From positions 16,229,513-16,293,512 of the forward strand of contig CAIIXF020000004.1 of the NCBI GenBank assembly GCA_903813345.2: a stretch of DNA of 64,000 nt. The letters run 5' to 3'. The position numbers were made by a program, and so were the translations under genes. Positions 1 through 64,000 of the stretch are shown here, piece after piece. This stretch comes from Owenia fusiformis. Lineage: Eukaryota; Annelida; Polychaeta; Sabellida; Oweniidae. Under the pieces are notes generated by a model. It was given only the letters and a program-made list of their open reading frames with translations, did no database searches and was not told the origin of the DNA. How positions within the stretch are numbered: position 1 is the stretch's first letter; each line of letters opens with the position of its first letter.

Positions 1-1960
1 ACAATAAACAACCATAAATTTTATTTTCAAATAAGATACCAAATCAAGAAAAATTCTGCATGGATTATTTTTCGTGTCGATTTCTGGGGTGTCAAATTCA
101 ACAATGACCAGTTATTAGTAAGGCATAGCAATGTCTTTGTCTTACATTTCAAACATATTCGTCTATCTAGTCTCTATAAAATCTTAACGATTTGGGAGAA
201 GTGATATCAATTACTTTTGTGCATTACACTTTCCATTTAAATTGTATTCTCAAATGATGCAACGAAATGCCCAGGATTTATTCAACTGGCATTTACCTCC
301 AAAGAATACAAATATACAAACAATTTTGCATTTTTCCATCATATTTTGAACGCATTTAGAAAGTTATCAATTTCTAATTTTGTATTCTGTTTGTATTTCA
401 TTACATTATTAAATACTAGAATATTGAATATAGAACATAGAACAAAATTTTAACAAAGGAAAAATGCGATACGGGTATTCCACTTCTCGGATATTCCACT
501 TTTCTTATTCATTGTGAACTCACAAATACATCACAGTGAAATCTGAACTACAGGTGGACAGTAAAGAGTTCGACTCCGCCTTGAAAGAGCGCGTTTTGAA
601 ACCGGGTGTAATTTTGAGGGACGAGGGACGAGCTGGTGTTGGACCGGTGGTTCACAAACTCGTATTGTTCGCTCGAGAAGCAAAAAATGAAAATAATGGA
701 CCATACAGAGGGCCATACACAGCAGGCATGTCTCAGAAACACACTTTGTTTTTTTATTTTTCAGTTCAAGTTCGGCGATCTAGATACAATTTGAGTCAAG
801 ATAAAAAGAAAAGTATATTTTAATGTTTCACTAAGGTACTTATTATTTTCATTACAAGAAAAAATCCGCATAGACTTAAACGTTCTTATTTTGCTATTCA
901 TCGGACAAAATATATTTCTATCAGTACTCCTAATTTTACTTGAATAAAAATTCATAAACATTTCTATCGTGTTGCGTCCTTTTCCTAAAATTTAAATATA
1001 ATTATATAGAAAATTTGTATTCAACATAAGTACCATGAGCCAGGCCACACGAAAATGGGTCTTATCACAGAATTATATCAATATTTTGATTTTTTGTTTG
1101 TCTTAAAAACCACAAAGAGACCTTTCAAGTGAACCATGGCTTGTGTTTTACAATTTTTCCTTGTAGATATACACCAAAAAGACGGATTTTAATTGATCCG
1201 TTCTCCCGTGTTGAGGCTGAAATAGTATTTGATATAAAATACAATTAAACGTATATAAAATAATATTATAAATTAGCAAATTGCAATTGGTAGTCATATC
1301 CGAAGGGAGGGGCAGATTTTTAGTCATATTGAGCCTTCTAACATTCTTAATTGATATTTATCCTACTAAACCGGGATTATTTTATTCTTTAACTGAATAG
1401 ATTTAAATTAGAAGTTTAAGGTGAATTAATCGATCCACACATTTAATTTGGTCCATAACAGCATTTTTTCATGACAGAGAATAGGTTAAATTCATTTCAT
1501 TTTTCAAAACAGATTTATTAATTGTATTTGAATTCTTGTATCATGTTTTATTGTTATGTATGGTTAAGAAATACTGTTGAATGAAATGTCCCGTGTTTTC
1601 GTTTTGGATTTATATTCTTCTTTTGTATTGGCGTGGTATAAATATAGCATGTATAAATAATCCGCATTTAACCCTAATGTCTGTAAGAGGGGGGTCAATC
1701 CGATCGACCCCCTCTCGATATTTTTCAAGAGTACTAGTATTTATTTTTTGCACTTTTTGCGTCGCTGTTGTTATTTTTAGCTTGGGCCGCAGATAAAAGA
1801 CAATTATTTACATAAAAACCAAGGTGATTTGGGGTAAAGGGCCAAAGTTATGATAGTTGGAATTAGGTGCCAATAGATTGAAATTCATAAAATATATATT
1901 GATTGTTACCTTTTTTCTCATATGAACCTGTAATAAAGATAAACCTGTAACAATTGTTTC
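1..1960. other. AT-rich region without a recognised gene
   Basis: I see no supportable gene here. The only compositionally distinct patch is about 536-720, which is GC-richer and open in several frames on both strands, so it cannot be called coding. A short perfect hairpin with arms of G-rich and C-rich sequence lies at about 1687-1716. Confidence 0.4.
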
Positions 1961-2460
1961 TCAAGGTCAAAAAGGTGTTTTTCAACTTGCTTCAAATGGA
2001 CCATTCTTTTTCAAAATCATCTTCAAGTTATTGGAAGTTCAAATCTGACTTTAGATTTGAGATTTGACCTTCATTGGCTTGTTTCAAATTGACCAATTTT
2101 CTAAAACTCATCTAGAAGTTCTCATAATAGATTTGACCTTCAATGGCATTCTCATGGTCAAAAATATTTGTCCTTCGATGACCTTCTCAGGGACCATTTT
2201 TTCAAAATCATCTACAAGTTATCAGAAGTTCAAATCTGACTTAAGATTTGACCTCTTCATTGACCTTCTCAAGGTCAAAAATGTATTTTTTCAACTTGCT
2301 TCAAATTGACCAATTCTTTTTCAAAATCATCTACAAGTTCTCAGAAGTTCAAATCTGACTTTATATTTGAGATTTCACCTTCAATGACCTTCTCAGGGTC
2401 GAAAATGTATTTTTCAACTTGCTTCAAATTGACGAATTTTTTCATCTACAAGTTCTCAAT
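1960..2460. repeat. Diverged tandem repeat, about 120-bp unit, 4-5 units
   Basis: Several imperfect units each contain, in order, a TTCTCAAGGTCAAAAA-like block, CAACTTGCTTCAAATTGACC, a TTTTTCAAAATCATCTAC block, an AAGTTCTCAGAAGTTCAAAT block and ATTTGACCTTCAATG. Units start near 1960, 2145, 2265 and 2385, with a shortened one near 2075. Related phrases recur at about 6225-6290 inside another repeat. The array looks non-coding. Confidence 0.75.
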
Positions 2461-2963
2461 AATATTGTGAGCAACTTGGTGTTGTCATTTTGTCATGTCA
2501 ATGCCTTGTAAAAAGGTTGCAGACATTCTAGTTAATTCTCTGCAGATATTGAATTGAGGTTAAGAAAAATATAGTGTAGGGTTTCTATTTCTAATTAAGA
2601 TCGTCTCCCAACATTACACTCTTTGTCAATAAGTACATGTACTTAACTCTACGAATCGGATATTAAATATACGAGTAGTGCCATCCTACCGGCATGACAT
2701 CTTTTGAACACTATTGTTTCTATACTTCTTTAATCCATTCCATTTATGTGTTTCGTGTAGTTCGCAGAATACTTTAAATAGGTTAAGTTTTATCATCAAT
2801 TTAATATTTTTCATGATAAGTTAACTTATTATGGAGATTTTTGAAATTTTCTTTTGGACAAAAAGTTGTCAGCTTTTTATTTCTCAAATATTCAAATTTC
2901 CCGCCATTTTTCAAATACATATTTTGAATCATCAAATATTTAATATACAGTGCAAAACATATT

Positions 2964-3470
2964 TATGACGTGCACGGACCTGGAGACAATTCGATAAATA
3001 CGAGATTTTATCGTGTGATCTGTAAATATGAAGCCCTCCGATTGGTCAGTTCTCGTGCTGTACAAATCTCTCCAAATCGATCATCACCGTAGCAATACAG
3101 AACATATCGGTACGAAGGGGACAACCTCAATAGCAATACAGAGGGTACAGAAAAAAAATTATAGAATGATTTGAAGTGCAATACAGGATATATTCTGCTG
3201 TCGATATTCTGTATTGGAACTTGACCTCGTCTCGTGGCAATACAAAATTTCACGAGCATAATATACCATGTCCCCATCTTACTAAAATTTCAATGTTCAA
3301 TGGAACATATGCATTTATGATGTCACAATTGCAGAACGGCTTCAATTTGAATTTTCTTAAATGGACGCTTTAAAACTTTTAAAAATCGTAGGTTCTGGAG
3401 GTGAATGGGACGAGCGATAAGCTTACCTTTTCAAACCTTCTAATTTATGTCTGAATTGATTTGTAGATAT
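2964..3470 (+). mobile_element. Truncated copy of the TIR element found at 22951-23841
   Basis: The left end reads TATGACGTGCACGGACCTGG and GACAATTCG, matching the reverse complement of the right end of the element near 23841. Similarity continues in inverted orientation across roughly 500 bp, including blocks around GATGTCACAATTGC and GGGACGAGCGATAAGCTTACC, then stops near 3467. The copy therefore appears to lack its other end. Confidence 0.65.
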
Positions 3471-3478
3471 ATTTAGAG

Positions 3479-3591
3479 GTTATGTCACTATGACGTGAAA
3501 TATGCCTGAGTTCTCCCAATATAGGCCGACCTTGGGAGGCTCTATATTTGGGCAAGAACGAAGGCATATTTCACGTCATAGTGACATAACT
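3479..3591. repeat. Foldback repeat with arms of about 50 bp
   Basis: GGTTATGTCACTATGACGTG begins the left arm and its reverse complement, CACGTCATAGTGACATAACT with one end mismatch, closes the right arm. The inner parts of the arms continue to pair imperfectly around a short centre. No target duplication was identified. Confidence 0.75.
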
Positions 3592-4417
3592 GATGTATTA
3601 CATGCCTTTGTTCCCATGGTTACTTTGTATCAATGACGTGACGTCATGATATTATCATGGTTATTAAAGAAATCTAATATCAAAACGAGGTAAGCGGGCT
3701 ATATCGGGGTAATCGGGCAATATCGGTGGATATAGCTCGCTAACTTTCCCATTGACTTCCATACAAATGCTTCGCTAGGTATGTAATACTAACAATTACT
3801 GCCGGAGTGTTCCGCCTCTGGGTGGTATCAATTAAGAAATATCAGGTTTTCTGATACATCGAGTATTTTTTCAGGATACTTTCGTGAACGTTCCATATTC
3901 ACATAATAAACGGGGCATAATATTCCCAGAGACTACACTGGTTTTCGCTGTGTGTTATCATTTTATGAAACCAGAATCTACGCACTACGCTAAGAAGGAT
4001 AAAAGTGATACAATCAGAAAACAAAATTTCTTCGCAAATTATTTTATGTTAAGACCGGTCAACCTGAAACAAAAGACAATTTCTCTTTATTCTCAGTTGA
4101 TCTCCAGTGCACATCATATATTAATAATCATATATAATTGAATAGTCGAGTATACTCCTAAGCTGCTAAATATAAGACGTTTTAATTATACACTATAGCT
4201 TATTTCTACGACTCACACGTAGTGCATAGAGGTACTAAACATATTATATACTAAGATAAGCTGTCAGGAAATAATTATTGAATTATCATACTCACTATTC
4301 GTTTCCTTTGGAATACATATTAAGCACCGGGTATTAAATAAACCCTTGATTCGACACCGCATTCAAAACAATTTCTAGCTGCGAAACGGGAATCCACGAT
4401 GGGTATCAGTGTATTAA

Positions 4418-4623
4418 CAGGCCCGTAGCCAGGATTTCCAAAGGTAGGTTTAGTTTTCAAAAATTTCAAGGGGGGTTCACATTTGACAATTTTGGCCAAA
4501 ATATGGCTAAAATCACAAGAGAAGTGCTCAAAATGGTGGAAAACTGCATTATTTTGAAAGAATCTTTGGCCAAGGGGGGGGGGGTTCGCCTGAACCCTGC
4601 GAACCCCCCTGGCTACGGGCCTG
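4418..4623. mobile_element. 206-bp MITE, CAGGCCCGTAGCCAGG termini
   Basis: The terminal inverted repeat is CAGGCCCGTAGCCAGG on the left and CCTGGCTACGGGCCTG on the right. The flanks ATTAA (4413-4417) and ACTAA (4624-4628) look like a 5-bp target duplication with one substitution. The ends resemble those of the larger element at 51851-53225. A 5-bp duplication with CAG ends fits hAT5-type elements, by inference. There is no coding capacity. Confidence 0.75.
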
Positions 4624-5228
4624 ACTAATCATACATGTTTGTTGTTACCCCGAATACAATTATCCGTTTGAGTGCAAAATGATTGCCAAAATACAATGGG
4701 ATTTGTTATTCGCCTCTTCCCATTTGCAAAAAATACATAATGTTTCTAATGTGTTTTCCAATGTATTGTGTAACATTTAATACTTTGATATCATTTTCGT
4801 CGTGAAAAATCGGAAACTTCAAATATTTAAAGAATTCATTACTTTTCAATTACAAATTCAACTTTAAAACAGCAGTCGCGAGAAGTAGGATTGAATCATT
4901 CGTGATAGTTTTTTTAATTGATAGTATCTTGTGAATTGTGATGTATTGTCGATACCGCATAACGACTGAAAGTCTTTGATCTAATTTTAAAAAACAAATA
5001 ATTATTAAAACAAATGTTCATTTCACGACGCTGAATGGAGTTAAATCTTGGCATATTAATCGCAAACAGTATACGATGTCAACAGCGAAAGTGTTACCTC
5101 AAACTATCTCCATTCTAATCATGATGTTTATTATACTGTATTGAAATACATATAATCATGATATATATATACGTAATCATAATAACCGTCCCACTGATTT
5201 AATTATGTAGTTCTTTCTTTGCTTGCGG

Positions 5229-5236
5229 TATATAAG
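5229..5236 (+). promoter_or_regulatory. TATA box of the somatomedin-B gene
   Basis: TATATAAG lies 60 bp upstream of the start codon at 5289, which is the expected spacing if transcription starts near 5260. This favours a short 5' UTR without an upstream intron. Confidence 0.65.
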
Positions 5237-5272
5237 AAGCACACTGATTATGAAAGAAATAGATTTCGGAAA

Positions 5273-5284
5273 ATGAGGCATTGA
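5273..5284 (+). promoter_or_regulatory. Minimal upstream ORF, three codons
   Basis: ATGAGGCATTGA encodes three residues and a stop, and ends four bases before the main start codon at 5289. If transcription starts near 5260 it lies in the leader. Scanning ribosomes would meet it first, so it may damp translation. Confidence 0.4.
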
Positions 5285-5288
5285 CAGA

Positions 5289-7611
5289 ATGACACCCTGG
5301 ATAAACATCGTCGTATTCCTTTGCATAAGAGGAACATTTCAAATCGATGAAGACTACGATAATGTTCAAGACATGATATTAAAGGAATTCAATGAAAATG
5401 CGGAAATACATCAAATCCGAGATGCTCATCAACAACAGAATATCAGTGTCGCAAGGGAAAATGAAATGGAGAAAAAAATATGTGATCAGAAAATGCGCAC
5501 GTGTAAGGGCAGATGCGGTGTTCCGAAAAATACAAGCAGCCTCAGTGATTTTTATTGCCAATGTGACGACAAATGTGCCCACTACCAAGACTGTTGTGTT
5601 GATTTTGAGAGCGAGTGCAACATCAACATCAACATCTCCAAATATGGCGAACAGACAGGTGGACAAAGGTCTAAACATAGCTGTATCAAAATAAGCCCGT
5701 CAAATATGGTGTACATGGACGAAACGTGTGCAAGCGATTATATTGGGAGTGCTTTAGAAGAACAATGTAGAAGCAGAGATACTGTTCTTGGTCTATTACC
5801 AGCTTATGACAATCAAACAGGTATTTCACATTAGTATTAACTTAATTGAATACGTCAATTGTTACATAGCTAAGCATAATATATCACACTCCAGCGAATC
5901 AGAACACAAAATATAAATTACTCGATTACTTGTGGTCGATTTAATGTACCCGTGTCTTGCATGTTAGCCTTGGAAACCGGCCCCTCATTCATTCATAGTC
6001 GATATACAAGTTCGGAGCTAAAAAATTAAAGATCTTATAACTAACTACACGGCGTCAAATAAGTTTGTTCTTCCCCTTAACTTTTTATGTCACCACCAAA
6101 TAGTAGTGACATATTGACCATGGTCTTCATTTTTTGTGATGGCGATCGGCGAATGGCGGTTGGCGGTTGGCAGTTGGTGGTTGGTGATCGGCGTTTGTAA
6201 AAATTTTTTAAAACTTCCAATAACTTGACAAATACTGTTTAAACGGACTTTAATTTTTTTCAAAATCATCGACAAGTTTTCAGAAGGAGGACAGACTTAT
6301 TTTGACGCCCTGTATACTGAAAATACAAAAACGTCATGATTGATTTTCCCCGTAATGATGTATTGACTATGAAATTAGTTAGGACGTTTGTTGAAAAATG
6401 ACATAAATCCCCTATAATCTTTAATATCTACACGGAAATAATTTTGACTGTTCGTTCAATCCCATGGGCAATGTACTGCATTGTAAGCTGGAAAATAATT
6501 TGGTAAACCTTTTTGAATTCCAGAAACTCACTACAGAAACGTATTTTGCGCAAGATGTAATGATGTCCAGTCCGCTGTATTGTGGGAGACAAAGTACAGT
6601 TGTGTTCAAGACATATTTGATGAGTCGGATTTTCAGAGTCCTGGAACAAATACATTATGGAGAGTTATGAGTTCACCATTTTGTTCCATTGAGTATGTCC
6701 CTCCTTTGAAGAATCATCTACTACTGAGACCATGTATACCAACTATCTCGAGATGTCCAGAGGGTACAAATAGCTCATTGGCCAATCTGTGTGCGTACTC
6801 TAACTTAGACCCCTTTTCTACATACCGACAGCAATACTCTGCCTACCATAACTGGTATTGCTACATGTGCACTGAAACTGATTGGTCACGGCCTACGTGT
6901 ACTGTTCGTTTGAGACAGATAAGTCTTCAAAGGAGTCCCGACTTGTCCTTGTTTTCGTTCAGTGTAATCGTGGATGTGAGATCAGATACTGAAATGACAT
7001 TGAGATCTCAAGTGGGACACGGTATCGGTGGATTGAACGTTAAGATCGCCTGTAAGTCTGACGATCGTGGTTGCAAGGCTCTAACCTGCCCAAAGGCATA
7101 TGAACAAGTTGGACATACATGTAAATTGATTAGTATCATTGTCCCCGTGCAAATCTCTTGTAACTTTTCAATGAGGCACGACAGATGGTCGGTATACCAA
7201 ATCACTGAGACATATATCAAAGATATTTTTGATCCAATTGGGTTCATTCTAAAAACTGATTTTCGGGGAGTTGGGAAAGATTTTAGGTTCAGATTCAATA
7301 CATCGTTCCCTGAGAAGTCTACATTCTCTCAAATTTCCACAAGAATGGCTTCAGACTCTAAAGTCTTTAAAGGGAAAGTGGAAATCTCTCTCCCACAACT
7401 TAATGGTTTTAGAATGACGTATGATATGACATTTGTAAGGGACAATGACACTCATGTCACACAAGATTTTTCTCGAGTCAAAAAAAATGCTTCTCATATT
7501 GAAAAACATTTGACAAGTTGTGGGCTCCGCACAAGTTACAGAATGGCAGGGATGCTTTTCGTGTTTTTGTATGTGAGCAGACATATCTTCAATGACTGCT
7601 TCATCTGGTAA
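5289..7611 (+). CDS. Secreted or surface protein with somatomedin-B domain, two exons
   Basis: Exons are 5289-5820 and 6524-7611; the donor is CAG|GTATTT, the acceptor CCAG|AA, phase 1, giving 539 residues. The N-terminus (MTPWINIVVFLCIRGTF) looks like a signal peptide. Residues 72-110 carry the eight cysteines of a somatomedin-B domain: C72, C76, C90, C92, C96, C102, C103 and C110, including CKGRC, CQCDDKC and DCC. The join yields YRNVFCARCND, followed by a long cysteine-rich ectodomain (WYCYMC, CKSDDRGCKALTC). This layout resembles ectodomains of lophotrochozoan adhesion-type receptors, but no seven-helix region follows. The protein ends in a short hydrophobic tail (MAGMLFVFLYV), possibly a GPI signal. 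The splice is inferred from frame and consensus. The ligand is unknown. Confidence 0.8.
6048..6312. mobile_element. 265-bp mariner-like MITE in intron 1
   Basis: The left end reads TA then CACGGCGTCAAATAAG, and the right end CTTATTTTGACGCCCTG then TA. The TIR matches the element at 39503-40118 (CAGGGTGTCAAATAAG) and both are flanked by TA, the target of Tc1/mariner transposases. Inside is a run of short GGCGGTTGGC-type repeats at about 6140-6195. It lies wholly inside the intron. Confidence 0.7.
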
Positions 7612-7882
7612 AACACAAAACACACGTGAACATACATTGAGAACCCTTATTTGCAATTCTACATCTTCATAGGAAGGCGAAAATGCTAGAAATATATTTA
7701 TCCTAATATATATTTTATACATTATAATTATATAAGTATATTGATGAGATTGGTCAATAATAATCATCTACTAGTATGTAAAAAGCGTCCATTACTTATT
7801 GATCACCCCTTGTATGTATATCTTGTATATTAATTAAGAATATCATACTATACGATATTTACAATAACATTTCTTATTGTTT

Positions 7883-7888
7883 TTTATT
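7883..7888 (-). terminator. AATAAA polyadenylation signal just after the copy B stop
   Basis: On the minus strand AATAAA begins two bases after the TAA stop codon (7890-7892) of the SEC14-like copy B. If used, the 3' UTR would be only about 20-40 nt. The convergent somatomedin-B gene ends at 7611, so under 280 bp separates the two stop codons. Confidence 0.55.
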
Positions 7889-7889
7889 T

Positions 7890-10800
7890 TTATATCACAT
7901 CATGTCCATCCTCTTTTAAGACATCGACATTATAAGCCACTCTCTTCTTTTTCAGCAATGCATTGTTCTTGATCACAACCGTATCTAAAAATTAATTCAA
8001 AAATCACCTTACATAGTCGTTCACTCGCAAAGAGTTGGTTGTTTTGCTTGCTGTACTATCACATCAAACTAGTTCTCAAACTAGTACGAACGGAACCGTC
8101 GTACTTCAATCCTACTAGGGACGTTTTAACAACGAGTTGAACTGTCTGAGGACGCGTTGAGAACGAGGTAGAACTAATTGCAAACGGGTTTAAACTGACT
8201 AAGAACGTATTAAAGACTTCTTGTGAACGAGTTAGCAAAAATATAGCTATCACACCAAACAAGTTTCCACTGCGTTCTTCAAAATCGGTTTTAAACTGTG
8301 TGCGAATGGAATGAACGTAGCTGCAACTTTCTAAGGTCCATTTACGAACTTCATGAACTTTCTCAGACGGGAAGGTGATTTAGAATTTTGAAATGATTCA
8401 AAATTCGATGGCGACCATACCGTTCTGTAATCAGGTCATGGTGACATTCTAGACGAAGGGACGCGTTATACGACGTTGCACACCGACGTGGTGCGACCTG
8501 AACGAACTGCGAATGAGATGGACGTATTGAAGACTGTTTATGAACGAAGTTGCTAATTATTTTAGATATATTTCCCGACCACAGTCAGATTGAGCCCCTT
8601 TTACGACGTTTTCGTAGGACTGGCAAGAACGGGTAAGAACTAGTTTGGTGTGATAGGGGGAAATTAGGGGCAATGCTCTAAAAAAAAGTTCAGTTTTAGG
8701 CCATATAAACCACCTTTTGAAAATTAGAGTTTTTGGTACATATAAATACATTTGCATGGCCTAAATGAACTAGAAAAACAGCCACGAAGTAGCAAATCCT
8801 ACCGAACAAAACATATTTTGATAAGTGGCCGTCTTGAAAATTTTTGAAAAAAGCATATCAGCATATAAAATATGAAGCAAATCCATCCTTTGGTATCTGA
8901 GTTATCAAAGATCATGTTTTTGCTTGTGGACTTCCTCAATACAGTACTAGTTAATATGCAAATACAGGAAAATGCTCAGACATGTCCATAATTATTACAC
9001 CACCATGCCTAATGTTATTTATATTAGTAAAAATATTATCAATTAGTGTAGCAGAGTGGGATGTTACTCTAGTAGGACGGTAAATAACGGGATGGTGGTT
9101 AAATGAATAAAAGCAAGTTCAAGAAGTCTTTAGTCATGTATTTCATGCTTAAAAAGATCAATGTTGAAATCCCCAGCCAAAACTGATAACTTCTTTGACT
9201 CATCTACATTAGACAGGAAAGCCTTTAAGTTGATATTGAACTCATTTATGTCTATTTGTGGTGGTTCATAAATGGTCAAGATTACATTTTTTACGATAAA
9301 TGAAGGCCATTTCGAATAAAGTGGCCACATTGGAAATTCCATCTGGAACAGAGGTCCTACTTCCATGATGCATTAACCTTTAAAATTGGAATCAAATCCG
9401 CCGACCGTACGCGTTATTTGAGTTCTTGCCCGGACACACGGACGAACGAACAGACGGATGGACGGCTTTTCTATATCCCCCTCGAACTTCATTCGGTGAG
9501 GTAATATTATCCAGTTACACTTTGATACAAACTCTACTCCCGGTAATTTTCGCGTGCTACTACATTTTGTGCTTTTCGCAAATTTTGGAAGAAATCGCGA
9601 AATATAATAGCCGCAAATTTTAAAGTTCTAATTCGCGAAATTCCCGGGAATTTATTTCACTCAATGTAGATGATATTTTCGGCAAGTATTGGGCGATAAA
9701 GGGTTCAGAGGTTACTGCATTCTTACATTCAGATTCTGGAAGAACATAATTAAATTAAAATTGCTCAAGATAAAGGGTAATCATGGCTGATATTGAAGTG
9801 CAAAGCGTGGTATTGCATGACAAACCCACTTAAACTCTAAAAACGTACAAAAGTAATTGCCAACCTACATAAAAGAAGCAGGACACATTTTCAGAGGTCA
9901 ACTACCGCGAAAATTAATAGCTGCAACATTTCAAAAAACTAAAAATTAGCGAAAAACGCGAAATATAATAGCGTCAAACATTAGTGGGAGTGCAGTAATT
10001 ACTTACTTATCAGCCGCAATTATACACAGAATTTAGTTTGTAGCATGGCATGAAATGGCATAGGGTTGGAGTAAATGTAAAGAATGGGTTTAAAACCTGT
10101 GCAATGTTAAATATGTTATCGTAATCTTGTGATCAAGACAATATGAATTAAAGGTAGTACGGTACCGTACTTACATATGCCAACCTTGCTACATATTTTG
10201 CTTCCAGATTCGGGACATAAATGACAGTGCACCTCAGCCATGGGCTCCACAGTTTCAACCTCACCAGATTCACCCTATATAATCAATATTATCAAAATAT
10301 CAATCTCTATAGTTGTAAGTACTATGTTCATTGGTTCCTCAGTTTCAACCTCATCAGATTCACCCCATTATAAAAATGATAAGACTGGATTTGCAAGTTG
10401 TACTTATCGTACACATATATTCCCCGGTAAATTGTAACCTTTGAATGATTAGTACATAAACATGAAGATCTGAAGTATTAAAGAGAAGAAGTATTGAAAC
10501 ATTATTTACCTTGAAATTTATTCCAATTTCAAGCTCCCCCTCTTTACTCAAAACGAACCATCTACAATGAATATTGGGTTATTTAAGTTATATTAAGTGT
10601 GGTGACACAATTTTAATTTTGAGGTTATCATACATTCGACCTAATCATAGTTGTTAGTGATTGCATACGATATTGACGCCGAACACCGACCGACAAACAT
10701 CAACTGCAGAACATCGACCACACAGAACATTTTCTTTCATATTGAAATAACGAGATAAGTAAACTGAATTGAAATATTCCGGAAAATTTTCAATTACAGA

Positions 10801-13800
10801 ATGAAATAAAGTACTTCACATAATACATGCTAAAAAGTAAAGAATCCACTTGCATAATTGAGAATCCTATAGTATTGACCTCTATTTCAATGGTGATTTC
10901 TTGTCCTCTTTCAATATCAACTTTGGTATAATCAGAGTTTAGCTCATAATCGGCGAAACTTGGTGCCATATAATACGATTTGGGAATCTTACTTGGATAT
11001 GTTATCTATAACACAGGAAGTTAATATGGATGTAGTACAATGATAGAAGAATTAAAGAAAAACAATCTATCGTATATGCACACATCGTGCCTGCATGTTT
11101 GAGATTCGTATTACCAATTCGCTATTTGTTTAAATCGTTCATCAAAAAAGAATTTCCTTCATATACCTTACTGCTAAACTTTGGGTCGCCATCTTGATCT
11201 ACCAAAGTCCCACCATAATAACCAATTAGTTGGTCTTCGTCTATGAACCTTTTCAAATCCTTTATATCTGAACAATATTTTAACATACATATAACAAATA
11301 ACATTGTACTCGTGTCGCTTTGTATGCACATGTTATAGTTTTAAATGATTTCGTACAGAAATATTGTTCTAACGATGTATCACAAATATATATCATCATG
11401 TCTAAAGTTATACATGCTCGTCCCAATAGAAAGACTAAAACGTGGGTGATAATTCTAATTACATAACACCACGTGTTCTCGGATGGTTATGAAGATAAAA
11501 AAGGACAATTGTATAATACCTTTCACGAGTTCTATTTTAGATAACGTATGTTTGGGAGCTATGGCCTTGTATAACTTGAAGAGAATGTTCATCACTGTTG
11601 AGTCTAAAGCAATATAAAACACACGAAATGATCAAGGATTTGTTTATATCCAACAACGTTGAATCTAAAATAATATAAAACACACGAAATGATCAAGGAT
11701 TCGTTTATATCCAACAATGTTAAATCTAAAAGAATATAAAACACACGAAATGATCAAGGATTTGTTTATATCCAACAATGTTGAATCTAAAAGAATATAA
11801 AACACACGAAATGATCAAGGATTTGTTTATATCCAACAATGTTGAATCTAAAAGAATATAAAACACAAGAAATGATCAAGGTTTTGTTTATATCCAACAA
11901 TGTTGAATTTAAAAGAATATAAAACACACGAAATGATCAAGGTTTTGTTTATATCCAATAATGTTGAATCTAAAGCAATATAAAACACACGAAATGATCA
12001 AGGTTTTGTTTATATCCAATAATGTTGAATCTAAAGCAATATAAAACACACGAAATGATCAAGGTTTTGTTTATATCCAACAATGTTGAATCTAAAAGTA
12101 TATAAAACACACGAAATGATCAAGGATTTGTTTATATCCAATAATGTTGAATCTAAAAGAATATAAAATACAAGAAATGATTAAGGTTTTGACAATTTAT
12201 AAATAAAGATATCTCCCTTATTGCAGTATTAGATTTATTTTCAAAATGATCTTAAATGAAACAATAAGTTCCTATGCGTCATGTTGTGTCATGGACATTT
12301 TCATTTTTAAAAACGTATTACATATTGTTAAGATGTATATTAAAGCAAATTACGTACATGTTTTGACTTTTGAAATATATGTATACGCAATAGAGCTCAT
12401 TTAAATAAATTGTAACGTTGGCATTTTCAACAATGTTTCTTGATTTTTTGCCATTTTAACATTATTGAAATAAAAAATATCTTACTGCTTATTAGAATAA
12501 TTTTGTTTACAAATTCAGGGTAGTAGTTTGCGAAAATTCCATCATTACTGTTTAATTGATACTGCAGATCTAAATCTGAAACATATGAATAAACAACTTT
12601 TTACAGTTTACAGATTTAACAACAATGTGTTATAAAATGCGTGGGAATGTACAACAAAAGCTTTGAGATATATATGAAAAATATATTTACTTGGTTTTGA
12701 CAACATGTCCATCCCGAGATTCCTGTAATCTAAGATAAAAGTTGCACCTTTGTATGGCTGGAAAACAAGAAGTAATCATATAGAAACAAAGTTTATCAAC
12801 ACAAATTTTCAAGCACATAATTTTTAATTATTTACAATTCATCCTACATAAATAAATGCACGTCATAGGATAAACGAAAAACCAAGAACAAAGGCAATGA
12901 ATTATATGAGTAGATCACAATCATGATTGCCTAGACACTGGTACTCACCTAGCTACGCTGATGATACGTCAGCGTAACAAGATGGAGAACTTCCGGGCTT
13001 CGTTTTCGGTAAGATATTTTTATTTCTCGATTCTACACCACTTATTAGTCAAGTTGTGGACATTAATATTGCCAATGTAACAAAATTCATGAAGATCGTC
13101 AACGTAACAAAAGCGAGGGACTAAATATGTGAATTGCGTCTTCGTTAATATACCAAACATAGAACCGCCTGCATATTCTCAAACTAGACTATCTTCCTTA
13201 ACTCTGAGCAAAAGTATTGTCCACAACTTGGCTTATAAGTGGTGTAGAATCGGGAAATAAAAATATCTTACCGAAACCAAAGCCCGGAAGTTCTTCCATC
13301 CTGTTACGCTGACGTATCGTCAGCGTAACTAGGTGAGTACCAGTGCTAGAGCAGGAATTCGCTATTACTAATTAGGAATTTCGTCAACGTATGATTACAG
13401 TACCTCAAAGTAATGTCTTTACGATTTTTTCCTGTGATGATCCTAAATGGTCACCAAAATTAAAATTGGTAGAAATTCTGATATATCTCTTACTAGTATG
13501 TCTTTTAACCGGCCTTTTATGTTTGTCCTCATGTTCTATTCAAAAAGTTCCCAATGACTCTATTTATTATTACATTTAGCGAGCATAGCATAGGTTTTTG
13601 AGTCTGTAAAAAGCATGGTATTTGTTTTGGGCATATATTCAATCCGCTAAAAACACAATTCAATGTTTTATCTGAACCTCGCCAGCAGTTCTGGCTGCTA
13701 CCAAACACCGTCTACATGAAGACATCTTCGTAGTGTGTGCCAAATTGCTTTCTAAGTGGCTTAGTTAGGCTAAACCTATGTTGTGGTAGCTTACTATGAA

Positions 13801-16800
13801 TTGACCCATAGTCATTTTAGATTGATCTATTATCTATTCATTTTTACTTGTCTGCAGTCAAAATAGTGACACGAAAGGGCTAAACGGCTTGCACCAAGGT
13901 GCGACCGTCAAAAAGATGAGTTTGAAAAATATAATTTTTTTTAAAATAATACTTGTAAGTATACAAAATAAGATGCAAATTTGATATTGATGTGTAATGA
14001 TAGTCCATTCGGGTGTGGTAATTTTATGAAAAACAATTATGGTAAAAAATTGGATATTTATGACCTTAAAATGCGATTTCAATTAAAAAGTTACTGTTGT
14101 CAAGGATATTATTCCTATTTTATATAGTCAGTGTTTTTTAAATATACCAATAACCATTTCATTAGTTTTTGACAAAGTAAATAATTATAGGGCTCACACA
14201 AGGATCAACTTTGTTCATAGCATTTTCATATTAAGTGATGTTTTGAAAAAATACGAAGGTAAACTGAATTTTATTTTTTATTTGTTGAAGAAAAAACAAT
14301 TATATGTTTGTTTTCTTGTTTCGACTGAAAAATCTCAATTCATCGCCCTTGCTTCGCAAGCAGGAGAGTCTACACCAGTACGAAAAAGTCTTCAAAAAGT
14401 TGATCCTTGTGTGAGCCCTACAATTATTTACTTATATAATGGTTATTCGGATATATAAAAATCATTTAATAGGTAAAATAGGAAAAGTATCATTGACTTT
14501 TGATTTTGAATAAAGAAGTATTACGAGCATATAGTGCATCACTTAGTTTATAGCTTGCAGACAGTGATCTAAGAGGCATCATCTTGTAGTAATGGGCGTG
14601 ACAGTGATGAGACGGGAATTGATTTTATTAATGCAAGTTTTGACTAGTATTGATGGTTTATCTTACAGACGTCATATTAAAAGATACCAATTTGCATTAC
14701 ATCAACATCAAAGAAGTTTGATTTGTTCACAGATACGTGTCAGAGTGATACTTGTAGCAGTTGCACTAGATTGATATACAACAAGATATGTGTGAGCATT
14801 CATTGCAACATTTACTTAAGAGTTATAATTTTACTAAATCTGATGGAAGATTAGATAATCTATCTCTTTTGGTTTATTCAATTTGAATAGTACTTTTGCA
14901 ATAAAGATACCTTAGTTTTGAAACATTAGCAGCAATTTCATTTCAAAAAGATCAGTTTTCAACTTCGTACTATGTTTTGTTCATAAAATGTGTATTCAAC
15001 ATAGGTCAAAAGTCAGGGTAATTTCAAGTTTAAAATATCAATATCTAGGATAGTTGGCATTTTAAGACATTTTGCCGATGGTGTGACCCTTCACAACTGA
15101 TGATTATGTGACCTGAGGTAAAGATCAACTGAATGGGTGTAGGTAATTTCAAGGTCAATATCTAGCAATTGGGTGTTTTAAGGCAATTGAGAACAATTCT
15201 GACCCTTGACAACCGATTATTAGGTGACCTGTTGTCAGGGTCAAGGTCTATAGGTCAAGATCATTTCAAGGTCATCAATATCTAAATATTTGGCATTTTT
15301 GGGCTGAGGTTACCCTTTGTGAATCATGAATGTGTGACCTGAGGTCAAGGTTATTTCAAGGTCAAATATCAGTATCTAAGTATTTGGTGTATTAAGGCCC
15401 TGGTATCTGCTGTGGCCCCTAGCGACTCATGATAGGGTGACTTCCAAGGTCAATATCTCGCAATTTGGAGTTTAAAGGCAATTGAGAACAATTGTGACCT
15501 TTGGCGACCGACCAATGATTAGGTGACCTGGTGTCAAGGTCATTTCAAGTTCAATATCTAAGTAGTTGGCAAATGTGGGGCTACAGTCCTATTTAATGAC
15601 CAATGATAAAATGACCAGAGATCTATAAGTCAATGTTTATGGATCAAGATCATTTCAAGGTGATAGCCCAATATCTAATTAGTATTTGGCGTTTTGGGGC
15701 TGAACGTGTTTTTGTGAAAACAATATGATTTTTCTTATGTAAAGTCCCTGTGATAAAAATGATATCATCCAACTTCTTCACTTGAAAAGAAAAAACATCA
15801 TGAATCCCCCTCAACCTTTATTTTTCAACTTATTTTTTATGATTTCATTCTGGTTTGATTCCTTGACAACTTAATGATACACTACATGATTTTACTACTA
15901 TATGTACGGGTATAAGCATCAAATGTGGTGCCACTTGTTATTAATAACATTCGTAAACATAATGCTTGAATGTATCAATAAATTGAAATTGAAAATATAA
16001 ATATTTGAAAATATATCTGAAATATTATTGATATTAAATATTAGGCTTATTTTCTAAAGTATTTTTTCTTAATTCGAATATATCAAAAGTTCTTCTACGC
16101 TAATGAATTAACAAATTCTGAAAAGGGGACGGGTATTGAAATGCGATAAAGTTAAAAACCACAAGTTCCATGTTATTTTCCATTGGAAAAACTCAAACTA
16201 TCCATTGTTTTCAACATAATCGTGGTCATTGAAAATTGATATCTCCAAAACTAGACTTTCATTACAATTCTACTAATGAAAAAGTTTTAGACCACTTGTT
16301 GAATAATATTTTCATGCAATTCAAATAAAAAAGAAGAACCTCTGTTGAGTAAATAATTTCAAAAAAATGTTGAGATGGGTTCCCCATTCATAGTTTTTTA
16401 GATTGTTTGAATGATATTTTTATAATCATTGAGAATTGAATTTTCTTGAAAGATAACATATTGTGTTTTTGAGAAATGTCATATTTATATTGAGAAAGTA
16501 GTCATGGTAAAATATATGAGTCAACGATCAGATATCACTTGCCATACTATACCTGGTCCTTTGCCAATTTGAAGTGAATTGTAAAATCATATCAGGAGAG
16601 AGGACATCCAAATATGAGGTCATTAGTTTAATGACTGCAATCAGTAATCAACAGCCACGAGAGTTACTTTCTCTAGTAATTCTGAATTGGATCAGTATTG
16701 TATTGTATTGTATTGTATTGTATAATATGACCATTTAATTCACACTAGTTTCTTCATATGCCTGGACTAAAAAATCCCGAATCTGTTTGGGTGAAATAAC

Positions 16801-19800
16801 CAAATGTGACCAATAATATGAGTATATTTGAGTATTGTCTCTTCACTTTCCAGTCAAAAATGTAAGATTTAAAAATATTTTTGCAAATAATTGCAGTAAA
16901 GCATGCAAAATATAATGCACATTGGTTATTGAAATGTAAAGATAGTCCATGAGGGTATGGTTATATTATTAAAAACAATTATGGTAAAAATTGGGTATTT
17001 CTAACCATATAATGCTTTTTATTCCAAGTTCAAAGACATTCTTCCTATTTTACCTCTGAAATGATTTTCATACCACCGAATAACCATTATATCAGTTTCT
17101 GGCAAAGTAAATAAGTGTAGGGCTTACACAAGGATCAACGTTTTTTAAGACTGTTTATGTACTTGTATATCCCCTGCTGTTCTAAGAGGAAGAGCAATGA
17201 ATTGCGATTTTTCAGTCAAAACAATGAAATAAACACACTCTGTTTATTTTGTTAAACATTTAACAAATAAAATTGTGTTTAACCTTATATTTTTTCAAAA
17301 CATCACTAAATATGAAAATATTGCAAATAAAGTTGATCCTTGTGTGAGCCCTATATTTATTTACTTTGCCAAAAATGAATATAATGGTAATTTAATATTT
17401 TGAAAACATTGAATAGGTGAAATAGGAATATTATCATTAACAACCATGACTTTTGAATAAATATGGTATTTTCAGGTCAGAAATATATAATTCTTCACAA
17501 TTATTGTTTTTTATAAAAATGGCCACACGCAAATGGACTATCATACTTATCAATACCAAATTTGCCTCCTATATTGTATACCCATTGTTATTATTTGAAA
17601 AAAATAATTTTTTATCAAACTCATCTTTTTGATGGTTGCACCTTGGTGCAAGCCGTTTAGCCCTTTCGTGTCACCTTTTTGAGTGCAGACAAGTAAAAAT
17701 GAATAGTTGATGGACCAATCTATAATGATAATGGGTCACTTCATAGTAAGCTACCACAACATAGGTTTTTGTGATTTTCTGGGGTTTTGGCACACACTAT
17801 CGTGCCATACATAAACAGAATAATAACAAAGCGGCGTTTATCGTCTACCTTTTATATACAAAAACACAGAATGAAATCTTGTGCTTAGATATCATTCGGT
17901 GTTTTCAAGACAAATATCAAGTGAGTTATGTTGTGCCATAGTAGTAGTAGTAGTAGTAGTATTTTTATTTATTTATGTCTCACGCACTAAAACAGATACT
18001 GTATATAATATCACGTTAAAACAATACATAAAAATTAAACAGTGCCTGGCCGATGCCGACCTATGAGAGACAGTGGAGTGTTACATTATGCTACGCCGTT
18101 TGGCTTGCATTTTTATAATTGTTTTACCAAGTGTTCGTTGAACAGTCTTTTCATTCATTATCAAACAGTATTTCACTAAACTTGTTTGCATATCAAAGTC
18201 ATTATAATTTAACATTTTGGAAAACAGACTAGATCGTTCATTTATATATAATTTGCACTCAACTAAAAAGTGAATTTCGGTCTCAACTGACTGACCACAT
18301 GGGCACAACCTCTGGTGTAGGGGAGTTGCGGTGTACCTCCCAGTTTCAATGTTTAAGGGCAGTGTGCCGTGACGGAGTTGAGCAATAGCGCGTCTCTCAT
18401 ATCTGCTCATTGATTGCGTAACGTAATGTTCTGGCTCAGTGCAATGTACTTTGTGTAGGCGATAAGTTCTGAGTTTGTTTCCGTTTGGGCACCCGTTATC
18501 ATTATGAATCATCCTATGCCACTCGATATGATCATGAGATGCTAGAGTTTCCTTGATTTGGTTAATTTTAGCTCTGGTGTTGGGGATAAATTGCATGTCT
18601 GTGATGTCCCCCGCTCCTGCGTGTATCAACGTTGCCTTCGTGTGAAATTCCCATGTTTTGCGGTTTCCGGCCATTGTTAAATTAGTTGAATGTTTATGCA
18701 CTTGCTTAGGAAGTCTATCATCGGCCATGTTTGTCAGCCGACACCACAGGCGACTTACTGCTGTTTGTTGATGTACATATGGAGAAATACTGGCAGTATC
18801 ACCCATTGTCGCTGCTCGAGATGCCCGATTACTGACACCGAGGAAAATTCTATTGGCCCGTAGTTGGACATTGTTAATTTCCGTATATTCGGTATTCCCC
18901 CAGATTCCGGCTCCGTAAAGCATGATGGGTGCGACCATAGAGTCAAACAGTTTAGTGAAAACACGAGATGACATGCCTCCTTTTAATGTAAACTTTGATA
19001 TGAGAACACCAAGCGCACGATTTGCCGCCTGGGCCAATGTTTTTACAGTTACTTTCATATCGAGATGCTCAGTGAATATCAGTCCGAGGTATCGGTAAGA
19101 CTCCGTGTAGTCGAGTTGCATATCACCACATGTAAATATAATGTTACTTCTTCTAACGTTTGTCGGCCTAAAATGAATCACTTTGGTTTTATTTTTATTA
19201 AGCGTTATTCTCCACTGGGAGCACCAGACGTTTAAGGTATTGAGTAGTAATTGCAATTTAGTGGTTGTAGGGGCAATTAGCGCAATGTCATCTGCGTACA
19301 ACAAAATTGCAATATTTCTGCTTCCAACTTGTACGCCCGCGTTCAGTGCGTTAATTTCTGCAACCATATCATTAACATATATAGAGAAGAGGGACGGCGA
19401 CAACAAACATCCCTCCTTCAAACCATTATTAACGTTGAACCATCCAGTAAGTTTTCCATTTAGACGTACACAACAACTCACATTTGTATACAGGGACTGA
19501 ACTGCCCCTAGCATTTTTCCATTTATTCCCATGTTTAACATTTTAAACCAAAGCAACTCTCTGTCGACGGAACTGAAAGCACGTTTTGCGTCAACGAATG
19601 TGACGTACGTCGACGCCTTAGACGACTTTCTATTGTTAATAATTGAATACAATGTATAAAGATGATCCTCACAACTTCTGTCAGACCTGAAACCGTTTTG
19701 TTCATTTGCTAATTTACCATGTACATTAAGCCATTTATTCAATCTAACATTTAGGATTCCACAATATATCTTGCTGGGGATACTTAAGAGGGTAATACCT

Positions 19801-22800
19801 CGATTATTGAGAGGGATGCGCTTATCACCTGATTTGGGGATCGGGACGATAACACCTTTATTCCACTCTGTTGGGACCGTGCCAGAATCAAAGCAATACG
19901 AGCATATCTTATGCAAGAGTGAGATACAGTGGTCATTTCGTAATACTTCCACTGGAATATTATCAACTCCCATGGCTTTTCGTAGTTTTGCTCGAAACAC
20001 ACTATCCCGCACTTCGCCAAGTGTTATTCCTTCGTTCAAATCCGGGTCAGTGCGCTCGTCACACGGGTTAGTCGTCGGCGTTTGTGATCGAATCTTATCC
20101 CGATGTTGATCATCAAACTTTGAATTAGGATCCGGATTATTAATACTGGCAAAATCATTTTTCCAAATGTTTAGTGCATCGGATTCGTTTGTTATCAAAG
20201 AACCATGTTTGTCGATTGTATCAAAATTGAAAGATTTACGTTCATTTGCTATCCCTATCTTTCCGATCTCTTTCCAAAACGAATGTTGATCTGTACTGTC
20301 ACATAAATCAAGTAGTGCTTTTTGTTCATCCAGCTGATATTTCCTTTTCAGACGTCGATGTGTTTTATCATATATTTTTCTTGTTTTACAAAACTGCTCA
20401 CGTAATCTGCGTTTTTCTGCTCCATTTTGTTTACATTTTACATATAATTTTTCACAATCATTTGAAGCATTAAGTTTTTGTTGCAATTCGTCGCACCAAT
20501 ATGGTTTATATTTCATTTTCTTGCCCGTTAAACTTGCATCCCTTATTTTGATTTTATCGAGTTTTTTATCCATTTCACTAGTGATAAAAGTATTTAGCTC
20601 AGAGTAGGCTAGGTCCAAGTTCTGCTCATTTGTAAGAATACGTTCAATGCGGTCAATTGTTTCAGCTACTGCTTGGATCATTGAATTATCCATATAGTTA
20701 TTAGGCATTGGATTTGTTTTGAATTTAGTGTGAACAATTGCAACATTTGGATCACTCGATCGTGCTTCTAATTGCTGGTTACTTTTTAATGAGCATACGG
20801 CCCGCAGTAATGAATGATCTGGTAGTTTATCCGGTGCTGCCATCTCGTGCTGGGCTACAATATCAGTCATTCTATGAATCTCAAAGTCTGACTAGTTCAT
20901 AAGCTGCTCATGTGGGACGAACATATAGTCCACTACCGATCTGCCACGCGTAGATACAAATGTAAAGTCGTTTTTTTCCTGATCCACGTCCATTTAACAT
21001 GCACAGATTGCTTGTAGTAAGAAAGTTCAATAGAAGATCACCTTGGTAATTACGTTCGTTGTCAATGACACTACGGTGCGGCACAGAATCTACACCTTCG
21101 ATAAAATCGGAAGCATCTCCACATCGTCCATTAAAATCACCGCATATAAGTAATAATCCTTCATTTTGGAACATGTATGTCTGTTGCAAAATATTGTTAA
21201 AATATTGCTCCAAGTCCACAAAACGCGAAGACTCTTTTGGTGGTAGGTAAGTCGAACACAGACATAATGAGTCACCACCTGATATTGGTTTCAATTTAAT
21301 CCAAAGTGTATCATCAACTGTATCATCTAGAAGTTCGTACGTAAAGTTTGTTAACACGCGTTTATTTAATAATATACCTACGCCACCAGATCCACGCCTT
21401 GCGTTAGCGTTGACTGCTGTCCTGTTTTTTCCAATCCAAATATAGTTACTGCGGATTGGTTCAAATGTATTTAGTTGGTCCTCATTTCTTAAGAACGTTT
21501 CATTTACACATAAAATATCAATATCTAAAACGTCTGTAACTTTAGAACGAAACTCATTGTTATCATTAAAATATGTGGACCAGCCATTAACATTCCAATG
21601 TGCAATTTTAAGTCGGCATCGGTCGTATTCCTATTGACGAACTGCATTATTCTGTTTTCGGGCCTTGGCACGTTGACTAGGGGTACTCTTTGATTTTTGG
21701 TTGAGCGTTGCATTGCTTGATTCTGACACGCGAGGTGACGGGTTAGATTTTGGTTCCTCTCCAGAGCGATGGTTGGGGATATTGGGGCGTGATGTATCCT
21801 CGTTGGCACTTGTTGACAAATGATTACGTGAGGTAGATGAATCAGGACGTAGATAATTTGTGATGTTGTTAATCTTAGGGTTTTCCTGGGTGATAATGAT
21901 ATCCTGAGGTTTCACTGATTGTGGTACTATATGGGAGCCATTTGGTTGTGCATTATTATGGCACTGAGCCCCACATTGATTGCCATGATATGACGAGCTG
22001 TTTGTAGCAGAATGGTTTGAACTGTTAACATAGCCATATTGTCTTTGTTTTTGTACAGTTTGTTCAACCATTCTGCGCATCAAACGCTCTTGTTTCAATA
22101 CTTCAGGTGATTTGGCAATATTGATATACACTGAATTATACACATTAGACGATTTTAAGGCACTTTTACGCTTCATAATGGTATCCCTATCCTCGGTTTT
22201 ATTCAGAGGCACTGTCACTACCCTTGGCCTAATTGCTCCTACGCGGACAGCTCCAACTCTCCGTGCTGGACCAATATTTATTTCATTCGCCTTGAAACCC
22301 AGTCCTTTAGTTAATAGATCGTTGACACTAGTGCTTACGCTCTCGTTGGCTGACTCGGGTAGATTGAATACAGCTAGCTCCACGGGATCAAGGTTAGAAA
22401 CTGGGGTGGATAGACTCTGACTCCGTTGCTCAATTGCATCAATACGAGCGTTCAATTCTGACGACGCTTTGTTTACTGTCCGGCTCACTTCATTGCGAAT
22501 GGCCATTTCAGAATTGGTCACAACCTCAGTTGCAATTGCACGAATATTATCATCTTGTTTTGACATTGAGTCTAAAACTTGATTTAGCATTGTGTATAAT
22601 GTATCTAGAGTAAAAGGGCTGGTTTTACCTTTGGGCGTTTTCAGCTTTTTGGGTTTACTGGCGCCATATTGGATTTCACAATCTGACGTGTCACTATCAC
22701 TGGAATGTGCACGCTTGTTATTCCTTTCTCCAACGTTTGATGCCATCCCGTCGCATATATGGATTCCGTTTAGCGTTATGTGCAGTCAAATTCAATAAAC

Positions 22801-25800
22801 AAGTCCATATGTATCTTAAAAAATCGAGAAAAACTAAAAAACTTTGGCTCTTGCTTGAAACACGTTTTTCTTGGTTGACGCATGCGTATAATAAATGATA
22901 TATGTCTTTCATAATGCGCCAATGTCGTGAATTGATGTCAAATGATATTTACACGTCGCACGAAACTGGGGACAATTAGCGTAACATTATGGCGTCAAAA
23001 AAAAAATGAGCAGTATAGGGCGCAAACAGCCTTACAACGTCAAAAACGACAAGTGTCACATTTTTTACAAGTTTAGTCAACCTAAAAATAAAATACTTTA
23101 TTCTTATCTAATCATTACAAAATTTACAGGGTAGCAAGATCTCGAGGACAATATTTCTAAAATGTTTTTGAATTTTGAAAAACGGTCAAAAAATCCACTT
23201 GGGACGTTAGTAAAAAATGATATGTATGGAATTTGTGGTAAAAAATCGATGCGTCACATTTTTTCAAGTCTCGAAAACCAGCTCTTATTTTGATATTATT
23301 TGCAAAATAAACAAACCGGTTATTGTTTTGTAAATTTCGCCATGACAATATTGTGCAGTTAAATTTTCTTTCAAATCAGACCTAAATTAGAAGGTTAAAT
23401 GAAGGTAAACTTATTGCTCGTCCCATTCGCCTTCAAAACCTTACACAATTTTGAAAATTTTAAAAGCGTTCGATAATTTGAAATGTAGCCGTTAAGCAAT
23501 TGTGACGTCATAAATGCAAATGTTCCATTGAATAAATTGTGAAATTTAAGTGGGATTTTGATCATTATTTCAAAAGTTATCTCAATTTCAACGAGCCCTG
23601 TAAGCGTAAAGTGTTACGTCTTACAGCGTATTTGACGATGTCGGAGTATATTTAACTTTAAAAATGTGTTGGATCCCATCAAAATTTTGAAGGAAAAATA
23701 ATTTCATTGAAATGCGAATAAAAAATACTTCAAAATGATATGTAAAACACATAGTTGGCTTTTTAAATAAGGCAGAGATTAACGTTCAAAGCTTAGATAA
23801 GCCCGCATTTCCCGAATTGTCCCCAGGTCCGTGCACGTCATAATTACTTTTTTAAGAATGTACAACTCACTTTTGAAATCGCCTTCACTGCAACGTCCGC
23901 CTTTTCTACGGAGTACGAATTCAACCAAATCAAGTCTTTAACTTGACAACATTGAAGCAATCCTTTTCAAATACAAAATACATCAGTTAAAACTATAATA
24001 TGATATGGAAATTTTACATGTTGTTTCGTGCATTGCTCCGTCCTCTTTTTGAATCGTCTAAAACATGAATGATGTTCTCTTAATTGTGCTTTTGTTGAAT
24101 ATATCTCGAATCGAGTGTTCTAAATAAATAAATGAATTGTGGTTCATCCCTATTAGGGTAAGTACTAATATTAGTCTGACGATGTAGGACAATATTGACA
24201 TATTTGACCCCATAAGAATGACTCAAGACGGTTGCAAATAGTCACAAACATGCATGTGAACACTCAAACTATGAAAAATTGATCAGTATCCAATATGGAA
24301 ACTAATTACTGGAAATCAATCGCTAAACAAAGGACAACTTAAATAAAGTTATTTTTGATCGAAAATCTCCAGTAATTTTGGAAATAAAATTATAGAAACG
24401 CAAAAAATGTTTTTGGACCCTAATATTGTGAATTGTTGTCAAGCCAATGCAGGTAGCAGTATTTATATAAAAAATAGATTTGCATGGCCCAAAAATAAAC
24501 GACCCCAGGGTTAACAAAGCAGCTTTAAAAGCTTTTCTAGTGGAGCGATTGGGCTTAAACTGAACAAAAAGTTTCAAAACACTCTCATGTTAAGAGAAAT
24601 ATTTTTTTTGGCGCACAATCATTCACTCGTGTCACTATCAGGAATATTAAAAAAAGGGATCGAAGACATCTTTATTGTAAACGGAACAGTTACACAGAAC
24701 GAAACAAAACATAAACCCCGGGGATATCTTGAAACTACCAATATGGAGCATATACCTTTGACATCCTGACCATCGTAGTTACAATACATTACTGGTGTCC
24801 CGTCTTTATCTTTTCCAATTGGAGGAGAGCAGTTTGGTAAAAACTTGGCAAATTCAGGAATCTCACGATTTTGACGATTTTCAATGTCGATTTCGTCTCG
24901 CCATTTTAAGCACTGTCAAAAAAACAAGTTCTTATAACAAAAAATGCAAATCACAATGAGAATACACGTGGCTGTTGTCGGGGAAGGGTTTCTAAGCAAT
25001 CTAACTACACACATTCATGAAGATTTGTAAATAAAGTTGATATACCATAGCATTTATTTAGCGTCTTTATTTGATTTTTTCAATTTAATGTTTAATTTAA
25101 ATTTCTCTTGTATGAATTTTCACTTTTCAATTCAAACATTCACATTTATTCAAATGTGCTCACACGGGAAGGTTCAATATTTTGAAGTTATGACCAAAGA
25201 CAAGCTGAAAACCTGTTTTTTCCGAAATAAAAGTTGAGGCCAATTTGAATCTTTGCGACTTGTTTTGCCGAAACTTGTAGGCCTTACTGATAACCTATAA
25301 ATTAAGGAACATATACAATTTCTAACAAATTGGTGGAAACTTTGTGGAGTTATAACCAAAAGATAATGGGGACATGTTTTCTTATCCAGCACTAGTGTAA
25401 CTGTTTTAGGTAATTGAGACATTTCTGATAAAAATGGTATCCAGAAACATGATATTTTGAATAAAACGGGACCAAAAAACGATCCCTGGAGATGCCTGGA
25501 TTATTTGAGGTTTTGGTGTTTTTCACTGGCCTGAAAAATGGATGGGGTAGGGGAGTGACTAGAGGTGTCAAGTATTAACCGATTAACCGGTTAACCGCCG
25601 ATAATGCCTTGACCGGTCTGAGTTATTATGGGCGGTTAGTTGACCGTGTATAATTCTGTTATTTCCCGCGCTTATTTTGCATGCTAATCCGTTTGGTTTT
25701 ATGGTGTCAGTTTCACGTAAGCTACTCATACGTGTCATAAGTCTCATAACTCCTTACAAACATCCAATCAGCAACTTTAATCCCTGCCACATTGCTCTCC

Positions 25801-28572
25801 AGCGCTTACTTTGCATTTTAATCTGTTTGTTTTTCAAGCGTCAGTTTCATGTGAGCTACTCATACATGTGATAGGTCCGATAATTCCTTACAAACATCCA
25901 ATCAGCAACTTTAATCCCTGCCACATTGCTTTCCCGCGCTTACTTACATAGAATAGCGTAAAGCTTGACGAACGTAAAAAATAAACGCCGATATATCATT
26001 TTTCCAATTTTTTCAACTTTCAAGATCGAAGATGAAGATTTCATTTGAAATTATAAGTTCAAATTTCCCGCCGGTTAACCGACTTTAACCGGTAAAAACC
26101 TCCGGTTAACCGGTTAATGCTCAAGCGGTTAATTGACACCACTAGGAGTGACACACCTTTTGGACTTATTCAAGTTAGCATTTTAATCAAATGAATGGTC
26201 ACATGTTTGGTACCATCTTAAAGCCTGTCACGTCCGCTTCAATTTGATACCCATATCATGAGGTCAGACGCTATATTGTGACGTCACGATGGTACCAAAC
26301 GATTATAAATTGAAAATTAAGCATCAAAATGCGGCAAAATAATGGAATGACTCCACCATTGTTTTGCCGTTTTACTACTTGCCACAATCAACCTCACTGC
26401 CAGCATATCAAACCAGGCCCATTTTCCTTCAAACTTGGCCCAACTACTATCAGGTGGATGTCCTTCAAAAATCAAGTTGGCATGGTTACCAAAGCCTTAT
26501 AGTTGCCATGGCAAACGTAGAAATTGGGTAAAACATGAAAGCAAAAAAACCTCCCAAACCCACCATAATGGCACTAATTTATAAAATATTTCTAGACATA
26601 CAAATTTTCTTAAACACTTCTAAATAACAAAAATTGGGGGTAGGTTTACCACTTCGATTTTTGTCTAGGCTTGGTCAAAGTAAAACTACGAGAAAGCACT
26701 CATTTTCACTTTTGAATCACATTTTATCGCCCAAATGGCTATATTTTTTAAAGGTCAATGTCGCCATGCTAAAAGTAGAATTACGGGGATAAATCTGCTC
26801 TTCAGACACTGTTTAATACCCTTTCTTTACCACGGAACAAAGATCTTTGCGCTGGTATGCCCATTTCCATGAGATAATATACGTGAAAGAGGAACTAATG
26901 TCATCAAAACTTTGCCAACACGTGAAAAGGCCATTTCCGCACTACTTTTGGTGTAATAATTCCAACTGAAAACCTGATTTTTACGCCATTAAAATGGTTG
27001 CCATTTTGAAACAAGGCAAGCTTTTGAGACGCCATTCTTGGAACAATTGACACATTTTAAAAGTGAAACTATTCCAATTGTGGAAGATTTTGAATAAGCT
27101 GAAAATATGTTGACAGACAGACCAACGGACGGACAGGCGGACGTACAGACAAGTGGGCCATAACAATAGCTCATCATGTGAGCTAATAATCCAAACAAGA
27201 CAAATGTACAAAAGCTTGTACATAAAAGTAAGTTTGATGTTGTGTACTTATTACTTTGAACTATAGAACAGTGGGTTTAACATATTGTTTTCCTACTTAT
27301 TCGAAGCATGTTTATTTACTTCAAGTTCTCAACATTTTATTTGATGTTTTGAAAACATTTTATTTGATGTAATATTTGGTTAGATTTGATACATTTTCAA
27401 CATTATTTCGAATATTTTACAAATGCCAGAGATTCTTGTATTTTTAAAAACTGAAATCACTAGCGATTGCTCACCTGTCGTAACATTGATTCAGCCTTTG
27501 TAATTTCAAAATCGCGAGCTGAAATCAATATTTGTGATGTAAGTGCAGCGTATGGGTAACATTAAAATTCATAATATGGTACAGAAATAACGCATGATCA
27601 AGGATTTTTTGTAACACATATAGTTTCAAGTATCCAATTATTGAGTTTATTGTTTCTTTAAGTGTAAAAAGCAATATTGCAGTGGTAATTAACTTAGGGC
27701 TCAAAATAACTTAGTCATAAATAAAGCTGTTGTTATTGCCTTTGGGATTTTTCAAAAATTGTATTGTATAAAGTTATACAATACAACAAACATTCAGTGA
27801 CATATATACTATTGCTGGCCATAATAACGCAGATGCGAGTAGGTAGTTACCAGTTTCGCCACCAGGTGACTCGTTCGGGTCAGATAACATGGCGGGTATA
27901 GTAGAAAAATCCCTTTAACTTAAATTACATCTGTTTTAGTGGTTCAATTTTTGTATAACCCTTATGTATCTAATAGATATGCAAATTAAAATATGTCCAG
28001 TAAAAGAAAATGTTATCTGTCCAATACAAGAAAAGATACTTCACATTTTGTGATTTTGTAACATGGGGTCTATGAGGAATCAACCCGAACTAGAAGTCAC
28101 ATTTTCAAAAAAATTAACATGTAACGTACCTCTTAGGAATCTGAGCAAATAGTCATCATCGAGGAGTGGATTTGATGAGACATCTGACAAATGTTCTCTC
28201 ATCTGAAAAAATTACTAAATAGTATTAGTAAAATGTTTAAATGTAAACACAAGTACATTTATACGAAGGAATAAATAAAAGATTTGGAGAAAAAAAGATT
28301 ACAACACTTTAACGGGCTAAATTTCTTCAGCTATAAACACGATTTAATTCGATACTATTCAACTTATTTTAATAAACCATAGTTGTTTTGAAGGGTCGAT
28401 TTCCAAGAGAAGTCTCCAATGCATTTATTTCAAAAATACCAAATAGCTGTGTACATATAGGTATAATGGTATAATTTGATCGTTCATTTGTATGATCTAT
28501 AATATTAAACGTACTTACAATGGCTAACGCATTGGTTTGCTCATCACTCAGGTCGTTGCTGAAGCCACTCAT
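7890..28572 (-). CDS. SEC14L: SEC14-like protein (CRAL-TRIO + GOLD), copy B, 13 exons
   Basis: Exons in transcript order: 28572-28519, 28202-28130, 27518-27475, 24912-24756, 23962-23871, 12757-12691, 12575-12486, 11603-11520, 11267-11167, 11005-10854, 10561-10510, 10274-10175, 7984-7890; 386 residues. It starts MSGFSNDLSDEQ. The CRAL-TRIO N-terminal helix region contains DDDYLLRFLRARDFEITKAE. The lipid-binding CRAL-TRIO domain follows, with YKGATFILDY and the hallmark LIGYYGGTLVDQDGDPK. The C-terminal third is a GOLD domain (SKEGELEIGINFK, KKRVAYNVDV). SEC14L2-family proteins bind and transfer hydrophobic ligands such as tocopherol, squalene or phosphoinositides; the ligand here is unknown. 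Every junction keeps frame. Intron 10 uses a GC donor. Intron 5 (about 11 kb) is filled with transposons. Confidence 0.9.
8056..8656. mobile_element. About 600-bp TIR element, CTATCACA termini
   Basis: The left end CTATCACATCAAACTAGTTC pairs with the right end, which reads GAACTAGTTTGGTGTGATAG with slight differences. A third copy of the tip (GCTATCACACCAAACAAG) lies inside at about 8248, suggesting internal duplication or nesting. Between them are repeated GAACGAGTT-like blocks. No convincing target duplication was seen. It lies in intron 12 of SEC14-like copy B. Confidence 0.6.
9130..9366 (-). pseudogene. LINE endonuclease fragment
   Basis: A 78-codon open frame on the minus strand contains LSVLAGDFNIDLFKHE, the GDFN motif of APE-type endonucleases of non-LTR retrotransposons (CR1/L2-like wording), preceded by DINEFNINLKAFLSNVDES. 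No reverse transcriptase follows in frame, so this is a dead fragment. It lies in intron 12 of copy B. Confidence 0.65.
10329..10364 (-). pseudogene. Decayed partial duplicate of SEC14-like copy B exon 12
   Basis: Read on the minus strand this gives GESDEVETEEPM, against GESGEVETVEPM at the start of exon 12 (10274), a 90-bp upstream shift. The acceptor preceding the real exon ends TATAG, while the duplicate has TAATG, so the AG has been lost. Similarity ends after 36 bp, so the duplicate should not be spliced in. Copy A has no equivalent. Confidence 0.65.
10848..10853 (-). promoter_or_regulatory. GC donor splice site of copy B intron 10
   Basis: Exon 10 must end at 10854 to keep frame with exon 11 at 10561. 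The intron then begins GCAAGT, the consensus for rare GC-AG introns. The nearby GT (CAA|GTGGAT) would bring a stop within six codons. Paralogue A has AG|GTAAAG at the same phase-2 position. Confidence 0.75.
11595..12190 (-). repeat. 61-bp minisatellite, about 10 units, each copying a splice acceptor
   Basis: Ten units of 61 bp run from the exon 8 boundary of copy B (11603) to about 12190, with few differences between units. On the minus strand each unit ends in TTTTATATTCTTTTAG and is followed by ATTCAACATTG, nearly the same as the real junction TTTTATATTGCTTTAG|ACTCAACAGTG. The array lies in intron 7 and so stacks about nine look-alike 3' splice sites upstream of the real one. Confidence 0.9.
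12936..13345. mobile_element. 410-bp MITE, CACTGGTACTCACC termini, 5-bp TSD
   Basis: The terminal inverted repeats are about 125 bp with few mismatches, beginning CACTGGTACTCACCTAG. Both sides are flanked by CTAGA (12931-12935 and 13346-13350), a perfect 5-bp target duplication. It lies in intron 5 of copy B, close upstream of exon 6, and has no coding capacity. Confidence 0.9.
15010..15720. repeat. Diverged tandem repeat, about 150-bp unit, about 5 units
   Basis: Units repeat the blocks GGTCATTTCAAGGTCAATAT, CTAAGTATTTGGC, a GGGCTGAGG-like block, a TGACCCTT-like block and GATTAGGTGACCTGAGGTCA, with substantial divergence. It sits between the two inverted ends of the compound foldback element. 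Confidence 0.7.
16695..16722. repeat. (GTATT)n microsatellite
   Basis: About five perfect pentanucleotide repeats of the GTATT type. Confidence 0.85.
18081..21628 (-). pseudogene. LINE ORF2: endonuclease-reverse transcriptase, broken
   Basis: APE endonuclease motifs occur in order: HWNVNGW, NETF, GDFNGRCGD, SVVDYMF and PDHS. The reverse transcriptase has GVDNIPVEVL, FVDAKRAFSSVD (motif A), GLKEGCLLSPSLF (motif B) and LLYADDIAL (motif C, YADD). A CCHC knuckle (CPCGQSVETEIHFLVEC) lies near the C-terminus. The frame is broken by a likely one-base expansion in a run of seven A (minus strand, 20971-20977) and by a TAG near 20893. The 929-codon stretch 18081-20870 is open. The upstream endonuclease frame follows the ORF1 stop directly, in the same frame. 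Confidence 0.85.
21631..22746 (-). CDS. LINE ORF1 protein, 371 aa
   Basis: The N-terminus is basic and serine-rich (KKLKTPKGK). A likely coiled coil follows at residues 60-115 (MLNQVLDSMSKQDDNIRAIA onward), then an RRM-like region around LAVFNLPES and RPRVVTVPL, and a polar low-complexity C-terminus. This matches the general plan of L1-type ORF1 proteins, which bind the element RNA as chaperones. It ends with TAG at 21631-21633, after which ORF2 continues in the same frame. Confidence 0.7.
   Translation of the reverse strand: MASNVGERNNKRAHSSDSDTSDCEIQYGASKPKKLKTPKGKTSPFTLDTLYTMLNQVLDSMSKQDDNIRAIATEVVTNSEMAIRNEVSRTVNKASSELNARIDAIEQRSQSLSTPVSNLDPVELAVFNLPESANESVSTSVNDLLTKGLGFKANEINIGPARRVGAVRVGAIRPRVVTVPLNKTEDRDTIMKRKSALKSSNVYNSVYINIAKSPEVLKQERLMRRMVEQTVQKQRQYGYVNSSNHSATNSSSYHGNQCGAQCHNNAQPNGSHIVPQSVKPQDIIITQENPKINNITNYLRPDSSTSRNHLSTSANEDTSRPNIPNHRSGEEPKSNPSPRVSESSNATLNQKSKSTPSQRAKARKQNNAVRQ
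22951..23841. mobile_element. About 890-bp TIR element next to the LINE 5' end
   Basis: The left tip ACACGTCGCACGAAACTGGG with GACAATT pairs with the right tip, whose reverse complement reads TGACGTGCACGGACCTGGGG and GACAATT. An inverted, truncated relative lies at 2964-3470. No transposase ORF is visible. It ends about 30 bp before exon 5 of copy B (23871). Confidence 0.65.
25560..26144. mobile_element. 585-bp hAT-like MITE with 8-bp TSD
   Basis: The termini are TAGAGGTGTCAAG (left) and TTGACACCACTA (right), each followed inward by GGTTAACCGGTTAA-type blocks. The 8-bp direct repeat GGAGTGAC flanks both sides (25552-25559 and 26145-26152). Tip sequence and 8-bp duplication are both typical of hAT elements. 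Inside is a direct duplication of about 130 bp (units near 25667 and 25800, sharing CCAATCAGCAACTTTAATCC). It lies in intron 3 of copy B. Confidence 0.9.
27108..27150. repeat. GACAGAC/GGACGGAC-type low-complexity block
   Basis: A short run of GACAGACAGACC, ACGGACGGACAGGCGGACG units precedes GGGCCATAACAATAGCTCA. A similar block is at 9428-9462. Such blocks are common in molluscan dispersed repeats, from general knowledge. Confidence 0.5.
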
Positions 28573-29700
28573 CGTACTGTTTTAGATATTGAAACAGATT
28601 TCTGGTAACCCACTGTTTGTATGCAAAGTAGCTTTTACTAGTGTATGTTTAAATAACTAAATATATCATTATTAACATTTTAATATTGTTTTATATCTGC
28701 GGGTGCAATTATTAAAGCAAATAATAAACAACCCATATATTTTTCATATCGGAAATTGACAACGTGTTAAGCTACAAAAAAAAACATTTTGAGCAATTTT
28801 CAGTTTTCGATAGGTCGGCATATTGTCAAAATACCCCCTTGTATCTCTGCTTGGTGTTTATGTGATTGTGTGTCTTTATACCTTTCTCGATTTCCTGATT
28901 TAATGATATTAGGGAGTTGTTAGATAATGACTGTACTGGTTTTACCTTTGAAATTAATCTTGCTATGATATCAACGGATGCGAAGGTAACTTTGTTAAAT
29001 ATGATACCACTTTACCACCCAATGTAAACACTATACCTCTAGCTCTAATGTAAACACTATACCTCTTAGATCACATTTTATAAAACCGTAAGTTGTCATT
29101 TTAACGTCACAATTAAATAAGAATTCTGATTTTTTTTTACATACTTCATATTTATTTCTAAAAATCAATCGGTTACATTTTTACAAATTGCCATTGTTGA
29201 CAGGACAACATTATCGGCAATTGAAACAATTTTGATAAATAAAAAAATGATATTCAGAAATAAACAAAATGTTCAGAGAAGCTTTTTCTTTTTTTGTTGT
29301 TGTTTGGTTTGCTTGTTCCCCAGTACCAAGTTATGGTATCAAGATTATTTTTGAATGTATACTGATACTTTTTTGAACACTGTGATAGACTGATCTCTAA
29401 AGTCCGGTGTCTCATTAGCCGTAAACGCCTGGTGGTTATTAAACATATCCTATTTATTTGAACCAAATAGAAGCAACTGACATAACAAAATATTTCTGAT
29501 AAACTGAGACGATATTGAGCTTTTCAATTTTCACCACAGACCCCAGAATAAAACCAAATCCAAAGTTACATCATTGTAGAATGCTGAAGAAAATTCACAT
29601 TGTAACACTTTTGATCTTAGATATAATATTCTTGTATATGTTCCCGAAAGAGTTAAACGGGAAATGATTTAATTGTACACGATTTTAAAAATAGAGGATT
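28573..29700. other. Intergenic region upstream of SEC14-like copy B
   Basis: This should hold the promoter and 5' UTR of copy B (start codon at 28572), but I see no confident TATA box. Apart from a short direct duplication around 29016-29065 (ATGTAAACACTATACCTCT) no feature is evident before the LINE remnant. Confidence 0.4.
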
Positions 29701-29717
29701 AAAAATGATTTATATAT

Positions 29718-31556
29718 TTGATATGCAATTTTCAATGTGATAATGATTTTAAAAATACTGTGAATACTGACAAATTGTTAGGATTTTATAGAAAACTATT
29801 ACATCTATGGAAATCAAACAATAAATTCAAAGACAGCTCTATTTTATGGCGTAATGAAAATATTAAAGCTACAAGTAAAGAATTGTATTTTCAAAGCTGG
29901 ATTAAGCGTGTAATAACTTTTATATGTGATGTTTGCAAAAATGGTCAGATCATTTCTTATGATGAAATTGTTTCCTCAGTAGGCAGAAATGCTGAAACAT
30001 GGATGCAATATCAAACTTTGAAACAAGCACTCAAAAGAGAGATGATATCAGAATATCAAAATGTAGTTCCAGCAGATACTTTATACTTCAATTATACAGA
30101 TGTGCAGTACTTGTTCAAGATTTTAGGAAAATTTTAATAGAAAAACAGGTTTGTGAAATTGTAACCAAAAATGAAGTGTTAACAAGAAAAACCTGGCTTA
30201 ATGCAAGAAATTGTACAACAACAGCAGACCTAATTATACTACACTGGAAGATTTTACATATCTATGTAATCTTTTACTGCATAGATATGGTATTTTAATT
30301 TAAATAGCTAATTTACACGGGGTACCATCGAATAATTTTGGCAACGTACCGGAGAACTACATTTTACTAAGAAATGGCAATAATTTAGCACAATATATTT
30401 TTTAACTAGAGTTCTATTTTGATTATGACAAAAGTAAGTATTCCATGCAATAACTATTTCATTCATGAGTTTGTAGGAATTCTGTTGGAACCCAGTTCTG
30501 ATCAAGTACGAAGTTATTGAAATCGGCGCAGACGGACTTTACTCCGAAAGATGGTTTTTCGATTATAACTTTTCACAACATTTAAGTATAGACTTTTGAA
30601 AAAAGTACAGAATAGTCCTTATGCTTTTGAATAATTCTGTTATTTCTGATTCACACGACTCTGATTTGTTTAATTAAAAAAGAAGTTTTAAAAATATTAC
30701 TTAGGAACGTAACCGGAGCTGGGAACGTAACCGGAGCAGATCAGTTGAATTATTTAATCAAAAAATTAAAATATATGATTTAAAGCACATATACTAATTT
30801 AAAAACATACGGGATTGTTCGAATGCGTATTTATTAATATATATGCTTTAAATCATATATTTTATTTTTTTAAATTATATAATTCAACTGATCTGCTCCG
30901 GTTACGTTCCCAGCTCCGGTTACGTTCCTAAGTAATATTTTTAAAACTTTTTTTTAATTAAACAAATCAGAGTCGTGTGAATCAGAAATAACAGAATTAT
31001 TCAATAGTATAAGGACTATTCTGTACTTTTTTCAAAAGTCTATAGTTAAATGTTGTAAAAAGTTATAATCGAAAAACCATCCTTCGGAGTAAAGTCCGAC
31101 TGCGCCGATTTCAATAACTTCGTACTTGATCAGAACTGGGTTCCAACAGAATTCCTACAAACTCATGAATGAAATAGCCATTGCATGGAATACTTACTTT
31201 TGTCAAAATCAAAGTAGAACTCTAGTTAAAAAATATATTGTGCTAAATTATTGCCATTTCTTAGTAAATGTCGTTCTCCGGTACGTTGCCAAAATTATTC
31301 GATGGTACCCCGTGATTTAGAGCACCATTTTGTTAAATGCAAAGCAGTTGCTGAATTTTGGACTAAACATTTCCCTAATATAGCTGCCAATCAAATATAT
31401 GGAATAGGTATAGTAAAGAATTACAAAAATATACTCATAGCAAAGTTATCTATTCACAAATGGTATATTGAAGAATGTGTGAGTAACTTGAATACTCTTT
31501 ATGAATTCAAAACCTCATCTTTGTACCATACTTGTAAAATAATTATGTTTAACTGA
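29718..31556 (+). pseudogene. Old LINE ORF2 C-terminal remnant, split by an insertion
   Basis: Segments 29718-30310 and 31320-31556 encode wording typical of the C-terminus of L1/Tx1-like ORF2 proteins: LLGFYRKLLHLWKS, SSILWRNENI, TWMQYQTLKQAL, then after the interruption LEHHFVKCKAVAEFW and LIAKLSIHKWYIEEC. The first part has a frameshift near 30137. No reverse transcriptase catalytic core is present. The gap is exactly the 999-bp palindrome at 30316-31314 plus its target duplication. This element differs from the LINE at 17940-22900. Confidence 0.7.
30316..31314. mobile_element. 999-bp near-perfect palindromic transposon, 5-bp TSD
   Basis: The left end CACGGGGTACCATCGAATAA is mirrored by the right end TTATTCGATGGTACCCCGTG. 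Two arms of about 480 bp pair along nearly their whole length around a centre of about 40 bp near 30815. The arms contain doubled GGAACGTAACCGGAGC motifs. ATTTA flanks both sides (30311-30315, 31315-31319). It interrupts the LINE remnant and is younger than it. Because the arms pair, each strand encodes mirrored ORFs of about 65 codons with no recognisable product. Confidence 0.9.
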
Positions 31557-31614
31557 AATAAATGTTATTAAAAAATCGAAAATAATATTCTTGTGAAGTA
31601 GTCCATTCCTTCAC

Positions 31615-34600
31615 TTATAACTCGTTGCTCCCATCCTGTCTGTAGACATCAACATTGTAAGCTACTCTCTTTCCTTTCAAAACTGCATTGTTTCTCATAA
31701 CAACCGTATCTATAGATTAAGAAAATATGTGTTTTTGGTTTTATAATAAATCCTATTAGAAAAGAGTCTAGATTGGGTCCTTTAGTTATGTCAATATATT
31801 ATATTTGTTCATTCTTCATATGGTAAACATATAATATCAAGAACATGAATTTAACACGATATCCCCGGGATTTATTTCGCTCCGTGTAACGCCATTCGGG
31901 TATTCTCAGAAAGATGTCTGAAATTCACTGTATTGTTGTAAGTTATTGATTGGCAATATAAGCAATCAATAACATATTGTAAGTGATATGGGAAGAAATT
32001 GTAACTTACATGTGCCAACCTTACTACATATTCTGCTTCCAGACTCTGGGCATACGTGGCAGTTCACCTTGGCCATTGGCTCGACGGGTTCAACTTCACC
32101 AGATGCGCCCTTAGAGTATTGAGTTCAATTATTTTTACAAATTAAGAGCAAATAGGCTTATGTTAACGTACGCCTAATTGAATAAACCTGTTATAGTGAT
32201 AAGATGGCTCCTACAAACAGGCTTGAGCACATGGTAAATTAGAAAGTTTGTACTGCCAAATTCCTTATGAGAAAATGTACGTATCAATATTTGGTAGATT
32301 ATATGAAGAACTGATTTAAAGTGATGTAACTGAATGGTATAACATTTTTATTCCATAGTTAGCATGATATTCAGAGGATAACATGTGAAAATAAAAGCAG
32401 TATTTTTGTAATCAGTGGTAAAATATGATATTTTTGACAAATTTTCACTTAACCATAGCATACGGTTTTTTGCCATGACATACGGCGCCGTATGCGATGG
32501 TTTATGGATTTTTTGCTACTTCAGACTCAAAACGAGGCTAAGTGTCAACATTGCCGGATCGTTTGAAAAATTCGAATTAAATCACTTAATTTCCGACGAT
32601 TCTGATGATGACTTTAACTATGGAATAAAAAGAACATCCTATGATTTACTCGTGATATGATTTTAATCCACTCATGGATGTTGATATCTGCACTCTTTCG
32701 CTACGCTCGCTCGTGCAGTTATCGTATCCATTCGTGGATAAAAATCATATCACTCATAAATCATAGGATATCCTCTATTTATTCCTAAACGACTGTCGGA
32801 TATTAGTTACTATTTTGGCGTTTTTTCATTTTCGACATATTTCTGCGGTACATCTATGTTTGTATTTTTCCTACAATGTAAAGCCAATGCCTTTACTTCG
32901 TTTGGTTGGTATTTGAATCAAATTCTTGAAGGTGGTTACTGACTTTGTTTTTTCAGCTAGAAAACAATTTAAGCCCCCATGTTAGAGTATAGCCACAATA
33001 AGGTGAGCTTTTATCATTCAGATATGTTAAAAATTGAACTACAGTGACCTATAATGTTTATTTTCTTAAAGTTGACAATGGTTAGTAAACTAACGTGTGT
33101 GCGAAGAATTTGAGAGAATCCATCCTCCTAATGCTCTAATCGCCTACAAGCTTATTTTTTCCAATGATTTAATCGTACTCATATTAATCATTCATTTATG
33201 ATCCATATGTGCAGAACTATAAAAATCAATTTTTCTAAAAAAATGGCATTTTCCTACTAGAATACATGTTGATATCTTTCTACCAACTGTATCGTATATG
33301 TAATCGACAATGCACTAAGCTTACTACATAAGCAGTAAGCTTTTTCTTTGTATTAGTACTTGTACCGTCTTACATAAAAATAGATAAGTGCAAATACAGT
33401 TGAGAAACAAATAAAGTGGTCAGTAATGAAATTTGAACCACCAACCCGTCGCTACCCATCCTGTTTTTGCAATAAATCACCTATCCTTTTGTGTCTGGGG
33501 TTAGAAATTGGGATTTTCTGAGCGGTAGCTACAGCCACGGGGTTACAGCCACCTTAAACACATAAATTTCAATTGTGAGTACCCGCTCTCATCCATCGCT
33601 CACGAGTGGCTTCTTTGTCATTAAACTTCTTTGGAAGTTATAAAGACAAAGGGCGTATGGTTTAATATCTCAAAGCACTTTCTAGAAATCGAAACATGAA
33701 CTGAAAAAATATCTGGCTGATGAAGCTATTTATCCTTTTCAGCTTTCAACATCATCATATTTGAAAGATAGAGATAATTGAAATGTTATATGATCTTTCC
33801 TTTTCTTTAAGACATATTTCGTGAATCTCGAAGTTCTCCTTTGTTTTCAAATACTAAAGGATGAAGGAAATTAGTGCAAACGATTTTTGACAGTTGATAA
33901 TTTTTTGCGAGTAGTTTCTGGCTGTAAAAAATAAATGCATGTGAAAGACCAATGCAAAATTGTCAAGAAAAGTACAATGAATATTTCCAAGACCAATGGG
34001 ATTATCTCATAATTCGTGTTAATCCACCCATTAACATGCATGCTTCTTTCAAAATACAATCGTCATGTACTTGAACACACATGTTTCATCACATAAAATA
34101 TATAAATCATTCCATAAAGGGATTTACATGTATATTTGTTTGTTTTTTGAGTTTTTCCGAAAAAACAACCTCTAAAATTGCACGTTTACAGAAATAATTT
34201 AGAAGTGGTGCAAATTACCGTGAACATTGTTCAAGACAAGAGGTTTCATAAGCTGACCCTCGGTCCTGGAGTGTGGACGATACTCAGCAATGTTTCCGGT
34301 AAACGGTTTCTGTTTTTGAATCTCTCGATTTTTGTCGATCCTGTTTCTTTTCATTTTCTCCTGGATTTTGTCCTACTTGAGCCATGGTTCTATTTGATTT
34401 ATTTTGTTTAAGTTGAACTCGGTTAGAATATCTCTGACCAGACACATTTTGCAAAGTAAACTAAACAAGTAGCAACCTTAAAGATGTAAAAGAACTGTAG
34501 ATAGAATCTCAGCACTAGTGGTAAGCGAAAGTTTTGCTCACTTTTTGGGTCTGGGGCACAAAACAGGTGGTTTGTCACATTTAACAGCGTTACAACTGTA

Positions 34601-37600
34601 TTGGGCCTGCTGTTTGGTGCATCACTTTTAAACTTCCAAGCATCAGATGTTGAAAAGCTTAAAATGACGCATAGGGAACCAATTTTAGGGCAACGATGTC
34701 GGTGAGATGGTTATCCGTAGACGACCATATATAGTTACCCTGCTACACATGATGTACTGTATCTCTGGGGGCTCTATGGCGGATCCGGGGGGGGCCCATG
34801 GGGCCCGGGCCCCCCCCCCCTAAGGTTGGCCCAAAAAAAAAAGAAGTTGGGCCCAAAAAATGTTTAGGCCAAAAAAGGCCTTAAGGCCCCAAAAAGTGGG
34901 CCTTTTGGTCATTATTAGGCCTTCTAAGGCCTTATTTTTTTAATTTAGGCCAAATTTTGAAGAAAATGGGCCTCAAATTTTCAAAATTTGGGCCCACTTT
35001 TTCGGTTTTAGGGGCCCAAAAAAGTTTTTTCTGTATTCTCAAATTTGGGCCCCCCCCCCTTGTTGCTTCCTGGATCCGCCACTTGGGCTACCTAGGTTCA
35101 ATTATACGGATACAAGGAAATGATCATTACACGATGTTTCATGTCATGTAGAATGACCAATTTGATGTTTTCCTTCTTATCCCAAAACGCTAGGAATTGA
35201 AAATCTGGTTTGAAGTGTGCTTGAGTCCGTCTGGATATTATCATGTGATATTGTAAAATCACATGGTATCAATTTTGTTATGATAACGTTACTACAAGTT
35301 TTTCATTACAGGTCGTGTAGAACATCGTTGCTTGATTTATAGCAAAAACATTGACTTTGACACGTTGTTGGCCTTGCTTTTTTTAATAGATCTCATATCT
35401 TAGCAGTACCTGTTCAAAAAATCCCAAAAGACATATTTTACAATACCACTGTTCCACAATTTGTTACTTTGAAGGAACGTCAATGTAAAAAAAATGGATT
35501 CCTGGTTACGAATTTTTTGTTTTCTTGATTAAAACCTACTTATAAGTCAAGTTGCAGATTATATTCGGCATAAAGCTAGAAGATGTAGTCTAGTTTTAAT
35601 AAGTTTCTTCAATTTGGAATTTGTTTTTGAAATGAAGCTGCAATTCATATATTTAGCCCCTCGCTTTCGTTACATTGACGATTGTCCGTTAAACAAAACG
35701 ACATAAACACAAATATTTAAGCACAAGTGCCAAAGAGAAAGGAACAAAAGTTGTAATGGAACTTAGCAAGAAAAAGCAAACTCTTAGTGCATACCAGTTT
35801 CGCTACGCTCGCTCGTGCAGATATCGTGATATCCATTCGTGGATAAAAATCATATCACTCATAAGTCATAGGATATCCTCTATATATTTAAATCATAAAA
35901 AAAATTCAAAAATATGAAGTAGATAATATTACCTTAAAATTTATTCCAATTTCAAGCTCTCCGTCCTTACTTAGTACGACCCAACTGGAAATAACAATAG
36001 ATACTTGTAAATGTACGACTATAAAACAGAAGTTGAACTTTAATTTTCGTTGTCATTACCAAATCAGTTAATATGTGATAAATCCGATGAAAAAATGATT
36101 TTTTTGAAAAGAAAGAATCACGACTTGTTTTGTTGCAGCTATTAAGATGTGTAATGTGTTTGCCTTTACCTGATTGAGAATCCCTTTGTTTCTACCTCTA
36201 CTGTAATGCTGATTTCTTGACCTCTTCCAATATCCACTTTGGTGTATTCGGAGTTCAATTCATATTCGGCAAAGTTAGGTGCCATATAATACGATTCTGG
36301 AACTTTACTGGGATAGTTTATCTAAAAGTCATAAAACGCTATAAATATGTGTTTAATTTATTTTATTAGATACTAATAACAAAGCCATTCTTATATAGAT
36401 GCAAACCGAAAACCTCGACGTATTTTTTATTTGTTTATCAGACTATTATTCGTTTTATATATAAAGGATAGGTATCGATATGGTGAACTGAATTCAACAA
36501 TGTTTTTCTCTTAAACAAATTATTGAAAACATTCTGTAAAAAACACGGTCCTTTGTGTAATGCTGACCGATTGGCAACAATTTAATGCAAAAATTATTTA
36601 TATATATTCTATATAACTGTTTTTGTTAACATTTTTAGTGCAATTGTTTTTTGTTCCTTTCTACCAATTCTTGAGAATGAAATACAATGTCTTTCCGAAC
36701 CTTGTTGGAATAAAATAGCATACACAACATTTTCTTAGACCTCTCAATATATTGGTTGATTTGACAAAAAGTATGCAAAACCCCCAAAATAGATGAAAGT
36801 TAAGATAAACCTTTTATTTCAAGATACTTTTTTAAAATCAACCAAACTTTCCTTTGTCAAATGAGGTTCGGATAGATGTTTCATTTCATTCCGAACATAT
36901 GATACCAAGAACAAAAGAAGTGTCTTATGTGTTTTCTAAAACAATATAGAGAAAAGTATATAAATATATTTCAAATCATAATGTTACCATCCAAAAGATG
37001 ACCATTAAATTGACAATGTGTTCATGTCAAAAGAGCCAATCAGAGATCAATCAGTATTACAATTATACATCACCTTGCTGCTAAACTTTGGATCGCCATC
37101 TTCATCTACCAAGGTTCCACCGTAATAACCTATCAGTTGGTCTTCATCTATAAACTTCTTTATATCATTTGTATCTAGAATAATAAGGTTATGCAGTTTC
37201 CGCAATTCAATATCGCTCATTTCAATATTTTGAAGGCATCGGAGATTTGTTGTTAATTAGGCCACGTATGCCCCCCCCCCCCCCACTCTTCCAACAAATA
37301 AACAAACCCTCTTCGAAGTTTTGGGTAATAAGAGATTAGATGCAAAACTGTAGTTTACCATGTGACCTAATTGAACAAATTAAATAGTAACATCATGGTG
37401 AAGTATTAATACCTATAGTCTTCATCATATAGTCTTATTACTATACCTTTCAATAATTCTATTTTCGAACGTGTCTTGGGTGGAATAAGCCTCTTTATAA
37501 GTTTGTAGAATATGTTCACGACTATCGAGCCTGAAACGTGACACAATGTATATATAATCTTATTAGTTTCTATTTGTACTTTGATTATGTCCTTTAAATA

Positions 37601-40600
37601 TAGTCCGCATCGTGTTAGCACGGATTCGCAATCCATTCCTTCATGTCCGTAATATAAAATTATTATGTGTTTGTTATCAATTATCATGTGTTTGTTACCA
37701 ATTATCATGTGTTTGTTACCAATTATTATTACGTCATTCCATCAGAATCTTAAGTTGAGATAAAATATTTCAAATTACCGTTTAATACTATCATTTTACT
37801 GACAAACTCAGGAAAGTAGTTATCAACGGCTCCGTAAGCTCCATTTAAAATGTCAAGACCTGAAAAATAAAAAATGTGGCTTGAACATGTTTATTATTCA
37901 CTTTTTACAGGCCTGAGATATACTAGACCTGTTGAATTATGGTTTAAAATGATAACTAAAATAAGTAGAGACGCAATGTGTATTTCCAATATAAACCATG
38001 CCACATTTGATGAATGGATGAAACTGGTATGAGGATATACATGGGCGTAGCCAGCTTTTAGCTATAGTCAGGGGGTTCGATCGCCACAAAAAATAAGGGT
38101 TTTCAGTCAGGGGTGCGATCATGGTATAACTGCAAGCCAAAAATTAAGATTTGTTATGAATTTTGCAAAAATTGACGCAATTGCAAGTTCCTTCAAAATT
38201 GAGCTAGAAGCTTCAAATAAAAAGCATTGTAAAAAATTAAGAAGTTTTGGTATGTCTTGTATTTTTGTTAATCCCACTTTTCATAAGTTATTTACATATT
38301 TGCTAAAAAGCTCTCAGAATGAAATTTAAACCAATTGGTGGTTTGCTTTACTGGAAATGAGAGTTTACAAAAATGAAAATTTAAGCCACATACTTGGTTT
38401 CGATATCATATTCATCCCAATGTTATTGTAATCAATAATGGCCGTCACTCCTTTGTATGGCTGAAAAACATTTGGACATTTAAAGTTTTTAGGTCATTCA
38501 AACCAACTATCTATTTTCCTATTTCAACTAAGCTAGTTTTCAATAACACCTTTTGGCCAGGTAAAACAAGAGAGTCAAGGTTTGTTAGTATACTCGTCGG
38601 TAAACTGATAAGAGTTTAGGTTCACATGTATGTTCTAGATTCAATAGTTGATCACCAATTCCCCCCTAACCAAAGATGTTTATATCACAACGATGACTGA
38701 AGATGCTTCGAGGAACCAATCAAATTCCTTGAAAAATCGTTCATACTTCGTGCAGTGCTTACTTTTGAGGTAGTTTTTGCTACAGCATCAGCCATTTCCA
38801 TTCCACGGCAGATAATTGAAACCCAGTCCTTCGTTTGACAACACTGACTCAACCCTTAATTAAAACGTAAGACATTTGAAAATGAATGCAAAGATCACCG
38901 GGAGAGCACCGATGCTCCGCAATCGAGGATGACCAAAGAAGCGTCAATGAACTAATCAAATTCTTTGAAGGGTTAGATCTTCTGTCATCTTCGGATGCTG
39001 TCAGAACTTGTTACCGCATTAAGCAACATAGATACATGTATATATTCTATCAAATCAGGATATCGTTAAATATAATAAGGTAGTTAAAAATTTGCCTCGG
39101 TTTATCATGCAGTTCACTTAATATAACGTCACGTGGACTCCTAATTGTAAGAAGCAACGTAATTGGTCTAGATTACCAATACCATGTTCCAATCAAGTGT
39201 TGTGCTGTTATGGTCAGACACGTGGTCAAATATCATGCATCAAACTCATTTACTCCATCTGATCATTAATTAATCAAGTACCTTTAAAGTCAGCACCGTC
39301 ATAATTGACATAGACAACTGGACTTCCATCTTTAGCTCTTCCAATAGGGAGAGATATCAACGGTGCAAATTGGGCAAAGTCGGGAAACGGAATATTGTCT
39401 CGGTTTTCAACGTCGGTTTCTTCCCGCCATTTTAGGCACTGTAAAAGCCATGTGTATTTTCAAAAACAAACGGAAAATAAAACATGGACTATATACATGA
39501 TACAGGGTGTCAAATAAGTCCCGTCCCCCCCCCCCCTCTACAGCCAAAGCAAAGATATTTTGTACCAAGTGTGATGTATCATTGGAAAGGTCTTCCAAAG
39601 TTACGTTGATTGGCATATATCTGACACATGTCAATTAATCTCAGAAATTTTTACATTGTATCAATTGAGGTGACCATATGCCTAGAAACATGGCAATTTA
39701 GCGTATTTGGCACGATTTTAAGAATCGTGTATAAGAAAGGTCACGGGACCAAGATATGACTAAATATGTTTATGGCAGTGAATTTAACCTATTTCTGGAT
39801 AGGGTTAGATGTGTAGAAAATAGAGGTGCAAGGAAAGTGGTGAAAACCTTTTTGTAACAAGTGGAATGTGAAAAAGATTAACTTTTTGATGTATTTCTGA
39901 GGTCATATCCTTGTCATTTTGACGCAAAAAAGCTACTTAAAGGAGGGCACGTTAATTTTAAAGGACATCATAAAAATATAGGTAAATTTCAACCAAAATA
40001 CATGAGAGTTGGTGATTTAACATAACTTTGGATGATCTTTCCAATGGTATATCACACTGGGTACCTTCTGTAAAGGTTTTAGCTGTAGCAGGGGGGGCGG
40101 GGCTTATTTGACACCCTGTATAAGGGCGGCCGGTAGTTAGTGTACAGAAAAGTCGACGCAACACATTTAAATACGCGAAGAAAAGATTAGGGCGAAATCA
40201 TATAAAAAGTAACCCAATATTACTATTTTATTCTAAAAATGTATTTTTCATTTTATTCTCATACCCAGCGAATGCCTGGGTCACATTTGTTCCGATCCAT
40301 CGGCCGGCGCCCGGCCGATTGAGTGTTTTGCTCAATATTGTATTCAGTTTTGAACAAAATACTCAATCGGCCGGGCGCCGTAGTGAAAATCGGAGCAAAT
40401 GTGACCAAGGCATAATGAAACATGCAAATTAAAGAAATAAACTAATTAACTAATAGACCTGAAGTAAACTAGTGCTACTGTCCATACCTGCCGTAACATA
40501 TGTTCAGCTTTTGTTACGTCAAAATCACGAGCTGGAATTGTGTACAATATGCTGTCAAACGCTCTTATAATGAAAACAGGGTATTAGCAGGAACAAAAAT

Positions 40601-41834
40601 AATCTTGGTGGACCGGAACATGGTTCACTTATGAATGCTCCAATTATATACGTTTTTAATTTGGTTACCTGTTGCAATAGTGCTTATTTTTCAAAAAGAC
40701 TTTGTAGCCATCATTATTGCATAAACGCTTGAAGGTTTCATCTTTCAAAACTAATAATGTTAGCATTGATTAAAAATTCTCATTTTATTCAATCGAAAAC
40801 AACAATGTATTGCATATTGATTAACCATTATTTTATAAAGATAATTATTTATTTCATTTGGTTAGTAGATCTATAGGGGAGTGATAAAATTGCAAGCAAT
40901 ATGTTAGTTGACATATCAATGTAATCCTTACAATCTAAAACATTTTTTTCAGAAGATCCACGATATGTTATCAATTTTTGATGTTGCTTAAGTTTCAAAG
41001 TGCAAAATTTGGGGGGGATAATTATGATTTAAAATATATTAAACCATATTAAAGAAAACTGAAAACATCATTGTAAAAACGTTTTCTATAGAAGATTAAA
41101 CAAAGAATGATATGAGTCCAAAATATTCTTAAACTGAAACACTTTGTGCCAAGACACAAGCAAGAGACAAATTCAACATCTTGCAAGATCTGATACTACC
41201 TTTAAATTATGATGTGATCTCACCTCTAAGGAATCGCAATAGGTACTCTTTGTCGACTACTGCATTAGATGCTACATCAGAAATATTTTCCTTCATCTAA
41301 AATATATGAGGGTTATGTTATTGGAGGTTTTGGATATGGGTCATATCCAGAGGGAAGTATAGTTATCGAGGGCCCGGATGGACCGAGGTAAAATATCTTA
41401 TTTTCCGAGGGATATATCCCATATTCAAAACCGAGCATCGCATAACTAACTTATCCTATGACAAGTGAAGTTTGACGAGTGAAATTTTCAGGACACCCAT
41501 ATCCAGATTTGTTTTCTTTGAAATGTCCGATTGCATTGTCATTATTTTCGAGAAATCCATCAATATTTTTGTCAAGAAAATTCTATTGTCTGCTGCATCC
41601 ATTTTGACCCCAATTGTCATAGGATAAAGAGAGATTAATAGGTTCAGAATGAGATTATCTCGCAGCTAATATAATATACATGTATTTGCCTGGCTACGCC
41701 AATGAAATTGGTAAGTCAACAAATTAAAGTAAATGTGGTAAAAAACTTTGCGTTTTACAGCATGTAAACAAAGTACTTACGACATCTAAAGCCTTAGACT
41801 GTTCTTCATTGAGATCGTCGCTGAAACCGCTCAT
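31615..41834 (-). CDS. SEC14L: SEC14-like protein (CRAL-TRIO + GOLD), copy A, 13 exons
   Basis: Exons in transcript order: 41834-41781, 41296-41224, 40531-40488, 39438-39282, 38854-38763, 38460-38394, 37859-37779, 37530-37447, 37174-37074, 36321-36170, 35984-35933, 32109-32010, 31709-31615; 383 residues, all GT-AG, frame kept throughout. It starts MSGFSDDLNEEQ. The CRAL-TRIO N-terminal region has KEYLLRFLRARDFDVTKAE. The CRAL-TRIO domain runs about residues 75-245, with YKGVTAIIDYNNIGM and LIGYYGGTLVDEDGDPKFSS. The GOLD domain fills the rest (SKDGELEIGINFK, GKRVAYNVDVYRQDG). Intron phases are identical to copy B. Length matches vertebrate SEC14L2-4 (about 400). It likely acts in cytosolic lipid binding or transfer. 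No AATAAA was seen within 300 bp after the stop. Confidence 0.92.
32636..32769. repeat. Foldback repeat with GCTACGCTCGCTCGTGC core
   Basis: ATCCTATGATTTACTCGTGA on the left pairs with the right end (TCACTCATAAATCATAGGAT). The arms continue through GATATGATTTTAATCCACTC and its mirror. The centre contains CGCTACGCTCGCTCGTGC. A half copy lies at 35800-35879. Both are in intron 11 of SEC14-like copy A. Confidence 0.7.
34774..35084. mobile_element. 311-bp GGCCC-rich MITE, GGCGGATCC termini, TSD GGGCT
   Basis: The ends carry TGGCGGATCC and GGATCCGCCA, and the interior is made of GGGCCCAAAA/AAGGCCTT motifs. GGGCT flanks both sides (34769-34773, 35085-35089). Same family, opposite orientation, as 55445-55748 and 59081-59338. 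Confidence 0.85.
35800..35879. repeat. Half copy of the 32636-32769 repeat
   Basis: CGCTACGCTCGCTCGTGCAG through ATCCATTCGTGGATAAAAAT to CATAGGATATCCT is nearly identical to the right half of the foldback repeat. The preceding 100 bp (GCACAAGTGCCAA block) resembles 44250-44320. Confidence 0.65.
37661..37731. repeat. Short tandem repeat, about 21-bp unit, three copies
   Basis: AATTATCATGTGTTTGTTAC repeats three times with slight variation. It lies in intron 7 of copy A, the intron that in copy B carries the 61-bp splice-acceptor minisatellite. Confidence 0.7.
39503..40118. mobile_element. 616-bp mariner-like MITE, CAGGGTGTC termini, TA target
   Basis: CAGGGTGTCAAATAAGTCCC at the left pairs with GGGGCTTATTTGACACCCTG at the right, and both sides are flanked by TA. 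CAGGGTGTC tips with TA duplication are characteristic of mariner-derived MITEs. It lies in intron 3 of copy A, close to exon 4. A shorter relative is at 6048-6312. Confidence 0.85.
40274..40411. mobile_element. 138-bp foldback MITE
   Basis: GCCTGGGTCACATTTGTTCC at the left pairs with GGAGCAAATGTGACCAAGGC at the right, and the arms extend about 55 bp through CGGCGCCCGGCCGATTGAGT. No target duplication was resolved. It lies in intron 3 of copy A. Confidence 0.75.
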
Positions 41835-44197
41835 TGTATTATTTATTGTTTATAGGTGTTGACTGTTATACATCCACAGCTGCCGATTCCTGATAATTTG
41901 TATGTCCATGTATCGAAAAAATACTATTCTAACACGTGTTTATGAATTATATGTCAATTGCTGTGTCCTATGCGGGTACAGCGATTATTGTGTTTCAGGG
42001 CTTATATTCTGAATGTCAAAACATATACATTCCCCTCCATTATTATATTTTCTGAAAATCAAGGCTCGAGGACTATCACACCAACAGGTTGAACATATGA
42101 GCATGGGACACTCACGTATATTGAAGGAGTTTACATGAATTAAATGTTATGAAAATGAATCTATTTTAAGATTTTGATGTATGTGTTACTTTATAAGTCA
42201 AAGGATGCATACTTTCATTAGCTTTCATTAGCCTTTATTATTCCTGATAAAGGTGGATATATCGGACATCTCCTTCTACAGATTTCTTCATTTGAAGTGG
42301 GCAAAATCTGTTTATAGCTAATTATGACATCACAAATTGAAATTATCATCACTTCTATGTAGCATTCAAAATATTTGATATATGAATACATCTTACTAAA
42401 GCCCTATAAATTCCATTTCCATCTTTGGTATGCTACACATGGCCTTTGTTGTCCTAAATATTTTTAAGAATGTTGCAGTGTTCCATTTTATAGCTCACCC
42501 TGTAGTATGTAGTACAAGCTCAAACATACACACACACGTACGCACGCACGCACAAACACACGCACGCACGCACACACACACACAAAGTACACAATAAACA
42601 GCATTATAAATTAATAAAGTTTTGAATTATGACTATCAGATATTTAGTAAATATTAATATTAAAACATCAACCGCTCTATATAGGGGAAAGCCATGATAT
42701 TAATAACCGCCATGGTGATTAAATACATGAAAGTTATATTTCCAATACAATGTGTACAAATTGATTTCTACATTATTAACAATGTATTTTAATAGTCATC
42801 ACCAATAAAATCCACGAGGATTGGTTCTCAACAATAAAAGCAGCAGGATACACACTGGACGACTAGTATCATATACATTTTTCATTTATTTCATTAAAAC
42901 AACATTTCTACATATCTTTGGTCATGACACCTATATAGGTGTATAATCGACCACATTTAAAATCATAAATCTAAAAAAATCGAGTGTTTGAAAGTTAAAT
43001 ACAATAAGAAAAAACCATAATTTGTCTCATGAATTATATCACCGGTAAATAATAATGTACAACATAGAGGATGGAATCACCTTATGCTTACTGAACATCA
43101 AAATCAATATTTTGATAATATATTTTCTTAAAAAAAAACTTTTTACATTATTAGTAAGTTTAATAGTGTATGAAGTTTTGTCCCAGATGATTCCACCTTG
43201 TACTTTGGTATCTTAAACACTGTAATTGGTTTTGAATTTTGTTAGATGAACTTGTTTTATTGTACTTAAACATCAGAAATAACCATCTAAGATTTACCCA
43301 GCATGCCTAAGACTCATGGGTTCATCAAAATGTCCAATCATTCTGTCGAGTTGTTTGTCTGGAAATACCAAGACGAGAAGATTGACGATTGAGCCCACAT
43401 TTAAAACCGTGTTACGTTGCCAGAAGAGTATAACATACGTTTCGCTGGGAAACCAATGAACTCAGGAAACAAACAACGTACGAAGACTCATTTGACGAGT
43501 TAGAGCCTATTTGCATGTATGTTTCATTTGTCTACCATGTTGTGGCTGATGTTTCGCCAAGCCTATTTCAAATCACTCTATTTTTCATTGAGAATGTACT
43601 TTTCATAATGTATCTCCATCAAAAATACTTAAGTATATATAACATATTTCTATCACCTAAATACGTATGTACATATGAATCTTTAAACTTGGGTATTGTT
43701 CTTTGGACCACCCTGTATATACATTTTGCTATAAATACGAACAACAGTTTATCCATCCATCGAACGTAACCGTTTGTTTATGAATCTTTGCCTTTATGTT
43801 GAACGGGGTGATTGTTTTGCTATTTTACATCAATTTTCATCTTGTTATAGTTGTCTGTGTCCTCTAAAAATGGCAATTTTATTGTAACCAATCATGAGGC
43901 AACTTCCTGGCCTGCAAAATATGTTAATTCAAACTAAAAGCATTCACTTATTTTCAAATCCTGGCAAAGTCCATATATGCACGTATACAGTGTATGTATG
44001 ATTTGTAGAATTGATATTCCAGCAAAATCGACACAATATCACGTTCTGCATTTAAAATGTATAAACACAAGTCTTTAATGTTGATTGTCAAAATGAGGCA
44101 TCATGCAAACCATCACTCCTGCAAAAAAATAATTTAACATTAATATCGAATCAGAGTATATCGCTTGTAACCCGGGCTTTATCAAATAAAACATAAT
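41835..44197. other. Intergenic region between SEC14-like copy A and ZNFX1
   Basis: It holds the upstream region of copy A (start codon at 41834) and the 3' flank of ZNFX1. I see a (CA)n/(CGCA)n microsatellite at about 42527-42590 and a short ORF at 43515-43769 without recognisable content. No gene is supported. Confidence 0.4.
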
Positions 44198-44213
44198 TTT
44201 ATTCCATTTTATT
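44198..44213 (-). terminator. Two AATAAA polyadenylation signals for ZNFX1
   Basis: On the minus strand AATAAA occurs at 44208-44213 and again at 44198-44203, about 390 bp after the ZNFX1 stop codon (44603-44605). This implies a 3' UTR of roughly 400-430 nt. Confidence 0.5.
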
Positions 44214-44602
44214 TATCAAATTGTAAAGTATATAATAAATATGAATGCACAAGTGCCAAGGGGAAAGGCAAAAATTGTTACAGAACAAAGCAAGAAAAGA
44301 ATACACCTAAGAGTAAACCAGTCATAAGGATTTAGAAAACTAATCCAGACTATCCCAAATTATGTACCACTGTTACTTTGTCCTCTGGAAGTACCGATCG
44401 TTATTAGGTCAGGGAATCAAGAGGAAAATAACTTTTATAAATAATGAAAGTAAATGAAATATCAATTGAACAATATGTATCATATTCCCTTTCAAACAAC
44501 AGGGAACATTGAAATAAAATATGTTTCGGGTCAGATATGTAAATGTATACTATTCTAGTATTTCATTCCACTAGTACAATAACTCACCATAATGTTATTG
44601 CT

Positions 44603-47600
44603 CTAAAATCTGTAGTTTTCCATGTTTGCCTGTTCGGACCATGCCGAATGAGTTGCTCCGTCCATCTCTGTAGCAACTTTATTGTCAGATCGCAATGCAT
44701 GACCAGAGCCCCCTATTGTTGATTTGCATTCTGGACACGTAGCCTCGACAGTGGCGCCACCGCAGTCTCCAATGGCGTAAATATGACCTAGATTAAATCA
44801 TAATTATGACTAAATGATTTTGTAGATATCCTATATACATTACTAATAATACATTACTAAATATACATTACTACTAATAAAAATTACTAAAATCGTACAA
44901 CAAAATTGTTCACTATTTATATACACTGAAAATAATTTGGAAGGTGAAAAGAAGATTTAGAAATTATCAAGAAAGTTGACATATTAAACTTTTTTTGCAA
45001 CGAAGAAAGTACAAAACGAACAATTTACTTGAAGCAAACACATTTAATTGAGTAACATTCACACAGGGAGATATGCCGATTACTCAATTAGTACAAAATA
45101 AGTACTAAATCAGCACTCTGGCAAAAGCGCGCCCATGAGCACTCATGCCGCGAGTGCTAATTTAGTACTAATTTTGTACTAACATATGTATGAGTGCTCA
45201 TTGAGTATTATAAAAAATCAATAAAATTAGCAGTATCTTATAACTCATCATATGAGTAGTCATTTAGTACTAAAAATGCAATAAATCAGTACTCATGTCA
45301 TAAGGGCTCATTTAGTACTAATATTTACTGAAATGAGTACTCAGTTAGCGCTAAAATGCCATGAGTACTATCTTAGTTCTCGGCATTTCTCCCTGTATAG
45401 TGATATATTTTACGCTCCCCTCTATAAGTTTGGCAACAAAATGTCTTCATTGGATACAATGTCAATTTTCGATCGTGATGCCAATTTTATCTTAACTTTG
45501 TTCCTTAATTTCAATAGGTTGGATAAATATGACAAATTTGATATTTTCCAAATCGCGAAAGGCTTTCATAAGTCATCCAAGAGGGGACTCTTGGTTGCCG
45601 AACGTATGGAAGGGAGTGTACAGAGTATTTCAAATAGCTTACCATTAGCGCATTTGTACCAGTGTCCCTTAGTCAATCCCATTGCCTTCAGAATTTCAAC
45701 CCGTTCTCCATCGCTGATCCCAAGTCCATTTGTTGGAGCAAGCTTCTTCTCCAAAATCTTCAGGTTCTTAGTTATCCTCGCTTCTGTGTCATCTTTTAAA
45801 GGAACACCTTTTTCCAATTCATCGATGCTTTGTTCAATGCAGTCGATGTACTCTGGCTTGAGTTTGTCCTTGACCTTCGATGCTTTGTAGTCAATGACGT
45901 AAGCTTTACTTTGTAGCTTCAAACGGGTAAGTTCTTTTTGGCACTCTAGTGCTTCCTGTTCTGTAAAGCGTTGCCTGTTCTTCAATACCCATCGAATTGT
46001 GGTTTCAATCTTAGTTTTTATTTGTCCACACCTCGCCCTGAAGTCGACCACGTCTCCAGTGGAGGCACCAATTGATTTGTGTTTCTGATGTTGAACATCA
46101 TCTGCTAACTTAGTAAACTGCCGGGTGAAGTCCAGTTGCATTTTGACAGCGTTTAGCAAATTAATTGTGATGTAATCTGTGGGTATATTCACCCGGGTTT
46201 GCAAATCATTGCTTATGACAGAATCTGTCAAACTAAAATCTTTTATTTCTCTTTCAACGTTTTGTTTGAGGATTTTGACTTCATCCCTGCTTCCAATTAT
46301 TTTTTCCTTTACAGCAGCGATGTATTTATCCATTTTCTTAATGGTATCACCGTATCTTAGATTCTTACGAATGGGTGTTTTACACTTCGGGCAAGTTTTG
46401 TATTGGATATCAACCGTCCCCGAATCATCACTGTACTTATCTACCCAAGCGTCCAACCCTTCCACCTCAAGTATGTGACCACAATCTTCAAGTTGTACAA
46501 ATTTGGCGTTTTGGTCCTCCTCGGTTCCAAAAAACACTTCTCTGATTTCAGCTTTATCGCAATTGGGACACTTGGGTGGACATTTCTCGCCACATAGACC
46601 TATACACGTGTATCTATTCTTGCATTCGAAACAGGTGAATTTCTTCATGCAAGGACGATCACAGCGTGGCCTGTCACAGGGTTCACTGCAGGGCTGCGAA
46701 CATTGGTGATGTTGACATTGCCATTCACATTTCTCTTTGCAGGGAGTACAAATTTGACCACATGGTTTTTTGCATGTGCTATGTATACACCTGTTCGTAC
46801 ATTTAGCTTTACACGGTGGACAATTCTCAGTACATGGCTCTTTACATGCATGCCCACAGACAAGCGTACGATCACAGGAGTGCCTACATGGCTCATGTAG
46901 TTTACCTCTTTGGCAGCTACCACAAGTCCCTTGACATTTGTGACCGCAGAGAAGTAAATCACTGCATGGTTGAGTACACACAATCTCACTCGACTTATCC
47001 ATCTTATAACATTCAACCTTGCAATAGTGTCCACACTCGAGGTATATTCCACTTTTTTCTTTGCAGAGCCTGGAACAAGGACCCCAGCATTGTTCTTTAC
47101 ATGTGTGCCCACAGGAAAGTTTTTTACTACAGGGCATTGTACAGTTGAATGTAGCAGGGTCCATATGACATGGGACATTCTGGGTATGCCCACATGCAGG
47201 GATTGTTTTTATGACCCTGGTCTGACAGGTACCACAATTCTGGTAGCACATCTTACTGCAAGTATGACCCTCAGGACATTTCTTTGCACATGGCTTCCTG
47301 CACTGGAAATCTTCGTGGTGAGCGTCTATATTGTGGCAAAACTGGGGGCATGTGTGGCCACAATCAAGCCTGGCGTCACACTTCTTAGTACATCCACCTT
47401 CTGGAGCTTTGTCAAAATCTGCCGCTGTTTTCACTAGAATGTGGTTATCTTTGGGATGGTTTTGACAATATAGTTCCAAAGCCTCGCCGACATTCCCTGT
47501 ATGACGCAGACGCCCGTAGATTTTTCTCCAGAGGTCACTGTTCTTTGCTAGAAGCGTCATGTTGCCAATAGCATAGAATCCTCGCTTTGCTCTTGATAAA

Positions 47601-50600
47601 GCGACACACACTCTATTCTCAATCTTGAGAAACCCAATGCTGTTTTCTTCGTTAGAACGAACCAATGAAAGGAGCACAATTTCATTCTCCTCGCCTTGGA
47701 AGTTGTCAACAGCGCAGACTCTTACCCCCTGAAAGTATTCCTTAGGCATGAGTTTCTTGATCGTGAACATCTGTCCTGTATACAGTGTCAGTATGGTTAT
47801 CTCCTCTCGCTTGTACCCTTGTTGGATCAAATACTTGCACAGTTTTACAATGTATTCTGCTTCATGTGGGTTAGATTTGCTGCGTATCTCAATATCGCTT
47901 GTTTCGTGCACTGTGTGATCCACAAAGAACATGTTCTTTGCTACGCCTTTGACACGTTCGTAGTGATGCACTGACTTGTGATCTCGTAGCTCTGGATAGA
48001 TATCAGAAACCAATGTTGCAATCTCTGGTCTCATCCTGTGTTGGAGCTCCAGACATTCATATGGAATCCTATTGTTGATCATTCTCTCAAAGAAAGATAT
48101 CTCAAGGTTGTATTTTCTTGCCAAATCGTACACAGTTGGGTTTGGTCTCAGCTGTTTATGGTCTCCTATCAAAATCAAGTGTTCACAGCCTTCACTAAGT
48201 GTTGTCACAATATGGGATTCAAGGACTTCAGCCGCCTCTTCAACGACCACAATTTTAGGTTTAACTCGTTGAATTAGAGATTGGTACTTTGCCGCTCCTG
48301 TTGTTGTCATGCCAATAACTACAGCTTGTTTCAAGACTGCAAAGTCCTCTTCACGTCTTAAGTCGACCATTTGTCTCGCTTGTCTCTCGTATTCTCGTTC
48401 ATAGTCTTGAATCTTAGACTTCAGACTATTCCTGTACTTGTTGATCCAATTTCTATAGAGGCGCCATCTTTCCTTAAGGGGGAGATCCCAAAGAATATAA
48501 CAGTCATTTGCCTCATCGTCAGTCATAGCATCAGTTCCTTGAAGTCCCCTTTTCAAGGTTTTCTTTCTTGATTTTCTGTTGGTTTGAGTCATCCATCCTC
48601 CTGCTAGTTCATATTGACCAGCGTCTTGCATATTGTTGATATCTAACGCTAGTGTTCCTGCTGCTTCTTGTTCATTTTGAATTCTCTGCAATTCTTGCTG
48701 GCGGCGACGGTTCTGATCGAGATCATCCTCGTCAAGCGTTCTCTCAGCTGCTATAGCATCAGCCTCGTCATCAACAGTTACGTATTCATCTTCGTCATCA
48801 TCATCGTCATCGTCATCTGGCCCTGCAACCTGCATTGCTCCCATCGCTCCTGTTAAATTATCAGTTGGCAGCTCATAGTAGTTATCCCCTACGCCAAGCC
48901 AATCCATAACCTGGACACGTTTCCCGGTTTGGAACTGCATCTGGAATGGGTCATTGAAAGTTGGAGGTCCATCAGTTAGTTGGTTGTAGTGGTCTTCATT
49001 CATAAATTCTTCTAGCACATCTTCTTTTACAAGTCCTTTGTGTGATGCTTCAATCAAAGACACAGTCTTGTCTAATTGCATTTGAATATCCTTCAACTGG
49101 TCCATTAACTGAAATTTCCCTCTATGCACCTCGATTGGTATTTTTCTGTCATTCTTCATTACCTGTTTTAAGTTCTTTAACAGAAATTTCTCCATTAGTT
49201 CGCTCTTACTCCTTCCACCTATTCGAACTATGTTGGTCTTCCAGAACTTGTAGATCCCCTCCAGAAACTGGTCGAGGGCGTGGTTTGTGTAACACACCAC
49301 TAATATTGGACTCTGCTCAATATTTCCCATTCTATTCTTAGTCCATACGTCTCTGTTGTGTAGCAAAGCCTGTACGATCTTTAGCCCAATGTATGTTTTT
49401 CCTGTTCCGGGTGGTCCCTGAATGACCACAAACTCCTTAGTGAGAGCCATTTTTACAGCCTCGTATTGTGTTTGGTCAAGTCGCATTTGTTCCGCATCAG
49501 GCCATGTGTTTGTTCGCAACATGTTTACTGATTTCGCTTGACTTGACGCTACTCTTGTGAGTTCTCTCTCTAGTACTTGATCTACGGGATCCTCATCGTC
49601 AGAATCTGATATGTCCATCAAAAGGTCACCTAGACTACCGCGATGCCTTGGTCTCTGACGTGCTGAGGCTTTCTTGGTCACTTCAACAACTTCCTTAGTT
49701 ATCAATGGACGCAAGTCGAACGTTTTCCCATATCCTTCAAGTAGATATCTCGGTGGTTTAAGCTCAGTTTTACATTCCACGATGTACCGCTGAAATGGCA
49801 GCTCATTTGCACGTATTCTCTGTAGAGCCTTTAGGACATGTCTGTATGCTTCAAAATAAGCTGTTGTCTCTACCATTTGGAACTCAACATCTGGGTTTAT
49901 TTTTGCAATCTCATCGTGCTTTTCCTCAAATCTGACGTCAATGATTCCATCTGACAGTTCTTTCTCTTGTCTGTTGGAAACTGTCGCAAATAGGAAAGTC
50001 TGGAAGTTGTCCCGAGATAGGCATAATAGTGAACCGAAGATAAGACGCTTTGAGATACGCCATTTGATGTTCCTCATTTTGCTGACATCAAACTGAATCT
50101 TATGGTAAATTCCGTCTGCCTGGCACAACGGGGATCTTATAAAAACACGCTGATACATACGAATATCTTGCAGTTTCTTTTGTTTCAGTGAGGTCCGTTG
50201 GTGCTTGTATTCCTCAATCCCGTCTCGGAGTGGCTTAACAAAGTCCTCCCTCAGCAGGCGAAACTGGACATCAAGGTAGTGATCAATATCTTGGTATGCT
50301 CCCCTTGCCTTGTTTACTCGTAAGAACGGCCTTTCATTCAAATAGATGTCGTTCTGGGTTGGAAATATCGATATATCTCTAAAGTCGTCAGGTGGTGCCT
50401 CATTCTCATACAGTAGTTCTGTCCTTTTTCTTGGTTCTTCATGTGTGTTGTTTTTTCGCAGCGATTTGTATAACATCTGCATAACATCCTCATGTTTCTC
50501 TAACAGGTTGACATCGACTATATTCGTAGTTATCTGCAGCTGTTCGAGCGTGGTCTTTAATACGCTCAGAGGGACGTTCACCTTGGATACGCTGGACGGT

Positions 50601-53600
50601 AATTTATGAAGCAATTCCGTCATCAGTAAAAGAGAATCTTCAATTGCTTCCTTGAAATCCTGGTGTTTCGCCTGTGAGGTTTCCGTGAGCATTTCGGTGA
50701 AGTATAACACTAGAGGACCTGTAGTAAAGGTTGACTTTTCTATCTGATGAAGCAACTCTAAAACGAATGTATCAGCAATGGTTCTGTCAAGGCATTTCGT
50801 GATTACATTCAGTGCGAGCTTCATGAAATCAGGTCTAACCCGCCCTTGTTCAAGGAACTTTATAAACCCACTTCCTGGATTATTTAAACCTAGGATAATT
50901 TCATTTGGCTCCTTGTTCAGACATTCATGTAGAGCTGTAAAACTCATTGGGTGTTCTCTTGGTTTTCTGGGGCCCTTTCCGTTGCCTCGACCTCTTCCTC
51001 CTCGTTCACCTCTATAGTCGTTATCTCTGGCACCCCCGTAAGCGCCTTGCTCACCGCCTTCTATGTTCCGTCCTCCTCTGTTTCCATAGTTACCTCGTCC
51101 ACGACCCCTACCCCTAGTAAAATAATTAAAGGATATTTCAAAAATGACTTCGCAAGCAAAAATGCATACTAGTAAATCGTTAACTGATCGATAATTGCTA
51201 GGGGATGTAAGCGATTAAAAAGCAAGGAAATATAAGCTGATCGTGAATGAATTGATTGACGTGTTTTTGTATCATTTACTGTATTTGCTTTTGCTACTAG
51301 AATGAAATCTTAGCTTGAAATGAATGTTTTTTATATGAAAGTCCAAATCATTTTACTAGAAAGCTATGAGGCCTATACGATGGCATTTCAATTCCAAATG
51401 AGTATAAAGATTTAAGTGGCTGTAACTTAGTGCAATCACAATCTACACTGGTGATCCACTCGATTACGCTGGTTACCGAAACGGTTCGTTTTGGTAACAA
51501 AATGTCGGAACGTTGAAGGTACGATTTTTCTTAATCATTGCGTACTTCCATATCACGTTCTCATTGGTTAGTGTGTATGCCATATACCGCAGGTGAATCT
51601 GTCATACACCGCAAGTGAATATGCCATATTCGTTGCGAAATATGCCATATTTTTGTATCGTGTTTACCGCGTAACACGTAAAACGAACCGTTTCGGTAAC
51701 CAGCGTAATCGAGTGGATCACCAGTGAATCTACATAGATTCTTTCAGTACAATCTTCCCTCATTCCTTCTCACTAGCAGGTGTTGGATTTCCCGGGGGTT
51801 TCAATTATATGGGCGATGATTGTTACCTCGTTTCACTAAATGTCACGGTGCAGTGGCGTAGCCAGGATTTGGTGACCGGGGGTTCTATTTTTATATTATT
51901 CACAACCCCCCCCCCCCCCCCCTCTTCATTAGGGTTCCTCAAATAATACAATTTGTACATTTACACCCCCTCCAAAAGTTTGGCAATCCTAACTAACCCA
52001 TTGGATTATGTATTAAAAGCATCTTTAAGTTTGAATTCTTATTTGTAAAGAAAAAACTATTTTGGGAGGGGAAATATAATTCATTTTAATGTCTTCATTA
52101 AGTTAAGTAGACAATTGAATTTGAATTTTATTTAACAAAAACGATGTCTTTATTTACGTTAAGCAAAGTCTGAAAGTAGGCTTTATCAAGAAACCACTCC
52201 CATTGAAATAACACAGGACGTAAAAATGATTTTCAAAAATGACCTTGTAGCTTTGTAACTTTAATGTTCACAAAGTAAAAAAAACAGGCAACGTGCAAAA
52301 AAGTCAGACAACTTATAATTAATTTTCTGCATCAAAATATATTTTGGTGAATCTTTTACTGAATACATATCCTGAAATCTGATTTGCCCCGAATCTACAA
52401 TTATTTCGTTTGATTTCTGGAAGACTCTGGAGCATGATTTGTTTCCAACAAATCAACTATTTCGCACAATTTATTCTTTAACTTTGCAATGATTGATTTT
52501 TCTTTGGAAAAGTGATTGGTAAATAAATACTGAACAAATGAAAGAATGAATAAATTGAACAAATGCTTGTGTTTATAAATGATATTAAATAATTCATTTC
52601 ACAACGTTTTTAATTATTTAACGCAATTGGTTTCGGGGACTTGCCAGCCCAAGGGACGTCCCAAGAAATATTTAAAATTTTAAATGAAATAAAACAAAAC
52701 AGAGATGTACACATTTGAAAGAACATGTGTTTCATCAATGTTACTATTCCAGATATTTATTCGTCAATGTAAAAATCATTCGGAGTATGGGACATCTTAG
52801 CATTGTTTTCAATAACTTCGTATTGGACCAGAACTGCCTTCCTACAAAGGAATGATTTAGCTATTGCCCAAGAGGGGTTATTTTGTCCGAGAAAAAGCAT
52901 CTTTTAAGTTAATTGTGCGAAATTATTGTTATTTCTAAATGTAAAATCTCATGCTCTGCGGTCTTCCCAAAATCTCACCCCGTGCCTAAGGTTGCCAACC
53001 GTTTTGAGGGAAATGTAACTTCACTATGACATGTTTTTAACAAAATAAGGCTCTCGTGTTCACCAAAACAAACATCAATTCATTTACTGCTCATATATGT
53101 AGTTTTCAAGTAGCACAGTGATTTAATGTTTCTGGTTATATGTATTTTTCCACAAAATGATATTTTGGGAAATCCTGACCGGGGGTTCGTTCGAACCCAC
53201 CGAACCCCCGCTGCCTACGGCTGTGCGGTGTATAACCCAAACGCTCCTACATGCAGGACGGAGCGTTTGATTTACGCGGAAACGCTCCGGAGCGAAATAA
53301 AATGGCGGCTAATGAAGATTCCACTATGACCGTAAGTATTGTTTCTCTCGTTTCTCTTACATATCATATGTTATGGTGAAATATTATGCACCATTCGATG
53401 AACAATATCGTGAGGAAATATCTTATTTATTCAACTTCTGGTGGTAAACTGTTATTTGCTTGATCAAAGCTCCGTAGTGTAGATCGAACGAATCTGAAGA
53501 TGACGATTTGACCACAAATTACGAATTAAACTAGTATTTCTATGAAAACGTTAATCTTTCTGTTAAAGTAGTAGATCACAAACTCGTATATTCTCATTTC

Positions 53601-55083
53601 CCAAAATCCCAGTCCAAATCCATTACTTGTTCTCGAGAAATCGCTTGTTTTCCTCAAAACGCTCCGTCGATTTAGAACATAATTTTAGAAACGCTCTTAC
53701 CATTTTGTTTTGATATCATTTTCAGATTATAAGAAGAGTTCCGAATCGAATCGATCTCTCAAAAACGTGTTGTACTTGTTAGGCAAATTGAAACATCTGA
53801 ACCTGGTGGTGCTAAACGTGCAACTAGCTGATTTAAGCCTACATTAGATGATGTCATGCCTACATGTGTGCTAAATCATAAAACTATAGAAAAAAACTAG
53901 AATTTATATGTGAATTAATCTTTCTTCTTTTGATGCCAAGGGGTATAATAGATCTTTTCTTTCGCTTCCTGAAAAGGAAAGGCAAGCTATATATTTCCGA
54001 AACTGATCTAGACTACCGGAGCGTTTCCAGTTCACTGTGTTAACCAGATCGGAGCGTTTCTTGAATATGAGAATGTCATCATTTTTAAAACTGGATTTTC
54101 GGTCATCAAATCACTATTACGATAATGTATGGTGCATTGGAATTTGACTAAAATATACGTTGGTGCTCTAATCTTGGCTCAACTAATCACATGTATCGAC
54201 AAAAGGGGTTTTGACCGGTAGAATGACAAATACGTTTTTGAATTCTGATAACTATACTGCTTCGTACAGCTCTTCCTAATTGCTTCAACCGTCAACAGCC
54301 AGCCAAGTACAACATGAATATCACACCCATCGAATGGTATACTCGAAATATGGAACTCATACCTCTTATTCCCATTATTGGGGAAATCGTCAGACGGCTC
54401 ATCATTCCCGCCAGCCAGTTTTCCTACTCCGGAGCGTTTCTTTATTTAATTTCAGTAATGAAACGCTCCGTCGTGCATGTAGGAGCGTTTTGGGTTATAC
54501 ACCGTGAATGTTGTCATGTAAAATAAGATCTTGTGAAAATCTTAGCAATTTGAATTCTAAATTTCCCGGGAATACATGAATAACGTATCTGTAGTGGGAA
54601 ATGAGAAACGCACTAAACGAAGTGTTGCTAAGCCTAGGTATTGTATATTGTAATCATAGATTAATTATTAACCATGACATATAAATCAGAACGTGCCTTA
54701 ATAATATCAAAAATACGTTAGTATACGGATTCGAATCTGACCTACTTAAGACTTATGCGTTGGAATCAATTAGCAAGAGTAACAATAGCATTCAATATAA
54801 ATTAAGAGAAATGATCGAAGGGCCATCATGAGAAAGAACAATCAATGAACTCTCTACTAACTAACAACCTCTACTAACCCTAACTGTTGATGAGACTCAT
54901 ATAAAAGTTGAACATTATGTTCGATATGTTGAGTACATTCAGAAATGATACTAATTAGTTCATTAGATTATCACAGTGACTAAATTAATTAATCATAATT
55001 AAATGCCAAATTCACCTGTATCCTCCACGTCCACGCCCCCTATCGTGTGTTTCACCCGGATTGTGTGGAAACCGCCCACTCAT
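44603..55083 (-). CDS. ZNFX1: NFX1-type zinc finger-containing protein 1 (SF1 RNA helicase), three exons
   Basis: Exons are 55083-55016, 51113-45643 and 44787-44603, giving 1907 residues (human about 1918). Residues 1-78 are RGG/RGRG-rich. The helicase core has GPPGTGKT (Walker A, about 589), VVEEAAEVLE (Walker B, about 977), LIGDHKQLRP, VDNFQGEENEIVLLSLVRSN and VALSRAKRGFY. An acidic run of eight D lies near 787 between helicase motifs. NF-X1 fingers (CGHTC...C repeats) fill about 1268-1540. The last exon completes an RZ-type zinc finger (KCANGHIYAIGDCGGA, CPECKSTIGG). ZNFX1 proteins sense or bind RNA, acting in antiviral defence in vertebrates and small-RNA inheritance in nematodes; the role here is inferred. 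AATTTAG|GAATACG at 55116 suggests a further non-coding 5' exon. Confidence 0.95.
45064..45395. mobile_element. 332-bp MITE with repeated TAGTACTAA motifs
   Basis: CAGGGAGATATGCCGA at the left pairs with TCGGCATTTCTCCCTG at the right. The interior is dominated by GAGTACTCATTTAGTACTAA-like sub-repeats in both orientations. No target duplication was resolved. It occupies most of ZNFX1 intron 2, just downstream of the exon 2 donor. Confidence 0.75.
51446..51726. mobile_element. 281-bp MITE, CACTGGTGATCC termini
   Basis: A perfect inverted repeat of about 47 bp begins CACTGGTGATCCACTCGATT. AATCTA flanks both sides (51440-51445, 51727-51732), a 6-bp duplication as read. The tip resembles the 12936-13345 element (CACTGGTACTCACC). 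It lies in ZNFX1 intron 1. Confidence 0.85.
51851..53225. mobile_element. Inner transposon, CAGTGGCGTAGCCAGG terminus, TSD CGGTG
   Basis: The left end CAGTGGCGTAGCCAGG pairs imperfectly with the right end, whose reverse complement begins CACAGCCGTAGGCAGCGG. CGGTG flanks both sides (51846-51850 and 53226-53230). It is inserted seven bases from the tip of the outer element. A GGGGGTTC block follows each tip. No transposase is recognisable in its 1375 bp. CAG tips with 5-bp duplications suggest the hAT5 type. Confidence 0.8.
52770..52984 (+). repeat. Diverged single arm of the 999-bp palindromic element
   Basis: Blocks TTCAATAACTTCGTATTGGA, CCTACAAAGGAATGA, TTAGCTATTGCC and the end ATCTCACCCCGTG match the right arm of the element at 30316-31314 in order, with many substitutions. 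It sits inside the inner transposon, a third nesting level, and is clearly older or faster-decayed than the palindrome. Confidence 0.65.
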
Positions 55084-55444
55084 AATTCAAAGCTGTTCGG
55101 CGAACTTGACGTATTCCTAAATTAAAAATATTTTAATCAACTAAAAAGCCATATATTGCAAATATCTTTTAATGCTTAATACTATATCTAATTAAGAAGA
55201 AAAAGGAAGTGACATTGAAAAATGATAATCCTTTTTTCTATTTTACTTGTGTATCTTTAAAGCTAGCTTTTTATCTTTGAATGATTGGGTTTTCTATGGT
55301 ACTAGTATTGTATATTCTTTCGAATTCAAATGTGAGTTGTACTGTCAGATATTCAAATACGATAAATGGCTTCTTCGGAATGGTTATTAATCTCAAAAAC
55401 AGTTTTCTTAATTCACAACCTTTATCATTTGGAATCACGGAACG

Positions 55445-55748
55445 CAGGGGCGGATCTCGGAACCAACAAGGGGGGGGGGCCCAAAATTTCGGTCTGAGAA
55501 AAAACTGGAAAAAGATTTTGGGCCCCTAAAATCAAAAAGTGGGTCAAAATTTTCAAAATTTGGCCTAAAACTAAAAAATAAGGCCTTAGAAGGCCCATCT
55601 ATGACCAAAAAGGCCCACTTTTTCGGGCCTCAAGGCCTTTTTTGCCTCAATTTTTTTGGGCCAATTTTTTTTTCTGGGCCCACCCAAGGGGGGAGGGCGG
55701 GCCCCTGGGCCTGGGCCCCATATGCCCATATGCCCAGATCCGCCAGTG
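55445..55748. mobile_element. 304-bp GGCCC-rich MITE, TSD GAACG
   Basis: The termini are CAGGGGCGGATCTCGG and CAGATCCGCCAGTG, flanked on both sides by GAACG (55440-55444 and 55749-55753). The interior consists of GGGCCC, AAGGCC and AAAATTT motifs shared with 34774-35084 and 59081-59338. Confidence 0.85.
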
Positions 55749-55753
55749 GAACG

Positions 55754-58554
55754 TTTCGAATAATAGTGAACCTCGATTCTCTGAATTAGTGATAAAAATG
55801 GGGGTCAAAGGTCCCAAAGATCGTGGGGTTGCGAGAAAGGAAACGCAGCTTATTTTTCGTAAAATATATGTGGCCTTGTATAAGTATATATATTCCCCTT
55901 AAATTGTCCCTTCTTAAAACATTTATGTAGGCCTCTGGTAAAAACTAGGGTTAGATAGAACAGCCCTTTTTGTTCCATTTGGGGTTCTTATTGCCCCATT
56001 ACCATATTAAACCAACTTATAGTAAGAAGTATAATTGTGTGTCAGTCGAGGATCCATTTGGAAATAGCATTAGCAATAGAAATGTCAAGAATCGTATGAG
56101 CTTAATAATGATAAACTATACGGGAGATTTAGAAATATATATAGCTGGGGGATCGTCCGTAATTAAATCTAGCGGCCCCAACTAAACCGCCCCCATCCCC
56201 CCCCCCATGCTTGAAGACTCCACCCTTCAAGTCTCAACTGGGAAGTTATTTCTAGTAGTTTCATCACTCTGTTGTTTGGGTATTGAATCAACTCAGATGT
56301 CAAACAAGTAACATCAACATGAGGCATAATGCCTGCCATTCACATGCAAAATGTTACTACCTGCCATTTGTTACAGACGCCGACAGCCGAACACCATCCA
56401 CAAAACAGTTGAAGACTATAACAATATGCCACCACTTATAGTGACACAAAAATCAAACCTATATCATTAGAGCCTTGAGAAATTGAAGGCTAGTACATCG
56501 TACCCTGTCAGACAGGCCAGCATCTGTGAATCGCTGCTTCCTTGTTTCGTACTGTACACTGTAGATGAGGTTTTCCTGTGGCCAAATTTCAGTCGAAATC
56601 CTAAAAGATGCTTTGTATCATCTGATCGTAGGCTAATAGCAATCCTTATCTTCTTTATCGATGTTCTGATGTCCGAGAAGTAAATTCTTTCAGATTCTGT
56701 TTCGTTTCGATTCTCAGAAGTCCAGATTGAGTCATATTACTTGGGATTCCCAGGTTTCAGTATTGTTTTTTCGTGCAGTGTGTGTATACAATTTTTATTT
56801 CAAAACCCGGGAATGTCCATTTGTGAAATACAAACACTTTGTTTTTATTCATTGATTTCACATTTAAATAAAACCACAATTTAAGAATATCCATTAATAG
56901 CATTGGGTGAAGTAAAAAATAATATTGACTTCTTCGAATTACATCGAATTCTACGAAATGAGTCAATTATTAACCCAATTGATTAATATTAGTTTAAGTT
57001 GTTCAAAATGTCATTTGTTAAAGAGATATACTTGCATTATGACATTGAATTTTTGCTTTTTCTTCTTCCTGCTACAAGGATATTTATTTATTTATTTATT
57101 TAGATATACACTTTTTTAACAGTGGCACTCTTACATTAAGGTGCATCTAATCGAAAAATATCCACAATGGTGGATTTTTGGTTAAAACAGCACATTTTAT
57201 CAAACTAAAATGAGTCTTAAAAAGAATTAAAACATAGGTATGTTAATATTTACTTAAAATCTTATTTAGAAAGCTTTTTACTAAATTGTCGAATAAAATA
57301 CCATATTCGTGCCCCCAAAGATGCATGCCTCATCTCCCAGTAACCATTTCAATTTTGTGTCAGTTGGGGCGCAAAAGAATATCCTTGTTAAATGTATAGG
57401 GATTTTATCTATATGTTTACGTTTGTTTAAAAGTCCGTATAAATATATTAGGCCTTCTTTTAAGTGTGAGTGTTCATCATTTTGAAGAAATCGATAGAAA
57501 GTACATGTATTATCTGAGGCCCGGGTATACAGTCATCAATAAAAAATCAGTCTTATTCTTATTCAATGTAAGTATAGTAATATAGCCTAGTAAAAGATTA
57601 ATATACAGGTATACACCACGCATTACCAACTCAGTACACTAGGGGACTTTTTAAACATTTTTAACGTATTCCTTGACCTCAGTGTATTATATTAAGATAT
57701 AGGACCACCAATCCAATGTCTAATAGGCTATATTTCACCTGGTATTTATAAACGTAACGATTAAATGATTCATGCCACTTTGCTCTTATTATTGTGATTT
57801 ATACCAGTCTTTATATTACTTTATCTTATATAGCGTAATGGCATTGCCAGGCATGAGGCATTCGAGGCAACGCCTCACCAAACTTTACAGAGATATGATT
57901 TTACTAATACCCTTGTAGGCCTTTTCAACGAAAACTGAAATAAAAGTTCAAAAGTAGTAATATACTTCATTCAGCCCTAATTTTCCTCACCCTTTTCAAT
58001 TTGCCTCGTCTATTTTCATTTGCCTCACATACATTGTATTTCTATTTGCCTTATCTTTTAACCTGTCTACTACCGGACTGTACCCTTTATACGTACTTCG
58101 ACGCCCTTATTAAACCCATTGCGGTGTTCTTCTAGATTATACAATCGTTATATTTTAAAGTGTTTTGAAATGTTGCCAAACGTGTTTAGTACTATCAGTT
58201 GTCGCCACTTCTTCAATCAAAACAAGCCCATGGATAAACATGACACTGTTGTATTATCCCTGCCGAAATATACCATTCTTTAACTCAAAAATAGAGTGGA
58301 AAAGTCGGAATCAGCGAGGAATAAGTAAATAGACGTGTTATAAACTATAAATTGTGTAGAAATACCAAACCTTTTGGCAATATATTCATATTTAGACATG
58401 AAATGCAAATATAGAATTGAATGCCAATATCGTTTTTTCGTTTGTAAAACCATACTCTATCAGAATGATCAGTCTATTTATACAACAGAGGTCACGGCCG
58501 GCGAATGAAAATTCAATTTAGCGAGCTTTTATTCAAAACATTGCAGTTATTAAC
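55754..58554. other. Intergenic region between ZNFX1 and the dioxygenase gene
   Basis: The divergent promoters of ZNFX1 and the dioxygenase gene should lie here. I see a (TTTA)n run at 57076-57102 followed by sequence resembling a LINE 3' tail in minus orientation, and a GCCAGGCATGAGGCA repeat fragment near 57850-58070. No gene is supported. Confidence 0.4.
57076..57106. repeat. (TTTA)n microsatellite
   Basis: About six TTTA repeats. On the minus strand this reads (TAAA)n and may be the 3' tail of a degenerate retroelement. Confidence 0.7.
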
Positions 58555-61500
58555 ATGGATGTATCGACGTTATATGGTAAGTGAAAAAGTATATACACAG
58601 CTTCCTGTCCATGATGTCAATTATTAACATATAAACAGCGTTTTACGGGGACGTATTCTTACAAGAATGGAAAGTGCTGAAATCGTAATGATGATCCCTA
58701 GGGAATAATGGTGCCACTAATATTAATATATGGCATTGATAAACGTTGGCAAATGCTAACAACATCCTTCATTCAAAGGACTTCATTTATTACTCAATTC
58801 AAAAAGATGGCTTAACAATGACAGAGGGATATTTATAACATATTCTCCGGGGAACATTTCGGGGCGGATCTTCAAACTACGAAATACCAGTTTACCGGTG
58901 ATTACCTCATCAAAAAATGTGTTAAATGTTTACTTTTAGAATTCACAGATGCATTTGAGGTAACGAACAACGTAAAGCAAACATTCGACGAATATGGATA
59001 TGTAGTTATCAGGTAAATATACATGTAAGTCCAATTAATTTGTACTTCAGCAGCCAGGCCTAAACTCTGCCGATCAAAGGCAGGGGCGGATCTGGGAACC
59101 AAGAAGGGGGGGGGCCCAAATTTCAAGTCAGAGAAAAAAAGCTTGAAAAAATTTGGGCCCCTAAAAGAAAACCCAAAAGTGGGCCTAAATTTTGAAATTT
59201 TGAGGCCCATTTTCTTCAAAAGGCCTGAAATTAAAAAATAAGGCCTTAAAAGGCCCAGTTATGACCAAAAAGGCCCACTTTTTGGCGCCTAGGGGGGGCG
59301 GGCCCCCAGCCCCCCCCCCCCCCCCTAATCCGCCAGTGAAAGGGTTGAATTTATTAATTTGCTGAATTGGCGAAGTGACCTTAGTTCGCCGCCCCTGGGG
59401 CCCCTTTCAATTAAGAAACGAAGTCGAACGAATGCAAAGGTTAAGACCATCTTTAACATATGGGTTGAATAGTTACCAAAAAGTCGTCCATGCCAGCCAA
59501 TGGATGATCGAGTTTGAATGGCTGACAATCCTCCTCGGTCGAATTCGTTACCGTATTGCAGTCAAAAATAATGGAATACAATATATGTCTTCCTCACAGA
59601 AACCTACTTAATAAGGTGGAACTGGAAAAGCTCAAAGGAACATTGGAAGGCGACAATGCCAGAGCGAAATATGGTTTTGCAAGGGATGATGGGATGGGAA
59701 AGAAGGCGAAGTATCTGTGTTGGAATCACCCTGGTAATGACGTCACTGGTTTGCTTGCGAGAAGTGAAAAAGTAGCGGGAACATTTGAAAAGGTACTCAA
59801 ACTGATGTACATAAAGTCTGGCAGATCTATGACATATTTAATGAATTTTCTTAAATCGCTGAGCATTTACAAACGTGTTAAATGATCCAAAATTAAAGTT
59901 GACTATCGCCGTCAAACTTAATACGGGGAGGGGGTGTTTTAAATGTTGTTGGACGGTTAAAAAACTTGGAAACTAGGCCTAATTAATTAGATCTAATATA
60001 AGAAAGTTAGTTCTCATCATAATGATTCAGGTAAGATCGATCAGAGATTATATTTTTTATCTTTGGGTTGGTAGAGCAAGGCTTTATGGGCCATTTCATT
60101 TAGGGAAAATATATATTGGGTTGCCGTTTTATCACCATGCCCCCCCCCCCCCTCCTCCCCTTTTCAAAGTAGTCAGGTCTTTAATTGTCTATTTTATATC
60201 CTAGTTACTTGGAGGGGAGCTGTATCACTACCATACTAAACTAATCATGAAGGACGCTTTCGAGGGAGGAGCACACAATTGGCACCAGGATTATGGGTAA
60301 ATGTGTCCTTTGTTTAAGTAGATCTCGTGATGATAATTTTTGCTTGAATTTCATTATTTTAATTACCAATAATGAAAAAAAATTCACATTCAATTGTAGT
60401 TATTTATCATGAGTGAAATGAATAGCTAAAAACAAAAATATTTTGGTTAAATCTGATTTTTGTTAATTTGATCGTTTGTTTGGTGTACAGTAATTTCCAT
60501 GCCTGACAATACGTAAACCCGTAATTACCATTACGTTAAACAATGCCGGATACCCACTCTCCGGCGTAAGAGGAGGAAATACCCCTAATATCATAGATGA
60601 ACCATGAAAGTATACCCTGCGTGCAGAGTCTAGTTAAAGCTATCTTTTAAGAAGTGAAGTCAAACGAATGCAAAGGGTAAAGAAAGTAAACTTTTACATG
60701 GAGATAAATTTATCAATGAATACTGATGCAATCTCTTTTTTCTCTGGTGTAATCAAATTAAAATAATTGTAGATATTGGTACCATAACGGGTGTATAAAG
60801 CCGGATATGGGCTCAGTATTTATTGCAGTAGACAAGGCGGATCAAACAAATGGATGTTTAAAGGTATGTACATATTACAAAAGGAGGATTGGAAGCCGTT
60901 ATTATTCAAACTCGATACTTCGTTGCCCGGCGTAGAACAATTTGGTAACAAAATGTATTACTGAGGACTAGAACTGCCGAGGAAGATGGGAATACTAACA
61001 TTATATTCGTAATGACCATCTTTCAACGAAATACTTTGTCCAAACCTTATATATTTTTACTAATAATATAAACAATTGATCAAGGGCCCTGCTGCATGGC
61101 TATAATCGTTGTGATCATTGAAAGCATTTATCTTTAGATAGTTCCCAAGTCTCATAAACTCGGAAGAATTGATCATATCGCAGTTGGGGACGAAGTTGGG
61201 GCTGACCCAGAGCGCGTCTCTCAGATTCTACCTGTTCTTCCATTGGTTCATGCCGAACTCGAGGCTGGTGATGCTGTCTTTTTTCACTCAAATGTTCTAC
61301 ACAGGTATATAGATTATGATTTTTGGGGAAATTAACATTGTTCGATATTTTTGGATGTAGGATGAAAGTTTGCCTAGGGGTTAACGTTAGTTTGGAGTTT
61401 TTGAAGTGTCATTTGTGCAAAGGTAATTTCTAATACTATCAACACCGATTGGGGTAGTTTGAGTTTCGTTCAGTGTATCAGATTCGCATCTCCCACACAA

Positions 61501-62327
61501 TGCGCTACATGTATGCAAATTACCGAATATCTTAACACCCTTGATCTATGCATACTTGCAGAAGTGAGCAAAACTCTAGCCCAAATAGGAGATGGGCGTT
61601 CATAATAGCATACAACAGGGCAGATAATAATCCAGTCAAGGTTCACCATCATCCACAATATACACCCCTCAACAAGGTAATGTTGTATGATCCAATGTAC
61701 TTGTTTTCATAGAATTTACTTTTTTCACTGTTACATCCTGACCCATTTTGGTTAATCAAAATATGGTAAATTGGCTGATCCATGATGTCAAACTGATGTC
61801 ATAATTTTAATGTCACACAGCAATGTTTGTAAACTACATGTACAGTAGATTGCCCAACGTTTTTGAAATAAGTAATGGGTATACCCAGTGCGGGGGGGCG
61901 AAGTATAATGCATATTGCTCATAAGTCTTTGGTTAGAACAGAGACATATAAAACAGTTTTATATGTCTCTGGTTAGAAATGATGCATGTCGATTGAGCTG
62001 GTGGTTTCACGTCAAAAAGAAAATTATCTAGTTAAATATGAAAGGAATTTTACAATTTTCTTTTTGGAAATATTCAAGAAAGAAAGAGATAAAAAATTAA
62101 ATGACTCTAACCAATATTTTTCAATTGTACATATTGCTACAGTATTTAGTCTGACCAACACCATTTACATAGAAAATGGTCAACTTGAGATTTCCTACAT
62201 TGTCTAATTACAGGTGCCAAATTCAGCATTATTGAACTGCGACGAAGTGGCAAACGATGAAGGAAAAGATTTCTTCTTGGGGCAATCTAATGAAAACAAA
62301 TCTCTTAAGGAGAGGACTGTTGATTAG
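58555..62327 (+). CDS. Phytanoyl-CoA dioxygenase (PhyH) family protein, eight exons
   Basis: Exons are 58555-58576, 58940-59012, 59600-59792, 60205-60296, 60773-60863, 61138-61304, 61562-61676 and 62214-62327; 288 residues, all GT-AG, frame kept. It is an Fe(II)/2-oxoglutarate oxygenase. [10 protein letters not shown] opens the domain; the iron site is WHQDYGYW (H123, D125) plus H212 in [11 protein letters not shown]223 or R222 in NRRWAF matches the 2-oxoglutarate-binding arginine of human phytanoyl-CoA hydroxylase. [12 protein letters not shown] and [12 protein letters not shown]-type wording is standard for the family; here it reads [11 protein letters not shown]. No peroxisomal PTS1 is seen (end ERTVD), so a cytosolic location is possible. 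The substrate cannot be inferred. Confidence 0.9.
59081..59338. mobile_element. 258-bp GGCCC-rich MITE, TSD AAAGG
   Basis: The termini are CAGGGGCGGATCTGGG and ATCCGCCAGTG, flanked by AAAGG (59076-59080 and 59339-59343). Same family as 34774-35084 and 55445-55748. It lies in intron 2 of the dioxygenase gene and carries long G and C runs. Confidence 0.85.
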
Positions 62328-62486
62328 GGTAGAAAAATACGACTTTGCGACCAGTCTGTGTATGACGTCAGAACTGTGCGTTCGGTAAAGCCAAACATGC
62401 ATTAATGGCGCAAAATTCAACTTACTCCATGAAGCCCCAAACTTAAGCTTCATTTACTGTATTAAAAACACCTCTCTTATCCAAAT

Positions 62487-62492
62487 AATAAA
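62487..62492 (+). terminator. AATAAA polyadenylation signal of the dioxygenase gene
   Basis: AATAAA lies 160 bp after the TAG stop at 62325-62327, giving a likely 3' UTR of about 180 nt. Confidence 0.6.
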
Positions 62493-62802
62493 TAGATTGG
62501 AAGTTTAAAGAGGTAAAAAATGACATAGTACCAAAGAAATATATTGCATCAAAAGTTAGAGAAACAAAAAAGATATTGTGGTGTCAACCACACTATGGAT
62601 GATTCTATAGAGAGGTTTGAACATCTCACGATGTAGGGTGCTTAATATGCCCCACCTTAAATGTAACGGAACATCCTTTAGAAAAACACGTGAAGAATGG
62701 CTACATTAAAGATAATATCATTTATTGCAAGTTTGGTAAGCTAGCATGCATTTTTCTGTGTTTACATATGATATATATTGTGTGTATATATATAGAATAA
62801 GG

Positions 62803-63294
62803 CGCAGCCAGGCTCTTGGAATAGGTGAGGCAAATCTTATAATATAGGGGAGGCTAATTTAACATGAAATAGGATATATTGCTGCTATTCACGGGGTCTA
62901 TCCAGGCCCGCTGACATCTCGAGCAATAAGCTTATGTTAGAAGCAGGGCCTTGAGAGATATAATAAAATTGAAATATAAAATTTTGTATGAAACTAGTAA
63001 GTGCAACTCAAAACAACTTCATTTCATAGTACAATGGCTAATTCAATTCCAGGGCAACGACGTCCTTCAACTATAACTATATTTTATCATATCTCTCAAG
63101 GCCCCCCTTCTAACATGAGCTCATCGCTCACCATGTCAACGGGAACTTGCTCGTGATATACGGGGCCTGGATAGTCACAGTGTACTATTGGACACATAGG
63201 TCCAGGTGAAAATTGGTCTGAATGTTATATTACTATTCTGTGAAATTTAGGTGAGGCAATTGCCTCGCCTGCCTCATGCCTGGATACACCCATG
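62803..63294. mobile_element. Nested repeat elements with CCAGGC termini
   Basis: The outer ends resemble each other as inverted copies: CGCAGCCAGGC then GTGAGGCAA at the left, and TTGCCTCGCC then GCCTCATGCCTGG at the right. Inside (about 62898-63172) is a second inverted pair with tips CTATCCAGGCCC and GGGCCTGGATAG, its arms continuing through AGGGCCTTGAGAGATAT. No target duplications were confirmed. Confidence 0.55.
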
Positions 63295-63499
63295 CATATT
63301 ATATTTGAATACATGTGATACAAAGGTAAACAAATAATTACTACTTTCATTCATAAAATTGCACATATTCATTGTAAGATTTCCAAAAACCGCTTATCAA
63401 TAAAGAAAAATAGTATTTTCATAAAACTTTTGATGTTGATTGCATTCTTTCTCTCAAAAATAGAGACTCTGGAATGTGGCATACTCTACAGCAGTGGTC

Positions 63500-63558
63500 A
63501 GTTTTAACAGTACAATATAACCATACAATGACCATACAATATAACCATACAATGATGC
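63500..63558. repeat. Short tandem repeat of ATACAATATAACC type
   Basis: ACAATATAACCATACAATGA repeats two to three times, and related TACAATG phrases recur to about 63765. Confidence 0.6.
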
Positions 63559-63869
63559 TATTGCAACAGTAAAACCTGTTTAGTGTTCAAGGTGTTCACA
63601 GAGATGTGTTCTCATTTAGAAGTGTTCATTTTTAGTGAATAGAATATCCAAAGCATGGGACATAAATTATTCACATGTTAACATTCACGATCACAGGTTT
63701 TACTGTATTGGTTTACAGTACAATTTATAACAATACAATGAGAAGCTTTAAAACAGTACAATGATACTACCAATTTATTTGAATGTCACATATAAAAAAT
63801 AAAGTTCAACAATTAATATTGTTTTTATCAATTTTTTTTGCCTAGTCATTCAAAGGTTTACAGAATACT

Positions 63870-64000
63870 TCATGTATATTGCAAAGTTAGATAAACATGT
63901 ATCCCTTTATCCATGTTTTTGGGCCTTGTACATGTAAGTGAGTCGTTTAGAAAACATCATGTATAATGCAAAGTTAGATAAACATGTATCCCTTTATCCA
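63870..64000. repeat. 87-bp tandem repeat running off the window end
   Basis: GCAAAGTTAGATAAACATGT followed by ATCCCTTTATCCA occurs at 63881 and again at 63968, an 87-bp offset, and the second copy is cut by the window end. More units may follow. Confidence 0.7.

What the first reader, a model, noticed from the sequence alone, without database searches (positions are those of the whole stretch)
11595..12190. Minisatellite that multiplies a 3' splice site about ten-fold
Each 61-bp unit in intron 7 of SEC14-like copy B contains the acceptor context TTTTATATTCTTTTAG plus about ten bases matching the start of exon 8. The array seems to have grown by tandem duplication across the intron-exon boundary, leaving about nine look-alike acceptors directly upstream of the real one. 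Because 61 is not a multiple of three, use of the next acceptor upstream would shift the frame into a stop, so array length could tune expression through alternative splicing and decay. The paralogue has only a small unrelated 21-bp repeat in that intron. The repeat structure is seen directly; the regulatory effect is inference.
Basis: partly seen in the sequence, partly recalled or inferred. Interest (0 to 1): 0.75.

Follow-up and report, generated by a model that had tools for sequence, protein, structure and literature searches.

The report
Repeat array copying a splice acceptor
In one animal SEC14-like gene, a 61-base repeat has copied the end of an intron, with its splice signal, nine times in front of the real site; most copies look usable and would break the protein, yet the gene is still intact, so this is most likely a tolerated accident rather than a switch.

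Summary
On the minus strand, intron 7 of SEC14-like copy B ends in a 61-bp array without indels that reaches 14 nt into exon 8. It has ten acceptor positions: the real one (exon 8 starts at 11603) and nine upstream copies, eight with AG. Paralogue C has one homologous acceptor here, the un-amplified state. On a matrix from 47 acceptors of four paralogues, the eight AG copies outscore the real site (9.6-12.9 against 8.4). Each of the nine positions would lead to an early stop. But copy B is intact and constrained (B-C dN/dS 0.19), the copies show no sign of selection, and splice junctions carry tandem copies about as often as random positions (4/94; 94/3000). Best reading: a passenger minisatellite; the last acceptor still makes enough productive mRNA, with some unproductive leakage. 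No RNA or population data were available, so tuning by array length is untested. Donor-side equivalents are known (ABCA7, F7, IFI6); ten literature searches listed no acceptor-side one.

The parts
7890..28572 (-). SEC14-like copy B, 13 exons, 386 aa, open reading frame intact
   Evidence: gene model with phases matching copy A; CRAL_TRIO PF00650 E 8.5e-18 and CRAL_TRIO_N; PDB SEC14-like protein 4 E 1.3e-47
11604..12485 (-). intron 7 of copy B, 882 nt (248 nt in copy A)
11590..12199 (-). 61-bp minisatellite in acceptor register, ten positions, running 14 nt into exon 8
11520..11603 (-). exon 8 with the real acceptor directly upstream (AG at 11605-11604); lowest score of the nine AG-bearing sites in the array
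11651..11711 (-). copy k1, acceptor with exon-first base 11664, score 12.1
11712..11772 (-). copy k2, exon-first base 11725, score 11.2
11773..11833 (-). copy k3, exon-first base 11786, score 11.3
11834..11894 (-). copy k4, exon-first base 11847, score 12.4
11895..11955 (-). copy k5, acceptor AG lost (AA), exon-first base 11908, score 4.2
11956..12077 (-). copies k6 and k7, identical to each other, exon-first bases 11969 and 12030, score 9.6 each
12078..12138 (-). copy k8, exon-first base 12091, score 10.0
12139..12199 (-). copy k9, most upstream and most divergent, score 12.9; with its flank it aligns to the single acceptor of paralogue C
31615..41834 (-). tandem paralogue A, no acceptor array in intron 7

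Best explanation
A 61-bp minisatellite arose in the lineage of copy B after it split from paralogue C. A segment made of the last 47 nt of intron 7 (branch-point-like motif, pyrimidine tract, AG) and the first 14 nt of exon 8 was duplicated in tandem and then expanded and homogenised to ten positions. Each AG-bearing unit looks like a complete acceptor module, so eight usable-looking acceptors now lie upstream of the real one. Shown: the anatomy, the single-copy state in C, the scores and the predicted stops. Inferred: the real, most downstream acceptor still makes most productive mRNA, probably because exon 8 is recognised together with its own donor, which favours the nearest acceptor; the copies cause some frameshifted, decay-prone transcripts. 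The array is tolerated and has no selected role that I could detect.
For: Single homologous acceptor in C. Double unit matched only at this locus (not exhaustive). The eight AG copies score at the 66th-96th percentile of 47 family acceptors; each of the ten positions has a yTnAy motif with its A 29 nt upstream of the junction; inside the intronic array AG occurs only at the acceptor positions. Copy B has no stop or frameshift in the model; B-C dN/dS is 0.19; private changes are B 16 amino-acid and 13 synonymous against C 13 and 6. With a per-lineage divergence of 0.029-0.033, half the mean pairwise unit difference of 0.058-0.067, a gene silenced since the units began to diverge would be intact with probability 0.009-0.015 under my assumed indel rate. 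Neutral pattern in the copies: AG losses 1 against 0.85 expected; 20-nt acceptor window 8 changes against a mean of 8.5 over rotations. Tandem copies span 4 of 94 splice junctions against 94 of 3000 random positions. Human data: with long flanking introns the strong preference for the upstream of two comparable acceptors is significantly reduced, and the LS class mimics exon definition (PMC9225289 abstract and passages). Here intron 7 is 882 nt and intron 8 is 252 nt.
Against: No RNA evidence at all. The real acceptor is the weakest of the nine AG sites in the array, and the classical intron-centric rule would favour the most upstream copy, only 333 nt from the donor. The published human acceptor data show an overall preference for the upstream site. 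The age of the array may be misjudged because units homogenise. The weight matrix rests on only 47 sites from one gene family. The selection test has nine copies and little power.
Confidence: 0.62

Rival explanations
1. Splicing rheostat: the copies draw off a set share of transcripts into decay, and changes in unit number tune the output of copy B.
For: Eight strong acceptor modules and no productive outcome from any of nine positions. In human ABCA7 a donor-side VNTR of similar design is associated with lower expression as it grows.
Against: No detectable selection on the copies. In ABCA7 retention of one repeat unit was about 2% and independent of array length. No unit-number variation data.
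Confidence: 0.13
2. Self-masked copies: joining exon-like and intron-like ends within the array made a hairpin over each copied acceptor that is absent at the real site, so the real acceptor wins although its sequence is weaker.
For: A predicted hairpin with the acceptor in or beside its stem in 9 of 9 copies (-2.7 to -5.1 kcal/mol over -6..+24), none at the real site (0.0) and almost none in C (-0.1). Single-unit z from -1.3 to -2.7. Over AG plus two bases the real site is more open than eight of nine copies (0.28 against 0.07-0.25; k9 0.33).
Against: The copies descend from one founder, so this is one observation. For the AG alone the real site is above every copy in only one of four settings (W60/L40: 0.61 against 0.33-0.56), and by the same measure the copies are on average more open than most of the 46 family acceptors compared.
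Confidence: 0.1
3. The upstream copies win and copy B is mostly silenced at the RNA level.
For: The AG copies score higher and k9 is nearest to the donor across the intron; intron-centric proximity rule as summarised in PMC9225289.
Against: Intact frame and unchanged constraint.
Confidence: 0.08
4. The repeated branch-point and pyrimidine-tract modules act together to recruit U2AF and U2 and help the last acceptor.
For: Each unit has a yTnAy motif at -29 and a pyrimidine tract.
Against: Eight of nine copies also keep their own AG, which an enhancer platform would not need; no data.
Confidence: 0.04

Closest known systems
ABCA7 intron 18 VNTR (human; PMC5954066, passages read)
   Same: Minisatellite that starts at a splice site of an exon; each unit carries a copy of that splice site; use of the next copy adds one unit, shifts the frame and exposes the mRNA to decay.
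   Different: Donor side, 25-bp unit, about 12 to 427 copies, polymorphism and RNA effects measured. Here: acceptor side, 61-bp unit, one assembly, no RNA.
Coagulation factor VII intron 7 repeats (human; PMC6627357, passages read; the primary paper, Borensztajn 2006, was not held)
   Same: Variable number of highly similar repeats at a splice site; only the genuine end site is normally used.
   Different: Donor side, 37-bp unit; the most upstream site is the genuine one. Here the genuine acceptor is the most downstream.
IFI6 (6-16) minisatellite with multiple splice donor sites (Turri 1995; only the title in a reference list seen; paper not held)
   Same: By its title, a minisatellite that supplies several splice sites to one transcript.
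   Different: Donor sites. Details not read.
Internal tandem repeats at exon-intron boundaries of human duplicated genes (PMC2812944, passages read)
   Same: Minisatellites that expand in recent paralogues at exon-intron boundaries and can change splicing.
   Different: Framed as exon repeats and formation of new introns; the passages read do not describe an array of acceptors (the supplementary tables were not seen).

Membership tests
Minisatellite that multiplies a splice site (donor type: ABCA7, F7, IFI6) | Tandem array of units of tens of bp abutting an exon | tested here: met
   61 bp, ten positions, reaching 14 nt into exon 8
Minisatellite that multiplies a splice site (donor type: ABCA7, F7, IFI6) | Each unit carries a copy of the genuine splice site | tested here: met
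   eight of nine copies keep AG and score above the real site; single-copy state in C
Minisatellite that multiplies a splice site (donor type: ABCA7, F7, IFI6) | The copied site is a donor (5' splice site) | tested here: not met
   the duplicated junction is intron 7/exon 8, an acceptor
Minisatellite that multiplies a splice site (donor type: ABCA7, F7, IFI6) | Unit number varies between individuals | not testable with these tools
   one assembly, one matching place
Minisatellite that multiplies a splice site (donor type: ABCA7, F7, IFI6) | Copies shown to be used, or shown to be ignored, in RNA | not testable with these tools
   no RNA data
VNTR-tuned unproductive splicing | Use of a copy leads to a premature stop upstream of an exon junction | tested here: met
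   all nine positions; stop 20 nt (k1) or 87-514 nt (k2-k9) upstream of the exon 8/9 junction, with exons 9-13 downstream; the 20-nt case is close to that junction but later junctions remain. Decay itself not tested
VNTR-tuned unproductive splicing | Selection keeps the copies functional | tested here: inconclusive
   changes fit neutrality, but only nine copies
VNTR-tuned unproductive splicing | Expression changes with unit number | not testable with these tools
   no expression data
SEC14-like (CRAL-TRIO) proteins | CRAL_TRIO domain over curated cut-off | tested here: met
   65.1 bits in copy B, cut-off 22.6
SEC14-like (CRAL-TRIO) proteins | C-terminal GOLD domain | tested here: inconclusive
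   PF13897 not reported for copies A or B, but the C-terminal part of B aligns with SEC14-like protein 4 to its residue 388

The most novel reading that the evidence does not exclude
An acceptor-side splicing rheostat: unit number in an unstable 61-bp array sets the share of copy B transcripts lost to decoy acceptors, possibly with hairpins formed at the duplication joints that partly mask the decoys so that the last, weaker acceptor can compete.
Probability: 0.12. Interest if true: 0.65.

Novelty: new variant of a known kind. Interest (0 to 1): 0.36.

Why it matters
How a spliceosome chooses among nearly identical acceptors is usually tested with made constructs or pairs of sites. This is a natural series of nine AG-bearing acceptors at multiples of 61 nt, with the higher-scoring ones upstream, a natural AG knockout (k5) and a single-acceptor paralogue as control. 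Junction counts from ordinary RNA-seq would show directly whether position across the exon or position across the intron decides. The donor-side equivalents in ABCA7 and F7 matter in human disease; an acceptor-side case would complete the picture.

Tried and rejected
Rejected: a dispersed repeat or mobile element with an internal array. The double unit matched only this array in the assembly (not exhaustive).

Rejected: a chance resemblance between unit and exon start. Paralogue C shows the un-amplified junction.

Rejected: array used as in-frame coding exon. None of the nine positions gives a full protein.

Rejected: pseudogene. Frame, phases and constraint are intact.

Tested and weak: masking hairpins, selection on copied AGs, excess of duplications at junctions. 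My first null for the last test included positions inside the array; one search repeats it with the array left out (94/3000) and with it in (129/3000).

Led nowhere: Pfam on five single ORFs of the region gave no family. A search for the GOLD domain in the genome gave two matches at one other locus. Weaker protein matches on contigs C3, C9 and C12 were not followed. Papers: ten searches ran; I saw no acceptor-side array in the rows listed; the library holds only open-licence full texts and some lists were cut.

Limits: the weight matrix uses 47 acceptors from four paralogues and is not MaxEnt. The models of C and D start at exon 2, and their donors were chosen by expected length with GT required. 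The structure comparison used 46 of 48 acceptors (C exon 2 dropped, too near the end of the locus; B exon 8 left out as the test case). The silencing estimate assumes 10 indels per 100 substitutions, 70% out of frame (my assumption). The shuffles keep base composition only.

Full report
OBSERVATION. The region lies on the minus strand in a gene that I modelled as 13 exons from 28572 to 7890. Its 386-aa product has CRAL_TRIO and CRAL_TRIO_N domains and matches SEC14-like protein 4 over residues 2-381. A tandem paralogue, A, has 13 exons with the same phases at 41834-31615. Intron 7 of copy B is 882 nt (12485-11604); in A it is 248 nt. TRF finds a 61-bp array at 11596-12191, 9.8 copies, no indels. 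Set in register on the acceptor, it has ten positions: the real acceptor, with exon 8 starting at 11603, and nine copies with exon-first bases 11664, 11725 ... 12152. Eight copies keep AG; the one at 11908 has AA. Unit consensus and exon 8 agree at 11 of the first 14 exonic bases, and beyond these the two sequences part, so the duplicated segment was about 47 nt of intron plus 14 nt of exon.

ORIGIN. Searching the assembly with protein A gave 50 exon-sized matches, the strongest of them outside the window at two places on the same contig, which I fetched as L006 (paralogue C) and L007 (paralogue D). C is the closest to B (81% protein identity, against 67% for A-B and 66% for B-D). C has one acceptor at intron 7. 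The 110 nt upstream of it align to the flank plus the most upstream unit (k9) of B with a local score of 70; 500 shuffles gave at most 52; the 110 nt next to B's real acceptor gave 39. So C shows the state before amplification, and k9 with its flank keeps the old intron edge. k9 is also the most divergent position (8-15 differences from the others), as expected of an array edge. A double unit matched nothing else in the genome (5 matches, all here).

ARE THE COPIES GOOD ACCEPTORS? I built a weight matrix (-22 to +4) from 47 acceptors of the four paralogues, leaving the test site out. The real site scores 8.4 (57th percentile of the leave-one-out scores); the eight AG copies score 9.6 to 12.9 (66th to 96th), and the AA copy 4.2. 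The 99th percentile of 1135 background AGs in A and B introns is 8.3. Each position has a yTnAy motif with its A 29 nt before the junction, and within the intronic array AG occurs only at the acceptor positions. The real acceptor is thus the weakest AG site of its own array.

CONSEQUENCE. Splicing to k1 adds 61 nt and gives a stop in exon 8 after 234 aa; k2 to k9 stop after 232 aa inside the array; 0 of 9 give a full protein. k5 is counted although it has no AG. With exons 9-13 still to come, these mRNAs are predicted targets of decay (inference).

DOES IT MATTER TO THE GENE? Copy B has no stop or frameshift in the model. B-C dN/dS is 0.19; the other five pairs give 0.16-0.17. With A and D as outgroups, B has 16 private amino-acid and 13 private synonymous changes, C has 13 and 6: no sign of relaxation in B. 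If the gene had been silent since the units began to diverge, an intact frame would have a probability of about 0.01 under my assumptions. So the downstream acceptor must still work in a large enough share of transcripts.

IS THE ARRAY SELECTED? Among nine copies, one AG base is lost against 0.85 expected from the rest of the unit, and the 20-nt acceptor window has 8 changes against 8.5 on average over rotations. Tandem copies spanning the site were seen at 4 of 94 splice junctions of the four genes (B exon 8 acceptor, B and D exon 12 acceptors, C exon 2 donor) and at 94 of 3000 random positions with the array left out (129 of 3000 with it). Junctions are hit about as often as anything else in these repeat-rich genes. 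This is what a passenger would look like. It does not exclude a small effect.

WHICH SITE WINS? Two rules pull in opposite directions. Classical work, as summarised in PMC9225289 (abstract and passages), favours the acceptor nearest to the donor across the intron, here k9, and the human acceptor data in that paper show an overall upstream preference. That preference is significantly reduced when flanking introns are long, and in the LS class behaviour resembles exon definition, which favours the acceptor nearest to the exon's own donor, here the real one. Intron 7 is long (882 nt) and intron 8 is 252 nt, near the 250-nt divide used there; how far this holds in this animal is unknown. Scanning to the first AG downstream of a branch point (PMC1431707 passages) would let any unit's branch point use its own AG. 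I also noticed that the joint between exon-like and intron-like sequence makes a small predicted hairpin at all nine copied acceptors, absent at the real one. In one search (AG plus two bases) the real site is more open than eight of nine copies; (AG alone) it is more open than every copy in only one of four settings. I keep it as a testable minor idea.

KNOWN RELATIVES. ABCA7 intron 18 is the closest studied design: a 25-bp VNTR that begins with the exon 18 donor; use of the next copy retains one unit, out of frame; this was about 2% in the tissues tested and not affected by VNTR size, while exon 19 skipping rose and expression fell with size. Factor VII intron 7 has 37-bp repeats at the donor, of which only the most upstream site is used normally. 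IFI6 has, by title, a minisatellite with multiple donors. Tandem repeats at exon-intron boundaries alter splicing in human duplicated genes. The three single-gene cases are donor-side. In ten literature searches I saw no acceptor-side array; the library is partial.

VERDICT. A real, well-delimited acceptor-side counterpart of known donor-side minisatellites, most likely a tolerated passenger with some unproductive splicing. The regulatory claim is open and cheap to test with RNA-seq.

Noticed in passing
window about 10364 (minus, copy B); L007 read on its reverse complement, 8323 beside 8417 (copy D): The acceptor of exon 12 is also partly duplicated in tandem in copies B and D (copies about 91 and 94 nt apart; scan, sequences). 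In B the upstream copy has no AG; in D it reads ATAG.
   Followed up: partly
L006:149, 248, 514: In paralogue C the end of exon 2 with its donor is present three times, a donor-side counterpart in the same gene family.
   Followed up: partly
L007:8-802: In paralogue D most of the last coding exon with its short 3' flank is amplified as a 137-bp array of 5.8 copies; the acceptor is not part of the unit.
   Followed up: partly
window 37658-37726; L006:7733-7802; L007:3846-4299: Each paralogue has its own minisatellite in intron 7 or 8, with different units (21 bp in A, 61 bp in B, 17 bp in C, 31 bp x 14.7 in D).
   Followed up: no
window 10853-10562 (minus): Intron 10 of copy B is modelled with a GC donor (AT|GCAAGT), where A has GT and C and D have GT at the expected exon length (GT required there).
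   Followed up: no
window 18081-20870 and 21631-22746 (minus): A reverse-transcriptase ORF (RVT_1, E 4e-34) and a 371-aa ORF without Pfam match lie inside the 11.1-kb intron 5 of copy B, same strand: probably a retrotransposon insertion.
   Followed up: partly
window 45566-50947 (minus): A 1793-aa ORF with ZNFX1 and AAA_11/AAA_12 domains.
   Followed up: partly
window 13774-14510 with 17022-17796; 30304-30780 with 30873-31332: Inverted similarities, perhaps foldback or MITE-like elements.
   Followed up: no
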